From: Rhodococcus marinonascens NBRC 14363
GTDB lineage: Bacteria; Actinomycetota; Actinomycetes; Mycobacteriales; Mycobacteriaceae
NCBI RefSeq assembly: GCF_001894885.1
Contig: NZ_BCXB01000007.1
Location: forward strand, 1 to 64,000
Length of the DNA: 64,000 nt
Reading direction: 5' to 3'
The notes beneath the pieces are model-generated. The model did not search any database. It was not told where the DNA came from and saw only the letters and a program-made list of their open reading frames with translations. Position 1 is the first letter of the stretch. Each line of letters starts with the position of its first letter. The translations under genes were made by a program, and so were the position numbers. Below are positions 1 to 64,000 of this stretch, in pieces.

Positions 1-185
1 GGAAGTCGGTGTCCGTGTCGCTCTGACCTGAACAAAGTTACGCCCACCGACCGCAATCTCCAAATCGCCAGGTTGCGGTCCGAGTCCGCTCAGATTCCGC
101 TGGTCAGATCCGGTGAGCCGACGGCGATTCGGGCCCTCGACGCTATATCGCCGGGTGTGACGCCGCACTCATCGAGACGCCGCAC
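1..185. other. Region downstream of murA, no gene seen
   Basis: No credible coding frame is visible here. Apart from a 17-bp tandem repeat next to the murA stop codon I see no recognisable element. In Mycobacterium the 16S rRNA operon follows murA, so rRNA promoter sequence could lie here or just outside the window, but no rRNA sequence is visible and this is inference from gene order only. Confidence 0.4.
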
Positions 186-192
186 TCATCGA
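159..192. repeat. 17-bp tandem duplication across the murA stop
   Basis: GACGCCGCACTCATCGA occurs twice head to tail (159-175 and 176-192). The second copy contains the murA stop codon (complement of TCA at 186-188), so the duplication supplies the same TGA-containing sequence again just outside the gene. It looks like a recent slippage event with no effect on the protein. Confidence 0.8.
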
Positions 193-1460
193 TTTCTACC
201 GGGGTCTGCGCCGACCCTTTCGATCTGGGCGCCGAGGCTCTGGAGGATCTCGACGAAATACGGATACCCGCGATCGATGTGGAAGACGTCATGCACTTCC
301 GTCACACCCTCGGCGAAGAGGCCTGCCAGCACAAGGCCCGCGCCGGCCCGGATGTCCGACGACCACACTGGCGCGCTCGACAGCTGCGCGATTCCGCGAA
401 TGACCGCGTGATGGCCATCCGTCCGAGCGTCTGCGCCCAGCCGGATCATCTCCTCGACGAAACGGAACCGTGCCTCGAAGACGTTCTCGGTGATCATCGA
501 CGTCCCCTTTGCCACTGCGGCAAGCCCGATCGCCATCGGCTGCAGATCAGTCGGAAAGCCGGGATAGGGCAGCGTCGCGAAGTTCACGGCGGTTGGCCGT
601 GCTTCCTGAACCACGCGGAAGCCATCCGACTCGACAGTGACTGTGGCTCCCGCTACCCGTAGCTTGTCGAGAACCAGACTGAGATGCTTCGGGCTGACTC
701 CGCGGACAGTGATGTCACCACGCGTCATCGACGCGGCAATCCCCCACGTCGCCGCCACAATGCGGTCACCGATGACACGGTGCGTAGTCGGCTCGAGCTT
801 TGCGACACCCTGAATCGTCAGCGTGGACGACCCGGCCCCCTGGATCTTCGCGCCCATCTCGATAAGCATGGTGCACAGGTCGACGATCTCGGGTTCGCGA
901 GCCGCGTTGTCGATCACCGTCTCGCCGCCGGCCAAGACAGCAGCCATCAGGATGTTCTCAGTCGCACCTACCGACGGGAAGGCGAGTCGGATGTTCGCGC
1001 CGTGCAGATCGTCTGCCTGTGCGACCACACAACCGTGTTCGATCGTGCTGTGCGCGCCGAGCAACCGCAGACCCGACTGGTGCATGTCGAGAGGTCTCGA
1101 ACCGATGGCGTCACCACCGGGCAGCGCGACGACGGCACGCCTGCAACGGGCAACCAGGGGCCCGAGCACGCACACGGATGCGCGGAACTGACGGACCGCC
1201 GCAAAGTCGGCGTGATGTTTTGGCTCGGCGGGGGTGGTGATCCGGACGCTTGAATCGCCGAGTTCCACCTCGCACCCGAGTCCACGCAGGACGTCGGCCA
1301 TCAGGGGTACGTCCAGAATGTCCGGACAGTTGGTGACAGTTGTGGTGCCCTCTGCCAACAGCGCAGCCGCCATCAGCTTGAGAACGCTGTTCTTCGCGCC
1401 CCCGACAGACACTTCACCTACAAGGCGGCTACCGCCAGTAACAAGGAAGCGTTCGCTCAC
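186..1460 (-). CDS. murA: UDP-N-acetylglucosamine 1-carboxyvinyltransferase MurA
   Basis: Transfers enolpyruvate from PEP to UDP-GlcNAc, the first committed cytoplasmic step of peptidoglycan synthesis. The 424-residue product has the family N-terminal motif GGAKNS (residues 20-25, with Lys23 and Asn24) and the active-site loop [14 protein letters not shown]. In that loop the usual nucleophilic Cys is Asp117, the substitution known from mycobacteria that makes MurA insensitive to fosfomycin. The GTG start at 1460 is chosen because SERFLVTGG matches the family N terminus. The frame stays open 105 codons further upstream, but that stretch lies opposite the divergent adenosyltransferase gene. It is the last gene of the conserved block and faces away from the adenosyltransferase across a 54-nt gap. 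Confidence 0.95.
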
Positions 1461-1514
1461 GGAACACAGCCTAGAGCCACGTAACCCGACCCGGACGGCC
1501 GGTACCGTAACGTT

Positions 1515-2090
1515 ATGGCTGTACACCTCACCAAGATCTATACCCGGACCGGCGACGACGGGACCACCGGGCTCAGCGATTTCTCTCGCGTTTCGAAGAA
1601 CGATCCGCGTCTGATCGCGTACGCCGACTGCGACGAGGCCAACGCATCGATCGGTGTCGCAATCGCACTGGGCAACCCACAAGAGGAGATTCGTTCGATC
1701 CTCCAGCAGATCCAGAATGACCTGTTCGACGCCGGAGCCGACCTTTCCACCCCGGTGGTCGACGAACCGAAGCATCCACCACTACGGATCACCGACGAAT
1801 ACGTTGACCGCCTCGAAGCCTGGTGCGATGAACTGAACGAACGCCTCGAGCCGCTGCACTCGTTCATCCTTCCCGGCGGTACTCCCTTGGGAGCCATCCT
1901 GCACGTCGCGCGAACCGTCACCCGGCGCGCCGAGCGATCCGCGTGGGCGGCCGTAGACGCAAGCCCGGCGAACACCAGCGCTCTTCCCGCGAAATATCTC
2001 AACCGGCTGTCAGATCTACTCTTCATCGTGGGAAGGCTTACCAATCCCGAAGGTGACGTGCTCTGGAAACCCGGATCGGGGCAGTCCTGA
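1515..2090 (+). CDS. PduO-type ATP:cob(I)alamin adenosyltransferase
   Basis: Makes adenosylcobalamin from ATP and cob(I)alamin, the cofactor of methylmalonyl-CoA mutase. The 191-residue protein has the PduO-family N-terminal motif [11 protein letters not shown] (residues 10-20) and the C-terminal helix motif [12 protein letters not shown], whose Arg and Glu residues bind ATP. Its length is normal for the trimeric family. It is the only plus-strand gene in the first 24 kb. It is divergent from murA and its stop codon directly abuts the stop of the convergent DUF2550 gene. The same gene lies beside murA in mycobacteria. No cobalamin riboswitch is visible upstream. Confidence 0.9.
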
Positions 2091-2525
2091 TCAGAGACCC
2101 CGACCACGAACCCAACGGCCGGACGGACGTGACTCGATCCACGACAGGAACGCGGTCAACGCCCCGACGTCCAATGCGATCTCGTAGGCCTTTCCCCGGT
2201 CACTGACGGAGAGGATGACGATTTCGTCGGACATGATGTCGAATTCGGAGCCTTCCGGGCTGCGACGACCTTCGACTTCGACCCCTTGGCGCTCGATGCG
2301 TGAATCGGGGCCGGGGCGCAGACTCGATAGTTTGAAGAAGACGAGGGAACCCTCGCCGTAGCGGATGACGCCGTGGCGCCATCCGATCCCCGCCTCGGCA
2401 GGCACAGTGCGGAGGATGGCCGCGGTTCCACCGCGGCGCAGAACTGCAAGCCGATACAGAAGAACCGCGACGAAGGCGGTGACCAGCACAACCAGAATGA
2501 TCAACACTGTCATTCCGATTGCCAC
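2091..2525 (-). CDS. DUF2550 membrane-anchored protein
   Basis: A 144-residue protein with one N-terminal membrane helix (about residues 5-27), then a basic turn (LRRGG) and a cytoplasmic domain with motifs typical of DUF2550, such as WRHGVIRYGEGSLVFF and the SPEGSEFDIMSDEIVIL region. It is the last gene of the ATP synthase transcription unit, 38 nt after atpC, in the position of M. tuberculosis Rv1312. Function is unknown; the fixed position next to atpC suggests a link with the ATP synthase or the membrane, but nothing in the sequence shows this. Confidence 0.8.
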   Translation of the reverse strand: MAIGMTVLIILVVLVTAFVAVLLYRLAVLRRGGTAAILRTVPAEAGIGWRHGVIRYGEGSLVFFKLSSLRPGPDSRIERQGVEVEGRRSPEGSEFDIMSDEIVILSVSDRGKAYEIALDVGALTAFLSWIESRPSGRWVRGRGL

Positions 2526-2563
2526 TGGTCGCCGGCCTCCGTCGCGGTCTCTCGCCTTGCTGC

Positions 2564-2932
2564 CTAGGCGCGCTCTACAGCGCGGATCCGACCCTTGGCG
2601 ACGGCCATCGCCTCGAGATCGTCTCCACTCTCTTCGAGCGCGGCCTTGGCCGCATCCACATCGATGTCCTCGGCCAAGTCCGCGGACTCGGCGAGGATCG
2701 TGACTGTCTTCGCGGTCACGGACAGGAACCCCCCGTGCACAGCAGCGACGATGCGTTCACCGCCGGCCGTCGTGATCGAAACCACGCCGCCCTCGACCAA
2801 CTGTCCGAGAACCGGCTCATGCCCAGGCATGACACCGATCTCGCCCTCGGTCGTCTGTGCACTGACGAGAGTCGCCGAACCAGACCACAACCGTCGCTCC
2901 ACGGCGACGAGTTCCACGGTCATCTCAGCCAT
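2564..2932 (-). CDS. atpC: ATP synthase F1 subunit epsilon
   Basis: Epsilon subunit of the central stalk, coupling rotation to catalysis and inhibiting ATP hydrolysis. The 122-residue protein begins [14 protein letters not shown] and contains the beta-sandwich signature [16 protein letters not shown] with the GGFLSV motif. The C-terminal helical part is short compared with E. coli epsilon, as in other mycolata. The start at 2932 gives MAEMTVELV; the internal Met is a possible alternative. It follows atpD after 6 nt. Confidence 0.95.
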
Positions 2933-2938
2933 CGTCGA

Positions 2939-4393
<1,455 letters not shown>

Positions 4394-5374
4394 TTAGTCA
4401 CTTCCTGCGCTCGAGGCAAGCGCATTCGCGCCGCCGACGATCTCGCTGATTTCCTGGGTGATCTGGGCCTGGCGAGCCTGGTTTGCCTGACGGCTCAACG
4501 TGTTCACCAGTTCGTTTGCATTGTCCGTCGCGGCCTTCATCGCGGTGCGGCGGGCAGCAGACTCCGACGCCGCAGCATCGAGCAGCGAAGAGTAGATGCG
4601 GGTACTGATGTACTTCGGAAGCAGGGCACCGAGCAACTTGTCAGGTTCCGGCTCGAAGTTGTACCCGGCGACCGGTTCAGTGTCTCCGTCTCCGTGACCG
4701 TTCGTCAAAATGTCGTCACCGAGTTCGACGTGCTCCTCGGAAACCATCACCTCGAGGGGAGCCATCCGGCGAACCTCGGGAGCTTGGGTCAGCATCGACA
4801 CGAAACGGGTGTAGACGATGTGCAGTTCGTCGACGCCTTCAATCGTTCCTTCACCGTTCGGTGCGGGGACCTCGGAGCCTGATCCGGCCATGAACAGGTC
4901 GACGAGGTGTCGGCTGGCCTTGGCAGCGTCGGAATAGCCCGGATCCTGGGAGAACCCGGTCCACGCACCTCCCAGGTTACGACCGCGGAACGTGTAATAC
5001 CCCAGCCCCTTGGACCCGAGCACGTAGACGACCGGATCTTTACCCTCGCTGCGCAGCAACTGGAACAGCTCCTCGGCCTCCTTGAGGACGTTGGAGTTGT
5101 ATCCGCCGCACATACCTCGGTCACTGGTGACGACCAGGACCGCAGCACGCTTGGCATCGGTGCGCTCGTTGAGCAACGGGTGGTCCAGCGAAGCCGATGC
5201 GCTCGCCAGCTCAGACAGGACCTTCGTGATCTCCTCGGCGTACGGCTTCGACGCCGCGACACGGGCCTGAGCCTTGGTGATCCGCGAGGTCGCGATCAAC
5301 TCCTGTGCCTTGGTGATCTTCTTGGTCGAGTTGACCGACTTGATGCGAGACCTCAGCTCGAGAATGCTTGCCAT
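4394..5374 (-). CDS. atpG: ATP synthase F1 subunit gamma
   Basis: Central rotor shaft. The 326-residue protein has the canonical N terminus ([18 protein letters not shown]) and C terminus ([12 protein letters not shown]). Between residues about 164 and 180 ([18 protein letters not shown]) it carries the extra loop that mycobacterial gamma subunits have. A further acidic, Gly-rich insertion ([18 protein letters not shown]) follows around residues 228-245, which explains why it is longer than the typical 290-305 residues. It lies between atpA and atpD. Confidence 0.96.
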
Positions 5375-5422
5375 CGATCGGTCACTCTCCCTTCGTGTTT
5401 CGAAGCATCATGGGCAGGCCGC

Positions 5423-7066
5423 TCACTTGCTGACGGTGGTGCGCTTGACGTTGATCTGCTCGTGGCCGACCTCGGCGGCGTTGAGGGTCTCTGCCTCTGC
5501 CTCGTTCACGACCCGGCTTCCGTCGGACGCGAGGAAGCCTTCCTTGAACTTGTCGGTGGCTACGATCAGTGCCTTGGCGTTGTCGGCGTCGAGCGCCTTT
5601 CCGCCCTTGATGCTGTCGTACACGGCGGAGGCGTTGCGGTGCAGGTCATCGAGCAGTTCGGCTTCGAATCGGCGGACATCGCCGACAGGAACGCTGTCGA
5701 AGACACCTTCACCTGCGAGGTAGATCGACACGATCTGGTCCTCGACGGCGATCGGGCTGTACTGATCCTGCTTGAGTAACTCCACCAGGCGAGCGCCACG
5801 CTCTAGCTGAGCCTTCGAGGCCGCATCCAGGTCGGAAGCGAACGCTGAGAACGCTTCGAGTTCACGGAACTGAGCCAGCTCCAGACGCAACGAACCGGAG
5901 ACCTTCTTCATGCCCTTGGTCTGCGCAGCACCACCGACACGGGACACCGAGATGCCGACGTTGATGGCCGGGCGGACACCCTTGTTGAACAGGTCCGACT
6001 CGAGGAATACCTGACCGTCGGTGATGGAGATGACGTTGGTCGGAATGTAGGCCGACACGTCGTTGGCCTTGGTCTCGATGATCGGCAGCGCAGTCAGCGA
6101 ACCCCCACCCAGGGCATCGGACAGCTTCGCCGAACGCTCCAGCAGGCGGGAGTGCAGGTAGAAAACGTCACCGGGGTAGGCCTCACGTCCCGGCGGGCGA
6201 CGAAGCAGCAACGAGATCGCGCGGTATGCCTCGGCCTGCTTGGTCAGGTCATCGAACACCACCAGAACGTGCTTGCCCTGGTACATCCAGTGCTGACCGA
6301 TTGCGGAGCCGGTGTACGGCGCGAGCCACTTGAAGCCGGCCGAATCAGATGCAGGAGCCGCGACGATGGTGGTGTACTCCATCGCGCCCTGCTCCTCGAG
6401 GGCAGCCTTGACGCCCGCGATGGTGGAACCCTTCTGGCCGATCGCGACGTAGATGCAGCGAACCTGCTTCTTCTCGTCGCCGGTCTCCCAGTTCGCCTTC
6501 TGGTTCAGGATCGCGTCGATGCAGACGGCGGTCTTGCCCGTCTTGCGGTCGCCGATGATGAGCTGACGCTGTCCACGGCCGATCGGGGTCATCGCGTCGA
6601 TGGCCTTGATCCCCGTCTGCAGCGGCTCCTCGACGGGCTGACGCTCGAGCACCGAGGCAGCCTGCAGTTCGAGGGCGCGGGTCCCAGTGGCCTCAATTTC
6701 ACCGAGGCCGTCGATCGGCTGGCCGAGCGGGTTGATCACGCGGCCGAGGAAGGCGTCGCCGACGGGCACCGACAGCACGTCGCCGGTCCGCTTGACTTCC
6801 TGACCTTCCTGAATGTTCTCGTAGTCGCCCAGGATGACGGCACCGATCTCGGTGGCATCCAGGTTCAGCGCGACGCCTAGAATTCCGCCGGGGAACTCCA
6901 GCAGTTCGTTGGCCATCGCCGAAGGCAGGCCACTGACGTGCGCGATGCCGTCGCTGGTGTCGGTTACAGCACCGACCTCTTCGCGTGAGGCCTCTGGGGA
7001 GTAGCTCGCGGTGTAGTTGTCGATCGCGCTACGGATCTCGTCGGAGGAGATCGTCAGCTCCGCCAT
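5423..7066 (-). CDS. atpA: ATP synthase F1 subunit alpha
   Basis: Non-catalytic nucleotide-binding subunit of F1. The 547-residue protein contains the P-loop GDRKTGKT (residues 172-179) and the alpha signature region [18 protein letters not shown]. After the normal C-terminal domain it has an extension of about 35-40 residues (roughly from [11 protein letters not shown] to TTVSK). An extension of this kind is known in mycobacterial alpha, where it suppresses ATP hydrolysis. It lies between atpH and atpG. Confidence 0.97.
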
Positions 7067-7128
7067 GTTTTTCCTGCTCTCGGTGTCTGGTATTCGAAAG
7101 GATCTGGGTATGGGGTTCGGCCTGCGGA

Positions 7129-7986
7129 CTACTGGAAGGACCTTCGCAACGTTGCGAGACGTCCCGCGGCGCTGCCGTCGATCACCTCGTCGCCCACCCG
7201 GACGACCAAGCCGCTGAGGAGTTCAGGGTCGACCTCCACGTGGACCGTCACCGGCTTCCCGTAGGTACGGGAGAGGGTGGCGGTCAGTCGATCCGACTGC
7301 TCGCTGGACAGCGGAGAAGCGCTGCGCACCTTGGCGACAACAGCTTCCCGCTGCGCTGCTGCCAGATTCGACAGCGCGTCGAAGGCATCCGCGGGAGCGG
7401 AGTTCTTCAACCGGCCCACCGTCTGGCAGGCGAGCGCCTCGGTGACCGCAGTGACCTTGCCGTACAGCAACTTGGAGAGCAGGTCACGCTTGCCCTTCGC
7501 TGTTACGGAACGGTCGGACAGTGCCTGCTCAAGGTTCGCGTCACCGGAAACGATGCGACCGAGGCGGAAGAGTTCGTCCTCGACCGCGTCGAGCTGTCCC
7601 TGATCGGCAGCTGCCTTCAGCAACGACTCCCGACCGAGAAGCACCAGTGAGTTCAGTAGGTCGGAGGTGGTGGACCAATCCTGGCCTACCGCCGCCTTCA
7701 GTGCGGCAAGGGTCACGGAGGAAACCTTGCCGCCGAACACCTGCTCGGCCAGGCCTTCGCGAGAGGTTCCGGTCGTCGAGTTGTCGGACAGTGCACTGCG
7801 GAGAGTGCGCTGATCATCCAAGATCTCGACGACCGAGAACAGCTCTGCCCCGGTCTGAGCCGCAGCCGCCGTGCCTGCTCCGGCAGAGACGGATGCAGTT
7901 CCACCCGAACCAGACCCCAGGGCCGAAGACAACGCAGCACGAGTCTGCGTCAAGGCCTCACGGCTCGCTGCGTACATGGTGCTCAC
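7129..7986 (-). CDS. atpH: ATP synthase subunit delta with duplicated N-terminal domain
   Basis: Peripheral-stalk OSCP/delta subunit. At 285 residues it is about 100 longer than the usual delta. The extra length is an internal duplication: residues 48-114 ([11 protein letters not shown]...ALSDNS...GKVSSVT) align with residues 138-205 ([11 protein letters not shown]...ALSDRS...GKVTAVT). The C-terminal delta domain ends [21 protein letters not shown]. Unlike mycobacteria, where this region is fused behind a b' subunit, no b' part is present. The GTG at 7986 overlaps the atpF stop by 4 nt (GTGA); an internal ATG three codons later is an alternative. Confidence 0.93.
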
Positions 7987-8540
7987 TTCCCTGCTGCGGA
8001 GTTTGCGCCGATGGTGTCGAGCTCGTTCAAGAATCGGTCGACCGTGCCTGCCCGTTTCACGTCATCGGCAAGGGACTCTCCGATGACCTTCTCGGCGAGG
8101 TCGACAGCGGTGCGGCCGAGTTCGCCACGCAGCTCGGTGACGATCTGCTGCCGCTGAGCTACCAACTGGCTGTGGCCTGAGGCCACGATACGGTCGCTTT
8201 CTTCCTGAGCCTGCACCTTCATCTCGGCGATGATCTGCTGCCCCTGGGCGCGCGCATCCTCACGGATCTCCGCAGCTTCGGTGCGAGCTTCGGCGAGTTG
8301 AGCGCGGTACTGCTCGAGCGCCGCCTTGGCTTCGGCCTGCGCCGCTTCGGCCCTCTTGATGCCGCCGTCGATCTGCTCGGTTCGCTCGGCAAGGACCTTC
8401 TGGAACATGGGAAGGACGTACTTCCAGAAGACGAGGCCGACGACGACCAGGCAGACGATCGACCAAACAATGTCATAGGTCGCGGGAAGGAGAGGGTTGT
8501 GACTCACGTCCTCTGCCGCAAGCACGATGTTGGATGCCAT
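7983..8540 (-). CDS. atpF: ATP synthase Fo subunit b
   Basis: Peripheral-stalk subunit: one N-terminal membrane helix (about residues 22-46, [21 protein letters not shown]) followed by a long charged coiled coil rich in Ala, Glu, Gln and Arg. The 185-residue length is normal for b. It is the only b-type subunit in the cluster, so a b homodimer is expected. It overlaps atpH by 4 nt and follows atpE by 9 nt. Confidence 0.95.
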
Positions 8541-8549
8541 GTGACGGTC

Positions 8550-8846
<297 letters not shown>

Positions 8847-8885
8847 TCAGTTCTTGGTGTAGCTGGTCGTGAAAGTCTTGTGGTT

Positions 8886-9734
8886 CTAGTGTGAGTCTGC
8901 GTGCAGCGCCAGATCGATGTACACCGACGTGAGCAGCGCGAAAACATAGGCCTGCAGGAAGATCACCAGCAGTTCGAAGAAGGTAAACCCAATGCCGGCG
9001 GCAAGCGAGGCCACACCGAACACGGCTTGGAAGCCACCGATGGTGAAGAAAAAGTACTGGGTAGCGGTGAAGAACAGCACCAGCAGGATGTGACCGGCCA
9101 ACATGTTTGCCATGAGACGAACCATGAGCGTGAACGGCCGGAGGATGAAGGTCGAAATGAATTCGATCGGAATCAGCAAGAAGTGCAACGGCAACGGGAC
9201 GCCGGGAACAACGATGCTGCTCTTCACGTACTTGAAGAATCCGTACTTCTTGATCCCCACGTAGTTGAACACGATGTACGCCAGGAAGGCGAGCACCATC
9301 GGCATGCCGATACGCGCGTTTGGCGATATGTTGATGAACGGGATGATGCTGCCGAGGTTGCTGACGAGAACCAGAAAGAAGATTGTCGTGATGACCGGAA
9401 GGAAGCGCTTGCCCTGCTCCTTACCGAGGATCTCCTCGGCGATGTTGATGCGAACGAAGTCGAGTGCGATCTCGCCGAAGTTCTGGAGACCGCGCGGAAC
9501 GATCTTCGGGCTGCGCATCGCGATGACGAAGAAAATGATCATGACACCGGACAGCACGACGCGAGCGAGCATCACGCGATCGAGCTCGAACGGAGACCCT
9601 TCGAACAGAATCGCGGGCGGAAAGAATTCGTTCAGGGAAGGCGATGGGAATTCTCCATCGGCCACGTTGATGACGCTCAGCGTTCTCTCCCGTAGTCGGT
9701 CCGCAGCCTCATTGGCTGCGGTTCGATCGGACAT
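8886..9734 (-). CDS. atpB: ATP synthase Fo subunit a
   Basis: Stator channel subunit of Fo. The 282-residue protein has about six membrane helices. The essential Arg is Arg206 in LRPFTLMVRLMANMLAGH, and the C-terminal helix FFELLVIFLQAYVFALLTSVYI carries the conserved polar residues of the half channels. The ATG at 9734 gives a polar N terminus ahead of FFPPAIL. A 255-nt gap separates it from the upstream AtpI-like gene. Confidence 0.97.
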   Translation of the reverse strand: MSDRTAANEAADRLRERTLSVINVADGEFPSPSLNEFFPPAILFEGSPFELDRVMLARVVLSGVMIIFFVIAMRSPKIVPRGLQNFGEIALDFVRINIAEEILGKEQGKRFLPVITTIFFLVLVSNLGSIIPFINISPNARIGMPMVLAFLAYIVFNYVGIKKYGFFKYVKSSIVVPGVPLPLHFLLIPIEFISTFILRPFTLMVRLMANMLAGHILLVLFFTATQYFFFTIGGFQAVFGVASLAAGIGFTFFELLVIFLQAYVFALLTSVYIDLALHADSH

Positions 9735-9989
9735 TGACGATCAAACAAGTCGACAAGCGCGACTCGCGTATTCGTCAGCTGCTGCGGACTGAAGGAGTCC
9801 AGCGTCTGTCGGTGTCGGCGACTCTCGTCGACTCGGTGGCCTACAAATGCGGCCACCTACAAGCTGCAATACCGGCGAGTAACTTACTCGCAGGCCATTT
9901 GCTCTCGCTTGGTCCAGACCTTATCAAGTCGCCTGCGACATTGCGTAGACGGGGTCTAGGTCGATCCGAAACTACTACCTTTCGTAGTA
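9735..9989. other. atpB leader / atpI-like to atpB gap
   Basis: 255 nt without a credible gene. It holds a 6-bp stem (TACTAC/GTAGTA, 9973-9989) and an overlapping 12-bp palindrome CGTAGTACTACG (9983-9994) that spans the stop codon of the AtpI-like gene. The length suggests a promoter for the atp operon proper, but I see no clear -35/-10 pair. Confidence 0.4.
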
Positions 9990-10463
9990 CTACGTATTGC
10001 CACCTCCTGGAGGATCGGCCACTTCCGCTGCACCCGGTTCGACGTACGGAACCTTGGTTTTCAGCACTCCGTATGTTTCCGCGCCCAGTACGATCACCAG
10101 AGAAAATACGATGACCAGAGCCAATGCTGTGTCGTCGTAGAAATCGAGCGGTTTGAGGATCGCCAAGACCGTGATCGCGAAGATCATCTTCAACAACCAG
10201 GTGCCAAGCAGTACAGCTCCCGCGGTCACGGCTGGCAACTTGGCGGTGAACAGCACACCGAGTGCGGTGAACAGAATGAACCCACCCCCCACGGCCGCAC
10301 CGAGCAACGCGCCATAGAGACCGGGTGTGCCCGCGACGAGAGCCGCGACGATCGAACCGACCGCTGCCAGCGCGAGCAGACCGAGAACTCCGTAGCGGAC
10401 GGCAGCCTTCAAGGCCGCGGTCTGATCGGGGATGGAGGCAGGAGTGAACGTCACGGTCGCCAA
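9990..10463 (-). CDS. AtpI-like ATP synthase-associated membrane protein
   Basis: Small membrane protein in the position of M. tuberculosis Rv1303, upstream of atpB. About 157 residues from a TTG start at 10463 (ATVTFTPASIPD); a GTG three codons later is also possible. It has four hydrophobic segments (YGVLGLLALAAVGSIVAALVAG, ALLGAAVGGGFILFTALGVLF, AVTAGAVLLGTWLLKMIFAITVLAIL and ALALVIVFSLVIVLGAETYGVL), a typical AtpI/UncI layout. AtpI proteins are thought to aid c-ring assembly. The frame is open further upstream, but that part overlaps wecA and is Arg-rich out-of-frame translation. The exact start is uncertain. Confidence 0.8.
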   Translation of the reverse strand: MATVTFTPASIPDQTAALKAAVRYGVLGLLALAAVGSIVAALVAGTPGLYGALLGAAVGGGFILFTALGVLFTAKLPAVTAGAVLLGTWLLKMIFAITVLAILKPLDFYDDTALALVIVFSLVIVLGAETYGVLKTKVPYVEPGAAEVADPPGGGNT

Positions 10464-10501
10464 GGGTAGTGGATCTTCACCTGCCCGCCCTACACCTCCG
10501 G

Positions 10502-11683
10502 TCAGCCCTGACGATCGTGCTGCTGCCCGCGGATCGACGGGACGGCCGTCACGACGAGTGCGAAGACTAGCCCTCCCGCCACCAGGAGCACCACGACGCG
10601 ACGGTCGAACAGGGCTGATCCGACTGCGCCGAAGGCCAAGACGCCTACCCACAAGTAGATCAGCAGCACGACGCGGCGGTGCGAGTGCCCGATCTGCAGG
10701 AGTCGATGATGTAGATGCATTTTGTCCGGGCTGAACGGGCTCACCCCGGCCCGGGTCCGGCGGACTATGGCCAGCAGAAGGTCGAGGATCGGGATGAACA
10801 TGACGGCACCGACCAGCAGCAGCGGCGAGAGCAGGCCGAGAAGGTCACGCGCGCCGTAGGCGTTGAGCGAGATCCGCCCCGACGCACTGGTCGAGATCGC
10901 CGCGAGCATCAGTCCGATCAGCATCGAGCCCGAGTCGCCCATGAAGATCCGGGCGGGCTGAAAATTATGCGGCAGGAATCCGAGGCATGCGCCGGCCAGC
11001 GCCGCCGCGAGCAGTGCCGGCGGGTACGCGCTGACGTTGCCGCCCTGGTCGTAAAGGAGTCCCACCGAGAACACGCAAATCGCGAGCGAGGAAATCAGGC
11101 CGAGACCCGCGGCGAGCCCGTCGAGTCCGTCGACGAAGTTCATGGCGTTGACCATCACGACCGCAATGGCGACGGTGACGAGCCCGGCCTGGAGTTGGTC
11201 GAGGATAATGGTGCCGCCATCACCGAACGGCAGGTAGATGATGAACCAGCTGACCCCCATCACGACGAGGATGCCCGCCGCGGTGACCTGACCGACGAAC
11301 TTGGTGAGCGCATCGAGACCCCACCGGTCGTCGACCACCCCTACCAGCACGATCACCAAGCCCGAGACCAGCGCTGCGGAAATGCCGGAGTTGAACTCGA
11401 AACCCCTCGTGAGAGCTGGAAGTTCACGTGCGAACAGCAGGGCGACCAGCATGCCCATATAGATTCCGACACCACCGAGGCGGGGTGTGGGTGTGACATG
11501 GACGTCCCGTTCACGCGGAATGGCGACCGCCCCGGACCTCACTGCGAGCAATCGGACCGCTCCGGTGGCCAGGTACGTGACCACCGCAGCGGTGAACAGG
11601 ACGAGAAGGAGTTCGCGCAGTGGGACTCCCGCGCCCCCACCCGCTTGAGCCAGCGCCACGCCGGCCGATTCGGCCGCGCTCAC
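10502..11683 (-). CDS. wecA: Decaprenyl-phosphate GlcNAc-1-phosphate transferase WecA
   Basis: Polytopic membrane enzyme moving GlcNAc-1-phosphate from UDP-GlcNAc to decaprenyl phosphate, which in mycolata starts the arabinogalactan linkage unit. The 393-residue protein shows the MraY/WecA family motifs TPRLGGVGIYMGM, the catalytic Asp pair GVVDDRWGLDALTK, the NFVDGLDGLAAG loop, FMGDSGSMLIGL and the basic histidine motif DKMHLHHRLLQIGHSHRR. About eleven hydrophobic helices are visible. The GTG start at 11683 overlaps the tsaC stop by 4 nt. Confidence 0.92.
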   Translation of the reverse strand: MSAAESAGVALAQAGGGAGVPLRELLLVLFTAAVVTYLATGAVRLLAVRSGAVAIPRERDVHVTPTPRLGGVGIYMGMLVALLFARELPALTRGFEFNSGISAALVSGLVIVLVGVVDDRWGLDALTKFVGQVTAAGILVVMGVSWFIIYLPFGDGGTIILDQLQAGLVTVAIAVVMVNAMNFVDGLDGLAAGLGLISSLAICVFSVGLLYDQGGNVSAYPPALLAAALAGACLGFLPHNFQPARIFMGDSGSMLIGLMLAAISTSASGRISLNAYGARDLLGLLSPLLLVGAVMFIPILDLLLAIVRRTRAGVSPFSPDKMHLHHRLLQIGHSHRRVVLLIYLWVGVLAFGAVGSALFDRRVVVLLVAGGLVFALVVTAVPSIRGQQHDRQG

Positions 11684-12336
11684 TGGGTGGACAGACTCTC
11701 CGCCGTCACTCCGAGCACGTCGGCGACGTCGCCGGTGGACACAGCGCCCTCACGCAGGATCCGAGGTGTCTCGCCAGTAAGATCCACGATCGTCGATGCC
11801 TGCGCCTGCTGCGCGGGTCCGCCGTCCAGATACACGCTCACCGATCCGCGTAGTTGTTCGCGAGCCTCGCCGACGGTGGTGGCGGGCGGTTGACCGGAGA
11901 CGTTGGCGCTCGACACTGCCAGCGGTCCGACTTCCCGCAGCAGTTCGAGTGCGACCGGATGCAGTGGCATGCGCAACATCACAGTGCCACGCGTGTCACC
12001 GAGATCCCAAGCGAGCGAAGGCGCTTGTTCCACAACGAGACTCAGGCCACCCGGCCAGAATGCCCGGATGAGATCGCGGGTCTGTGACCGCACGCTGTAG
12101 ACAAGACCGTCGACCGTCTTCCACGAGCCGACGAGCACTGGTACCGGCATCTCGCGTCCACGCCCCTTTGCTTGCAGCAGGGAGGCGACAGCCGCGCCGT
12201 CGAAGGCGTCGGCACCGATTCCGTACAACGTGTCCGTAGGGAGCACGACGAGTCGCCCGGCCTTTAACGCACTCTTGGCCGCACTCATTCCGGCGGAGCG
12301 GGTATCGGGACGGCCACAGTCGTAAACGGTACTCAC
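11680..12336 (-). CDS. tsaC: L-threonylcarbamoyladenylate synthase (YrdC/Sua5 family)
   Basis: Makes threonylcarbamoyl-AMP from Thr, bicarbonate and ATP for the universal t6A37 tRNA modification. The 218-residue YrdC-domain protein has the motifs AGRLVVLPTDTLYGIGADA, a basic binding segment (GRGREMPVPVLVG) and GPLAVSSANVSGQPPATT. It lacks the extra C-terminal domain of long Sua5 proteins. It overlaps prmC upstream and wecA downstream by 4 nt each, so the three genes are translationally coupled. Confidence 0.9.
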   Translation of the reverse strand: MSTVYDCGRPDTRSAGMSAAKSALKAGRLVVLPTDTLYGIGADAFDGAAVASLLQAKGRGREMPVPVLVGSWKTVDGLVYSVRSQTRDLIRAFWPGGLSLVVEQAPSLAWDLGDTRGTVMLRMPLHPVALELLREVGPLAVSSANVSGQPPATTVGEAREQLRGSVSVYLDGGPAQQAQASTIVDLTGETPRILREGAVSTGDVADVLGVTAESLSTQ

Positions 12337-13262
12337 CCGCTCATTCTTTCACCCTCGGAACCTATCCCTGCACGCCGCGCCTCGACATCCGTGGCAATAC
12401 GACGAGCAACCACGAAACGCGGCTTCCCGGCGAGGTCCGGATGCTGGGCGACATCACCGAACACGCGGCGGGACTCGAACAGTGCGGCCACCGCGGGCCC
12501 ATTGGTGTCATCGTGCTCGATTCCCACCGCTCCCCCGATCCGCAACCAGCGTGCGACGTTCGAGATCATCGGCTTGATCACCGACAGGCCGTCCGGTCCG
12601 GCGAACAATGCACTGTGTGGGTCGTGCTCGGCAACCTCGGGTTCTAGTTCGACACCCTCCGGAATGTACGGCGGGTTCGCGACGATCAGGTCGACGCCGC
12701 CCTCGAGTCCCGCCAGCAGTGTGCGATCGGTGACATCGCCCTGATACAACCGGATCGGCGTGTCACCTGCCTGTTCGCGGGCACCAGCGTTGCGCCGCGC
12801 CCAGGCGAGAGCATGCGGTTCGAGTTCGACGGCGTGCACGACAGCATCAGGGCGTGCGTTGGCGATCGCGAGCGCGAGCGCGCCGGACCCGGTGCAGAGA
12901 TCCAGGACGACGGGCGGACGCTGGTCGCAACCCCCGAGGAATGCGAGCGCCCACCCCAACAGCAATTCGGTCTCGGGCCGCGGCACGAACACTCCGGGAC
13001 CGACCTGCACATCGATGTCGCCCATCGCGGCTGTACCGAGGATGTACTGCAACGGAATCCGCTTGGCGCGCTGGTCCACCATCTTCTCGTATGCGTCGAT
13101 CACCGACTCGTCGACGAGAGGCACCAAGCCAAGTCGCGTGCGCTCCACACCCAGCAGGTGCGCAGCGAGCAGTTCGGCATCCGTACGAGCGCTGTGCACC
13201 CCGGCCTCATCGAGGTGCCGGGTTGCATCGATCAGGGCCAGACGAAGTGGAAGGCGACTCAC
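12333..13262 (-). CDS. prmC: Peptide chain release factor N5-glutamine methyltransferase PrmC
   Basis: Methylates the Gln of the GGQ motif of release factors using SAM; its substrate gene prfA lies just upstream. It has an N-terminal helical domain and a Rossmann methyltransferase domain with the SAM motif VLDLCTGSGALALAIA and the catalytic NPPY motif (LIVANPPYIPEG). The GTG start at 13262 (SRLPLRLALIDATRHL) gives 309 residues. An in-frame start 16 codons earlier (13310) is possible but adds an atypical Trp- and Cys-containing segment. It overlaps tsaC by 4 nt. Confidence 0.9.
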   Translation of the reverse strand: MSRLPLRLALIDATRHLDEAGVHSARTDAELLAAHLLGVERTRLGLVPLVDESVIDAYEKMVDQRAKRIPLQYILGTAAMGDIDVQVGPGVFVPRPETELLLGWALAFLGGCDQRPPVVLDLCTGSGALALAIANARPDAVVHAVELEPHALAWARRNAGAREQAGDTPIRLYQGDVTDRTLLAGLEGGVDLIVANPPYIPEGVELEPEVAEHDPHSALFAGPDGLSVIKPMISNVARWLRIGGAVGIEHDDTNGPAVAALFESRRVFGDVAQHPDLAGKPRFVVARRIATDVEARRAGIGSEGERMSG

Positions 13263-13373
13263 AGGTACAGCCTGCCATGCACACATCCACCGGACGTGTC
13301 GGTCCCCCATGCCCTGGAGCGAAACCGGCTAGGGAGTCGCCCCTCGCACGATTTCGAGTTCCAACGCGGACCT

Positions 13374-14453
13374 CTACTCGGCCGCCAGCCTCGCCTCACG
13401 GTCCGACTTTCCGAGCGCGTCGAGCAGTGCGTCCAATTCGCCGTCCAGGACAGCGTCGAGGTTGTGCGACTTGAACCCGATCCGGTGGTCGGTGATGCGG
13501 TTCTCCGGGAAGTTGTAGGTACGGATGCGCTCGGAACGGTCGACCGTCCGTACCTGACTCTGCCGCCCAGCCGAGGCCTCGGCGTCCGCCGCCTCTTCTG
13601 CCGCGGCTTGCAGTCGAGCGGCGAGCACCTGCATGGCCCGCGCCTTGTTCTGCAGTTGCGAGCGTTCGTTCTGGCAGGTCACTACGATGCCGGTGGGAAG
13701 ATGCGTGATCCGGACGGCGGAATCGGTGGTGTTGACACCCTGGCCGCCCTTGCCCGAGGACCGGTAGACATCGATGCGCAGATCCGTTTCATCGATCTGC
13801 ACCTCCGCGACCTCTTCCGGCTCCGGATAGATGAAGACGCCGGCGGCCGACGTATGGACCCGTCCTTGCGACTCTGTCACGGGTACCCGCTGCACGCGAT
13901 GGACACCGCCCTCGAACTTCAGGCGCGCCCAGACCCCGTCACCCACATCGTCCTTCGACTTGATCGAGAGCGTGGCGTCCTTGTACCCGCCGAGATCGGA
14001 GATGGTCGCATCGAGGATCTCGACGCGCCACCCGTGACGCTCGGCGTAGCGCACGTACATGCGGGCCAGATCCGAAGCGAACAGTGCAGATTCCTCACCG
14101 CCCTCACCCGACTTCACCTCGAGGACTACGTCGTCACCGTCGTGCGGGTCGCGAGGAGCGAGGAGGTCAGTGAGAGTCTTGTCCAATTCCTCGACCACCG
14201 CCTCGAGTTCCGGCACCTCGCCAGCGAAGCTGGAATCGACGGCGGCCAACTCACGCGCGGTATCAAGATCGCCCCGCGCCGACTCCAACTTGGCGATTGT
14301 CGCCATGACGGGCGCCAACTCGGCGAATCGCTTGCCTACCTTGCGTGCTGTAGACAAGTCATCGTGCAGAGATGGGTCGGCCAACTGCTGCTCCAGGCCC
14401 GCATATTCGGCCAAAATGTCGTCGATGGCCGAAGGCTGGGTGGTCCCTGCCAT
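13374..14453 (-). CDS. prfA: Peptide chain release factor 1
   Basis: Recognises UAA and UAG and triggers peptide release. The 359-residue protein has the catalytic GGQ motif at residues 236-238 ([14 protein letters not shown]), the RF1-type domain containing [14 protein letters not shown], and the C-terminal tract [18 protein letters not shown]. The ATG at 14453 is chosen because the upstream in-frame extension runs through the terminator hairpin of rpmE. It must have its own promoter in the 14454-14490 region or depend on read-through. Confidence 0.96.
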
Positions 14454-14490
14454 TGTTCGCTCCGCTCTGCGTTCTCTCGGGAATGGGCAC

Positions 14491-14537
14491 AAAAAAGCCG
14501 ACGCCCGGCCTGCAATTATTGCAGTCCGGGCGTCGGC
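14491..14537 (-). terminator. Rho-independent terminator after rpmE
   Basis: GCCGACGCCCGG (14497-14508) pairs perfectly with CCGGGCGTCGGC (14526-14537). Inside it, after one mismatch, CTGCAA/TTGCAG forms six more pairs around a 3-nt loop. On the minus strand the stem is followed directly by six Ts (14496-14491). It lies 8 nt beyond the rpmE stop. It is the clearest intrinsic terminator in the window and separates the rpmE transcript from prfA. Confidence 0.95.
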
Positions 14538-14544
14538 AGAACAG

Positions 14545-14787
14545 CTAGGACTCTTCAGATTCCTTGGCTGCGCCCTTGCCGGCACGCTTGCCATAGCGCG
14601 CCTCGAAGCGAGCGACGCGTCCACCGGTGTCCAGAATCTTCTGCTTGCCGGTGTAGAACGGGTGGCACTGCGAGCAGACCTCGACGTTGATGCGTCCGGT
14701 CTCCTTGGTGCTGTTGGTCTCGAAAGTGTTTCCGCAACCGCAGACCACGGTGGTGGCCACGTAGTTGGGGTGAATACCTGACTTCAT
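14545..14787 (-). CDS. rpmE: 50S ribosomal protein L31 (zinc-binding type)
   Basis: Large-subunit ribosomal protein L31, 80 residues. It contains four Cys in two pairs (VVCGCGNTF and VCSQCHPF), so it is the zinc-ribbon, C-plus form. The signature HPFYTGKQK is intact. The ATG at 14787 (MKSGIHPNY) matches the family N terminus. It is followed by a strong intrinsic terminator and preceded by a 248-nt region containing a direct repeat and the hairpin behind rho. Confidence 0.97.
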
Positions 14788-14956
14788 GGTGTCCCTTTCA
14801 ATGGCCGCCGGGTCGCCTTCGCCGTTCGAAGACGTGAACCGGAACCGGACTCGACCGCTCAGTATGCCAGATTGCGGGCTCGTGACCCCCACTGGCATAC
14901 GCGCTTGCAGTCTGATCAACGCGGGCTGCTCGTGCTTTGTTCCATTGCCATTCCTC

Positions 14957-14995
14957 CTGGGGAAACAGCTGCATTCTGCCTGGGGAAACAGCTGG
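14957..14995 (-). repeat. 16-bp direct repeat upstream of rpmE
   Basis: CCTGGGGAAACAGCTG occurs at 14957-14972 and 14980-14995, start points 23 bp apart (about two helical turns). It lies between rho and rpmE, about 170-210 bp upstream of the rpmE start. The second copy overlaps the left arm of the rho-terminator hairpin. It could be a tandem regulator-binding site or a local duplication. Confidence 0.7.
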
Positions 14996-15025
14996 GCCCG
15001 GCGACAATGCCGCCGGGCCCAGCTG
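14991..15025 (-). terminator. GC-rich hairpin downstream of rho
   Basis: A perfect 14-bp stem, AGCTGGGCCCGGCG (14991-15004) with CGCCGGGCCCAGCT (15012-15025), around a 7-nt loop begins 11 nt after the rho stop codon. The minus strand continues GTTTCCCC rather than with a T-run, so termination would be weak or factor-assisted. Confidence 0.6.
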
Positions 15026-15035
15026 TGGTCGATGA

Positions 15036-17141
15036 TCAGTCTTCGATCGCACCCGGAGTAGTCTTCGATACCTGCATGAGGAATTCGATGTTGCTCTTAC
15101 TCTTCTTGAGGCGGTCGATCAGCAGATCGATGGCCTGGTGCGAATCCAGACCCGAGAGCACACGCCGGAGCTTGTGCAGTACCGCAGCCTCATCTGGGCT
15201 GAGCAGCAACTCGTCCTTGCGTGTACCCGAGGGATTCACGTCCACGGCCGGGAATACGCGGCGTTCAGCGATCTTGCGGTCGAGCTTGAGTTCGGCGTTG
15301 CCTGTGCCCTTGAACTCCTCGAAGATCACGGTATCGCCGGTCGACCCGGTCTCGACCATCGCTGTCGCGATGATCGTGAGCGAACCACCGTTCTCGATGT
15401 TGCGCGCGGCGCCGAGGAACCGCTTCGGGGGGTAGAGCGCGGTCGAGTCGACACCACCGGAGAGGATCCGCCCCGAGGCCGGCGAGGAGTTGTTGTACGC
15501 GCGGCCGAGACGTGTGATCGAGTCGAGGAGGACTACGACGTCCCTGCCCGCTTCAACCAGACGCTTCGCACGCTCGATCGCCAACTCCGCGACCGAGGTG
15601 TGGTCTCCCGGCGGACGGTCGAAGGTCGAGGAAATGACCTCACCCTTCACCGAACGCTGCATGTCGGTGACCTCTTCGGGTCGCTCGTCGACAAGTACGA
15701 CCATGAGGTAGCACTCGGGGTTGTTGGTCGCGATGGCGTTGGCGATGGCCTGGAGCACGCTGGTCTTACCGGCCTTCGGCGGGCTCACGATCAGTGCGCG
15801 CTGCCCCTTGCCGATCGGCATGACCAAGTCGATGACGCGGGTCGTCAGGATGTTCGGCGTGGTCTCGAGACGCAACCGCTGGTTCGGATACAGCGGTGTG
15901 AGTTTGCCGAACTCGGGGCGCTTCTTGGCCGTTTCCACGTCGCCACCGTTGACGGTGTCGATCCGGACGAGGGGGTTGAACTTCTGCCGCTGGCTGCCCT
16001 GCTCGCCCTCACGCCCGATGCGGACGGCACCGGTGATCGCATCGCCGCGACGAAGGCCGTTCTTGCGAATCAGGTTCATCGACACGTAGACGTCGCTGGG
16101 TCCGGCCAGGTAACCCGAGGTGCGCACGAAGGCGTAGTTGTCGAGGACATCGAGGATGCCGGCGACAGGCTGCAGGACGTCGTCCTCACGGATCTCTGTC
16201 TCACGAGCGTCACCGCCAGCTTCTCCGCGGTCACGTCCACGCCGACGTTCACGGAAACGGCGTCCACGGCGGCCGCGGCCACCTTCCTCGTCGTCGCCTG
16301 CGCGATTGTCGTTGTTTCGCGGGCCGGCGCTTCCCTGGCCACGCTCACTGCGGTTGTCGCCACGCTGGTTGTCGCCACGCTCACTGCGGTTGTCGCCACG
16401 CTCACGCCGGTTGCGGTCGCCGCGTTGCTCGCCGGAGCTGTCCTGCTTACCGGAATTCTCGGCAGAATCCTGACGATCGTCGGCCTGCTTACGTTCGGCG
16501 TGTGGGGCGTCGGAAACGTTCTGCGAGGCAGTGTCCTGGGCGTTGCCGCCCTGCTCACCTTGCTCTGGTGCACCCGAGCGACGTGCAGACCCGCGGCGCT
16601 GACGCCCGCGGCGGCCGCCCTCTGCGGTTTCGGTGGCTGGAGTTTCGGTGGCTGGAGCTTCGGTGGCTGGAGCTTCGGTGGCTGCGGTGTCGGCCACTGT
16701 GGAGTCGGCCGCCTCCTGCGACGCGACCCCCTCGGTGGGCACAGCATCCGGAGTCACCGCATCCGGAGTCACCGCCAGCTCGGTCTGCGTGGACTGTTCA
16801 CGCTTCGCGCGCGTCGCCCGAACGCGGGAACTGGGCGCGGGCGCGGCAGCCGCCGGGGCAACTGAGCCGCCCTGGCGCTCCTTGATCGCGGCGATCAAGT
16901 CGCCCTTGCGCATCCCCGAGATGCCCTTGATGCCCAGGTCGCCCGCAAGAGAGCGGAGTTCGGTCAGCACCATCCCGGACAGGCCCGCGCCTCGGCGTGT
17001 CTCGGCGCGCATTGCGGATGCCGCGACTGCACCGGATTCGGGTGCGGTCGATGATGCTTGTGAAGTGTCGCCTGCCTGTGCGCCAACGGTATCCACCGAG
17101 GAGGCGTGCACAGGAGCGGCGATGAGGTCCGTATCGGTCAC
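15036..17141 (-). CDS. rho: Transcription termination factor Rho
   Basis: Hexameric RNA helicase that ends transcription. The 701-residue protein has the N-terminal helical domain ([28 protein letters not shown], about residues 58-90). A large low-complexity insertion rich in Arg, Gly, Asp, Asn and Gln follows (about 185-320, with repeated [11 protein letters not shown] units). After it come the primary RNA-binding fold ([18 protein letters not shown]) and the ATPase domain, with Walker [11 protein letters not shown] near residue 450, [11 protein letters not shown] and the Q-loop/R-loop segments. The insertion is typical of actinobacterial Rho and absent from E. coli. A 325-nt leader precedes it. 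Confidence 0.97.
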
Positions 17142-17466
17142 GGAGGTCCTTTCCTTCCCTCACTCGCGCTGCGCAGAGTCGAGGGTTCGTCCCGCAATTC
17201 GGGTCATGTACCGAATTCGGATGTGCCGTACGTAGTTGCATGCGAAGAACTGCCGGCTTGCCCGCCATCACACCACCTTGGAACAGGCGTGTGCTCACAA
17301 TCTCTACACAACTGATAGTGCGGAAGATCATGCCAGGACTCATCGACCCCGATTCACCTGGAGTATTGCCCTGGTAGAGCACCGGCGTCTGATGCGCACG
17401 ATTTACGGACAATGCCCAGAATAGCTGTCAACGACCGTAGGAGCAAGCAGGCGCCCCGGCGGCGTG
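17142..17466. other. rho leader / thrB to rho gap
   Basis: 325 nt without a credible gene on either strand. It should hold the rho promoter and leader, since rho is commonly autoregulated. I see no clear -35/-10 pair and no strong terminator behind thrB. Confidence 0.45.
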
Positions 17467-19537
<2,071 letters not shown>

Positions 19538-19541
<4 letters not shown>

Positions 19542-20851
19542 TGTTCGGTGCCTTCCAGTCGCAGAACGCTGGTCACAGCGGTGACAAATTCCTTTTTTCT
19601 CAGTGCCGCAACGGTTTCCGACAAAGCGGAATCCCTCGCGAGATGGGTCACGACGGCGAGACGGGCACAGTCGCCGGCGCCCTCCTGCCGAACGGTGGAG
19701 ATGCTCACGCCGTGCTGAGAGAATTCGGCAGCCACTGCCGACAGCACGCCCGCCTTGTCCGTCACCTGCATGTTGACGTAGTAGCGCGTGGGGATGTCGC
19801 CGATCGGCGCGATCTTCAGCTTGGCGTACTTGGATTCGCGGGGTCCGCGACCGCCGTTCACTTTGTTGCGTGCGGCCATCACCAGATCGCCCATAACAGC
19901 CGACGCGGTAGGGGCACCGCCCGCACCCTGGCCGTAGAACATCAGACGCCCCGCGTTCTCGGCCTCGACGACAACGGCGTTGAATGCGCCGTTCACCGAC
20001 GCCAACGGATGACCCAATGGCACAAGAGCCGGGTAGACCCGGGCGGAAATCCGCTCCTCACCTTCGGGGGTGGTGATCCGCTCGCAGATGGAGAGCAACT
20101 TGATCGTGCAACCGAGTGCGCGAGCCGACGTCAGATCTTCCGCGGTGATCTGGGCGATCCCTTCGCGGTATACGTCCGCGGCGGTCACCCGGGTATGGAA
20201 GGCGATGGATGCGAGGATGGCCGCCTTGGCCGCGGCGTCGTAGCCCTCCACGTCGGCAGTCGGATCGGCCTCGGCGTACCCCAGGCGTCCAGCCTCGGCC
20301 AGGGTCGCGGCATAGTCTGCGCCGGTCTCGTCCATCGCTGACAGGATGAAGTTTGTGGTCCCGTTCACGATTCCGGCGACCTGGTTCACCCGGTCACCGG
20401 CGAGGGACTGGATGAGCGGGCGAATGACCGGAATCGCGCCGGCCACGGCAGCCTCGAAGTACAGATCGACACTGTGCATTTCCGCAGCCTCCGCCAGTTC
20501 TCCGGTGTGCTCGGAGAGCAGGGCTTTGTTCGCGGTGACGACGGACTTGCCAGAGTTCAGTGCGGAGAGGATCAGCTTGCGCGCCAGATCCGTGCCGCCA
20601 ATTACCTCTACGACGATGTCGACGTCGTCGCGGGCCACAAGGGTCGCCGCGTCGGTGGTCTGCAGTTCCTCGGAAACTCCGCGGTCTCTACCCGGGCGGC
20701 GAACAGCCACACCGCGCAGTTCCAGCGGGGCGCCGACGCGAGCCTCGAGGTCCTTGCTGTGCTCCTGCAGGATGCGCACCACCTCGCTCCCGACGTTGCC
20801 GAGGCCCAGCACGGCCACACCGATAGCGCGATGCGCCGATTCACTCGTCAC
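19538..20851 (-). CDS. hom: Homoserine dehydrogenase
   Basis: Reduces aspartate semialdehyde to homoserine. The 437-residue protein has an N-terminal NAD(P) Rossmann motif ([18 protein letters not shown]), the catalytic region [24 protein letters not shown], and a C-terminal ACT domain (about residues 350-430, [21 protein letters not shown]). The ACT domain is the expected site of threonine feedback inhibition. It overlaps lysA and thrC by 4 nt each. Confidence 0.97.
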
Positions 20852-22269
20852 TCCTGTACCTCCAGGCTCAGCAGGTCTTCCACGGTTTCCCTCCGAAGGA
20901 TCACGCGCGAGTGTCCGTCGCGTACTGCCACCACAGCCGGACGGGTGAGCAGGTTGTATCTACTCGACATCGAATAGCAGTATGCACCGGTGGCCGCAAC
21001 AGCAATCACATCACCTGCGCCAACATCCTCGGGCATCCAGGTGTCGCGGATCACGACATCTCCCGACTCGCAGTGCTTACCCACGACGCGAGACACCACC
21101 GGACCGGCGTTGCTGACCCGCGACACGAGCTTCGCCTCGTACTCTGCCTGGTACAGCGCGGTCCGGATATTGTCACTCATTCCGCCGTCGACGCTGACGT
21201 ACCGACGGGTCAGGGAACTACCGACGAGGACGTCCTTGATCGTACCGACCTCGTACAGCGTCACCGTTCCGGGTCCGGCGATCGCACGCCCGGGTTCGAC
21301 GGCCAGCGTCGGCTCCGGCAGACCCGCCAGCGCCGACTCGTTGCGAACGATGTCACCGAGTTTGGCGGCGAGTTGATCGACCGGGGGCGGGTCGTCTGTG
21401 GGGACGTAGGAGATTCCCATGCCGCCGCCGAGGTCGATGATCGAAATCTGGGCCGTCTTCTCCACACCGAACCCCTCGACGACGTCCCGAAGGAGTCCGA
21501 TCACGCGGTGTGCGGCCACCTCGAAACCGTCCACGTCGAAGATCTGCGAGCCGATATGACTGTGGAGGCCCACCAGTCTCAGATTGCCGGCGGAAAATAC
21601 CCGTCGAACCGCATCGATCGCCTTACCGTCCGCGAGCGAGAACCCGAATTTCTGATCCTCGTGGGCCGTGGAGATGAACTCGTGGGTGTGCGCCTCGACA
21701 CCGACAGTCACGCGGATCAGGACGTCTTGGACCACACCGGCTTCAGCGGCCACCTTGTCGAGGCGGCCGATCTCCATCATGGAGTCCAGCACGATGTGCC
21801 CGACACCGGCCGACACCGCAGCACTCAGTTCGGCAACCGATTTATTGTTGCCGTGCATGGCAATTCGCTCAGCTGGAAATCCCGCATACAAGGCGACCGC
21901 CAGTTCGCCGCCAGAAGCGACGTCCAACGACAGACCTTCGTCGGCAACCCAGCGGGCGATCTCGCCGCACAGAAAGGCCTTGGACGCATAGTGCACCCTG
22001 GCTGTCGGCCCGAACGCACGGGCCATGTCACGGCAACGTGACCGGAAATCGTCCTCGTCAACCACGAACAGTGGGGTGCCGTACTTCTCGACCAGGTCGG
22101 TGGCCGGGACGCCGGCCAGATGAACGACACCGTCCGCGGCACGATATGCGTTCCGTGGCCACACCTCAGGAGACAGCGCGGCGAAGGCCGCCGAATCGAC
22201 GGGACGCTCGGGTAGTCCGGGCGCGTGCAGGTATTCGGCGTGCTTGGGACCTGCGGGGTGCGCGTTCAC
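20848..22269 (-). CDS. lysA: Diaminopimelate decarboxylase
   Basis: PLP enzyme, last step of lysine synthesis from meso-diaminopimelate. The 473-residue protein has the PLP lysine in [13 protein letters not shown], the motifs [11 protein letters not shown] and [10 protein letters not shown], and the second-active-site motif GKHCESGDV. The GTG at 22269 overlaps the argS stop by 4 nt (GTGA), which decides the start over an in-frame codon 23 codons upstream. The order argS-lysA-hom is conserved in actinobacteria. Confidence 0.96.
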
Positions 22270-23921
22270 ATCTGCTCCGGTGCGCTGACACCGAGCAGTG
22301 CGAGACCGTTGGCCAGAACCTGACGGGACGCCACACACAGCGCCAGTCGCGCAGTGTGGATCGGCGCAGGGTCTTCGTCGCCCTGCGGCAGGATGCGCCG
22401 GCCCGCACCGTAGAAGCGGTGGTAGGCCCCCGCGAGCTCCTCGAGATATCTTGCAATACGATGCGGTTCACGGAGATTCGCCGCACTGGATACGACGCGG
22501 GGGTATTCACCGAGCGTACGGATAAGGTCGCCCTCCTGCTCTGCGACCAGAAGCGACAGGTCCGGATTCTCTGCGGAGATCCCGAGATCGCCTGCGTTGC
22601 GGGCGATCGACGCGAGGCGCGCGTGCGCGTACTGCACGTAGTAGACCGGGTTTTCGTTACCCGTGCTCGTCCACAGTTCGAGGTCGATGTCGATGCTCGA
22701 ATCCACCGACGACCGGATCAGCGCATAGCGCGAGGCGTCGACACCGATGGCTTCGACGAGATCGTCGAGAGTGATGACGGTGCCAGCACGCTTGCTCATT
22801 TTCACAGCCACGCCGTCGCGGACCAGGTTCACCATCTGCCCGATCAAGACCTCCACAGTGTCTGGGTCGTCACCGAAGGCCGCGGCCGCAGCCTTGAGTC
22901 GGCCGATGTAGCCGTGGTGGTCCGCGCCGAGCATGTAGATGCACAGGTTGAATCCCCGGGAGCGCTTGTCCTGGAAGTAGGCGATGTCACCGGCGATGTA
23001 CGCGGCGCTGCCGTCACTCTTGATGACGACGCGGTCCTTGTCGTCGCCGAAGTCGGTGCTCTGGAGCCACCAGGCGCCGTCTTCCTGAAAGAGGTTGCCG
23101 GAGGATTTCAGCGTCTCGACGGCCTTCTCCACCGCGCCGGACTCGAACAGCGAGTTCTCGTGGAAGTAGACATCGAAGTCGACACCGAACTCGTGCAGGG
23201 CGCGCTTGATGTGCGCGAACATCAGATCGACGCCGACGGATCGGAAGACTTCCTGCTGCTCGACGACGGGAAGTTCCAGCACGTCGGGGCGGCGACGCCG
23301 CACCTGGGAGGCGATGTCTGCGATGTACGCACCCGCATATCCATCCTTGGGGGCGGGTTCACCCTTGGCCGCAGCAATCAGAGAGTGGGAGAACCGGTCG
23401 ATCTGCGCGCCATGGTCGTTGAAGTAGTACTCGCGGGTCACCGCCGCACCCTGGGTGGTGAGGATCCGGCCGAGTGCGTCGCCGACGGCCGCCCAACGCG
23501 TTCCACCGAGGTGGATGGGGCCGGTGGGATTGGCGGAGACGAATTCGAGGTTGATCTTCTTCCCCGCAAGCGTGCCGCCCCCACCGAACTCTGCACCCTC
23601 CGCGAGGATCTTGGCGACGATCGCGCCCTGCGCGTCAGCGGCCAGTCGGATATTGAGGAAGCCCGGGCCTGCGATATCGGCGCTGTCGATACCCTCGGCG
23701 GCACTCAGAGCCTCGGCGAGCCAGGTCGCCAACTCGCGAGGATTTGTACCGACCTTCTTGGCAACCTGCATCGCGACGTTGGTGGCGTAGTCACCGTGCT
23801 CCGGGTTGCGCGGACGCTCGACCGTGAGAGTTTCGGGAAGTACGGACACGTCGAGTCCGCGGGCGGCGAGCACTGCCGCGGCGGTTCCGCGGAGCAGTTC
23901 GGCAAGGTCGGCTGGAGTCAC
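22266..23921 (-). CDS. argS: Arginyl-tRNA synthetase
   Basis: Class I synthetase charging tRNA-Arg, 551 residues. It has the N-terminal Arg-tRNA-synthetase domain, the HIGH-like motif PIHLGGTRW, the KMSK-type motif [10 protein letters not shown] and the C-terminal anticodon-binding DALR domain. It heads the long minus-strand block. The start is a GTG (23921) with no ribosome-binding site, and a TAGGAT hexamer ends 8 nt upstream of it, so a leaderless transcript is plausible. Confidence 0.95.
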
Positions 23922-24138
23922 AGGTATCTATCCTATGGCCATCACGTCTCAAACGGTGATTCGCCTTCCCACGACTCACGCCGTGGACCGGGTGGCCGCC
24001 CGCAAGCGTGTCCGGCGCCACTCTTCCTGGCCGCTCTCAGAATCGGAAAGTATAGTGGCACCGCCACGAGACTCGGTCCTCGGCTTCCGGCTATCGGGAG
24101 AAGAGCGCCCGCAACCCACCACCGAAAGATCACAATCC

Positions 24139-25068
24139 ATGCCAAGCGGTTCGGAAAGTCGCGGTCCCGACAAGAAGTCGGGAGCGAAGTCGGCCAAGGC
24201 CATCAAGGCCGCCAAGAAGAAGAGCGGCGGCACACGAGCACAGGGCACCGCTGCTCCACGGCACATTCCCTGGCTAACGATCGGTGCCGGGGGGGCTGTT
24301 GTCGTCCTCGTAGCTGTCCTCGCCGTCAACCTGGTGCCCAAGTATCAGGCCAACGTTGAGGCTTCTCGATTTGCCCCGAGCGCCGAGGATCCCGACCCCT
24401 CCGTCGACATCGACGGCGTCGTCACGGTTGACTACCCGGCCGGCATCCACGTCCAGCCGACGCAGCGCGTCGCGTACGACTATTCGCCGCCGTTCGGTGG
24501 CCCGCACGACGGCATCTGGGCGACGTGCACGGGAACCGTCTACCCGACTGCGATCCGCACTGAGAACGCCGTGCACTCTCTCGAGCACGGCGCCGTGTGG
24601 ATCACCTACAACCCGGACGAGGTTTCCGCCGATCAGGTGGAAACGTTGGACGACAAGGTGGACGGTAGAACGTTCACGATGCTGTCTCCGTACCCCGGCC
24701 TCGACAGCCCCGTCTCGCTACAGTCGTGGGGCCATCAACTCAAGCTGGACAGCGTCGACGACCCCCGCATCGACCAGTTCATCGCCGCGCTGCGGATCAA
24801 CCCGAACACCTACCCCGAGGTCGGCGCAACCTGCTCGTCGATTCCCGGCTCCGGTTTCGATCCCGACAACCCGCCTCCGTTCGATTCGAGTGCACCCGGC
24901 CCGGATGCGGTGCCCATGGACGGCGGCGGAATTAACCCGGACCAGTCGGAAATCGGCGGAATGCAGCTCCCACCCGACCTCCAACTTCCGCCCGACCTCC
25001 AGCAGGCACCCGACCAGCAGCTTCCGCCTGAGCCCCAGCAGGCGCCGACCGAAGGCAGCAATGGCTGA
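24139..25068 (+). CDS. DUF3105 membrane-anchored protein
   Basis: 309-residue protein with a Lys/Ala-rich cytoplasmic N terminus (KKSGAKSAKAIKAAKKKSGG), one membrane helix (about 44-66) and an extracytoplasmic domain with the DUF3105 core: WATCTGTVYPTAI and HSLEHGAVWITYNPD. The tail is a Pro/Gln-rich repeat (LPPDLQ units, about residues 275-305). The ATG at 24139 is chosen because it opens the basic N terminus; the frame upstream runs over the argS start region. A TATAGT hexamer at 24051 may be its -10 box. It overlaps the next gene by 8 nt. Biochemical role unknown. Confidence 0.85.
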   Translation: MPSGSESRGPDKKSGAKSAKAIKAAKKKSGGTRAQGTAAPRHIPWLTIGAGGAVVVLVAVLAVNLVPKYQANVEASRFAPSAEDPDPSVDIDGVVTVDYPAGIHVQPTQRVAYDYSPPFGGPHDGIWATCTGTVYPTAIRTENAVHSLEHGAVWITYNPDEVSADQVETLDDKVDGRTFTMLSPYPGLDSPVSLQSWGHQLKLDSVDDPRIDQFIAALRINPNTYPEVGATCSSIPGSGFDPDNPPPFDSSAPGPDAVPMDGGGINPDQSEIGGMQLPPDLQLPPDLQQAPDQQLPPEPQQAPTEGSNG

Positions 25069-25789
25069 CTCCACCGACTCCGAACTTGGACCCGAGACCG
25101 AACCCACAGACGACAAAGCCCCCTCTCGGCCCAGCCAGCGCACTGCACTCACCGTCATCGGGCTGATAGGAGCCCTCGTCGTCGGCTTCGCCGTCGGGTT
25201 CCTGGTACGCCCGCCGTCGACCGACACGGCCGTTCCCGAAGCTGGGTCTGTCGATGTCGGGTTCGCCCAGGACATGAGCGAGCATCACAGCCAGGCCGTG
25301 GAGCTGTCGGCAATCGTCCTGACGGAAGTCACCGACCCAGCCGTCCGCAGCCTCGCGTACGACATTCTCACCACTCAGCAGAACCAACTCGGGCAGATGC
25401 AGGGTTGGCTCGCGTTGTGGGATCAGCCGCCGCTGCCGTCCGGCGGGTACATGGGGTGGATGCAGCCGCAGCACTCCGATGGTCACGACCAGGATTCCGG
25501 CGAAAGCGCACACATGGGTTCGATGTCGAAGATGCCGGGCATGGCGACCTCGGAGGATCTGACGGCGCTTCGTCAGGCCACCGGTCCCGCCGCCGACGTC
25601 CTGTTCCTTCAGCTGATGTTGCGCCATCATGAGGGCGGGCTACCGATGATGGAGTATGCGGCCGAGCACGCCTCGAAGGATGTGACACGAGACCTCGCTC
25701 AATATATGGTCGATACCCAGAAGAGCGAGTCGACGTCGATAACGAACATGCTCACCGAGAGGGGCTCGAGTCCACTGCCGATGAACTGA
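25061..25789 (+). CDS. DUF305 family membrane-anchored protein
   Basis: 242-residue protein with one membrane helix (about 28-49) and an exported four-helix DUF305 domain. The signature His/Met motifs are FAQDMSEHHSQAVELS (His75, His76) near the start and LMLRHHEGGLPMMEYA near the end. Between them is a Met/His/Asp-rich loop (GYMGWMQPQHSDGHDQ...HMGSMSKMPGM) that looks metal-binding, possibly for copper. Its ATG lies inside the end of the DUF3105 gene (ATGGCTGA overlap), so the two are co-translated. Role inferred from composition only. Confidence 0.85.
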   Translation: MADSTDSELGPETEPTDDKAPSRPSQRTALTVIGLIGALVVGFAVGFLVRPPSTDTAVPEAGSVDVGFAQDMSEHHSQAVELSAIVLTEVTDPAVRSLAYDILTTQQNQLGQMQGWLALWDQPPLPSGGYMGWMQPQHSDGHDQDSGESAHMGSMSKMPGMATSEDLTALRQATGPAADVLFLQLMLRHHEGGLPMMEYAAEHASKDVTRDLAQYMVDTQKSESTSITNMLTERGSSPLPMN

Positions 25790-25825
25790 TCGGCTGGGCT
25801 GGACGCGTCAGTCAGGACAGGTCAG

Positions 25826-28255
25826 TCAGGACCACGTCCAGTCGCGCACCTCGGGCATTTCCTCGAGGTGCGCGACAATGTATTCGCCGTGCCGTTCGAG
25901 CTGGGTGAGGCAGAAGTCCGCGAGTTCGGCGGCGCCTGCGGGTTCCGTTTGCGCGCGTCGGAGCGCTTCCAATGCCAAGTGGTAGCGGCTCATTCTGTTG
26001 AGTACGACCATGTCGAACGGTGTGGTCGTGGCGCCCTGTTCGCTGAAGCCGCGGACGTGGAAACGTTCCGGATCGGGACGGCCGTGGATCAGTTCGTGAA
26101 TGGCGCGCGAGTACCCGTGGAAGGCGAACACCACATCGGTGCCGGCTGTGAACAGGTCGAGGAACTTGCGAGCGTCGAATCCGTGCGGATGCTCGGTGGG
26201 CGTGAGCAGCCCCATCAGATCGACGACATTGACCACCCTCGTGACAAGTTCCGGCGTGTGCTCGCGGAGCAATTGGGCAGCTGCGAGGATCTCCTGAGTC
26301 GGAACGTCTCCCGCGGCGGCAAGCACGACATCCGGCACCGCACCGGCACCGGACTCGGTACCCGCCCACTCCCACACCGATGCCCCAGCCGCACAGTGGG
26401 CGTGCGCCTGCTCGAGCGTCAGGTACTGCAGATGCCGCTGTTTGTCGACGACGATGAGATTGACATGGTCGGTGCTGCGCAGGCAGTGGTCCGAAATCGA
26501 CAGCAACGTGTTCGAATCGGGCGGCAGCCAGATCCGAACGACGTCCGGCGCGAGCGGAATGACGGAGTCGATCATGCCCGGCCCCTGATGGCTGAAGCCG
26601 TTGTGGTCGTTTCGCCAGCACGTGCTCGTCAGCAGAACGTTGAGCGACGCTACCGGGGACCGCCAGGGCAGATCCACCGCGTGCTGGATCCACTTCGCGT
26701 GCTGGATGAGCATGGAGACGCTCACCATCGCGAAGGCTTCGTAGCTGGCGAACATCCCGTGCCGCCCCGACAGCAGGTATCCCTCGAGCCATCCCTCGCA
26801 CAGGTGCTCGCTGAGGACTTCCATCACCCGTCCACCCGCCGACAGTCCGTCGTCGTATTCAGTGATGGGTAACTGCCAGCAGCGGTCGGTTACCTCGAAC
26901 ACGGCGCCCAATCGGTTGCTGGACGTCTCGTCGGGGCAGAATAGCCGGAAACATCCCCCGCCGTCCGGTGTAGTGGTCGCGGTGTAGAGGTCGCGGAGCA
27001 GTTCACCGAGTACCCGGGTCGTCTCGTGCATCGTCGCGCCGGGCTTCTCGATCGCGAGCGCGTACTTCTCCAACGGTGGTATCGGGAGATCCGCACGTAG
27101 GCGCCCGCCGTTGGCGTACGGGGACGAACCCATCCGCTTGTCGCCCTGCGGCGCCAACCCCTGGAGATCCGCGACGAGCGTGCCGTCCGCATCGAACAGT
27201 TCCTCCGGCAAGTACGAGCGCATCCACTCCTCGAGTTGATGGAGATGGGCCGCATTCGTCCGGACCCCCGACAGCGGAACCTGATGGGCGCGGTGCGTTC
27301 CCTCGACGAGCACGCCGTCGACGGTGTGCGGACCGGTCCACCCTTTCGGAGTCCGCAGCACGATCACCGGCCACTTCGCCCCACTGGGCCGTGCGTCGCG
27401 CGCGTCACGCGGAAGAGTTCCGGCGCGCGCCTCCCGCTGTAGGTCGGTGATCACTGCGTGCGCATCACGCAGTGCACGATCGAGTGCGCGAAAAACCATG
27501 CGCGGGTCGTCACCCGAGACGACGGTCGGTGCCCACCCCTGGCCGCTGAGGAATGCCTCGACGTCGGCATCGCTGCTGCGTCCGTAAACCGTGGGTCCCG
27601 CGATCTTTGCGCCGTTGACGTGCAGGATCGGCAACACCGCACCGTCGCGCTCCGGATTGAGGAACGCGGGAAGTTTCCAAGAGCCGGAGAGCGGTCCCGT
27701 CTCGGCCTCGCCATCGCCGATGACACACGCTACCAACAGATCCGGATGATCGAATGCCGCACCGGCCGCGTGAGCAAGGGCATAGCCCAGCTCACCGCCC
27801 TCATGGATGCTGCCCGGTGTCTGCACGCCGACGTGACTCGGCACTCCGCCCGGAGTCGAGAACTGCCAGCACAGTCGGTGGATTCCGGCGGCGTCGCGGG
27901 ACACCCCGGGATACACCTCCGAGTAGGTCCCCTCCAGATACGTTGCGGCGACCAGTGCAGGCCCGCCGTGCCCCGGGCCGGTCACGTAGAGACAATCGGT
28001 GTCGGTCCGGCGGATCAGACGATTCAGAAGGCAATACACCATCGACAGCCCCGGACTCGTCCCCCAGTGTCCGAGAAGCCGGGGTTTGATGTGCTTCGGA
28101 TGCAATGGCTCGCGCAGAAGCGTGTTGTCCTGCAGATAGATCTGCGCGACAGTGAGGTAGTTGGCCGCCGCCCACCACCGCAGATCCCGATCGAGGTCAC
28201 GATCGAGGTACTGCGCATCCGAGCCCTGCGAGCCGTCATTCAATCCATCGGCCAT
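25826..28255 (-). CDS. xfp: Xylulose-5-phosphate/fructose-6-phosphate phosphoketolase
   Basis: TPP enzyme cleaving xylulose-5-P or fructose-6-P with phosphate to acetyl-P. The 809-residue length is normal. Motifs include the N-terminal region WWAAANYLTVAQIYL, KPRLLGHWGTSPGL, the TPP-binding GDGEAETGPLSGSWK, HVNGAKIAGPTVYGR, and the C-terminal FHGYSRAIHELIHGR. The ATG at 28255 gives the expected N terminus; upstream frame is Arg-rich and runs toward the tRNA. No phosphotransacetylase or acetate kinase gene is adjacent. It is transcribed alone, convergent to the DUF305 gene. Confidence 0.95.
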   Translation of the reverse strand: MADGLNDGSQGSDAQYLDRDLDRDLRWWAAANYLTVAQIYLQDNTLLREPLHPKHIKPRLLGHWGTSPGLSMVYCLLNRLIRRTDTDCLYVTGPGHGGPALVAATYLEGTYSEVYPGVSRDAAGIHRLCWQFSTPGGVPSHVGVQTPGSIHEGGELGYALAHAAGAAFDHPDLLVACVIGDGEAETGPLSGSWKLPAFLNPERDGAVLPILHVNGAKIAGPTVYGRSSDADVEAFLSGQGWAPTVVSGDDPRMVFRALDRALRDAHAVITDLQREARAGTLPRDARDARPSGAKWPVIVLRTPKGWTGPHTVDGVLVEGTHRAHQVPLSGVRTNAAHLHQLEEWMRSYLPEELFDADGTLVADLQGLAPQGDKRMGSSPYANGGRLRADLPIPPLEKYALAIEKPGATMHETTRVLGELLRDLYTATTTPDGGGCFRLFCPDETSSNRLGAVFEVTDRCWQLPITEYDDGLSAGGRVMEVLSEHLCEGWLEGYLLSGRHGMFASYEAFAMVSVSMLIQHAKWIQHAVDLPWRSPVASLNVLLTSTCWRNDHNGFSHQGPGMIDSVIPLAPDVVRIWLPPDSNTLLSISDHCLRSTDHVNLIVVDKQRHLQYLTLEQAHAHCAAGASVWEWAGTESGAGAVPDVVLAAAGDVPTQEILAAAQLLREHTPELVTRVVNVVDLMGLLTPTEHPHGFDARKFLDLFTAGTDVVFAFHGYSRAIHELIHGRPDPERFHVRGFSEQGATTTPFDMVVLNRMSRYHLALEALRRAQTEPAGAAELADFCLTQLERHGEYIVAHLEEMPEVRDWTWS

Positions 28256-28422
28256 TCTCGACGCCTCCCGGGAGTTCGCGAATGTCCACCTCCCTCCGAC
28301 ACTAGGCGAGTTCGCAGCTGTACGCGGATCGAGCCGACGTAGTCGGGGGGACCGATTTGGTCTATCCCGCCACCCATGCGCTACCATTGGCCAGCCCAAT
28401 CGGCACACCGGTTTTCCGGTGC

Positions 28423-28495
28423 GCCCCCGTAGCTCAGGGGATAGAGCGTTCGCCTCCGGAGCGAAAGGTCGCAGGTTCGAATCCTGCCGGGGGCA
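28423..28495 (+). tRNA. tRNA-Arg (anticodon CCG)
   Basis: 73-nt cloverleaf: acceptor GCCCCCG/CGGGGGC, D arm GCTC/GAGC with an 8-nt loop, anticodon stem TTCGC/GCGAA with loop CTCCGGA (anticodon CCG at 28456-28458), variable loop AGGTC, and T arm GCAGG/CCTGC with loop TTCGAAT. The discriminator is A; CCA is not encoded (ACCC follows). It reads CGG codons, which are common in this genome. tRNA genes of this type are frequent integration sites, and a gene relic lies just downstream. Confidence 0.97.
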
Positions 28496-28676
28496 CCCAT
28501 CTGACCAGCGAAAACTGGGGTACTACCCCGTCCCTGCCCCTTGGCGCCCCTCTGCTCTCTCCACTGCTAGAACCCCATTCGTCAGCTAGCCCTACGCACA
28601 GTGGCCAGGTGTTCCCACTGCGTGGAATGCTGACGGCGACGATCCGACCACGTGCTGACTCGCTCAATGCGAGGCA

Positions 28677-29180
28677 ATGCGGGTTCACCGCGATACTGCA
28701 CGAGAAGGCGCGACCACCACGGACGACGGGCGAACGCCGCTCGCTGGCTTCCTCGCCCGACACGACATCATCGTCAACTGTGTTCTGCAGGACACCGAGG
28801 CGCCGCTGACCTTCCTCGCGGACGAGGATATCGACGCCCTCACACCCGGCAGCCTCGTCGTCGACGTGTCCTGCGACGAGGGAATGGGTTTCAGCTGGGC
28901 CCGCCCGACCTCGTTCGCGTATCCGACATTCGTGATCGGCGACAACGTCCTCTACTACGGGGTCGACCACACCCCCTCGTACCTGTGGAACTCAGCGACG
29001 TGGGAGATCAGCGAGGCCCTCCTCCCCCACCTGCGCACCGTCCTCGACGGACCCGCCGCCTGGGACGGGAGCGACACCATCCGGCACGCGATTGAGATCC
29101 GCGACGGGGAAATCCAGAATCCGCGGATCCTGTCGTTTCAGCACCGCTGGGCCGACTATCCCCATGCGATTCTGACCTGA
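28677..29180 (+). pseudogene. 5'-truncated N5-(carboxyethyl)ornithine synthase / alanine dehydrogenase-like relic
   Basis: The 167 codons encode only the C-terminal half of a PNT/alanine-dehydrogenase fold enzyme. The segments DIIVNCVLQDTEAPLTF, VDVSCDEGMGFSWARPT and DHTPSYLWNSATWEISEAL are characteristic of N5-(carboxyethyl)ornithine synthase-type proteins. The substrate and nucleotide-binding N-terminal half is missing: a stop lies in frame at 28656-28658 and no matching sequence is visible before the tRNA. Residues 1-25 are probably not part of the original gene. Its position about 180 bp from tRNA-Arg suggests a deletion or integration event. Transcription is not evident. Confidence 0.7.
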
Positions 29181-29193
29181 CTGGGGGCACGAA

Positions 29194-29233
29194 CGGGACG
29201 CTCGTTGTTGCCTGAACTGAAACGAGCGTCCCG
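29194..29233. terminator. Bidirectional hairpin between convergent genes
   Basis: A perfect 13-bp stem, CGGGACGCTCGTT (29194-29206) with AACGAGCGTCCCG (29221-29233), encloses a 14-nt loop. It lies between the truncated plus-strand relic and the end of the minus-strand acyl-CoA ligase gene. No T-tract follows on either strand. Confidence 0.65.
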
Positions 29234-29255
29234 GTCGTATGCCACGAAAAAGAGG

Positions 29256-30914
29256 TCAAGCCGTGGCGCTGCGGCGCATTTCACGTCGGAGAATCTTGCC
29301 GCTGGCCGTCTTCGGCAGTTCGTCGACGATCTCCACCCGCCTCGGCGCCTTGTAACTGGCCAGTCGCTCACGGCAGTACTCGACGAGATCGTTCGTCTCC
29401 GCAGTCTGCCCCGGACGAAGGCTGACGAACGCCGCCACGGTCTCTCCGCGGTAACTGTCGGGTTCACCGACGACAGCGGCCTCACGGACCGCCGGGTGCT
29501 GGTAGAGGACATCCTCGACCTCTCGCGGCCAAACCTTGAACCCGGACGCGTTGATCATGTCCTTCTTCCGATCGACGACGTACACCCATCCCTTGGCGTC
29601 CATGAACCCCACGTCACCAGTGAGTAATCGGCCGCCGGGCAGCGACTCCGCGGTGGCGTCCGGCATGTTCCAATATGCAGGCACCACCATCGGCCCCTCC
29701 ACGGTGATCTCCCCGACCTCCATCGGGTCGAGGTCGCCACCGTCCTCGCCGGTTATCCGGATCATGGCCGACGGCAGGGGGAGCCCGATCGCCAGCGTGC
29801 CCGAGGACGGGTCGACCGGGGCCTCCAGATTGGCCGGGACAACGACACACGGCGCACTGGTCTCGGTGAGCCCGTAGCCGTTGCGGATGTATTTTCCGGT
29901 CAGATCGCGGAAGCGTTCGACAATGGCAGGCGGCAGTGGGGCACCGCCGGACATCACGGCCTCCAGTGACGCGAAGCGTTCGCCAGAGAAGTCGGGATGC
30001 GCCATCAAGGCCATGTAGGCGGTGGACGGTCCGACCATGAACACCGGCCGCTCGCGTTCGAGGGCGTCGAGCACGACCCCCGCCTCGAACCGATACGCCA
30101 GTATCAGCGGGGACGCCAGGTCGATCGCGGTCAGCAATTGGCACACCATGCCGGTGATGTGAAACAGCGGCGCGAGGGCGAAGATCGGCGATCCAGCGGG
30201 CTTGTCGTCGTACAGACGCAGAGTCGCGCTGTTGACCGTGAGATTCCGATGAGTGTTGGTCGCCCCCTTTGGTACCCCACTCGTTCCGGAGGTGTAGGAA
30301 ACGAGTGCGACGTCGTCCGGCACCAGACCTGGATTCGGCACGTCGGCCCCGGTCCGGGCCCGAGCCACCTCGAGCAGATCGGGGACGCCTTCGCTGCGGA
30401 CCCTCGCCACTCCCCCGAGCACGCGCGCGTCGTCCAAGGTCTGGATGTCGAGTTCGCTCGCGGTGAGGGCGATCCGCACACCCGCAGCGGAAGCACGCTC
30501 TCCTACATGGTCGGCCCACGCGTTCTCGCTGCACACAATTGCCGTGACTCCGGCATCGGCAAGGATGTGGGACAGTTCGTCCCGGTACATCGGGTTCAGG
30601 GGGACGATGACGCCGCCGGCCTTCCACGTTCCGATCAGTGCCACCGCGAACTGCGGGATGTTCTGCAGGTAGATCGCGAGCCGGTCGCCCTTCGCGAACC
30701 CGTTCTCCGCCAGATATGCGGCAACACCGTCGCTGAGTTCGTCGACCTCACGGTAATCGAGGGTGCCGCCCAGATACCGGATGGCCGGGCCATCCGGGGC
30801 GGATTCGACCGCAGCGGAGAACATTTCGAGCGCGGTCCGGTCGGGTATTACATCCGCCGACCGGATGTTGTCGTCGTACAGGCCAATCCAGGGTTTGTCG
30901 TCATACCAACTCAT
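29256..30914 (-). CDS. AMP-dependent acyl-CoA synthetase
   Basis: Activates a carboxylic acid to its CoA thioester through an acyl-adenylate. The 552-residue ANL enzyme has the P-loop-like motif VSYTSGTSGVPKGAT, the YGLTET motif, the hinge VDRKKDMINASGFKVWPREVED and the catalytic lysine in TASGKILRREM. Substrate cannot be read from the sequence. It is the last gene of the long minus-strand operon and would supply the CoA substrate for the dehydrogenases upstream. A tandem repeat lies in the gap before it. Confidence 0.88.
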   Translation of the reverse strand: MSWYDDKPWIGLYDDNIRSADVIPDRTALEMFSAAVESAPDGPAIRYLGGTLDYREVDELSDGVAAYLAENGFAKGDRLAIYLQNIPQFAVALIGTWKAGGVIVPLNPMYRDELSHILADAGVTAIVCSENAWADHVGERASAAGVRIALTASELDIQTLDDARVLGGVARVRSEGVPDLLEVARARTGADVPNPGLVPDDVALVSYTSGTSGVPKGATNTHRNLTVNSATLRLYDDKPAGSPIFALAPLFHITGMVCQLLTAIDLASPLILAYRFEAGVVLDALERERPVFMVGPSTAYMALMAHPDFSGERFASLEAVMSGGAPLPPAIVERFRDLTGKYIRNGYGLTETSAPCVVVPANLEAPVDPSSGTLAIGLPLPSAMIRITGEDGGDLDPMEVGEITVEGPMVVPAYWNMPDATAESLPGGRLLTGDVGFMDAKGWVYVVDRKKDMINASGFKVWPREVEDVLYQHPAVREAAVVGEPDSYRGETVAAFVSLRPGQTAETNDLVEYCRERLASYKAPRRVEIVDELPKTASGKILRREMRRSATA

Positions 30915-30948
30915 TATCCGCCGTACCGCCTCTCTCGATCTTCGGTGT

Positions 30949-31036
30949 CTGACTGTGTAGAGGTGCCTGACTGTGTAGAGGTGCCTGACTGTGTAGAGGT
31001 GCCTGACTGTGCAGAGGTGCCTGACTGTGCAGCGGG
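30949..31036. repeat. 18-bp tandem repeat array (about 5 copies)
   Basis: CTGACTGTGTAGAGGTGC is repeated head to tail with starts at 30949, 30967, 30985, 31003 and a partial copy at 31021. Copies 4 and 5 share GTGCAG in place of GTGTAG. There is no spacer, so it is not CRISPR. It fills most of the 126-nt gap between the SDR gene and the acyl-CoA ligase, ending 4 nt from the SDR stop. The unit is a multiple of three and has no stop in one minus-strand frame. Confidence 0.95.
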
Positions 31037-31040
31037 TTGT

Positions 31041-31829
31041 TCACCGTGTACCCGAAAGTCCCCCGTCCACGGGGATGATGGTGCCGGTGAGGTAGGCCCC
31101 CGCACGCGAGGAAAGGAAGATCGCGGTGCCCGCCACATCCTCTGGTGTGCCCACGCGGCCGAGAGGAACCGCACCCTCGACCGCTTCCTTCCGTTCCGGA
31201 TTGTCGAGGAAATAGGACATCATCTTGCTCGGAAAGGGCCCGGGTGCAATGGCGTTGACGGTGATCCGCTGGGGAGCCAGTGTCGCGGCCATCTTGCGGG
31301 TGAGCATGTGAACCGCGGCCTTGCTGGCGCTGTAGGAGAAATTGTCGGTGATAGACAGTACGATTCCGTCGATCGAACCGATGTTGATCACCCGGGCGGG
31401 ATCACCATCGGTCGCCGCCGCGCGTAGCCTCGGCAGCAGCTTCTGCGTCAGGCTGAAGACACCCTTGACATTGATGTCGAAGATCTTGTCGAACGCGGAG
31501 TCGGGGAACTCGTCGATCGGTGCGCCCCACGTCGCGCCCGCATTGTTCACGAGCACGTTCAGCTGCGGGGCCACCTCCGCCACCTGGGCAGCGAGGCTTT
31601 CGATCCCCTCCGCCGTGGACAGATCCGCGGGATGGGCGACGCACGTCCCCGGACCCACTGCCGACAACTCCGCGGCCGTGTCAGCGCAGGCGTCCGACTT
31701 GCGCGACGAGATGAGAACAGTCGCGCCCGCCTGGACGAATCCCTGCGCAATCATCCGGCCGATACCCCGCGAACCTCCGGTGACGACGACGGTCTTGCCG
31801 GTGACGTCGAACAATGCTCCCGTATTCAT
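31041..31829 (-). CDS. Short-chain dehydrogenase/reductase
   Basis: NAD(P)-dependent classical SDR, 262 residues, with the cofactor motif TGGSRGIGRMIA, NNAG (LNVLVNNAGATWG) and the active-site YSASKAAVHMLTRKM. The C-terminal GAYLTGTIIPVDGG is typical. The ATG at 31829 is preferred over one two codons upstream because the GAAGGGA ribosome-binding site sits at proper distance only from it. Likely oxidises a hydroxyacyl-CoA or reduces a ketoacyl-CoA within the operon. Confidence 0.88.
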   Translation of the reverse strand: MNTGALFDVTGKTVVVTGGSRGIGRMIAQGFVQAGATVLISSRKSDACADTAAELSAVGPGTCVAHPADLSTAEGIESLAAQVAEVAPQLNVLVNNAGATWGAPIDEFPDSAFDKIFDINVKGVFSLTQKLLPRLRAAATDGDPARVINIGSIDGIVLSITDNFSYSASKAAVHMLTRKMAATLAPQRITVNAIAPGPFPSKMMSYFLDNPERKEAVEGAVPLGRVGTPEDVAGTAIFLSSRAGAYLTGTIIPVDGGLSGTR

Positions 31830-31840
31830 GCGCATTCCCT

Positions 31841-32824
31841 TCAGGGCTGGAACACGAGTCGACCGACGGTGCTGCCGTCGCCCAGACGGCCGATTCCGTC
31901 GGCGACGTCCGCGAGCGAGAGTCGCTCGCTGATGAGCGGCTTGATCGCACCGGATTCTGCAAGCCGGGTCAGTTCCTCGTGGCAGTCGGCGATCGCCTGC
32001 TTGTTGTACGCGTTGTACAGACCCCAGTGAAGCCCGATGATCGAGTAGTTCTTGATCAACGCGTGGTTGAGCCCCGGCGTCGGAATGGTGCCGCCCGCGA
32101 AGCCGATGATCAGAATCCGTCCCTCGAACGCGATGCATTTGGTCGACTTCGCGTAGGCATCGCCGCCGACCGGATCGTAGACGACATCCGCCCCGCGACC
32201 ACCGGTGAACTCCTTGACCAGCGGCACGAAATCATCTGTGTGCCGGTCGATTACCAGATCGGCCCCGAGCCGGCGGCAGTACTCGACCTTGTCGGCACCT
32301 CCGACGACGCCGATCACCTTCGCTCCTGCGGCCTTGCCCAGTTGCACTGCCGCGCTACCGACCCCGCCCGCGGCAGCGTGCACGAGCAGCGTCTCGCCCG
32401 GCTTCAGCTGGGTCCGCCTGTGTAGAGCGAACCAACTCGTCTGGTAGCCGATGGTGAGTGCGGACGCCTCGGCATCGTCGAGCGCAGCCGGGGCGGCGAA
32501 CGCGTTGGACTCGGCCATCACGGCCATCTCCGCGAACCCGCCGGCGGGTAGATTGGGGCTCCCGATCACCCGGTCGCCGACCGCGAAGCGGGTCACGCCG
32601 TCACCGACGGCCAGGACCCGACCGCACAACTCGACTCCGGGCGTGAACGGCAGCGGCGGCTTCATCTGGTACTCGCCACGGCACAGCAGGACGTCTGGGA
32701 AGTTCGCCGGCGCCGCAAGGATCTTCACCAGGATCTCGCCCGGACCGGCATTCGGGTCCTGAATTTCCTCGAGCTGAAGCGCAGTGCGCGGTTCGCCGAG
32801 TTCGTTGATACGCCAGGCCTTCAT
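31841..32824 (-). CDS. Zinc-independent NADPH:quinone oxidoreductase-like MDR protein
   Basis: 327-residue medium-chain dehydrogenase/reductase with N-terminal GroES-like fold and the nucleotide-binding motif VHAAAGGVGSAAVQLGKAAGAKVIGVVGG. The zinc-binding residues of alcohol dehydrogenases are absent, as in the quinone oxidoreductase/enoyl reductase group. ATG at 32824 with GAGGAG upstream. It lies 11 nt before the SDR gene in the same operon; it might reduce an enoyl-CoA or enone. Confidence 0.87.
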   Translation of the reverse strand: MKAWRINELGEPRTALQLEEIQDPNAGPGEILVKILAAPANFPDVLLCRGEYQMKPPLPFTPGVELCGRVLAVGDGVTRFAVGDRVIGSPNLPAGGFAEMAVMAESNAFAAPAALDDAEASALTIGYQTSWFALHRRTQLKPGETLLVHAAAGGVGSAAVQLGKAAGAKVIGVVGGADKVEYCRRLGADLVIDRHTDDFVPLVKEFTGGRGADVVYDPVGGDAYAKSTKCIAFEGRILIIGFAGGTIPTPGLNHALIKNYSIIGLHWGLYNAYNKQAIADCHEELTRLAESGAIKPLISERLSLADVADGIGRLGDGSTVGRLVFQP

Positions 32825-32875
32825 CGTTGTCTCCTCAAAATCAGTGCTGGGGGGAAATCAGTGCTGGGTGATGGA

Positions 32876-33976
32876 TCACGCGGGCAGGTCGATCAGGGTG
32901 GCCAGATGCGCCCGATGGCGGTACGCGGAGCCGAAAGCGAGCTGATCGCTCTTCGCCCTCTTCAGGTACAGGTGCGCGGGGTACTCCCACGTCATGCCGA
33001 CCCCGGCGTGCAGTTGGACGCACTCCTCGGCGGCGTGGACGGCGACATCACTGCAGTAGGCCTGCGCGATCACGGCGGCGATCTCGGCGTCCGCGTCACC
33101 GCGGGCGGAGGTGTCCGCGGCGTACCTGGCAGCCGCCGCGGCGGATGTCACCTCGAGCCAGAGGTCGGCAAGGCGGTGCTTGATCGCCTGGAACGAGCCG
33201 ACCGCGCGACCGAACTGCTTGCGTTCCTTGACGTACGCGAGGGTCGTGTCGAAGCACCATTGCGCGAGTCCGAGTTGTTCGGACGCGAGTAGTGCTGCGC
33301 CGCTGACGAGGGCGGCACGGACCGCCTCCGCCGCGGTGCCGTCGTCGACGCGGGTGGATGCCGCGCCGTCGAACACGACATCCGACAGCGGCCGGGTCAT
33401 GTCGAGCGAGAGGACTGGAGTCGCGGTGACGCCAGCAGAGCCGGCGCTGACGATATGGAGTTCGAGTCCCTCGGGCCCCTCGACCGGCACGATCAGGATG
33501 TCGGCCTCCGCGGCGCCCGCGACGCTGGTGACGGTCCCGACCAGTGCGCCCGCCTCCCGGACCACGCTGGGGGCGAACCGGCCCGGTGCGGTCGCGAGTC
33601 CGACCACGAGCGCACCCGTGGTCGTACCCTCGGCGAGCGCACCGACCGTCTGCTTGTCTCCCGCCTTCAGTAGCGCCACGGTGGCGAGTACCGCACTGGA
33701 CAGGTACGGGACGGGCGCCACAGCGCGTCCGATCTCCTCCATGACCACCGCGGCCTCACGCGCGCCGGCGCCTGCGCCGCCGAGCGACTCGGGCACGAGC
33801 AGGCCCGCAAGCCCGAGGTCGACCGCGAGGGACTTCCAGACTCCGGTGAAGTCGGCGGGTGCCTGGTCGTACATTCCTGCCACCGACTCGGGGGAGCAGC
33901 GATCGACGAGTAGTCGGCGGACACTATCGCGCAGTGCGTCCTCCGTGTCTGAATAGAGCAGGTCTGCGGTGCTCAT
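32876..33976 (-). CDS. Acyl-CoA dehydrogenase, alpha-type partner of a tandem pair
   Basis: 366-residue acyl-CoA dehydrogenase fold protein. The C-terminal part has KERKQFGRAVGSFQAIKHRLADL and HAGVGMTWEYPAHLYLKRA, but the C-terminal flavin motif GG(T/S)xEI with its preceding catalytic Glu is missing. That pattern is known for the subunit that pairs with a catalytic partner in alpha2beta2 dehydrogenases of steroid side-chain degradation. The ATG at 33976 overlaps the stop of the next upstream dehydrogenase gene by 4 nt, supporting equal expression of the two. Confidence 0.87.
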   Translation of the reverse strand: MSTADLLYSDTEDALRDSVRRLLVDRCSPESVAGMYDQAPADFTGVWKSLAVDLGLAGLLVPESLGGAGAGAREAAVVMEEIGRAVAPVPYLSSAVLATVALLKAGDKQTVGALAEGTTTGALVVGLATAPGRFAPSVVREAGALVGTVTSVAGAAEADILIVPVEGPEGLELHIVSAGSAGVTATPVLSLDMTRPLSDVVFDGAASTRVDDGTAAEAVRAALVSGAALLASEQLGLAQWCFDTTLAYVKERKQFGRAVGSFQAIKHRLADLWLEVTSAAAAARYAADTSARGDADAEIAAVIAQAYCSDVAVHAAEECVQLHAGVGMTWEYPAHLYLKRAKSDQLAFGSAYRHRAHLATLIDLPA

Positions 33977-35172
33977 CGGGGCAGGTCCTTCCATGCGATG
34001 TTCTTGTCGACGCGGTGCTCCGGAGGGAGGCCGAGAACGCGTTCTGCGATGACGTTGCGCAGGATCTCGGACGTTCCGCCCTCGATCGAGTTGCCTTTCG
34101 CGCGCAGGTACCTGTATCCGGGTTCGCGTCCGGTGAAGTCGACCTTGTCGGGTCGGCGCATAGACCAGTCGTCGTACCGCAGTCCCGCCTCTCCATGGAG
34201 TTCGATGTCGAAGCCCGAGATGGTCTGCGCGAGCCGGGCGAAGGCCAGCTTCAGGCCGGATCCCTCCGGACCGGGTTGACCGGCCTCCAGTTGCTGCCGT
34301 AGTCGTTCACCGGTCAGCCGCGCGACTTCCGCGTCGACCCACAAGTGGAGCAGGTCGTCGTGCATCGCTCCGTCACGGAGTTCGGGATGCTCCCGCCAAG
34401 TTTGCGCGACCAATCCGATCATGCCGCTCTCGCGGGCAGCCGCGGAACCGCCGATGGCCACCCGCTCATTGTTGAGGGTCGCGGTGGCCACTTTCCAGCC
34501 CTGCCCCTCGTCGCCGAGCCGATTTGCGTCGGGAATGCGCACATCAGTGAGGAACACTTCGTTGAACTCGGCCTCACCGGTGATCTGCCGCAGCGGCCGA
34601 ACATCGATACCGGCATCGCTCATGTCGCACAGGAAGTAGGTCAGCCCGGCGTGCTTGGACACCGACGGATCCGTCCGCGCCACCAGGATGGCCATCTGCG
34701 CGTTCTGCGCTCCCGACGTCCACACCTTCTGCCCGTTGACGGTCCAGGTGTCACCGTCACGAACGGCGCGAGTGGCGACGGCGGCGAGATCGGAGCCCGC
34801 CCCCGGCTCGCTGAACAACTGGCAGTAGATGTGCTCGCCGGTGTAGAGAGGCCGCAGGTAGTTCGCCTGCTGCTCCGGGGTTCCGAAAGCGGCAATGGTC
34901 GGCGCGGCCATGCCCAGCCCGATCCCGTTGCGGTCCTTGGCCGGCCCGGGCGCGCCCGCCGCCGCCAGTTCGGCGTCGACCTGGGCCTGGAAGCCCTGAG
35001 GAAGGCCGAGACCGCCGAATCCGGGCTGAAAGTGGACCCACGCCAGACCCGCGTCGAACCGGGCACCGAGAAACTCCGCGGCATCGGTGAGATCGTTCTG
35101 CTCGATGAGAGCAGCGACGCGGCTGCTCAGGTCCCGTGCGATCGCCTGTTCGTCAGTCGGCATGATGGTCAT
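33973..35172 (-). CDS. Acyl-CoA dehydrogenase, catalytic partner of a tandem pair
   Basis: 399-residue acyl-CoA dehydrogenase introducing an alpha,beta double bond into an acyl-CoA. It has QLFSEPGAGSDLAA, WTVNGQKVWTSGA and the C-terminal motif IEGGTSEILRNVIAERVLGLP carrying the catalytic Glu and flavin contacts. Together with the overlapping gene behind it, it resembles FadE pairs that form heterotetramers. The start overlaps the SDR stop by 1 nt (TGATG); an ATG three codons later is an alternative. Confidence 0.9.
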   Translation of the reverse strand: MTIMPTDEQAIARDLSSRVAALIEQNDLTDAAEFLGARFDAGLAWVHFQPGFGGLGLPQGFQAQVDAELAAAGAPGPAKDRNGIGLGMAAPTIAAFGTPEQQANYLRPLYTGEHIYCQLFSEPGAGSDLAAVATRAVRDGDTWTVNGQKVWTSGAQNAQMAILVARTDPSVSKHAGLTYFLCDMSDAGIDVRPLRQITGEAEFNEVFLTDVRIPDANRLGDEGQGWKVATATLNNERVAIGGSAAARESGMIGLVAQTWREHPELRDGAMHDDLLHLWVDAEVARLTGERLRQQLEAGQPGPEGSGLKLAFARLAQTISGFDIELHGEAGLRYDDWSMRRPDKVDFTGREPGYRYLRAKGNSIEGGTSEILRNVIAERVLGLPPEHRVDKNIAWKDLPR

Positions 35173-35921
35173 CAGTCCTTCGGTCCGCCGGCCACGTAAA
35201 TCACTTGGCCGGACACGAATCCCGCACCTTCACTGGCCAGGAACGACGCCGTGGCGGCGATGTCCTCGGGCTGCCCGACGCGGTTGACCGGGATCTGCGA
35301 GGCGGCCGCCTTCTTGAAGTCCTCGAAGCCCACGCCCATGCGTTCGGCGGTGGCAGCGGTCATCTCGGTCTCGATGAAACCGGGCGCGATGGCGTTGGCC
35401 GTCACACCGAACTTGCCCAACTCCAACGCCAGCGTCTTGGTGAAGCCCTGCATGCCGGCCTTGGCGGCAGCGTAGTTGACCTGTCCGCGGTTACCGAGGG
35501 CGGACGTGCTCGACAGGTTGACGATGCGGCCGAACTTGGCTTCCACCATGTGCTTCTGCACGGCCCGCGACATCAGGAAGGCGCCACGCAGGTGCACGTT
35601 CATGACGGCGTCCCAGTCGTCGACAGTCATCTTGAACAACAGATTGTCGCGGGTGATTCCGGCATTGTTGATCAGGATCGTCGGGTCGCCGAGTTCGTTC
35701 GCCACCCGCTCGACTGCCGCCGTGACAGACGCCTCGTCCCCGACATTTGCGCCGACGGCCAGTGCCCGGCCCCCGGCAGACGTGATCGCGTCGATGGTTG
35801 CGCCGCAAGCGGACTCGTCGAGATCGAGCACGGCAACCGCGTGCCCGTCGGTTGCCAGTTTTTTCGCTACCGCGGCGCCGATTCCGCGGGCCGCTCCGGT
35901 GACAATTGCTGTTCTGGTCAT
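35172..35921 (-). CDS. SDR family 3-oxoacyl reductase (FabG-like)
   Basis: 249-residue classical SDR with TGAARGIGAAVAKKL, an aspartate after beta2 (VLDLDES) suggesting NAD(H) preference, ILINNAGITRDNLLFKM, the catalytic Ser in NLSSTSALG, NYAAAKAGMQGFTKTLALE and C-terminal GAGFVSGQVIYVAGG. The N-A-G-I-T-R-D segment is typical of FabG/PhaB-type 3-oxoacyl reductases. ATG at 35921 with GGGAGGG upstream. It precedes the acyl-CoA dehydrogenase pair. Confidence 0.88.
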   Translation of the reverse strand: MTRTAIVTGAARGIGAAVAKKLATDGHAVAVLDLDESACGATIDAITSAGGRALAVGANVGDEASVTAAVERVANELGDPTILINNAGITRDNLLFKMTVDDWDAVMNVHLRGAFLMSRAVQKHMVEAKFGRIVNLSSTSALGNRGQVNYAAAKAGMQGFTKTLALELGKFGVTANAIAPGFIETEMTAATAERMGVGFEDFKKAAASQIPVNRVGQPEDIAATASFLASEGAGFVSGQVIYVAGGPKD

Positions 35922-35949
35922 GTGGCCCTCCCTGGGCAGTTTGTGTTGT

Positions 35950-36984
35950 TCAGATTCCGGTTTGGGCGGCAACATCGCACGCCTTGGCGACGATTTCGTC
36001 GATTCGGTCAGCGGTCGGTGTACCTGCCGCCGCCCGATTCTGTGGTTCGTCCTGCGCCCTACGCATGACGCCCTCGGCAATGACCGCGATCTTCCACAGT
36101 CCGAGGACGTGCCAGAACCCTAGCGCCTTCGGGTCACGCCCGGTGGCGTCGAGATAGGCCTCGGCGATCTCCTCGCGGCTCGGAAAGCCCTCGAGGGTGG
36201 ATGCGGGGAAATCACCGCCGGTCTTCTCGCCCGGTGCGGGCCAGTACGCGAGCAGGCTGCCGATGTCGGCGAGAGGATCGCCCAGAGTGCACAGTTCCCA
36301 ATCCAGCGCCGCGGTCACCTCGCCCGTGTCGGCCGAGGTGATCACATTCCTCAGATGGAAGTCGCCGTGCACCAGCGTGAGCTCGCGTTGCTCGGGCGCC
36401 GAGACGCCGAGTCGTCGCGTCAGGTCGTCGAGGGCGGGCAGGTCGCGGGTCTTCGACTTCTCCCACTGTCCGGACCATCGCTTGAGCTGGCGGTGGGCAT
36501 ACGATTTGTGGCTGGCCAGATCGATAAGTCCCGTCTGCTCGAGATCGACAGCATGGATCTTCACCAGGGTGCGCGGCAGTGACAGGCCGATCACCCTGCG
36601 ACGGTCCGGTGCCAGCGACTCCGCGATGGACATTCGATCGACCACTTGACCGTCGACGAACTCCATCAGCAGGAGAGGGACGTCGCTCACCGCCGGATCT
36701 TCCGTCAGCCCGAACACCCGGGGCGTCGGAACTGCAGTGTCCTCGAGTGCGGACAGGATCCGGGCCTCCCTGGCGACGTCGTGCGCCGACGCGAGCAGGT
36801 GTCCGAGCGGGGGGCGCCTGAGCACCCACCGTCGATCGCCCTGATCCTGCACGAGGTAGGTGAGGTTGGATTGACCGAGACCGATCCGGCCGAAGGTCAA
36901 CGCTCCCGAGTGGTCGATGCCGAGAGTGCCGAACCAGCGGTTCACGGCGTCGGTGTCGATACCAACGACATCCGTACTAGACAC
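35950..36984 (-). CDS. APH-family phosphotransferase (ACAD10/11 or LvaA-like kinase)
   Basis: 344-residue protein-kinase-fold small-molecule kinase. It has a Gly-rich nucleotide loop (GLGQSNLTYLVQ), the catalytic motif LVHGDFHLRNVI (Brenner HxDxxxxN type) and the metal-binding DWELCTLGDPLADIG. DWEL followed by GDPLADI is the hallmark of the kinase domain fused to acyl-CoA dehydrogenase in ACAD10/ACAD11 and of LvaA in levulinate degradation, which phosphorylate 4-hydroxyacyl-CoAs. It is unlikely to be a drug-resistance enzyme. The GTG start at 36984 overlaps the SDR stop by 8 nt. Confidence 0.83.
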   Translation of the reverse strand: MSSTDVVGIDTDAVNRWFGTLGIDHSGALTFGRIGLGQSNLTYLVQDQGDRRWVLRRPPLGHLLASAHDVAREARILSALEDTAVPTPRVFGLTEDPAVSDVPLLLMEFVDGQVVDRMSIAESLAPDRRRVIGLSLPRTLVKIHAVDLEQTGLIDLASHKSYAHRQLKRWSGQWEKSKTRDLPALDDLTRRLGVSAPEQRELTLVHGDFHLRNVITSADTGEVTAALDWELCTLGDPLADIGSLLAYWPAPGEKTGGDFPASTLEGFPSREEIAEAYLDATGRDPKALGFWHVLGLWKIAVIAEGVMRRAQDEPQNRAAAGTPTADRIDEIVAKACDVAAQTGI

Positions 36985-37759
36985 CGAGCGTTGCTCCCTG
37001 CCGGAACGGGAGCGCGTCGCCGAGTAGTTGACCACCGTCGATCACCATCGTCTCGCCGGTGATCCAACTCGCGGCGTCGGACACCAGGAAGGCCACCGCG
37101 CTTGCGATGTCCTCCGGTTCGCCGATGCGTCCCAGTGCAGTCGATGCCGACACAGCCTGCTCGTGCTCTCTCCAGAGAGCTTCAGCCAGTTTCGTCCGCA
37201 CGACACCGGGTGCAACGGCATTGACTCGCACCTTCGGGGAGAGTTCCATCGCCAGTTGCTTCGTCAGATGGATAAGCGCGGCCTTGGACGCGTTGTACAG
37301 ACCGATGTGCGCCTCGTGGGCCATTCCGCCGATGGACGCGGTGTTGACCACCGCTCCGCCGTGCTCGCCCATCCAGGCCCGAGTGGCCAGTCCCGTCCAC
37401 AGCACGGGGGCCCACAGGTTCACATCGAAGGTCTTGGCGAATCGCGCGTGGTCCTGATCGATCACCGGCCCGAACGCAGGGTTGGTTCCCGCGTTGTTGA
37501 CCAGGATGTCCAGGCTGCCGAAGCGTTCCAGGGTGACGTCGACGCAGCGCCTGGCGGCGTCTTCGTCGACCGCGTGCGCGCCGACTCCGATCGCCGTACC
37601 CCCGACCTGCGCTGCGGCGGCGTCAGCGGACTCCTGGGACCGAGAGGTGAGCACCACGTTGCCACCGGCCGCCGTGATCGCCTTTGCTACGGCCAAGCCA
37701 ATGCCCCGCGACGCGCCGGTGACGATCGCGGTACGTCCGGTGAGGTCGAGTCCGGCCAT
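36977..37759 (-). CDS. Short-chain dehydrogenase/reductase
   Basis: 260-residue classical SDR with TGASRGIGLAVAKAI, LDILVNNAGTNPAFG, the catalytic region NTASIGGMAHEAHIGLYNASKAALIHLTKQLAMEL and C-terminal SWITGETMVIDGG. The NAGTNPAFG and YNASKAAL segments resemble SDRs found beside ACAD10/11-like genes. It sits between the kinase gene (8-nt overlap) and the ACAD11-like gene (1-nt gap), so the three form a tightly coupled unit. Confidence 0.88.
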   Translation of the reverse strand: MAGLDLTGRTAIVTGASRGIGLAVAKAITAAGGNVVLTSRSQESADAAAAQVGGTAIGVGAHAVDEDAARRCVDVTLERFGSLDILVNNAGTNPAFGPVIDQDHARFAKTFDVNLWAPVLWTGLATRAWMGEHGGAVVNTASIGGMAHEAHIGLYNASKAALIHLTKQLAMELSPKVRVNAVAPGVVRTKLAEALWREHEQAVSASTALGRIGEPEDIASAVAFLVSDAASWITGETMVIDGGQLLGDALPFRQGATLGV

Positions 37760-37760
37760 G

Positions 37761-39014
37761 TCAGCTCACCGCAACCTTGTGTCCGTTGGCCGAAGCGCCG
37801 GCAGTGGTGTCGCGGTACTTACGCAGTTCCTGCTTGGCGATAGCGCGCTTGTGGACCTCGTCGGGGCCGTCTGCCAACCGCAACGTCCGCAGGTGCGCAT
37901 AGGCCATTGCTAGCGGGAAGTCGTCGGTCACGCCCGCGGCGCCGTGCACCTGAATGGCACGATCGACGATCTTCAACGCGATATTCGGCGCCGCCACCTT
38001 GATCGCCGCGATCTCCATCCGCGCCTCCTTGTTCCCCACCGTATCCATCAGATACGCCGCCTTCAGCGTCAGCAACCGGATCATCTCGATCTCGATCCGT
38101 GCCTCCGCGATCCAATCCTGAATGTTGGCGTTCTCACTGACCGGCTTGCCGAACGTCACCCGCGACGACGCCCGGCGGCACATCAACTCCAAAGTCCGCT
38201 CGGCCATCCCGATCGCCCGCATGCAGTGGTGGATACGACCCGGACCCAACCGCGCCTGCGAGATCGCGAAGCCCTCGCCCGCACCCTTCAGCACGTCCTT
38301 CGCCGGCACCCGCACATCGGCGAAGTCGATCTCGGCGTGACCCTCCCGGTCCTGGTAACCGAACACCGGAAGACCGCGCATCAGCGTCACACCCGGGGCA
38401 TCGATCGGAACGACCATCATCGACTGCTGCCGGTGCGGAGCAGCCGACGGGTCCGTCTTGCCCATCACGATCATGACCTTGCAATTCTTGTGCAATGCGT
38501 TGGACGCAAACCACTTCCGGCCGTTCAGCACGTACTCGTCACCGTCACGAACCATCGACAGCGCAATGTTCGTGGCATCCGAACTCGCCACCGCAGGCTC
38601 GGTCATCGCGAACGCCGACGCCATCGTCCCGTCCAGCAATGGCTGGAGGTACTTCTCCTTGTGCTCCTCGGTACCGAACAGCTGGAGCACCTCCATGTTG
38701 CCTGTGTCCGGGGCATTGCAGTTACACGCCTCCGACGCAATGAAGCTGCGACCCATGATCTCCGCCAGCGGCGCGTACTCGAGATTCGTCAACCCCGGAC
38801 CGGAATCGGGATGCGGGTGGAAGAGGTTCCACAAACCACGACGGCGCGCCTCCGCCTTGAGTTCCTCGATGATCGGCGGCTGGAAATGCGGGTCATCCGA
38901 CTCCCGCATCTGCTCGTCGTACACCGCCTCCGCCGGATACACGTGCGCGTCCATGAACTCCAGCAGATCAGTCTGGTACTGCTGAGCGCGGTCCGAGATG
39001 TCAAACAGGGACAT
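37761..39014 (-). CDS. ACAD11-like acyl-CoA dehydrogenase
   Basis: 417-residue acyl-CoA dehydrogenase of the ACAD10/ACAD11 group. Diagnostic parts are [26 protein letters not shown] (shown in pieces), [31 protein letters not shown] and the C-terminal [11 protein letters not shown], which replaces the usual GGTxEI. In ACAD11 and LvaC this type acts on phosphorylated 4-hydroxyacyl-CoA; a plain dehydrogenase role is the alternative. The ATG at 39014 lies inside the 3' end of the enoyl-CoA hydratase gene (14-nt overlap) and has GGAGT upstream. Confidence 0.87.
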
Positions 39015-39825
39015 GGGAACTCCTGACTGGTAGTGGAAGAAAATTTGGTGCGCGCTTGTCCAGGTGACTCTGTACACCCTCGACGAAATCGACCCCACGG
39101 AATGCTTGCGGCATCAGGCTTTCCGCCCGGGCTACGGATTCGGCGTAGGTGGAGTCCGCGTCGTCTCGTAGTTGGTTCTTGATGGTGGCCAGGGAGGTCG
39201 GTGAGCAGTGCGTCGAGAGATCCGCGGCGTAGGCGACGGCCGCATCCAGCACGTTGCCGCTGGCGATCTGATCCACAAGTCCGATGCGCAGCGCCTCATC
39301 GGCGTCCACCATACGACTCGACAACAGTAGGTCGGCGGCCCGGCTTCGTCCGATCAACCGCGGAAGCATCCACGAGATGCCGTACTCGGCGATCAACCCA
39401 CGCTTGGCGAATGCGGTCGTGAACCGGGCTGACGTCGATGCGAACCGGATGTCGCAGTAGAGCGCCTCCACCATCCCCAGTCCGGCGGCAACCCCGTTGA
39501 TCGCGCCGATAAGCGGTTTGCGCAACCGCGAGGGCAGGTCACGAGGACGCGCACGCTCGAGGTCGGCCCCAGTGAAGTCGGCGGCGGAGACGTCGCCGAC
39601 GGCCTGCAGTCGATCGAGTTCGGCGCCGGCACAGAACCCTCGTCCCGCGCCGGTCACTACGATCGCGCGGACCGCCGGATCGTCTTCGGCCTCGCCGAGC
39701 AGGGCGAAGTAGCAGTCCTCGAGTTCGTCGGTCCAAGCGTTCAACTTGGCAGGCCTGTTGAACGTCAGCACCAGGACGGGTCCGCGACGATCGGAGAGGA
39801 CGAGATCCTCGGGTTCGCTCGTCAC
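39001..39825 (-). CDS. Enoyl-CoA hydratase/isomerase family protein
   Basis: 274-residue crotonase-fold protein with the oxyanion-hole segments [15 protein letters not shown] and [20 protein letters not shown]. The first catalytic Glu position of typical hydratases is less clear than in the valine-cluster homologue, so isomerase or hydratase cannot be told apart. The GTG at 39825 overlaps the SDR stop by 4 nt (GTGA), which decides the start against one 16 codons upstream. Confidence 0.85.
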
Positions 39826-40640
39826 ACGTGCCCCAGCAGGGAACCCTGGTAACGGCGCATCCCCCGAATCCATCGGTCGTAGTCGGACCCCTTCTGCTGA
39901 TACATCGAGAGGACGTTCCCGTGTGGAAGCACCAGGAAGGTTTCCCGGTCCACGGCGTCGAGCACGACATCGGCGACCTGCGCGGGTTGGAGCACCTCTC
40001 CGGCCGACATGACCGCCTGCGTGGCTGCCACCCCCAAAGGGTCACCCGAATCCCGCCCGGCGTAGAGCATCGCGGTGTCCACTCCCATGGGGCACAGGCA
40101 ACTCACGCAGATCCCCTGATCACCGTAGGTGACCGACAACCACTCCGCGAACCCGACGGCCGCGTGCTTGGTGACCGCGTACGTCGCCGAGCCGATCTGG
40201 GTGAGCAGGCCCGCAGCGGACGCCGTCGTGACGAAGTAGCCCTCCCCACGCTCGATCCACTTCGGCACGAGTTGCTGCGCCGCGCGGATATGGGCGCGGA
40301 GATTGACGTCGAGGACGTGATCCCAGTCGGCGTCGCTCGCTTCCAATCCGGGAGCACCCCCGACGCCCGCGTTGGCGAAGTACAGCGCGACGGGCCCGAA
40401 CTCGGTTTCCGCGCGCTCGATGATGCGCCGAATATGATCAGCATTCGCGACATCGGCACCTTCGGCGAGCGCAGATCCCGGGTGCCGGTCGTTGATTCGG
40501 TTGGCAACCGCGGCGGCGGCAGTCGGGTCGAGATCGGCGACCATCACCTTGGCGCCCTGTGCGGCGAGGCGTTCAGCGATTGCGCCGCCGATACCGCCAC
40601 CTCCGCCCGTCACGATGGCGACCTTTTGTGCAACCTTCAC
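39822..40640 (-). CDS. Short-chain dehydrogenase/reductase, first gene of the operon
   Basis: 272-residue SDR with TGGGGGIGGAIAERL, an Asp after beta2 (VADLDPTAA) suggesting NAD(H), YFANAGVGGAPGL, the active-site segment YFVTTASAAGLLTQIGSATYAVTKHAAVGFAEW (shown as its core Ser, Tyr and Lys) and LCPMGVDTAML. The GTG at 40640 lies 46 nt downstream of a convincing -10 box. It heads the long minus-strand catabolic operon and is divergent from the MaoC gene. Confidence 0.87.
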   Translation of the reverse strand: MKVAQKVAIVTGGGGGIGGAIAERLAAQGAKVMVADLDPTAAAAVANRINDRHPGSALAEGADVANADHIRRIIERAETEFGPVALYFANAGVGGAPGLEASDADWDHVLDVNLRAHIRAAQQLVPKWIERGEGYFVTTASAAGLLTQIGSATYAVTKHAAVGFAEWLSVTYGDQGICVSCLCPMGVDTAMLYAGRDSGDPLGVAATQAVMSAGEVLQPAQVADVVLDAVDRETFLVLPHGNVLSMYQQKGSDYDRWIRGMRRYQGSLLGHV

Positions 40641-40686
40641 GAGATGTCATCTCCTTCGCCGAGCGTTGTGATTAGCGTCTCCCTTT

Positions 40687-40715
40687 TGTATAGTTGAATC
40701 CGTCGTCAAGTTCAA
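40687..40715 (-). promoter_or_regulatory. Promoter of the long catabolic operon
   Basis: On the minus strand TTGAAC (40715-40710) and TATACA (40692-40687) are separated by exactly 17 nt, a good housekeeping-type promoter, 46 nt upstream of the first SDR start. The 16-bp shared operator motif fills the spacer, the position expected for a repressor site. Confidence 0.65.
40694..40709. promoter_or_regulatory. Shared operator motif, copy 1
   Basis: TTGAATCCGTCGTCAA on the plus strand: TTGA and TCAA half sites flank 8 bp. It matches 13 of 16 positions with the site upstream of the lactonase gene (48630) and is weaker relative to the one upstream of the MHS transporter (46641). It lies in the promoter spacer between the divergent SDR and MaoC operons, so one protein could control both. 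Confidence 0.5.
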
Positions 40716-40773
40716 GTGCCTGGGTCCTACCAGCGGTAACGCAGTTCGATGCAGTCAACATGACACGCCGACC

Positions 40774-40806
40774 CCATGCACCACCCGAATCCATGCACCA
40801 CCCGAA
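40774..40806. repeat. Short tandem duplication before the MaoC gene
   Basis: CCATGCACCACCCGAA occurs at 40774-40789 and 40791-40806. It creates two ATG codons in front of the real MaoC start. The real start at 40821 has an AGGGAGA ribosome-binding site, so these are not likely used. Confidence 0.75.
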
Positions 40807-40820
40807 ATAGAGGGAGACAG

Positions 40821-41309
40821 ATGATCGAGACCACCACACTGCCCGTCCGTCCGTCGAGCTTCGACGAGTTGACCGCGTTGATCGGCAAGGAACTAGGCCC
40901 CACCGAATGGCACGACGTCACCCAGCAACGGGTCAACGATTTCGCGGACGCCACCGACGACCATCAGTGGATCCACATCGATCCCGAACGCGCCGCTGCC
41001 AGCCCGCTCGGCGGCACCATCGCGCACGGGTTGTACAGCCTGTCTCTCGGACCGGCACTTTCCGCACAGCTACTGCGATTCGACGGCTTCGCGCACGGCC
41101 TGAACTACGGCTATAACAAGGTGCGGTTTCCCGCTCCCGTACCGGTCGGTTCGCGCATCCGGATGCGCGCTACGGTGCTGTCCGCCGAAAAGGTCGGCGG
41201 CGGAATCCAGGTCACGATGAGCCAGGTCGTCGAGCGCGAAGGGTCCGACAAGCCGGTGGTCGTGTCCGAGTCCGTCTCTCGCGTCGTCGAGGCCGCCCCG
41301 CAGCCGTAA
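40821..41309 (+). CDS. MaoC-like (R)-specific enoyl-CoA hydratase
   Basis: 162-residue hot-dog-fold protein with the catalytic motif FADATDDHQWIHIDPERAA...GTIAHGLYSLSL, where the conserved Asp, His and GTIAHG are intact. It hydrates trans-2-enoyl-CoA to 3-hydroxyacyl-CoA. ATG at 40821 is chosen for its AGGGAG site; an upstream in-frame ATG lies in a short duplicated stretch. First gene of a plus-strand trio with an acyl-CoA ligase and a reductase. Confidence 0.9.
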   Translation: MIETTTLPVRPSSFDELTALIGKELGPTEWHDVTQQRVNDFADATDDHQWIHIDPERAAASPLGGTIAHGLYSLSLGPALSAQLLRFDGFAHGLNYGYNKVRFPAPVPVGSRIRMRATVLSAEKVGGGIQVTMSQVVEREGSDKPVVVSESVSRVVEAAPQP

Positions 41310-41386
41310 GCACGCGTCGACCCGCCCGCGCTCGACCCGCACCCCGCGGATGATCCCAGATCAGAGTTCGCATCGGAGGCTGAAGC

Positions 41387-42907
41387 ATGGCAAATGTGAT
41401 CGACCCCGTGTCCCACCACTCGGACACCACTCCCGACAACATCGCACTACGGGGTGCGGACAGCACCTTGACCTACCAACAGTTGCTCACCGAGGCCGTT
41501 CGCTACGCGGGCACCCTCATCGAGGCAGGCCTTTCCCCCGGCGATCGGGTCCTCCTCGCAGCGCCTTCCGTTCCCGAGTTCGTGGTCGCATACCTGGGGG
41601 TCCAGGCGGCGGGCTGCGTCGTGGTCCCGGTGAACACGATGTCCACCCGGCCCGAGACTGAGTACGTCCTTACCGATGCCGGCGTCTCGCTCGCCATTGT
41701 CTGGCACGAACTCGGACCCGCCGTCAGCGATGCCGCAGCAGCACTGGACATCCCAGTCTGGACGTTGACACCCGACGGCCCGACAACGGGCGCCGCGCCT
41801 GGATCCGTCGCCGACCGGCAACTAGACGAAACCGCCGCCATTCTCTACACGTCCGGCACCACCGGACGACCGAAGGGTGCGGAGCTCACCGTTGGAAACC
41901 TGTTGTCCGGCGGTGAGATCGGGATGGAGTGCAGTCGCGGATCGAACCAGGACCGGATCGGTACCGGACTTCCCCTGTTCCACGTGTTCGGTCAGGCCTC
42001 GGTCATGATGGCCACGTTCACAGGCGGCGGATCGTTGTCGCTGCTGGCGCGGTTCGATCCGGCAGCGATGCTCGCCATGCTGCGACGCGACCGTCTCACG
42101 ATCATGGCCGGCGTGCCGACGATGTGGAATGCGATGCTGCACGCGGCAGACGGCGCCGACCCAGAGGACTTCACGAATCTCCGCATCGCCATCTCCGGTG
42201 GCGCGTCGTTGCCGGGCAAGGTGGCGCGTGATTTCGAATCGCGATTCGGCTGCACGATCCTCGAGGGATACGGGCTCACCGAGACCACCGCGTTCGGCAC
42301 GTTCAACGACATCGACCGCGGAGGAAAGATCGGCTACACCGGACGCGCAGTACCGCGTATGGAAGTGGTCGTGAAGGATCCCAACGATGTCACCTGCCCG
42401 CCCGGCACTGTCGGTGAGGTGTTCGTGAGGGGTGCGACCGTGATGAAGGGCTACTGGAACCGGCCGTCCGACACAGCGGAGGCACTGTCCACGGACGGGT
42501 GGCTACGCACCGGGGATCTCGGGGAGACCGACGCAGACGGGGATCTTCGCATCGTCGACCGATTGAAAGACCTCATCATCCGTGGCGGCTACAACGTATA
42601 CCCCAGCGAAGTAGAAGAGGCCCTCTACGCGCACCCCGGCATCGTCGAGGCAGCGGTCGTCGGCGTACCGGACGACCACTACGGAGAAGAGGTAGCCGCG
42701 GTGGTGGCGACTGTACCCGGCACAGAACTCGACAGTGCCGAACTGATCGCCTGGGCGCGGGAAAGACTGTCCGCATACAAGATTCCCCGAATCATCTCTG
42801 TCGTCGACACCCTCCCGAAGGGATCGACCGGCAAAATCCTCAAGCGCTCGATCGACAGGACGGCGCTGCGCCAAGACACGCTGCCTGCCGAAGTACCCGA
42901 AAGGTGA
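41387..42907 (+). CDS. AMP-dependent acyl-CoA synthetase
   Basis: 506-residue ANL ligase with AAILYTSGTTGRPKGAEL, GYGLTETTAFGTFN, the hinge IVDRLKDLIIRGGYNVYPSEVEE and the catalytic Lys in KGSTGKILKRSI. Domain order and length are normal. Substrate is not evident; with MaoC upstream and a reductase 7 nt downstream it probably feeds a beta-oxidation-type pathway related to the divergent operon. Confidence 0.9.
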   Translation: MANVIDPVSHHSDTTPDNIALRGADSTLTYQQLLTEAVRYAGTLIEAGLSPGDRVLLAAPSVPEFVVAYLGVQAAGCVVVPVNTMSTRPETEYVLTDAGVSLAIVWHELGPAVSDAAAALDIPVWTLTPDGPTTGAAPGSVADRQLDETAAILYTSGTTGRPKGAELTVGNLLSGGEIGMECSRGSNQDRIGTGLPLFHVFGQASVMMATFTGGGSLSLLARFDPAAMLAMLRRDRLTIMAGVPTMWNAMLHAADGADPEDFTNLRIAISGGASLPGKVARDFESRFGCTILEGYGLTETTAFGTFNDIDRGGKIGYTGRAVPRMEVVVKDPNDVTCPPGTVGEVFVRGATVMKGYWNRPSDTAEALSTDGWLRTGDLGETDADGDLRIVDRLKDLIIRGGYNVYPSEVEEALYAHPGIVEAAVVGVPDDHYGEEVAAVVATVPGTELDSAELIAWARERLSAYKIPRIISVVDTLPKGSTGKILKRSIDRTALRQDTLPAEVPER

Positions 42908-42914
42908 AAACACA

Positions 42915-43928
42915 ATGACATCCCTGAACAGACAGGTCCGACTGGCGAAGCGTCCGATCGGTCGGCCCGACGATTCCACGTGGGAGATCACGTCCGAACC
43001 GATCTCCGAACCCTCGGCCGGCGAATTCACCGTGCAGGTGGACTACGTGTCACTCGACCCCGCCATGCGCGGATGGCTGAACGACGTGAAGTCGTACGTG
43101 CCACCGGTCCAGATCGGCGAGGTGATGCGCACGCACGCCGTCGGCCGGGTGATCGCGTCGCAGAACGCGACGTTCCCCGTCGGCAAGCTCGTCACCGGAC
43201 CGTTCGGAGTCCAGGAGTTCGCTCTCTCTGATGGGCGCGACGTTGTCATCGCGGACGAGTCGCTCGCGCCTGCACCGACGTGGCTCGGTGCGCTCGGATT
43301 TCCAGGAATGACAGCGTATTTCGGTCTTACCGATATCGGCAAGCTCGAGCAGGGCGACACTGTGCTCATCTCCGGTGCCGCGGGAGCGGTCGGGAGCATC
43401 GCAGGGCAGATCGCCAAGCTGAAGGGCGCTACGGTCATCGGCATCGCCGGTGGGCAGGAGAAGTGCGCCTGGCTCACCGACGAACTGGGTTTCGACGCCG
43501 CGATCGACTACAAGTCCGAATCCGTTGGCAAGGCACTGCATACCGCCGCACCGGACGGCATCGACATCTACTTCGACAACGTCGGCGGCGATATCCTCGA
43601 CGCCGCACTCGCCCACCTTCGCAAGAACGCGCGGGTCGCACTGTGCGGTGCGATCTCTGGCTACAACGCCACCGATCCGCAGCCTGGCCCATCACGCTAT
43701 CTCTCACTCCTGATCAACCGGGCCTCGATGACGGGGTTCATCGTGTTCGACTACCTCGACCGGTTCCCTGAGGGGATGAAGGCGATGTCGGAGTGGATTC
43801 GCACCGGTGAGATCGTCACCCGCGAGCAGGTGGAAACCGGAGGCGTCGACGCATTCGGCCGCACGCTCAACTTGCTGTTCGACGGTGCCAACACCGGAAA
43901 GTTGGTGCTGAAAGTCAGCGATCACTGA
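42915..43928 (+). CDS. NADP-dependent MDR reductase (CurA/leukotriene B4 12-hydroxydehydrogenase type)
   Basis: 337-residue zinc-free MDR enzyme with the family start NRQVRLAKRPIGRP, the segment SLDPAMRGWLNDVKSYVPPVQIGEVM, the NADPH motif SGAAGAVGSIAGQIAKLKG and YFDNVGGDILDAAL. This group reduces the double bond of enones or of 15-oxo-prostaglandins. ATG at 42915, 7 nt after the ligase gene with GAAAGG upstream. Confidence 0.9.
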   Translation: MTSLNRQVRLAKRPIGRPDDSTWEITSEPISEPSAGEFTVQVDYVSLDPAMRGWLNDVKSYVPPVQIGEVMRTHAVGRVIASQNATFPVGKLVTGPFGVQEFALSDGRDVVIADESLAPAPTWLGALGFPGMTAYFGLTDIGKLEQGDTVLISGAAGAVGSIAGQIAKLKGATVIGIAGGQEKCAWLTDELGFDAAIDYKSESVGKALHTAAPDGIDIYFDNVGGDILDAALAHLRKNARVALCGAISGYNATDPQPGPSRYLSLLINRASMTGFIVFDYLDRFPEGMKAMSEWIRTGEIVTREQVETGGVDAFGRTLNLLFDGANTGKLVLKVSDH

Positions 43929-44047
43929 CAACGCACTCGAACGGGTTTCCTCGGCCGTCATCGCCAAGGTGGCGGCCGTTCCCGATCGGTGACGAATGCC
44001 AAGGCTCACTCAAACTCAACGCAGCCTAGCCGCAGCGTAAGTCTTCG

Positions 44048-45013
44048 TCAGTTGTCTAGTTGTGGCATCACCTCCGAGGCCACCAGCTCAATCTGATCGA
44101 GGTCGTCGAAGTCGTGGATTATCAGATAGATGCGGCTGGCCCCGACTTCTGCGCAGCGACCGATCATGTCGACTAGTTCGGCGGGTGAGCCGCCACAGCC
44201 GAAGGCGCGCAAGTCGTCGACGCTGCGACCAGTGGGTTCGGCGCGTGAGGCGATCTCGGCGTCGGTTCGCCCACAGCACAGAGTCAAGGTGGTGGAGAAC
44301 GTGAGTTCGCTGGGATCGCGGCCAACGGCCCGACACGCCTCACGGACTCGCTCGAACTGTTCCGCGGCAAAGTCGATGCCGGTCGTTGGCGCTGTGGATA
44401 CGTCGCCTGACTCGGTCCCGACTGGCTGCTGATTGAATTCATTGGCGTAGCGGGCGCTGATCGCCGGAGTGCGCTTCGTGCCCCACCCACCCATGATGAT
44501 GGGAGGACCGCCCGGCTGATGAGGCTTGGGCAGTGCCGGAGAGTTCTCGAGACGAAAATGGTTGCCGTGGTAGCTGAATCGTTCACCAATCGGGGTGCGC
44601 CATAGGCCGGTGATCACCGCCAGGTATTCTTCGAGCCGATCGAAGCGCTCCTTCAGCGGCGGATAAGGGATGCCATAGGCGCGATGCTCGATCTCGACCC
44701 AGCCTGCACCGACCCCGAAGTCGACCCGTCCGCCGCTCATCTGGTCGATCTGGGCGACCTGGACAGCCAATGGACCCGGGTAGCGGAAGGTTGCTGAGGT
44801 AACCAGCGTCCCGAGTCGGATGGAGGAGGTCTCGCGGGCGATCCCCGCCAAAGTCACCCACGCGTCGATTGGCCCCGGCAGGTCATCACCCAAATAGTGG
44901 TCGCCTTCGAAGAAGCCTGAGTAGCCGAACTTCTCAGCGGCCTGCGCCAACCGCATGTGCTGTTCGTAGCGCGCCGATCCCGGTCCGGGCGCAGCGTAAA
45001 TCATCAGTTCCAT
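44048..45013 (-). CDS. LLM-class F420-dependent oxidoreductase
   Basis: 321-residue luciferase-like TIM-barrel protein: AAEKFGYSGFFEGDHYLG, SIRLGTLVTSATFRYPGPLAVQVAQIDQMSGGR (shown as its core) and the GVGAGWVEIEHRAYGI segment typical of actinobacterial F420 enzymes. Substrate unknown. It stands alone: convergent with the CurA-type gene and separated from the MHS transporter by 214 nt with a strong hairpin. Its codon use looks slightly less GC3-biased than its neighbours, so a separate origin is possible. Confidence 0.85.
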   Translation of the reverse strand: MELMIYAAPGPGSARYEQHMRLAQAAEKFGYSGFFEGDHYLGDDLPGPIDAWVTLAGIARETSSIRLGTLVTSATFRYPGPLAVQVAQIDQMSGGRVDFGVGAGWVEIEHRAYGIPYPPLKERFDRLEEYLAVITGLWRTPIGERFSYHGNHFRLENSPALPKPHQPGGPPIIMGGWGTKRTPAISARYANEFNQQPVGTESGDVSTAPTTGIDFAAEQFERVREACRAVGRDPSELTFSTTLTLCCGRTDAEIASRAEPTGRSVDDLRAFGCGGSPAELVDMIGRCAEVGASRIYLIIHDFDDLDQIELVASEVMPQLDN

Positions 45014-45139
45014 GGGTGCCGGCCTGCCTTTCGCTTATACCTGGCAGCCATCGCCCGGCGGTGGCCGCAACCCCCTTCCGCTGGATTTTACATCTGATTC
45101 ATATGCCGTGGCGCCCCCTGGCCTCCACAGACGCGCGAA

Positions 45140-45183
45140 GGCGCCGCTTGCTATCCCTGTCGGCTGGGATAGCAAGCGGCGCC
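45140..45183. terminator. 18-bp perfect inverted repeat downstream of the MHS transporter gene
   Basis: GGCGCCGCTTGCTATCCC (45140-45157) and GGGATAGCAAGCGGCGCC (45166-45183) form a perfect 18-bp stem with an 8-nt loop, 45 nt past the transporter stop codon and about 127 nt upstream of the LLM gene start. No T-tract follows on either strand, so it may act as a barrier or Rho-assisted terminator. Confidence 0.75.
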
Positions 45184-45227
45184 GCCTGGCTCAGAATGGG
45201 CGCTGAGAGCCAACCACCTCATACCCT

Positions 45228-46592
45228 CTAGTAGAACTGCGCGCCGGGAATCGCCGTGGGATCGTTGCGAACCTCTGCGGGGTTGGTCTCACGAAGCTTC
45301 CATGCGCAGAGGAGCGTCACCAAGCCCATCACGGCAATGAAGACCGAAACAAGCGTAGTTGTTCCCGTCCAGTCGATCAGCGCGATCATGATGAACGGCG
45401 TACCGCCGCTCACCGTGATAGCAGCGAGTTGGTACGACATCGACGCCGCCGAATACCGGACGTTCGGCGCGAACAACTCGCCGATGTACGCCGCGACGGG
45501 CCCGTACGTCATGGACTGGAAGACGCTGCCGACGGTAACCGCGATGAAGAACAGCACGATATTCGCGGTGTTGATCAGCATGAAGTAAGGGAACGCCCAC
45601 AGTATGATCGCGGCGGCACCGATCAGGATCATGGGCCGGCGTCCGATCTTGTCCGACATGTGTCCGGACCACATGACCACACCGACCGTCAGCCCTGCGC
45701 TGAGCAGGGAGACCGTGAGCATGTCGTTGCGATTCATGTCCAGTACCTCGGTGCCGTAGCTGAGCACACCGGCGATGGAGATGTAGAACAATGCGTTGGT
45801 AGCCGCGAGCAACCCACATGCGAGCAGAATCTTGCGCCAGTGATCCCTGATCGCCTGTGCCAGCGGCGCGCTGACAACGGTTTCCTTCTTCTTCTTCGCC
45901 TCGTTCTGGAGTTCGCGGAACTCTGGAGTGTCCTCTACCTTGTTGTGAATGTAGAGCACGATCGGGAACAGAAGTGCGCTCGCCAAGAACGGGACTCGCC
46001 AGCCCCAGCTGAGGAATGCCTCGTTCGATAGTGCCCCGGTGGCACCCAAGAGCACCGCATTACCGAGCAGGACGCCGAACGAGACACCCATCTGACCGAA
46101 TGTCCCTGAGAACCCTCGACGCTTCGGGCCTGACGACTCGGTAAGCAGGAGGACGATTCCACCCCACTGGCCGCCGCAGGCAAGGCCCTGAACGAACCGC
46201 AGGAAGACGAGAAGTATCGGTGCGGCAACGCCGATCGCCGCTGCTCCCGGGAGCAAGCCGATCAGGAACGTTGCGAGACCCATCGCCAGGAGGCTGACGA
46301 CCACGGCCGGCTTGCGGCCGTATTTGTCGCCGTAGTGACCCGCCACGATGCCACCGATCGGCCGGGCGACGAAGCCCGCCCAGAAAGTGCTGAACGAGAG
46401 CAGGGTGGCCATGAGCGGCGATTGGTCGGGAAAGAAGACCTGGGGAAAGACGAGGGCCGCAGCGGTTCCGTAGAGGAAGAAGTCGTACCACTCAATCGAA
46501 CTGCCGAAGAGTCCCGCTGTCAGCAGTTTTCGGTGCGCGCGCTTACGTTGGACTTCTGCGTCGGTACTCGGCTGCACCGCAGATGTAGTCAT
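45228..46592 (-). CDS. MFS transporter, metabolite:H+ symporter (MHS) family
   Basis: 454-residue permease with about twelve membrane helices. The MHS signature is clear: GSSIEWYDFFLYGTAAALVFP, GFVARPIGGIVAGHYGDKYGRKPAVV (the DKxGRK loop) and the helix 5 region GLACGGQWGGIVLL. Relatives import organic acids such as shikimate, alpha-ketoglutarate, benzoate-type acids or betaine. The ATG at 46592 has GAGGAG upstream and is preferred to one 12 codons earlier. It follows the TetR gene after 334 nt and shares an upstream motif with the lactonase operon. Confidence 0.9.
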   Translation of the reverse strand: MTTSAVQPSTDAEVQRKRAHRKLLTAGLFGSSIEWYDFFLYGTAAALVFPQVFFPDQSPLMATLLSFSTFWAGFVARPIGGIVAGHYGDKYGRKPAVVVSLLAMGLATFLIGLLPGAAAIGVAAPILLVFLRFVQGLACGGQWGGIVLLLTESSGPKRRGFSGTFGQMGVSFGVLLGNAVLLGATGALSNEAFLSWGWRVPFLASALLFPIVLYIHNKVEDTPEFRELQNEAKKKKETVVSAPLAQAIRDHWRKILLACGLLAATNALFYISIAGVLSYGTEVLDMNRNDMLTVSLLSAGLTVGVVMWSGHMSDKIGRRPMILIGAAAIILWAFPYFMLINTANIVLFFIAVTVGSVFQSMTYGPVAAYIGELFAPNVRYSAASMSYQLAAITVSGGTPFIMIALIDWTGTTTLVSVFIAVMGLVTLLCAWKLRETNPAEVRNDPTAIPGAQFY

Positions 46593-46640
46593 CCGATCAC
46601 TCCTCGAGATAGGTCTACGCATGGACATTGGACGATGATT

Positions 46641-46656
46641 TAGAACCTGACGCCAA
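46641..46656. promoter_or_regulatory. Shared operator motif, copy 2
   Basis: TAGAACCTGACGCCAA, 13 of 16 identical to the site upstream of the lactonase gene (TTGAATCTGACGTCAA), with the following C also shared. It is 49-64 bp upstream of the MHS transporter start. The neighbouring TetR protein is the natural candidate ligand. Confidence 0.5.
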
Positions 46657-46667
46657 CTTCAACTCGG

Positions 46668-46727
46668 CGAATTCTCGACCAGTGTGTTCGAACGGCCATG
46701 TGATGTCAATCGATTGCCGAGAATTCG
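46668..46727. repeat. Spaced inverted repeat upstream of the MHS transporter
   Basis: CGAATTCTCG at 46668-46677 and its exact reverse complement CGAGAATTCG at 46718-46727, separated by 40 bp. The spacing of about five helical turns fits a looped pair of regulator sites; chance cannot be excluded. Confidence 0.5.
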
Positions 46728-46926
46728 GATTCTGACATTGTCCTGAAAACTTATCCGTGCCAACAAAACTCGACCTACTGACGAGTAACAATGTCGAGGT
46801 ACCCGGAGCCGTGCTCATGGCCGATGAGTCACACCGAGAGCCGTCACCACCTGGGAACGCCTGATTTGCGGCGACGACACTGTTCTCCGGCAAGCGATTT
46901 CGAGACTCCGTGTACGTACCCGACGT

Positions 46927-47574
46927 CTACCGGCCTCGAGCGCGGTCAGGAATACGCAGTGCGTTGGTCCACATGCGTGCCAGTCCGGCAGTCAGCTGAT
47001 TCACCGTGGCCGATTCCCGTTCACTCAGCGGTCCGACGAAGTAGCCGTAGGCCACCCTTCCGACCATCGCGGACAACGCTTTCGATGTCAGCATCGGGTC
47101 CAGGGACGCGTCTGCAAGACCGCGAGCCTGGAGGTCGGCGATCGATCGCGCGTTGCGGCCGAAGAACGCCTCGTCCCGTTGACGTGCTAGCTCACGGAAG
47201 TTGGGGTCGACGTGCGCAACCTGCTCCAGCAGAGCTAGCAGTCGCGCATTCCGGCGCCACGCATGCAGATAGGCGCGAATGCTCGCTTCCACGACTGCGT
47301 GAACGTCCCCCTCGTCCGCCACCCGCCCCATACCCGGGTGCAGAAGGTCGTTCTGCGTCACCTCTACAACGGCCGCAAATACCTCCTCCTTATTGGCGAA
47401 GTATGTGTAGAACGAACCGGTGGAGAGTCCGGCCTCCTTGCTGATGTCGACGAGGCGCGCGTCGAGATAGCCTGCGCGCTCGAAGACCACGCGGGCCGCC
47501 GCGACCAGGCGGTCGCGGGTACGGACGCCCCGTGCGGTAACCGGCACCGCGTGTGTGGTTCGCGGACTCGACAT
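46927..47574 (-). CDS. TetR family transcriptional regulator
   Basis: 215-residue regulator with an N-terminal TetR helix-turn-helix (TRDRLVAAARVVFERAGYLDARLVDISKEAG, core given by GLSTGSFYTYFANKEEVF) and a variable ligand domain. The ATG at 47574 (SSPRTTHAVP) is 1 nt after the lactonase stop; a TTG five codons earlier is less likely. Co-transcribed with the lactonase gene, so it probably senses a substrate or product of that enzyme and may bind the shared 16-bp motif. Confidence 0.88.
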   Translation of the reverse strand: MSSPRTTHAVPVTARGVRTRDRLVAAARVVFERAGYLDARLVDISKEAGLSTGSFYTYFANKEEVFAAVVEVTQNDLLHPGMGRVADEGDVHAVVEASIRAYLHAWRRNARLLALLEQVAHVDPNFRELARQRDEAFFGRNARSIADLQARGLADASLDPMLTSKALSAMVGRVAYGYFVGPLSERESATVNQLTAGLARMWTNALRIPDRARGR

Positions 47575-47575
47575 T

Positions 47576-48568
47576 TCAGTAGGTGTCAACCTTCTCGAAA
47601 TACCTTCGCGGCGCCTCCACCAGCATTTCGGCGATCATCTTTTCTGTGACACCTCGCTCTCGGATGTACGGCAGCACGTCGTTCTCGATGTGAAGGTAAT
47701 GCCACTGAGGCAGTGCCGCCATCACGTTGGGGTCGATCCAGTCGATGTAGCAGGCGGCGTCCTGAGATAGCACCATCTGACTGGCGAACCCGCGGCGGCA
47801 CATCTCGATGAGCGTCTCGGCGCGCGCTTCGAACGTCGTCTCGAGGTTGATCCCGAACCTGTCCATCCCGAGGATGAAACCAGCCTCGGCCAGTGTGGTC
47901 AGATGCTCGACATCAGTGGTGTCGCCGCTGTGTCCGAGCACGATCCGGTCTGGTCGCACTCCCTCTTCGTCGCACATCACGCGCTTGACATGCAGGCCTG
48001 CCCCGCTGCCTGGATGGGTGTGCACCGTGATCGGAACCCCGGTGTGCCGGTGCGCCGTCGCGATCGCCCGCATCACTCGCTCGACTCCCGGCGTCGCCCC
48101 CTGCTCGTCGATCGCGCACTTCAGCAGCCCCGCACGAACCCCCGTGTCGGCGATTCCCTCTTCGATGTCTTTCACGAACATGTCGACCATGGGGTCGGGA
48201 ACCTTCGCGCCGACCACGGCGTCCAGCGCCGGACCTCGGTAGTGGAAGAAGAACGGCACGTCGCCGTAGGTGTACAGCCCCGTTGCCGCGACGATGTTCA
48301 ATTCGGGCAGCTGTTCGGCAACCCTCTGGATGCGCGGAATGTAGCGGCCGAGACCGACGACGGTCGGGTCGACAATGGTTCGGACACCCTGATCGGCGAG
48401 TGCCCGCAACTTCGCCACCGCGTCGGAGACCCGCTCCTCCTCGCTCCCCCACTCGTCCGGGTAGTTCTGCTGCACGTCCGGTGTCAGCACGAACACGTGC
48501 TCATGCATGTAGGTGCGTCCAAGTTCCGCGCTGTCGATCGGACCGCGGACCGTGTTGATCTGGGTCAT
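47576..48568 (-). CDS. Phosphotriesterase-like lactonase (amidohydrolase superfamily)
   Basis: 330-residue binuclear-metal TIM-barrel hydrolase. All metal ligands are recognisable: HEH near the start (YMHEHVF), the bridging carboxylated Lys in GLLKCAID, His in ITVHTHPGSGAG, His in IVLGHSGDTTDVEHL and the catalytic Asp in MVLSQDAACYIDW. These enzymes mostly open lactones and have weak phosphotriesterase activity. First gene of an operon with the TetR regulator. With the nearby MHS permease it suggests uptake and opening of a lactone or ester. Confidence 0.88.
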   Translation of the reverse strand: MTQINTVRGPIDSAELGRTYMHEHVFVLTPDVQQNYPDEWGSEEERVSDAVAKLRALADQGVRTIVDPTVVGLGRYIPRIQRVAEQLPELNIVAATGLYTYGDVPFFFHYRGPALDAVVGAKVPDPMVDMFVKDIEEGIADTGVRAGLLKCAIDEQGATPGVERVMRAIATAHRHTGVPITVHTHPGSGAGLHVKRVMCDEEGVRPDRIVLGHSGDTTDVEHLTTLAEAGFILGMDRFGINLETTFEARAETLIEMCRRGFASQMVLSQDAACYIDWIDPNVMAALPQWHYLHIENDVLPYIRERGVTEKMIAEMLVEAPRRYFEKVDTY

Positions 48569-48761
48569 GAAGACTCGCCCTCTCCAGGTGTGACTGCCGT
48601 CATATTCCTGGCGTAAGGGTAGAGCTAACTTGAATCTGACGTCAACATTTAGTCGGAGTGTCTACTGGATTTCCACGAAGCACCCCGTGCCGTCCCAACG
48701 TTCGTTCCGGATTCCACATCGGGCAGCGTGGCTGGCTCGAGCGGGCGCAGCGGATTGCCGA
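48569..48761. other. Region upstream of the lactonase gene
   Basis: 193 nt between the lactonase start and the stop of the epoxide-hydrolase-like gene. Apart from the shared 16-bp motif at 48630-48645 nothing recognisable is seen. Confidence 0.5.
48630..48645. promoter_or_regulatory. Shared operator motif, copy 3
   Basis: TTGAATCTGACGTCAA, the best-formed copy, with TTGA/TCAA half sites. It lies 62-77 bp upstream of the lactonase start, where an autoregulating TetR site is expected. Confidence 0.5.
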
Positions 48762-49163
48762 CTATCCCTCCCCGGCGGCTTCCCGGATCGGAGCCATGTC
48801 GAAATAGTCGCGCCAACTGGTGATCTTGCCGTCGGCGATCTCGAAGACACCGACGACGGGCAGTTCGACGACCTTCCTACCCAGAGTCAACACGTCGGTC
48901 CGTTCGTTCATCACCACACCACTCGACTGTTGGGCGTCGGGGCCCTGCCCGCCGTCGGTGATCTGCCGGTGCACTCGGAAGTCGATTCCGCCGAACGCCG
49001 CGATGAACCCGGTGATGAACTCGCGGATCGCCTCACGACCGGCGACGGGTTCCATCGGAATATTGTGATAGACGGCATCTTCCGCAAAGTACTCGACAAT
49101 CTTCGCCGGATCCGGCTCGATCCATTCGGCGCAGAATTGCGTGATCAGTTGATCCGGGGTCAT
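48762..49163 (-). CDS. Limonene-1,2-epoxide hydrolase-like NTF2-fold protein
   Basis: 133-residue cone-shaped (NTF2/SnoaL) protein. It keeps the segments that carry the Asp-Arg-Asp catalytic triad of limonene-1,2-epoxide hydrolase: MNERTDVLTLG (Arg and Asp) and ITSWRDYFDM (Asp). YHNIPMEPVAG is also typical. In M. tuberculosis a member (EphG) opens cholesterol epoxide, so a sterol or terpene epoxide is a possible substrate. The ATG at 49163 overlaps the cysQ-fusion stop by 4 nt, which ties it to the sulfate-activation operon. Confidence 0.85.
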   Translation of the reverse strand: MTPDQLITQFCAEWIEPDPAKIVEYFAEDAVYHNIPMEPVAGREAIREFITGFIAAFGGIDFRVHRQITDGGQGPDAQQSSGVVMNERTDVLTLGRKVVELPVVGVFEIADGKITSWRDYFDMAPIREAAGEG

Positions 49164-50287
49164 TGGTTCTCCTGTTCGATCGCGTACGGCTCGATGATGG
49201 CCATGACGGACTGGATCTCCCCGGCCGGGATGCCGAAATGCTCGGTGACCCGAACCGGCGTGACCTCGGTTTGCGTCGCCCCGAGATCGAGCAGGAATTG
49301 GGCCACCACGTTGTCGCCCCACTCGTGGAACGAGAGTTCACGCACAGCCTGGATGGCCTGGTACTGAAATCCGTTCTCGAGTTCGTCCCGGATGAAGGCC
49401 CCCGACTCGCCGGTGCGCTGCCCGTTCTCCACCCGCCACGCGTTGTCGGCGAGACGCACCTTGGTGGCGTCGTGGCTGACGAGTGCATCGATGTAGGCCC
49501 GGGCCATCGCGACACGCCCGCTGTCTGCAATGTCGCCGGCATGCTCGGCAATAGCGGCAAGCAAGGGCTGCGCCAACTCCGGCCGGCAGATCAAAAGGTC
49601 GGGCAGATAGGGGTGGGATTCGTTGTAACCCAAGGGGGTTCCGTCGATCCGCGAACAGTGCAGGCCCGCGGCCTTGGCGACGCCCACCGGTGCCGCCGAG
49701 TCCCATTCCCACTGTCCGCCGGAATGGACGTAGGCATCCACGTCGCCGCGGAGCACGGCCATCGCTTTCGCGCCCGCCGAACCCATCGTCGAGACCTCGG
49801 CACCGATCGCGGTCGCGACGGCATCGACGAAGCCGGGGGGCCTGCTTGCGCTCACGACGATGCGCGGGCGTGCCGGCACCCGCTCGGCGTGCACGGTGTT
49901 AGAGCCGTCGTCACTGACGTACACGGCACCCAGTGCCGGTTGCGCGACCGCCGCTGCAGTGATGCCGCGACCGCGTTCCCACAGCGCAATGTGCACTGCC
50001 CAGTCCGAACGCCCAGGTATCCCGTATTCCTTGGAACCGTCGAGAGGGTCGATGATCCACACCCGCGAACTCTCCAGCCGCGACCGATCGTCGGTGGACT
50101 CCTCGGAGAGGATCGCATCCTCGGGCCGCTCCGCGAAGAGTTTGCCGAGGATGTACGCGTCGGCGGCGACGTCGCCGCGCCTGCCCAGTTCACGCCCATC
50201 CGATCCGAGCCCAGCGGCGCGGATGTCCAGTAGCAGGGCTCCGGCACCGGAGGCGATGTCGGCCGCGAGTCGCGCGTCAGTGATCAC
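49160..50287 (-). CDS. cysQ: CysQ-type 3'-phosphoadenosine-phosphate phosphatase fused to an NTF2-like domain
   Basis: Residues 1-250 are an inositol-monophosphatase-fold CysQ that dephosphorylates PAP or PAPS: metal motifs LSEES, WIIDPLDGSKEYG and GGQWEWDSAAPVGVA are all present. CysQ proteins normally end near residue 250-270. Here a second domain of about 120 residues follows (AMARAYIDALVSHDATKV...WRVENGQRTG...VTPVRVTEHFGIPAG), which looks like a SnoaL/NTF2-like (DUF8021-type) domain. The frame is continuous, so this is a true fusion as read. GTG start at 50287 overlaps cysNC by 11 nt; a 4-nt overlap links it to the epoxide-hydrolase-like gene. Confidence 0.88.
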   Translation of the reverse strand: MITDARLAADIASGAGALLLDIRAAGLGSDGRELGRRGDVAADAYILGKLFAERPEDAILSEESTDDRSRLESSRVWIIDPLDGSKEYGIPGRSDWAVHIALWERGRGITAAAVAQPALGAVYVSDDGSNTVHAERVPARPRIVVSASRPPGFVDAVATAIGAEVSTMGSAGAKAMAVLRGDVDAYVHSGGQWEWDSAAPVGVAKAAGLHCSRIDGTPLGYNESHPYLPDLLICRPELAQPLLAAIAEHAGDIADSGRVAMARAYIDALVSHDATKVRLADNAWRVENGQRTGESGAFIRDELENGFQYQAIQAVRELSFHEWGDNVVAQFLLDLGATQTEVTPVRVTEHFGIPAGEIQSVMAIIEPYAIEQENQ

Positions 50288-52127
50288 GTCTCAACAATTC
50301 CATAATTCTCACAGCTTGTTCGGTCGGCGTACCGTCTTCGGGCCGGAGCACCAATTCGGCGTTCTCGGGGGCCTCGTACGGGTCGTCCACTCCGGTGAAC
50401 CCGGTGATCTCCCCCGCCCGCGCTTTCGCATACATGCCTTTGGGGTCGCGCGCCTCGCACTGCTCCACCGGGGTGTCGATGTATACCTCGAGAAATTCGA
50501 GTCCCGCGGCGCGATGTTCTTCCCGAACGTGCTCCCGGTCCGCACGGTACGGGCTGATCAGCGACGCGATCGCGACCACGCCGGAGTCTGCCAGTAATTG
50601 GGCAACCGCGCCGACGCGTCGCACGTTCTCGGCGCGGTCCTGCGCGCTGAATCCAAGGTCCGAGTTGAGACCGTGTCGCAGGTTGTCCCCGTCGAGACGG
50701 TAGGCGGGCACGCCGGACGCGATCAGTCGCCGCTCGAGTTCCACCGCGACCGTCGATTTCCCGGAGGCAGACAGTCCGGTCAGCCAGACCGTGCGCCCAC
50801 GGGTGGCCCGTTCCGCCCTCGATACAGCCGCGGCGTGCCACACCACCTTGGACTGAGACAGCGTCGGACCGGTGATCATGCCCGCAGCGACGGTGTTGTG
50901 CGTCGACTCGTCGACGAGGATGAAACTACCGGTCACGTGGTTGCGGCGGTACGGGTCGAACATCAAAGGTTGAGACGTCTTCAACTGGATGCGGCCGATC
51001 TCGTTGAGCGAGAGAGACTGCGCGGTCTCGTCGCGATGCAGGGTGTTGACGTCGAGTCGGTAGTCCAGCCGTACCACGGACGCCTTGGTGGCTCGGGTGG
51101 TGTGCAGCAGCGTGTAGCGAGCATCCGGCTTCAACGAAGACTGTTCACTGAACCAGCAGACCATCGCGTCGAGTTCCTGCCCTACGAGTGGGCGGTTGTT
51201 GGGGCGGCACAGCATATCCCCGCGGCTCACGTCCAACTGATCAGCTAGCTGCACGCACACCGCGGACATGGTGAAAGCCTCGCTCAGGGCCGCTCCGCCG
51301 GGTCCCCATATAGCGCTGATCGTGGAAGTGAATCCCGACGGCAACGCCACCACCTCGTCGCCCGGCTTGAACACACCACTGGCGACCGTCCCGGCATACC
51401 CGCGGAAGTCGTGCAGCGCGGGATCGGTCTGGCGCCCCGGCCGGACCACATACTGCACCGGGATCCGGGCGTCGATGAGATTGCGGTCAGACGCCACGTG
51501 CACCTGTTCGAGGTAGTGCAGCAGTGACGCACCCTCGTACCAGGGCATGTTGACCGTTCGCTGCGCGATGTTGTCGCCGCGCAGCGCCGATACCGGGATG
51601 AACGTGAGGTCATGGACCTCGAGTTTGATCGCGAATTGCCTGAACTCCTCCTTGATCTCCTCGAACCGTTCCTCGGACCACCCGACGAGGTCCATCTTGT
51701 TGACGCACAGCACGAGGTGGGGAATTCCGAGGAGGCTGGCGATGAAAGCGTGGCGACGGGTCTGCTCGAGGATTCCTTTGCGGGCGTCGACGAGAATCAG
51801 CGCCAGGTCAGCGGTCGAGGCCCCGGTCACCATGTTCCGCGTGTACTGCTCGTGACCCGGTGTGTCCGCGATGATGAACTTGCGATGCGGAGTGGCGAAG
51901 TAGCGATGGGCGACGTCGATCGTGATGCCCTGTTCGCGTTCGGCACGCAGGCCGTCGGTGAGCAGCGCTAGATTGGTGTGTTCGTCGCCTCGTTGACGAC
52001 TGGTGCGTTCCACCGCCTCGAGTTGATCCTCGAAGATCGCCTTCGAGTCGTAGAGCAGACGGCCGATCAGGGTGGACTTGCCGTCGTCGACGCTGCCCGC
52101 CGTTGCGACGCGGAGAAGCTGCGGCAT
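50277..52127 (-). CDS. cysNC: Bifunctional sulfate adenylyltransferase subunit 1 / APS kinase (CysNC)
   Basis: 616-residue fusion making PAPS. The N-terminal GTPase (CysN) has GSVDDGKSTLIGRLL, DTPGHEQYTRNM and NKMDLVGW and drives sulfate adenylylation with CysD. The C-terminal APS kinase (from about residue 440) has GLSASGKSTVAVELE, LDGDNLRHGLNSDLGFS and the YIDTPVEQCEARDPKG motif. The ATG at 52127 overlaps the cysD stop by 1 nt (TGATG), which decides the start. PAPS made here can serve sulfotransferases. Confidence 0.96.
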   Translation of the reverse strand: MPQLLRVATAGSVDDGKSTLIGRLLYDSKAIFEDQLEAVERTSRQRGDEHTNLALLTDGLRAEREQGITIDVAHRYFATPHRKFIIADTPGHEQYTRNMVTGASTADLALILVDARKGILEQTRRHAFIASLLGIPHLVLCVNKMDLVGWSEERFEEIKEEFRQFAIKLEVHDLTFIPVSALRGDNIAQRTVNMPWYEGASLLHYLEQVHVASDRNLIDARIPVQYVVRPGRQTDPALHDFRGYAGTVASGVFKPGDEVVALPSGFTSTISAIWGPGGAALSEAFTMSAVCVQLADQLDVSRGDMLCRPNNRPLVGQELDAMVCWFSEQSSLKPDARYTLLHTTRATKASVVRLDYRLDVNTLHRDETAQSLSLNEIGRIQLKTSQPLMFDPYRRNHVTGSFILVDESTHNTVAAGMITGPTLSQSKVVWHAAAVSRAERATRGRTVWLTGLSASGKSTVAVELERRLIASGVPAYRLDGDNLRHGLNSDLGFSAQDRAENVRRVGAVAQLLADSGVVAIASLISPYRADREHVREEHRAAGLEFLEVYIDTPVEQCEARDPKGMYAKARAGEITGFTGVDDPYEAPENAELVLRPEDGTPTEQAVRIMELLRRDH

Positions 52128-53053
52128 CAGAAGTACCCTTCCTTCTTGCGGTCTTCCATACCGGCTTCGGAGATCCGGTCGTCCGCGCGGGTGGCGCCGC
52201 GCTCGGTCAGCCTGCTCGCTGCCACCTCCGTGACAACGGCCTCGGCGCTGGTTGCGGACGATTCGACGCACCCCGTGCAGGTGGCGTCGCCGACTGTCCG
52301 GAAACGCACCAGTGCTTCGTACGGCTCATCGCCGGGAAGGAGCGTGAGGAACCGTGTGTGCGCCAACAGCATTCCGTCGCGGGGCACAACCTGGCGGCGG
52401 TGAGCGTAGTACAGTGAGGGCAGTTCGATCCGCTCCTCGCTGATGTACTGCCAGATGTCGAGTTCGGTCCAGTTCGACAGCGGGAACACCCGGATGTGCT
52501 CACCCTTGCGGTGCCGGCCGTTGTACAGGCTCCACAGTTCGGGGCGTTGCGCCCGCGGTTCCCACTGCCCTAACACGTCCCGGAAACTGAAGACTCTCTC
52601 CTTGGCTCGGGCCTTCTCCTCGTCACGTCGGGCGCCGCCGAAGACGGCGTCGAAGTTGTTGTCCCTGATGCCGCGCAGCAGTGCCGTGGTCTGGAGTCGG
52701 TTACGACTGGCGTGAGGTCCCGTCTCCTCGCTGACCCGCCCGGCTTCGATGTCGTCCTGGACACTCGACACGACCATCCGTAGGCCGAGACGGTCGACGG
52801 TCCGGTCGCGGAACTCGATGACGTCGTCGAAGTTGTGGCCGGTGTCGACGTGCATAACTGTGAACGGAAGCGGCGAGGGCCAGAACGCTTTTGCGGCGAC
52901 GTGGAGCATCACCACCGAGTCCTTGCCGCCGGAGAACAGCAGTACCGGATGCTCGAACGTAGCGGCCACCTCACGGAAGATGTGAACGGCCTCGGCTTCG
53001 AGTGCGCCGAGGTGGGACAACTCGTACACGGGCGGTGTGGTCGATGCGGTCAT
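52127..53053 (-). CDS. cysD: Sulfate adenylyltransferase subunit 2 (CysD)
   Basis: ATP pyrophosphatase-type subunit forming APS from sulfate and ATP with CysN. The 308-residue protein has the PP-motif LLFSGGKDSVVMLH, HVDTGHNFDDVIEFRD, GARRDEEKARAKERVFS and SNWTELDIWQYI. The ATG at 53053 is preferred; the frame is open to 53107 but that stretch is the operator dyad. First gene of cysD-cysNC-cysQ. Confidence 0.96.
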   Translation of the reverse strand: MTASTTPPVYELSHLGALEAEAVHIFREVAATFEHPVLLFSGGKDSVVMLHVAAKAFWPSPLPFTVMHVDTGHNFDDVIEFRDRTVDRLGLRMVVSSVQDDIEAGRVSEETGPHASRNRLQTTALLRGIRDNNFDAVFGGARRDEEKARAKERVFSFRDVLGQWEPRAQRPELWSLYNGRHRKGEHIRVFPLSNWTELDIWQYISEERIELPSLYYAHRRQVVPRDGMLLAHTRFLTLLPGDEPYEALVRFRTVGDATCTGCVESSATSAEAVVTEVAASRLTERGATRADDRISEAGMEDRKKEGYF

Positions 53054-53087
53054 GGGCGACTCCTCGGTGCGAGTGTCATACCGGCCA

Positions 53088-53107
53088 TTGGTCCATATTT
53101 GGACCAA
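53088..53107. promoter_or_regulatory. 20-bp dyad upstream of cysD
   Basis: TTGGTCCATATTTGGACCAA is a perfect inverted repeat (8-bp arms, 4-bp centre) 34 bp before the cysD ATG. Position and symmetry fit an operator for a dimeric regulator of the sulfate-activation operon. The protein that binds it is not identifiable here. Confidence 0.65.
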
Positions 53108-53175
53108 CTCGGTTCGAAAATGATTACGCCTCCGAGAATAGAACGTGTTTCAGATTTTGGTCAATGCCCCATTCT

Positions 53176-54099
53176 TCAGCGCGGCCTGCGCCCGCCCACC
53201 TCCGCCGTGATCGCATCCGCCGCCGCGGCGAGCGCCTTACCCCTGCGCGCGATTTCGGACGAGCCGAGTTCAGCGCCCACATAAAGAGTCAGAACCATCG
53301 CCTGATGCCCCTGGGCGTCGTACGTCGGCGCGGCAATGAGGCTGACCGGGTGTGGTGACTCGGGATCCGCGTGTTCAGCGTCCAGGTACACGCGCTCCCC
53401 CAGGCTGGAGACCATCTCGCCGAGCACGGCGCGCAGTTCCGGCGGCAGGTCGTGCGCGGCCACGCCCGCCATGAGCGTGTGCAATCGCTGTCCGACGGGA
53501 GTGAGGATCTCCACGAGATACCCCGTGCGGGAGCATTCGTCCACGACGTTGCGCAACCGGTCCCGGTCCAGACGAACTGGCAGGGTCGGCTCCCGCCGAA
53601 GCCATGACTGCAGCGCGTCGTCACCGTCCCACAGCACATACATCAACCCGACGGGCGGCGCGAACGGATACATCTCGCCGACCTTGACAGCGGCGCGCAC
53701 CCCGGGCGGACTGGTCAGTTCGAGCACGGCGATCCGGTCGCCGACCACCGCCGACGCCGTGCACGTGGTCCGGAATTCGTCACTGAGGGCAGCGAGATGC
53801 GTGTGCGCGACCGGCCCGGCCGCGAACCCCAGCTGAGCTGCGCGACCTGCCGCGATGAGCACAGGCCCGAGCCCGTAGGTCTTCGTCACCAGATCGCGGA
53901 CAAGATAGCCGGCGCGAGCGAGTTCGGTGAGGATCCCCAGGCAGGTCGGTTTACTGATACCGAGTTGCCGGGCCAGCTCCGACAACCCGAATCGGTGTTC
54001 GTTGTGAGCCACCAGGAAGTCGAGCACCTGCACGACGCGTTCGGTGGGTGGCGACCGGCGCCCGCGCACCTTGTCGAGCGTCTCGTCCTCGTGCCCCAT
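53176..54099 (-). CDS. IclR family transcriptional regulator
   Basis: 307-residue regulator. The N-terminal winged helix (ERVVQVLDFLVAHNE...GLSELARQLGISKPTCLGIL) is followed by the IclR effector domain. The C-terminal effector part is weaker than usual. It is divergent from the DUF1214-SDR-sulfotransferase operon, with 93 nt between the starts, and its own ribosome-binding site (AGGGAG) touches the KstR-type palindrome. It probably controls that operon; cysD lies downstream on the same strand with a separate promoter. Confidence 0.87.
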   Translation of the reverse strand: MGHEDETLDKVRGRRSPPTERVVQVLDFLVAHNEHRFGLSELARQLGISKPTCLGILTELARAGYLVRDLVTKTYGLGPVLIAAGRAAQLGFAAGPVAHTHLAALSDEFRTTCTASAVVGDRIAVLELTSPPGVRAAVKVGEMYPFAPPVGLMYVLWDGDDALQSWLRREPTLPVRLDRDRLRNVVDECSRTGYLVEILTPVGQRLHTLMAGVAAHDLPPELRAVLGEMVSSLGERVYLDAEHADPESPHPVSLIAAPTYDAQGHQAMVLTLYVGAELGSSEIARRGKALAAAADAITAEVGGRRPR

Positions 54100-54110
54100 T
54101 GACCACTCCC

Positions 54111-54124
54111 TAGAACGCGTTCTA
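54111..54124. promoter_or_regulatory. KstR-type palindrome
   Basis: TAGAACGCGTTCTA is a perfect 14-bp palindrome and matches at every fixed base the published KstR consensus TnnAACnnGTTnnA (sterol-catabolism repressor of mycobacteria and rhodococci). It lies 68 bp upstream of the DUF1214 gene start and 11 bp upstream of the IclR start, so it could control either or both. An IclR autoregulatory site is the alternative. Confidence 0.6.
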
Positions 54125-54192
54125 TTGTCAGTGCATCATTGTTCTACCACACAGGTACATATTTGTACCACCCCCATCGTGAGGAGCACGGT

Positions 54193-55359
54193 GTGCTGAC
54201 CGACCCATTCGCCGACGCCATGGCCGAGGCCGAGAAACTGATCGAAAGCGCCCCCCACATCCGCACCGAACAGGATCTGCTCGAGGGCTACCAGTACCTC
54301 GCCGGCGGCATCGTCGCCACGACGCACGCCGCCTGGGCGACCGAGCGGTCGCACCCGACTTTCATCTCGGGGACTGGCCCGTACATGAAGATGGGCCTCG
54401 ACAACCCCGACACCCTGTACTTCGGCGCGAGGATCAACGACGACGTCGAGTACGTCGTGACCGGGGTGCGGGGCACCACTGCGGATCTGAGCTTTCAGGT
54501 TCTCAGCGGAAACTACACGGCCGCAGAAGTTCCCGGTAGCGTGTCGGCGTTCGACGATCGCGAGATCGATATCGCGCCCGACGGCTCCTTCGAGGTGCGG
54601 TTCGGTCCGGACGACAATGCCGGCCGTCGCAACTACTTCACCCTCGCACCGGGTTCGTCCCAACTGGTGGTCCGCGAGGTGTACAGCGACTGGAACCAGC
54701 GACGTGGCACCATCCGGATCGCCCGCGCCGACACCACAGGTAGCGCCCCCGACTCCCTGACCCGCGAAGCGGTCGAGAAGCGCTACACCCGCGCGGGCAA
54801 AGCCCTCGTCTCGCGGGTGAAGACATGGCTCAAGTTCCCGGAGTGGTTCTATCTGAACCTGCCGGTCAACACGATGACCGAACCCCGACTGACACCAGGC
54901 GGATTGGCGACACAGTACTCATCGGTCGGGCACTATGAACTCGCCGAGGACGAGGCCATCGTCATCACCGTGCCGAAGACCGACGTGCCCTACCAGGGAT
55001 TTCAACTGGGCAGCATGTGGTATATCTCCCTCGATTACATCAACCACCAGACTTCACTGAACGTTTCACAGTCCCAGGTGGATCCCGACGGCAACATCCG
55101 CCTCGTCGTCAGCGAGCGCAATCCCGGCATAGCGAACTGGATCGAAACCGTGGGCCACCACCGCGGCTACCTCCAGTTCCGCTGGCAACGCGCATCCCGT
55201 GAACTTACTCCCGGCGACGGTCCACGCATAGAGGTTGTGCCAGTCGACGAGATCCACCGGAGGCTGCCCTACTTCGGAGACAACAAGATCTCGCCGCAGG
55301 ACTTCGCCGCACGTATCGCCGCCCGCCAGGCTGCGGTCGCCGACCGGATGCTGGGGTGA
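54193..55359 (+). CDS. DUF1214-type protein
   Basis: 388-residue protein of unknown function. It has segments found in DUF1214 family proteins: GPDDNAGRRNYFTLAPGSSQLVVREVYSDW, AIVITVPKTDVPYQGFQLGSMWY (shown in part) and HRGYLQFRWQRA. No signal peptide or membrane helix is seen. The GTG at 54193 has GAGGAG 6 nt upstream, which decides the start. It overlaps the SDR gene by 4 nt. The same gene order (unknown protein, SDR, sulfotransferase-like protein) exists as Rv3531c-Rv3529c in the M. tuberculosis cholesterol region. Confidence 0.75.
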   Translation: MLTDPFADAMAEAEKLIESAPHIRTEQDLLEGYQYLAGGIVATTHAAWATERSHPTFISGTGPYMKMGLDNPDTLYFGARINDDVEYVVTGVRGTTADLSFQVLSGNYTAAEVPGSVSAFDDREIDIAPDGSFEVRFGPDDNAGRRNYFTLAPGSSQLVVREVYSDWNQRRGTIRIARADTTGSAPDSLTREAVEKRYTRAGKALVSRVKTWLKFPEWFYLNLPVNTMTEPRLTPGGLATQYSSVGHYELAEDEAIVITVPKTDVPYQGFQLGSMWYISLDYINHQTSLNVSQSQVDPDGNIRLVVSERNPGIANWIETVGHHRGYLQFRWQRASRELTPGDGPRIEVVPVDEIHRRLPYFGDNKISPQDFAARIAARQAAVADRMLG

Positions 55360-56153
55360 CCACAATGACCACATCGAATCTGTTGCAGGACAAGGTGGTC
55401 GTCATATCCGGTGTCGGCCCGGCCTTGGGGAGTACGCTCGCCGTCCGCTGCGCCGGCGCCGGGGCCGATGTGGTGTTGGCCGCCCGCACCGCCACACGAC
55501 TCGAGGAAGTGGCCAAGGAGGTCATCGCCCTGGGCCAACGGGCGGTGACGGTTCCGACCGATATCACCGACCACGCTTCGGCGGAGCATCTGGTGTCCGC
55601 AGCGGTTGACGCCTACGGCAAGGTCGACGTGCTGATCAACAATGCATTCTCGGTACCGTCTATGAAACCGCTCGCCCGCACCGATTTCGACCACATCCGT
55701 AGCAGCTTCGAACTGACGGTGCTCGGTGCGCTGCGCCTCACGCAGCTGTTCACTCCCGCTCTCGCCGAGGCGGACGGCGCTGTGGTGAACATCAACTCGA
55801 TGGTACTGAGACACTCTCAGGAGCGGTACGGCAGTTACAAGATGGCCAAGTCGGCGCTCCTCGCCATGTCCCAGTCGCTCGCGACGGAACTGGGACCGCA
55901 GGGGATCCGTGTCAATTCAGTTGCGCCCGGATATATCTGGGGAGACACGCTGAAGCAGTACTTTGCTCATCGGGCCGAGAAATATGGGATGACCGTCGAG
56001 CAGATCTACGAACATACTGCTGCCGCTACCGATCTCGGCAGGCTTCCCACGATCGACGAAGTGGCCGACGCCGTGATCTTTCTCGCGTCACCGATGGCCC
56101 GCGCCATCACTGGACAGTGCCTCGACGTCAACTGCGGCGAATTCCACCACTAG
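55356..56153 (+). CDS. Short-chain dehydrogenase/reductase
   Basis: 265-residue SDR with a modified cofactor loop (SGVGPALGSTLAVRCAGAGADVVLAAR, core GVGPALG instead of GxxxGIG), DVLINNAFSVPSM and the catalytic segment RYGSYKMAKSALLAMSQSLATEL. The PALG loop is typical of the Rv3530c-type SDRs. GTG at 55356 overlaps the DUF1214 stop by 4 nt; an ATG three codons later is possible. Likely oxidises or reduces a steroid-like hydroxyl/keto group, by context. Confidence 0.87.
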   Translation: MTTMTTSNLLQDKVVVISGVGPALGSTLAVRCAGAGADVVLAARTATRLEEVAKEVIALGQRAVTVPTDITDHASAEHLVSAAVDAYGKVDVLINNAFSVPSMKPLARTDFDHIRSSFELTVLGALRLTQLFTPALAEADGAVVNINSMVLRHSQERYGSYKMAKSALLAMSQSLATELGPQGIRVNSVAPGYIWGDTLKQYFAHRAEKYGMTVEQIYEHTAAATDLGRLPTIDEVADAVIFLASPMARAITGQCLDVNCGEFHH

Positions 56154-56173
56154 CGATCGGAAAGCGGACAACC

Positions 56174-57331
56174 ATGAGCGAACGCACCACCGTCGGCACG
56201 ATCGACGATCTCCACGCGTCGGCCACACGATTGACCGGAATGACCGACTTCGGCACCGACGACTACACCGAGGCCCTCGGTGTTCTGCTGGACTCGTACC
56301 GATCCGACGAGCAGTTGACCCCGCTCGGCAGCAAGGTTTCTCGTGTCTTCCTCCGCGGCGCCCTTGTGGCACGCCTGCTCAGCGAAGCAGCGTGGAAGCA
56401 GAACCCCGAGCACGCTGACGTGCAGATCCAGCGGCCGATCTTCGTCACCGGACTCCCCCGCACCGGAACCACGGCACTGCACCGGTTGCTCACCGCGGAC
56501 CCGTCGCATCAGGGCCTCGAGATGTGGTTGACCGAGATGCCCCAACCACGGCCACCGCGCGAGACTTGGGCATCGAACCCCGTGTTCGCGAAGATCGAGG
56601 AATCCTTCAGCCGCCATCACATCGAGCGTCCCGAGTTCATGGGAGTGCACTACATGTCCGCCGGCGAGGTCGAGGAGTGCTGGCAGCTGCTTCGTCAGAC
56701 GTTCAAGTCCATCTCCTACGAGTGCCTCGCGCACCTGCCGACGTACTCCCGGTGGCTCCAGCAGCAGGACTGGACCAACGCATACCAGCGGCACAAGAAG
56801 AATCTCCAACTGATCGGGCTCCCCGATCGGGACCGCCGCTGGGTCCTCAAGAACCCCAGCCACCTGTTCGCGCTCGACGAACTACTGGCGGTGTACCCGG
56901 ATGCGCTGATCATCCAGACCCACCGTCCGCCGCGCACCATCGTCCCGTCCGTGTGCAGCCTTGCAGAACAGGCGACCTCCGGCTGGTCGGAGAAGTTTCG
57001 GGGCAGCGTCATCGGCGAGAGCCAACTCGAACTGTGGGCACGGGGACTCGACCGGTTCACCGAGGCACGCGCCCGACACGATCCCGCCCAGTTCATCGAC
57101 GTCGACTACCAGGATTTCGTGGCCGATCCGCTCGGCACCGTCGAAGGGGTGTACACCCACTTCGGTCTCGATCTGAGCGCATCGGCCCAGTCCGCGATGG
57201 AGGCGATGCACTCCGAGAGTCGCAGCGGCGACCGTCGGCCGTCACACAAGTACACGCTCGAGGAGTTCGGGCTGACAGCAGAGCAGGTGGACGAAAGATT
57301 CGCCGGCTATCAGTTCAGTACTTCCAAGTGA
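56174..57331 (+). CDS. Sulfotransferase family protein
   Basis: 385-residue P-loop sulfotransferase-fold protein. The 5'-phosphosulfate loop is IFVTGLPRTGTT (residues 90-101), and RRWVLKNPSHLFALDEL supplies the typical second PAPS-contact region; FIDVDYQDFVADPLGTV is also conserved. It uses PAPS as donor if active. Rv3529c of M. tuberculosis has nearly the same length and context. ATG at 56174, 20 nt after the SDR gene. PAPS-forming genes lie about 3 kb away. Confidence 0.85.
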   Translation: MSERTTVGTIDDLHASATRLTGMTDFGTDDYTEALGVLLDSYRSDEQLTPLGSKVSRVFLRGALVARLLSEAAWKQNPEHADVQIQRPIFVTGLPRTGTTALHRLLTADPSHQGLEMWLTEMPQPRPPRETWASNPVFAKIEESFSRHHIERPEFMGVHYMSAGEVEECWQLLRQTFKSISYECLAHLPTYSRWLQQQDWTNAYQRHKKNLQLIGLPDRDRRWVLKNPSHLFALDELLAVYPDALIIQTHRPPRTIVPSVCSLAEQATSGWSEKFRGSVIGESQLELWARGLDRFTEARARHDPAQFIDVDYQDFVADPLGTVEGVYTHFGLDLSASAQSAMEAMHSESRSGDRRPSHKYTLEEFGLTAEQVDERFAGYQFSTSK

Positions 57332-57370
57332 CGACGGCGGTCGAGGATCGAGGCCGACTCACACACGAGG

Positions 57371-58264
57371 TCACGGCAGATCCCGCAGGTGGTTGCCGAG
57401 TAGTTCGTCGAGCCGATCGGCCGCCTCGTCCGGAATCCAATGGCTGACACCGCGGAGCACCTCGTAGGTGTACGGCGCATCTACGAACCGCGACGTCAGT
57501 TCCGGCCCCACCGGTCCGATCGCGAAGTCGCCGTCACTCCACACGAACAGGGTGGGCACCCGCGCCTTGCCGGACACCGATTTGTCGGACACCGATTTGT
57601 CGGACACCGATTTGTTGGACACCGATCGGAATGCGGCGAAAGGTAGTGCCCGGTACCAGTTCAGTGCGCCTCGCGCCCGAGCGCGGTCGCGCATCGGCTC
57701 GAGGTCACGCCTCGAGGCGGCCGCCGAATGACCGCTTGCGCGCAGCTTCCGGTACACGACACCGTTCGCTGCCATCAACCGCTCCGGAATCCAGGGAAAT
57801 TGGAAGGCAATTATGTACCAGGACTTCACGATCTGACTGCTTGTGAGGAGCGCCCGCATGAACGCTGCCGGATGTGGGACCGAAAGCGCCGTCAGGGTGC
57901 GTACGCGGTCCGGGCGGGCCGCCGCCACGTCCCACGCCACTACCGCACCCCAGTCGTGCCCCACTAGATGCACCGGGCCGAGTCCGGCCTGATCGATGAG
58001 GGCCACGATGTCCTGCTGCAATTCCGAGATCCGGTACGCCCACCTGGAGCGTGGCCGCGCACCTGGCGAATAACCCCGCTGGTCCGGGGCGAGGGTTCGG
58101 AAGCCACGCCGGTGCAGCAACGGCGCCAACGTGTTCCACGACCGCGAATCCTGCGGAAAACCGTGCAACAGGACCACCGGGACGCCGTCGATCGGTCCGT
58201 CGTCGCGAACATCGAAGATCAGTCCGTTCCGGGTGGCCGTGCTGATCCGCTGGTTGCCTGCCAT
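57371..58264 (-). CDS. Alpha/beta hydrolase (epoxide hydrolase-like) with a pentapeptide repeat insertion
   Basis: 297-residue alpha/beta hydrolase with the oxyanion region LLHGFPQDSRSW, the nucleophile elbow VGHDWGAVVAW (Asp104), an acid in VWSDGDFAIG and the catalytic His275 in RGVSHWIPDEA. The Asp nucleophile and HGFPQ motif point to the epoxide hydrolase/dehalogenase branch. Residues 214-233 are a four-fold pentapeptide repeat (SVSNK, SVSDK, SVSDK, SVSGK) inserted before the strand carrying the acid. Divergent from the MarR gene. Confidence 0.88.
   Translation of the reverse strand: MAGNQRISTATRNGLIFDVRDDGPIDGVPVVLLHGFPQDSRSWNTLAPLLHRRGFRTLAPDQRGYSPGARPRSRWAYRISELQQDIVALIDQAGLGPVHLVGHDWGAVVAWDVAAARPDRVRTLTALSVPHPAAFMRALLTSSQIVKSWYIIAFQFPWIPERLMAANGVVYRKLRASGHSAAASRRDLEPMRDRARARGALNWYRALPFAAFRSVSNKSVSDKSVSDKSVSGKARVPTLFVWSDGDFAIGPVGPELTSRFVDAPYTYEVLRGVSHWIPDEAADRLDELLGNHLRDLP
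57571..57630 (-). repeat. 15-bp in-frame tandem repeat in the hydrolase gene
   Basis: CGGACACCGATTTGT is repeated from 57571, 57586 and 57601, with a diverged fourth copy from 57616. It is in frame and encodes repeated SVSDK. The copies are almost identical at DNA level, so the array is recent and may vary between strains. Confidence 0.95.
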
Positions 58265-58280
58265 TCACCAATGATTACAC

Positions 58281-58306
58281 GGTGGGGTGCGATCATCGCC
58301 CCAACC
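58281..58306. promoter_or_regulatory. Dyad between the divergent hydrolase and MarR genes
   Basis: GGTGGGG and CCCCAACC flank the palindromic core GCGATCATCGC (58289-58299), giving an imperfect dyad with one bulge. It sits in the 118-nt divergent gap, where a MarR-type operator would be expected. Weakly supported. Confidence 0.35.
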
Positions 58307-58382
58307 GTTCACCATCGACATGGACCAACCGGCCTGCGGCGGCATGACAGCAGTCCCACGCCCCACGTGGGATGATCGACGT

Positions 58383-58916
58383 ATGCCACCACCGTCACCA
58401 CTTCATCTCGACCCTATCGAAGAGGCCCACCGGCAGTGGACGAAGCATGGCTGGGGTGATGTCGCGGATGGCATGGCTGCGGTGACCTCGGTGATGCGCG
58501 CGCAGCAAATCATGATGGCCAGGGTCGAAGAGGTACTCAAACCCTCGGGGCTCACGTTCGCCCGGTACGAGCTCCTCACCCTGCTCACATTCACCCGGAC
58601 GGGTGCCCTGCCAATGGCAAAGGCCAGCGCACGTCTCCAGGTGCACCCCACCAGCGTCACCAACGCCGTCGATCGACTCGAGACCGCGAACCTGGTCCGG
58701 CGCGTTCCGCATCCCACCGATCGCCGCGCAACGCTGATCGAAATCACTGATGCGGGGAGGAAACTCGCCGTCGAGTCCACCGAGCGGCTCAACGCCCAGG
58801 TGTTCTCGAAGCCCGGAGTCTCCGGCGACAAGCTCGAGCAACTTGTCACGATCCTCGCTGAACTCCGTCGCGAGGCAGGCGATTTCGACACCGGAGACGC
58901 ACCCACCAAGTGGTGA
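58383..58916 (+). CDS. MarR family transcriptional regulator
   Basis: 177-residue winged-helix regulator: ARYELLTLLTFTRTGALPMAKASARLQVHPTSVTNAVDRLE (recognition helix HPTSVTNAVDRL) and the wing VRRVPHPTDRRATLIEITDAG with the conserved DRR. The ATG at 58383 (PPPSPLHLDPIEEAHRQW) is chosen over an in-frame start 32 codons earlier that runs through the putative operator dyad. It may control the divergent hydrolase or the nearby valine genes. Confidence 0.88.
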   Translation: MPPPSPLHLDPIEEAHRQWTKHGWGDVADGMAAVTSVMRAQQIMMARVEEVLKPSGLTFARYELLTLLTFTRTGALPMAKASARLQVHPTSVTNAVDRLETANLVRRVPHPTDRRATLIEITDAGRKLAVESTERLNAQVFSKPGVSGDKLEQLVTILAELRREAGDFDTGDAPTKW

Positions 58917-58927
58917 GGAACGACTCA

Positions 58928-58957
58928 CGCCCCGCACCGGAGATCCGGGGCGGGGCG
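58928..58957. terminator. Hairpin between convergent MarR and enoyl-CoA hydratase genes
   Basis: CGCCCCGC plus CCGG pair with CCGG plus GCGGGGCG around an AGAT loop, with one A/G mismatch. It lies in the 61-nt gap between the two stop codons and could serve both directions. No T-tract. Confidence 0.6.
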
Positions 58958-58977
58958 ACTGTCATATGAACGGCCTG

Positions 58978-59754
58978 CTAGCGGTGCTTGAAGACCGGCG
59001 CACGTTTCTCGACGAACGCCGCCATGCCTTCCTTCTGATCCTCCGTCGCGAACGTCGAATGGAACACGCGACGCTCGAAACGGACACCTTCGGTGAGAGT
59101 GGTCTCGAACGACCGGTTGACCGCTTCCTTCGCCATCATCGCGACCGGAAGAGACATATCAGCGATGGTGGTCGCAGTCTTCATCGCCTCGTCCAGAAGG
59201 TCGGCGGCGGGCACGATACGCGACACCAGTCCGGCACGCTCGGCTTCTTCGGCGTCCATGTTCCGTCCGGTCAGACATAGTTCCATGGCCTTGGCCTTAC
59301 CTACCGCTCGCGTCAGCCGCTGCGATCCGCCGATGCCGGGGATGACGCCGAGCTTGATCTCGGGCTGGCCGAACTTCGCGGTGTCCGCGGCGATCAGGAT
59401 GTCGCACAGCATCGCGAGTTCGCATCCGCCGCCGAGCGCGTAGCCTGCGACGGCCGCGATCGTCGGCTTACGGGCTGCCGCGAGGCGATCCCACGCCGCA
59501 AAGAAATCGCCCAGGTAGACGTCCATGTACGACTTGGGTTGCATCTCCTTGATGTCGGCGCCCGCCGCGAATGCCCGATCGGAGCCGGTGATCAGGACGG
59601 CCCCGATTTCCGGATCACCCTCCAACTCGTCCACCGCGGCGACGACCTCGCGCATCAGCTTCGAATTCAGGGCGTTGAGAGCCTTCGGACGGTTGAGGGT
59701 GATGATCCCTACACGTCCCGTGCGGTCGAGCAGAATGGTCTCGAAGTCGGTCAC
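58978..59754 (-). CDS. Enoyl-CoA hydratase
   Basis: 258-residue crotonase with [33 protein letters not shown] and [20 protein letters not shown], where both catalytic Glu positions of true hydratases are recognisable. It hydrates methacrylyl-CoA in valine breakdown and is EchA8-like. GTG start at 59754 overlaps the mmsB stop by 4 nt. Last gene of the valine operon. Confidence 0.92.
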
Positions 59755-60650
59755 TGGTCTGCCTCGCTGGAACGTGCACGGATATCGTTGATGATGGCCG
59801 AGAAGTCCTGTTCGCCACCGCCGGCGGCGCGAAACCTGCTGTAGACCTCGGCCGCGTGGAGCCCGAGCTCCGCCTCCACTCCGTTGTCGCGCACCGCGTT
59901 CGCCGCGAGCCCAAGATCCTTGTCCATCAATGCGGCTGCGAAGCCGGGTTGGTAGTCCCTGTTAGCAGGGCTGGCTGGAACCGGTCCGGGAACGGGACAG
60001 TTGTTGGTGAGAGCCCAGCACTGGCCCGATGCGTTCGAGGCCACGTCGAACAGAGCCTGATTGCTCAACCCCAGCTTCTCGCCGAGGACGAACGCCTCGC
60101 TGATCGCGATCATCGAGACACCGAGAATCATGTTGTTGCAGATCTTGGCGGCCTGTCCGTTGCCCGAATCGCCGCAATGGACGACCTTCTTACCCATCAC
60201 GTCGAGCAGCGGCTCGGCGGCGTCGAAGGCATCCGCAGGCCCGCCGACCATGAAGGCCAGCGTGCCCGCCGTCGCGCCTACCACACCACCCGAGACCGGG
60301 GCGTCGACGGCGCGGTGGCCGGCCTCGCGCGCCGCACCGTGCGCGGCGCGCGCGTCGGCGACGTCGATGGTGGACGAGTCGATGAAGAGCGTGCCCGGCT
60401 TCGCCGCCGGCAGGATCTCGTCGTAGAGATCGAGGACGTGTTTTCCGCTCGGCAGCATCGTGATGACGACGTCCGCTTCGCGCACGGCTTCGACAGCCGA
60501 ATCGGCGACGGTGACACCGTCTTTCACTGCCTGCTCGAGTGCGGCGGGCACGGGGTCGAAGCCGACCACCGTGTGACCGGCCCGTACGAGGTTGGCCGCC
60601 ATGGGACCACCCATGTGACCGAGTCCCAGAAATCCGACGGTAGTGCTCAT
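59751..60650 (-). CDS. mmsB: 3-hydroxyisobutyrate dehydrogenase
   Basis: 299-residue beta-hydroxyacid dehydrogenase oxidising 3-hydroxyisobutyrate to methylmalonate semialdehyde with NAD. N-terminal motif [21 protein letters not shown], substrate motif [16 protein letters not shown] and the catalytic Lys in [15 protein letters not shown] are intact. The ATG at 60650 with AGGAAC upstream is chosen; the long open frame upstream is out-of-frame translation of the hydrolase gene. Confidence 0.94.
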
Positions 60651-60682
60651 TGCAGTTCCTCCTGAACGCTTGTGACTGGTGG

Positions 60683-61750
60683 TCAGTGCTGCGGCTGCCG
60701 GGCCGTCAGACCGAGTTCGAGATCGCCCAGCGGCGCAAAGAAGGAGTCGATCTGCTTCTCGTCCACCTCTTCGATCGTGGCCGGCGACCACTGGGGATTG
60801 CGGTCCTTTTCGACCACCTGCGCCCGAATCCCCTCGACCAAGTCGTGGGATCCCAGGCACGCGACGGAGACGCGGAACTCGTCGTTCAGCACTTCCTCGA
60901 GGCTGCCCACGGCCCGGGCACGGCGCAACGAGCGCAGCGTGACCGCGCACGCCGTCGGCGACTTCGACAGCACTTGCTCGGCCGCCTTCTCCGCTTCCGG
61001 GATACCGCTGCTACGCAACCGGGAGACGATATCGGAGAGTGCATCGGCAGAGTATGCGGCGTCGATCCAACTCTGTTGCGCCAGCAGACCCGAGACCGGG
61101 GCCTGTTCGGAGAAGGTACCGAGCGCCTCGTCCACCGACGTCGTCGACAACCCCTCGATGAACCCATCGATCTTGTCGGACGGGATGAAATGGTCGGCGA
61201 ATCCACATGCGATCGCGTCGCCCGCGCTGAGCCGTGCGTTCGTCAGGGCGACGTGCGTGCCCAGTTCGCCAGGTGTGCGGGCAAGCAGGTACGTCCCCCC
61301 GACGTCTGGGACGAAGCCTATCCCGGTCTCGGGCATGCCGATCATCGAGCGCTCGGTGACGATGCGGACGCTGCCGTGCGCAGACACCCCGACGCCGCCA
61401 CCCATGACAATTCCGTCCATGATCGCCACGTACGGCTTGCCGTAGCGAGCGATGGCCGCGTTGAGGATGTACTCGTCGCGCCAGAACTCACGCGAGCCTG
61501 TGCCGCCCTCCTTGGCGTCGTGATAGATGGACACGATGTCGCCGCCGGCGCACAGGCCTCGCTCGCCGGCACCGGTCAGGACCACGGCGTGCACTTCGTC
61601 GTCATCGGACCACTCGACCAGTGCCGTCGCGATCTGTCGCACCATGGCGTGAGTGAGTGCGTTGATCGCCTTCGGCCGATTGAGAACGATACGGCCCAAC
61701 CCGCGACTCTTCTCGATCAGAACCTCGGGCGCGGTGTCCGTGCCGGTCAT
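60683..61750 (-). CDS. 3-hydroxyisobutyryl-CoA hydrolase
   Basis: 355-residue crotonase-superfamily hydrolase releasing 3-hydroxyisobutyrate from its CoA ester. Motifs: GRIVLNRPKAINALTHAMV, GAGERGLCAGGDIVSIY, MDGIVMGGGVGVSAHGS and MPETGIGFVPDVGGTYLL. The length and C-terminal NPQWSPATIEEV segment separate it from true hydratases. The ATG at 61750 overlaps the acyl-CoA dehydrogenase stop by 4 nt and has AAGGAG upstream. Confidence 0.93.
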   Translation of the reverse strand: MTGTDTAPEVLIEKSRGLGRIVLNRPKAINALTHAMVRQIATALVEWSDDDEVHAVVLTGAGERGLCAGGDIVSIYHDAKEGGTGSREFWRDEYILNAAIARYGKPYVAIMDGIVMGGGVGVSAHGSVRIVTERSMIGMPETGIGFVPDVGGTYLLARTPGELGTHVALTNARLSAGDAIACGFADHFIPSDKIDGFIEGLSTTSVDEALGTFSEQAPVSGLLAQQSWIDAAYSADALSDIVSRLRSSGIPEAEKAAEQVLSKSPTACAVTLRSLRRARAVGSLEEVLNDEFRVSVACLGSHDLVEGIRAQVVEKDRNPQWSPATIEEVDEKQIDSFFAPLGDLELGLTARQPQH

Positions 61751-62910
61751 GCTGCTCCTTGCTTTCGCTGTCCTGCTGCTCCGACGACGCTCCGAGCGAT
61801 GACCACCCGCATGATCTCGTTGCTGCCCTCGAGAATCTGGTGGACCCGGAGGTCTCGAACGATCTTCTCTATTCCGTACTCCGCAAGATAGCCGTAACCG
61901 CCGTGGAGTTGCAGCGCCTTGTTGGCGACGTCGAAACCGGTGTCGGTGGCGAAGCGTTTGGCCATGGCGCACAGTTCGACGACGTCGGGAGCGCCCTCGT
62001 CCAATGCCGCCGCAGCCCGCCACAGCAGAGTCCGCGCCGCTTCCAGTTCGGTGCGCATGTCGGCCAACTGGAACTGCAGGGCCTGCGAGTCGATCAGCTG
62101 CGCACCGAAGGCCTTGCGATCCGCGAGGTAAGCGACTGCCTTGTCGAGGGCCACCTGCGCTCCCCCAACCGAACAGGCGGCGATGTTGAGCCGGCCGCCG
62201 TTGAGCCCGGACATCGCGATCCGGAAACCGCTGCCTTCGGAGCCCAGCATGTTCGCCGCGGGCACCCGCACGTCTTCGAGGATGACCTGACGAGTGGGCT
62301 GCGCGTTCCACCCCATCTTCACCTCATTGGGCCCGAAGGACAGGCCTTGCGAGCCCTTCGGGACGATGAACGCCGAGATTCCCTTCGGGCCGCTCTCCCC
62401 GGTGCGGGCCATCACCACATACACGTCGGAAGTTCCTGCACCGGAGATGAACTGCTTGACTCCGTTGATCACATAGTCGCCGCCGTCGCGGACGGCCTTG
62501 GTGCTCAACGCCGCCGCGTCCGAGCCCGCGCCCGGTTCGGTGAGGCAGTAACTGCCCAGCTGATCCATCGAGCACAGACCGGGCACCCACCGGTGGCGCT
62601 GCTCATCGTTGCCGAACTTGTCGATCATCCACGTGACCATGTTGTGGATGGAGATGTACGCGGCGATCGACGGGCAGCCCGTGGCGAGCTGCTCGAAGAT
62701 GCGGACCGCGTCGACACGCGTCAGTTCCGATCCGCCCACGTCCTCACGAATGTAGATCCCGCCCATGCCCAGTGCCGCCGCCTTGCGGAGTGCGTCCACC
62801 GGAAAGTGTTTGGCCTGATCCCATTCCACGGCGTGTGGCGCCAGATGCTCGGTGGCGAATTCGCGGGCCGTGTCGCTGATCGCCCGCTCGTCATCGGTCA
62901 AGGTGAACAT
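61747..62910 (-). CDS. Isobutyryl-CoA dehydrogenase (acyl-CoA dehydrogenase)
   Basis: 387-residue acyl-CoA dehydrogenase with CLTEPGAGSDAAALSTKA, YVINGVKQFISGAG, the helix ADRKAFGAQLIDSQALQFQLADM (core) and the C-terminal LEGSNEIMRVVIARS. Placed between mmsA and the 3-hydroxyisobutyryl-CoA hydrolase, it most likely oxidises isobutyryl-CoA to methacrylyl-CoA. Starts 10 nt after the mmsA stop. Confidence 0.92.
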   Translation of the reverse strand: MFTLTDDERAISDTAREFATEHLAPHAVEWDQAKHFPVDALRKAAALGMGGIYIREDVGGSELTRVDAVRIFEQLATGCPSIAAYISIHNMVTWMIDKFGNDEQRHRWVPGLCSMDQLGSYCLTEPGAGSDAAALSTKAVRDGGDYVINGVKQFISGAGTSDVYVVMARTGESGPKGISAFIVPKGSQGLSFGPNEVKMGWNAQPTRQVILEDVRVPAANMLGSEGSGFRIAMSGLNGGRLNIAACSVGGAQVALDKAVAYLADRKAFGAQLIDSQALQFQLADMRTELEAARTLLWRAAAALDEGAPDVVELCAMAKRFATDTGFDVANKALQLHGGYGYLAEYGIEKIVRDLRVHQILEGSNEIMRVVIARSVVGAAGQRKQGAA

Positions 62911-62920
62911 GGAATTCCGA

Positions 62921-64000
62921 TCAGTTCATGGTGGGGATGACGAAGTGATTGGCCTCTTCCTTCTTGCCCGAGGGCCAGCGCTGCGTCACGGTCTTGGTCT
63001 TGGTGTAGAAGCGGAACGAGTCCGGACCGTGCTGGTTCAGGTCGCCGAAACCGGAGCGCTTCCAGCCGCCGAACGTGTGGTAGGCGATCGGCACCGGGAT
63101 CGGCACGTTGACGCCGACCATGCCGACGTTCACGCGGTTCGTGAAGTCTCGGGCGGTGTCACCGTCGCGGGTGAAGATCGCGACGCCGTTGCCGTACTCG
63201 TGTTCGGAGGGCAGTCGCAGCGCCTCCTCGTAGTCCGCCGCCCGGGCGACCAGCAGGACCGGTCCGAAGATCTCTTCCTTGTAGATCCGCATGTCGGTGG
63301 TGACTTTGTCGAACAGGGTCGCGCCGGTGAAGAAACCCTTTTCATGACCTTCCAGCGTGAAGCCGCGGCCGTCGATCACGGCTTCGGCGCCCTCGTCGAT
63401 GCCGATCTGGATGTAGTTGTTCACCCGTTCGAGGGCGTCCTTGCCGACCAGTGGGCCGAAGTCTGCGCCTTCGTCGTCACTGCGTCCTATCCTCAGCTTG
63501 CCGACCCGCTCAGTGAGCTTGGCGACGAGTGCGTCGGCGGTCTCCTCACCCACCGGAACAGCGACGGAGATCGCCATGCAACGCTCACCCGCAGACCCGT
63601 AACCTGCGCCGATGAGGGCGTCCGCCACCTCGTCGAGGTCGGCGTCGGGCATGATGATCGCGTGGTTCTTGGCGCCGCCGAAGCACTGTGCGCGCTTGCC
63701 GTTGGCGGCGGCGGTCTCGTAGATGTACTGCGCGATCGGTGTCGAGCCGACGAATCCGACGGCCTTGACCCGGTCGTCGGTGAGCAGAACGTCCACCACT
63801 TCCTTGTCACCGTTGACCACGTTGAACACGCCTGCCGGTAGACCGGCCTCGGCAAACAGTTCCGCCAGACGCAGCGGCACCGAGGGGTCGCGCTCGGACG
63901 GCTTGAGGATGAAGGCGTTTCCCGCCGCCAGGGCCGGGCCGGCCTTCCATAGCGGAATCATGGCCGGGAAGTTGAACGGCGTGATCCCCGCGACGACACC
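62921..64000 (-). CDS. mmsA: Methylmalonate-semialdehyde dehydrogenase, 5' end outside the window
   Basis: CoA-acylating aldehyde dehydrogenase converting methylmalonate semialdehyde to propionyl-CoA. The window holds the C-terminal 359 residues, beginning [19 protein letters not shown]. The nucleophile Cys is in [17 protein letters not shown], the MmsA-type motif, and the C-terminal TKTVTQRWP is typical. An internal Met in the first segment is not the start; the frame continues past position 64000. It is upstream of the acyl-CoA dehydrogenase, mmsB and hydrolase genes. Confidence 0.95.

Follow-up and report, generated by a model that had tools for sequence, protein, structure and literature searches.

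The window, 64,000 nucleotides of the genome of Rhodococcus marinonascens NBRC 14363, contains a minus-strand operon of closely spaced genes in which an ACAD11/LvaC-type acyl-CoA dehydrogenase (ACAD), an SDR oxidoreductase (SDR_c) and an ACAD11/LvaA-type kinase are encoded in succession. The kinase gene starts with GTG at 36984 and shares 8 nt with the SDR_c gene, and 1 nt separates the end of the ACAD gene (37761) from the start of the SDR_c gene (37759). The ORF coordinates confirmed the preliminary description of the three as separate, coupled genes with this overlap and gap. From 40640 to 31041, intergenic distances ranged from -52 to +51 nt, followed by 126 nt before the ligase gene LIG1. 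The genes were annotated as follows:

29256-30914, minus strand: acyl-CoA ligase LIG1 (Pfam AMP-binding, 254 bits)
31041-31835, minus strand: SDR_a, an SDR
31841-32824, minus strand: quinone-oxidoreductase/PIG3-like reductase (TIGR02824, 242.5 bits, under its cut-off)
32876-33994, minus strand: second acyl-CoA dehydrogenase, nearest to IpdE2 (under the NCBIfam cut-off)
33973-35172, minus strand: ordinary acyl-CoA dehydrogenase (Pfam ACAD domains)
35172-35921, minus strand: SDR_b, a FabG-like SDR and possible 3-hydroxyacyl-CoA dehydrogenase (TIGR01830, 264.6 bits, under its cut-off)
35950-36984, minus strand: APH-fold kinase, predicted 4-hydroxyacyl-CoA kinase of the LvaA/ACAD11 kinase-domain type (Pfam APH, PDB ACAD11, residues)
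36977-37759, minus strand: SDR_c, between ACAD and kinase, candidate LvaD-like 4-oxo/4-hydroxyacyl-CoA reductase
37761-39014, minus strand: acyl-CoA dehydrogenase of the ACAD11/LvaC type, for which phosphate elimination from 4-phosphoacyl-CoA is predicted (PDB, residues)
39001-39873, minus strand: crotonase/enoyl-CoA hydratase-like protein (Pfam ECH_1, 150 bits)
39822-40640, minus strand: SDR_d, an SDR, first gene of the operon (Pfam adh_short)
40776-41309, plus strand: MaoC-like hydratase, divergent from the operon (Pfam MaoC)
41387-42907, plus strand: second acyl-CoA ligase, LIG2 (Pfam AMP-binding, 293.7 bits)
42915-43928, plus strand: PTGR-like (ADH_N_2) reductase (Pfam)
45228-46628, minus strand: MFS transporter, QsdD homologue
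46927-47589, minus strand: TetR-family regulator, candidate reader of the palindrome described below, not QsdR-like (Pfam TetR_N)
47576-48568, minus strand: phosphotriesterase-family protein, homologue of lactonase QsdA (Pfam PTE, 284 bits)

Kinase, ACAD, SDR and ligase genes occur together in this operon, as in the lva operon. The preliminary description had correctly listed the ligase, further SDRs and the crotonase, and had omitted the two ACADs at 32876-35172 and the quinone-oxidoreductase-like gene; the ACAD at 33973-35172 is likely the partner of the one at 32876-33994. Its list also lacked the divergent MaoC, ligase and PTGR-like genes and the lactonase, transporter and TetR genes. Reductases of the PTGR-like family have enone or alkenal substrates. 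LvaB, the 12-kDa partner of LvaA, had not been obvious to the preliminary description, and the operon indeed has no LvaB-sized gene: none of its gaps exceeds 51 nt apart from the 126 nt ahead of LIG1. Such an absence is not unusual, because the Pseudomonas citronellolis cluster, as far as its account in PMC6692424 goes, is also without LvaB.

The kinase scored 162.7 bits against Pfam APH, and its four best PDB sequences were 9o56, 3dxp and two of mouse ACAD11 (137-169 bits overall, 137-141 bits for mouse ACAD11). Residues R72, R165, D208 and N213 of the kinase correspond to R86, R176, D220 and N225 of mouse ACAD11, respectively, where R86 and R176 are CoA-binding. HGDFHLRN, DWELCTLGDP and LADGPDEVH were all found in the kinase/ACAD module, and all nine ACAD11 functional residues checked across the two proteins were present. 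On the basis of its sequence, the protein is predicted to be a 4-hydroxyacyl-CoA kinase of the LvaA/ACAD11 type. That it is instead an aminoglycoside- or macrolide-type phosphotransferase lying in a fatty-acid operon by chance is extremely improbable: Pfam names it APH and NCBIfam gave weak matches to APH(3') (41.2 bits) and Mph models (18-21 bits), but these are far under the cut-offs of 205 and 500-550, respectively, PDB drug kinases reached at most 27 bits against 137-169 bits for ACAD11, 3dxp and 9o56, and the pairing of the kinase with ACAD11 is conserved. The better match to drug-resistance phosphotransferases that had been suggested as grounds for abandoning the assignment was thus sought and did not appear.

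The ACAD at 37761-39014 scored 433-447 bits against four ACAD11-type PDB sequences, and the next PDB match scored 151.5 bits. In mouse ACAD11, the defining residues are R626, H634, R637 (HCMR) and the catalytic D753, which ACAD10/11 activity required (PMC12440821), whereas R631 is common to the ACAD family. R255, R260, H263, R266 and D382 of the window ACAD correspond to R626, R631, H634, R637 and D753, respectively; the HCMR motif is intact, and H226 corresponds to the accessory H597. R266 and D382 were kept in all 55 ACAD11-type sequences tested (16 from the genus, 19 high-identity and 20 low-identity) and in none of six other ACADs of the same genome, which were those retrieved among 28 weaker own-genome matches and one of which stops short of position 382. 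Although the protein shares its fold and Pfam domains with ordinary ACADs, it is very unlikely to be an ordinary dehydrogenase beside a kinase that works elsewhere, since it has the catalytic base Asp and also R255/H263/R266, which are absent from the six other ACADs and belong to the residues required for ACAD10/11 activity (PMC12440821). It is predicted from these residues to expel phosphate from a 4-phosphoacyl-CoA. An ACAD11-type gene also occurs on pHG1 of C. necator, where the incomplete gene table annotates no kinase close by.

The earlier reading of kinase and ACAD as the two halves of ACAD10/ACAD11 therefore holds to the level of functional residues, and their likeness to the LvaA/LvaC pair holds by way of published descriptions. 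The proposed conversion toward a 3-hydroxyacyl-CoA holds in part: the expected product is a 2-enoyl-CoA, hydrated only in part to 3-hydroxyacyl-CoA.

SDR_c matched the NCBIfam glucose 1-dehydrogenase subfamily (320 bits). It lies between ACAD and kinase in 16 of 17 same-genus loci (L036-L052, from 16 genomes), the 17th (L040) ending at a contig edge before the ACAD, and across the genus loci it is 85-95% identical with its position kept. SDR_d stays beside ACAD11 in many clusters. A foreign insert was ruled out for SDR_c, whose position is conserved in the genus; an SDR is also typical of lva operons. These operons carry the SDR LvaD, which reduces levulinyl-CoA (PMC6692424), and by analogy SDR_c is a candidate LvaD-like 4-oxo/4-hydroxyacyl-CoA reductase. 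The split form of kinase and ACAD is ordinary among bacteria.

The qsd genes of R. erythropolis are well-known quorum-quenching genes, and homologues of its lactonase QsdA and transporter QsdD lie at 45-49 kb of the window. At the qsdA, qsdC and qsdD positions of erythropolis-type loci, identities to the window were 56-58% (lactonase), 49-50% (LIG1) and 77-79% (MFS transporter), respectively; the qsdC position of locus L078 and of other erythropolis-type loci was matched best, within the window, by LIG1. Comparison of the window TetR with the qsdR ORF of L078 gave nothing significant (best E 0.8), which rules this TetR out as the repressor QsdR. On the contig of R. erythropolis NBRC 15567 that carries the same kinase operon, the eight published qsdR/A/C/D primers all matched with 0 mismatches, 5-10 kb ahead of the operon's first gene, and qsdA, qsdC and qsdD share the strand of the operon. 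Of 21 genomes of the genus whose kinase is at least 74% identical, 17 had a QsdA-like gene on the same strand and at most 13 kb from the kinase (frame interrupted in two of the 17). The lactonase also adjoins ACAD11 in other genera, as in Mycolicibacillus (L083), and does so in 5 of 19 high-identity versus 0 of 20 lower-identity loci; no QsdA-like gene was found within about 9 kb in 14 of the 19. In genome G012, 0.9 Mb separates the kinase core from the lactonase, genome G002 has the lactonase and a best kinase of only 59%, and an R. opacus plasmid carries the five-gene core with no QsdA-like gene in 19 kb. According to the qsd literature, QsdA acts on AHLs and alkyl gamma-lactones; qsdA and qsdC are induced by GCL in R. 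erythropolis (PMC6476934), and the opened lactone chain is assigned to beta- or omega-oxidation, with no further detail in the account consulted (PMC3689677).

A 22-bp palindrome was found ahead of the kinase operon, the QsdD-like gene and the QsdA-like gene:

40694-40715, plus strand: predicted operator, palindromic, in the divergent promoter between SDR_d and MaoC; all 16 of the 16 intergenic regions extracted contain it
46641-46662, minus strand: predicted operator copy before the MFS ORF, 12 nt from its first ATG
48630-48651, plus strand: predicted operator copy, 61 nt ahead of the lactonase start

After the palindrome had been spotted by eye in aligned intergenic regions, it was tested with a weight matrix derived from operon promoters only (the window's included), which comprised three distinct sequences. 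The two weaker window sites scored 19.5 and 20.1, and one of five Markov nulls scored up to 18.7. A simple palindrome finder (at most 1 mismatch) gave no output for six promoter rows and two upstream stretches. The counts that follow come from IUPAC patterns composed after sites were known in some tested loci. With up to 2 mismatches, the 4.9-Mb genome of the strain contained three exact places and one weaker place with 2 mismatches, and the reversed control gave 0. The operator occurred in 13 of 19 high-identity versus 0 of 20 low-identity loci at 1 mismatch, and in 15 of 19 versus 1 of 20 at 2 mismatches. It recurs at homologous clusters of other genera. A selection of 24 genomes had 47 distinct places, of which 35 were no more than 12 kb from the cluster and another 4 at promoters of PTGR or lactonase genes; relocated PTGR homologues keep the operator in three same-genus genomes. 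Eight of the 47 fit no cluster gene, and among four of these that were checked, weak homologues lay near one of two in G267 and none at G024 and G018. No copy was among the top matrix scores in the R. erythropolis qsdR-qsdA intergenic region; QsdR governs this promoter region according to the qsd literature. In genomes G013 and G022, no QsdA-like gene was found genome-wide at E 0.001 despite ACAD11-clade genes and the operator in one cluster, indicating that the module can work without such a lactonase. The operator is probably read by the linked TetR.

Gene content, functional residues, qsd synteny and the shared motif were all observed, and on this basis the locus is quite probably a regulon for the breakdown of gamma-lactones and of related 4-hydroxy or 4-oxo acids, acting via lactonase, ligase, kinase and phosphate-eliminating ACAD. 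From them we infer the substrate range, the identity of the regulator, the SDR roles and all enzymatic steps. The lactonase would open the ring, and either LIG1 or LIG2 would make the 4-hydroxyacyl-CoA. The kinase would then phosphorylate the 4-hydroxyl group with ATP, and the ACAD11-type flavoenzyme would expel the phosphate without net oxidation, giving a 2-enoyl-CoA for beta-oxidation by the crotonase or MaoC-like hydratase, an SDR and the two ordinary ACADs. Like LvaD, SDR_c and/or SDR_d would most likely convert 4-oxoacyl-CoA and 4-hydroxyacyl-CoA into each other; keto acids could enter the pathway in this way, and the wrong enantiomer might be inverted. The palindrome, probably through the TetR, would co-control lactonase, transporter and kinase operon. 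The earlier suggestion that the acids come from lactones gained strong support, because the linked lactonase shares its operator with the kinase operon.

Two other substrates were weighed against gamma-lactones. A larger ring or steroid-like acid with a gamma-hydroxyl on its CoA ester, whose ring fragments would be handled by the two ordinary ACADs and the SDRs, is improbable: the ACAD at 32876-33994 is nearest to the IpdE2 model (180 bits, though the cut-off is 450), but no steroid or ring family reached its cut-off among the best 25 families of each of ten proteins scanned, and the linked lactonase is homologous to QsdA, an enzyme described as taking AHLs and alkyl gamma-lactones. It is possible, though doubtful, that the pathway serves mainly 4-oxo acids (levulinate and homologues), reduced by an SDR and then processed as in P. 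putida lva, with the lactonase as a minor or separate entry sharing the regulator. The SDR between ACAD and kinase would suit this, as lva operons hold the levulinyl-CoA-reducing LvaD (PMC6692424), and so would the clusters at several loci that have no lactonase, and two genomes of the genus that have the cluster but no lactonase as a whole; however, the lactonase shares operator and neighbourhood in several genera. Both the levulinate and the gamma-lactone readings use the same kinase/ACAD trunk, and their chances therefore overlap.

For the proposed gamma-lactone regulon, the novelty lies in the genomic context, namely the qsd-type lactonase and transporter and the shared palindrome, since the split kinase/ACAD and the SDR are already known. 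The neighbouring kinase-ACAD11 operon is a candidate for the missing step after lactone opening, which is left vague in the qsd literature as far as consulted. Among the matches listed, judged by title and the start of the abstract (Barbey 2012, Latour 2013 and Rand 2017 lying outside this scope), no paper joined qsd with LvaA, ACAD10/11 or a 4-hydroxyacyl-CoA kinase; a limited text search found no text with qsdA plus ACAD11, LvaA, 4-hydroxyacyl-CoA or levulinyl-CoA, and the portions of PMC8416521 and PMC8347015 consulted added nothing about the kinase operon. We tentatively suggest that rhodococcal quorum quenching might be a by-product of an old gamma-lactone/4-hydroxy-acid regulon of several actinobacterial genera. 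In this unit, a conserved TetR-type operator would control lactonase, transporter, two SDRs, kinase and ACAD11, and SDR_c and SDR_d would invert (S)-4-hydroxyacyl-CoA, by way of its 4-oxo form, to the (R) form that the kinase would prefer. If so, racemic lactones would be used completely. Deletions of qsdA and qsdR have been described in R. erythropolis, a biocontrol bacterium, and the locus offers a predicted regulon motif as well as a bacterial equivalent of human ACAD10/11 for which a source of substrate is likely.

Among known systems, lvaABCDE of Pseudomonas putida KT2440 likewise encodes kinase and ACAD as distinct genes of an operon that includes an SDR and a CoA ligase (PMC6692424, PMC11342911), and the same phospho-elimination is predicted for the window operon; the comparison was made with published descriptions (PMC6692424, PMC9628823, PMC11342911). 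The window differs in its gene order ACAD-SDR-kinase and its lack of an LvaB-sized gene, in having a TetR gene and palindrome where lva has LvaR, and in a regulon that adds a lactonase, extra ACADs and hydratases. The lva-like cluster of P. citronellolis LA18 has kinase, ACAD and SDR without LvaB, as in the window, but includes a histidine phosphatase, and its description in PMC6692424, as far as consulted, mentions no lactonase. Mammalian ACAD10 and ACAD11 have kinase and ACAD functional residues in common with the window proteins, including HCMR and the catalytic Asp (PMC12440821, PMC11342911), but each is one bifunctional chain, whereas the window encodes two proteins with an SDR gene between them and no HAD domain such as ACAD10 has. 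The qsd cluster of R. erythropolis (QsdR, QsdA, QsdC and QsdD) shares lactonase, ligase and MFS homologues with the window (PMC4640858, PMC6262395), and in NBRC 15567 it adjoins the kinase operon itself. In the window, by contrast, the regulator is not QsdR-like, the lactonase promoter has the palindrome of the operon, and the ligase lies not beside the lactonase but at the far end of the kinase operon.

Eleven minus-strand genes span positions 40640 to 29256 of the window. They are listed below in operon order, followed by neighbouring genes.

39822..40640, minus, SDR_d
39001..39873, minus, crotonase
37761..39014, minus, ACAD11-like dehydrogenase
36977..37759, minus, SDR_c
35950..36984, minus, kinase
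minus, SDR_b (FabG-like)
minus, two ordinary ACADs
minus, quinone-oxidoreductase-like protein
minus, SDR_a
29256..30914, minus, CoA ligase (LIG1)
41387..42907, divergent, second ligase (LIG2)
42915..43928, divergent, PTGR-like reductase
45228..46628, MFS transporter (QsdD homologue)
46927..47589, TetR regulator
47576..48568, QsdA-like lactonase (PTE family)

A MaoC gene is also divergent from the operon, and the MFS, TetR and PTE-family genes occupy 45228-48568. Neighbouring genes of the operon overlap by up to 52 nt or lie up to 51 nt apart, except for a gap of 126 nt ahead of the ligase. This last gap (30915-31040) consists mostly of head-to-tail repeats of an approximately 18-bp unit resembling CACAGTCAGGCACCTCTA. 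The 8-nt overlap and 1-nt gap around SDR_c given in the preliminary description were exact when the gene ends were rechecked.

The kinase and dehydrogenase had been described as matching the two halves of ACAD10/ACAD11, and HMMER alignments bore this out, with an identical letter at 9/9 mouse ACAD11 positions. Four kinase-domain residues (R86, R176, D220 and N225) and five ACAD-domain residues (R626, R631, H634, R637 and D753) are named for the mouse protein (PMC12440821); their equivalents are R72, R165, D208 and N213 in the window kinase and R255, R260, H263, R266 and D382 in the window ACAD, respectively. The alignments fixed the two catalytic Asp columns, since these are the positions altered in the kinase and ACAD mutants 8v3u and 8v3v; the remaining positions were hand-counted along the printed chain. 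Accessory H597 of mouse ACAD11 is also present, as H226. Against the PDB, the window ACAD scored 433-447 bits for four ACAD11-type sequences and at most 151.5 for others.

ACAD residues were surveyed in 16 loci of the genus and, among the places listed outside it, in all 19 with at least 72% ACAD11 identity (high loci, 72-90%) and 20 lower ones (low loci, 58-67%), the latter hand-picked mainly from the top of the list. R255, R260, R266 and D382 were conserved in 55/55 loci and H263 in 53/55. Six further ACADs from the own genome, the ones retrieved out of 28 weaker matches, had none of Arg 255, His 263, Arg 266 and Asp 382, although one alignment stopped short of 382. The kinase residues were conserved in 16/16 genus loci and, with 15/19 high loci matched, in the 14 of 15 matches that cover them. 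A kinase match was found in 9/20 low loci, with two exceptions at E73 and two at R165.

A scan of genome contigs with SDR_d gave 27 loci, including L078 from R. erythropolis NBRC 15567. All eight qsdR/A/C/D primers of PMC4640858 matched L078 with 0 mismatches at 274-4793, and the forward-primer spacings equalled the published R138 positions. SDR_d, crotonase, ACAD11, SDR_c and kinase lie further along on the strand that carries qsdA, starting at 10001 and reaching past 13606; the stretch between this block and the qsd genes holds homologues of the window's TetR, LIG2 and MaoC genes. Identity between the window and L078 was 56%, 78% and 49% for the lactonase, MFS and LIG1 (at the place of qsdC), respectively.

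Among 25 same-genus genomes, own genome counted, 21 carried a kinase that was at least 74% identical. Of these 21, 17 also had a QsdA-like gene on the kinase's strand and no more than 13 kb away, its frame being interrupted in two (G006 and G021). The two genes were on different contigs in G004, G020 and G023, and 0.9 Mb apart in G012. In this last genome, lactonase, TetR, MFS, PTGR, LIG2, MaoC and two ordinary ACADs lie together without the kinase core (L061, G012:C1:2178000-2196000), and the putative operator described below is kept at both places. G013 and G022 had no QsdA-like match genome-wide, despite ACAD11-clade genes (79-82%) and a same-cluster putative operator, and G002 had a QsdA-like gene and no close kinase; these genomes count against the lactonase-kinase link. 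Outside the genus, the lactonase adjoins ACAD11 in Mycolicibacillus koreensis (L083) and in 5/19 high loci (L137 and L144-L147, four of the five from one genus), compared with 0/20 low loci.

Each of the 16 extracted rows of the SDR_d/MaoC intergenic region contained TTGAATCCGTCGTCAAGTTCAA or either of two variants; rows L050 and L078 represent a single locus. This putative 22-bp palindromic operator lies at 40694..40715. A weight matrix trained on only three distinct operon-promoter sequences ranked next in the 64-kb window the sites before the MFS gene (20.1) and the lactonase gene (19.5), then one at 15.4; five Markov nulls gave top scores of 12.6-18.7. In other genera it scored 31.1 and 29.1 (L131) and 27.3 and 22.0 (L137). 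In R. erythropolis, the kinase operon site scored 32.3 and the qsdD site a weak 18.3, and none of the top scores fell in the qsdR-qsdA intergenic region, where QsdR is known to act (PMC6262395).

With up to 2 mismatches, the consensus pattern hit the three window places at 0 mismatches and one other at 2 in the whole own genome, and its reversed control hit none. A looser pattern with 1 mismatch matched 22 of 24 chosen genomes at 47 distinct places; control patterns gave 0 in all 24. Of these places, 35 were within 12 kb of an ACAD11, kinase or lactonase gene. Four of the 12 distant ones were PTGR promoters (G003, G010 and G017) or a lactonase-PTGR gap (G317). Four of the last eight were inspected: two in G267 (L177), one of them near weak homologues of ACADs, ligase and crotonase, and one each in G024 and G018 (L178 and L179), without homologues. 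At 1 mismatch the operator pattern occurred in 13/19 high and 0/20 low loci; allowing 2 mismatches raised this to 15/19 and 1/20. The patterns were written after the window and several high-locus sites had been seen, so these counts measure specificity more than discovery. In L173, L174 and L175 (from the same-genus genomes G010, G017 and G003), the PTGR homologue with the putative operator at its promoter is far from the cluster; in L173 an ORF judged from sequence to be alpha/beta-hydrolase-like is divergent from it.

Other copies were also found. The own genome carries a second kinase, 59% identical, whose match crosses one stop codon (L033, G000:C7:88612-89670), with no ACAD11 match in the 18 kb examined; similar matches of 58-61% recur across the genus. 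A second kinase/ACAD11-type pair (L034, G000:C25:9237-11560; 36% and 50%) has all signature residues. The R. opacus plasmid pRop44186_a, typed mobilizable, carries the five-gene core SDR-crotonase-ACAD11-SDR-kinase (L067) adjoining two MFS genes, with an operator-like site ahead; the core may therefore move on its own.

In the proposed pathway, the lactonase would act first, then a CoA ligase, then the kinase, consuming ATP. The ACAD11-type enzyme would eliminate phosphate with its FAD redox-active but unspent, as reported for ACAD10/11 (PMC12440821), giving a 2-enoyl-CoA predicted to enter beta-oxidation. Since the ACAD10 kinase prefers the R form (PMC11342911), an SDR pair would be useful for inverting S forms, and our guess is that it does so through the 4-oxo acid. 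Equally speculative is a possible role for the PTGR-like gene in reducing 4-oxo-2-enoyl or butenolide-type substrates.

Barbey and co-workers described degradation of the opened lactone via beta- or omega-oxidation (PMC3689677). The word "kinase" is absent from the main text of PMC6262395, and among the matches listed no literature link of qsd with Lva/ACAD10-11 chemistry was found. The split kinase/ACAD arrangement is ordinary: LvaA and LvaC of Pseudomonas are separate proteins (PMC6692424), and ACAD11-type genes adjoin an annotated kinase in R. opacus PD630, Sphingobium and Sphingopyxis. That the operon holds an SDR is to be expected, since LvaD, which reduces levulinyl-CoA to 4-hydroxyvaleryl-CoA (PMC6692424), is one too; SDR_c-like genes with 49-54% identity are found no more than 2 kb from ACAD11 in 7/20 low loci (L151, L159, L162, L164, L165, L166 and L168). 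No obvious LvaB had been seen, and the operon spacing indeed leaves it no room; LvaB is likewise absent from P. citronellolis (PMC6692424). The enzymes are ordinary and the assembly is new: an lva/ACAD11-type trunk with a lactonase and a shared putative operator, adjoining qsd quorum-quenching genes.
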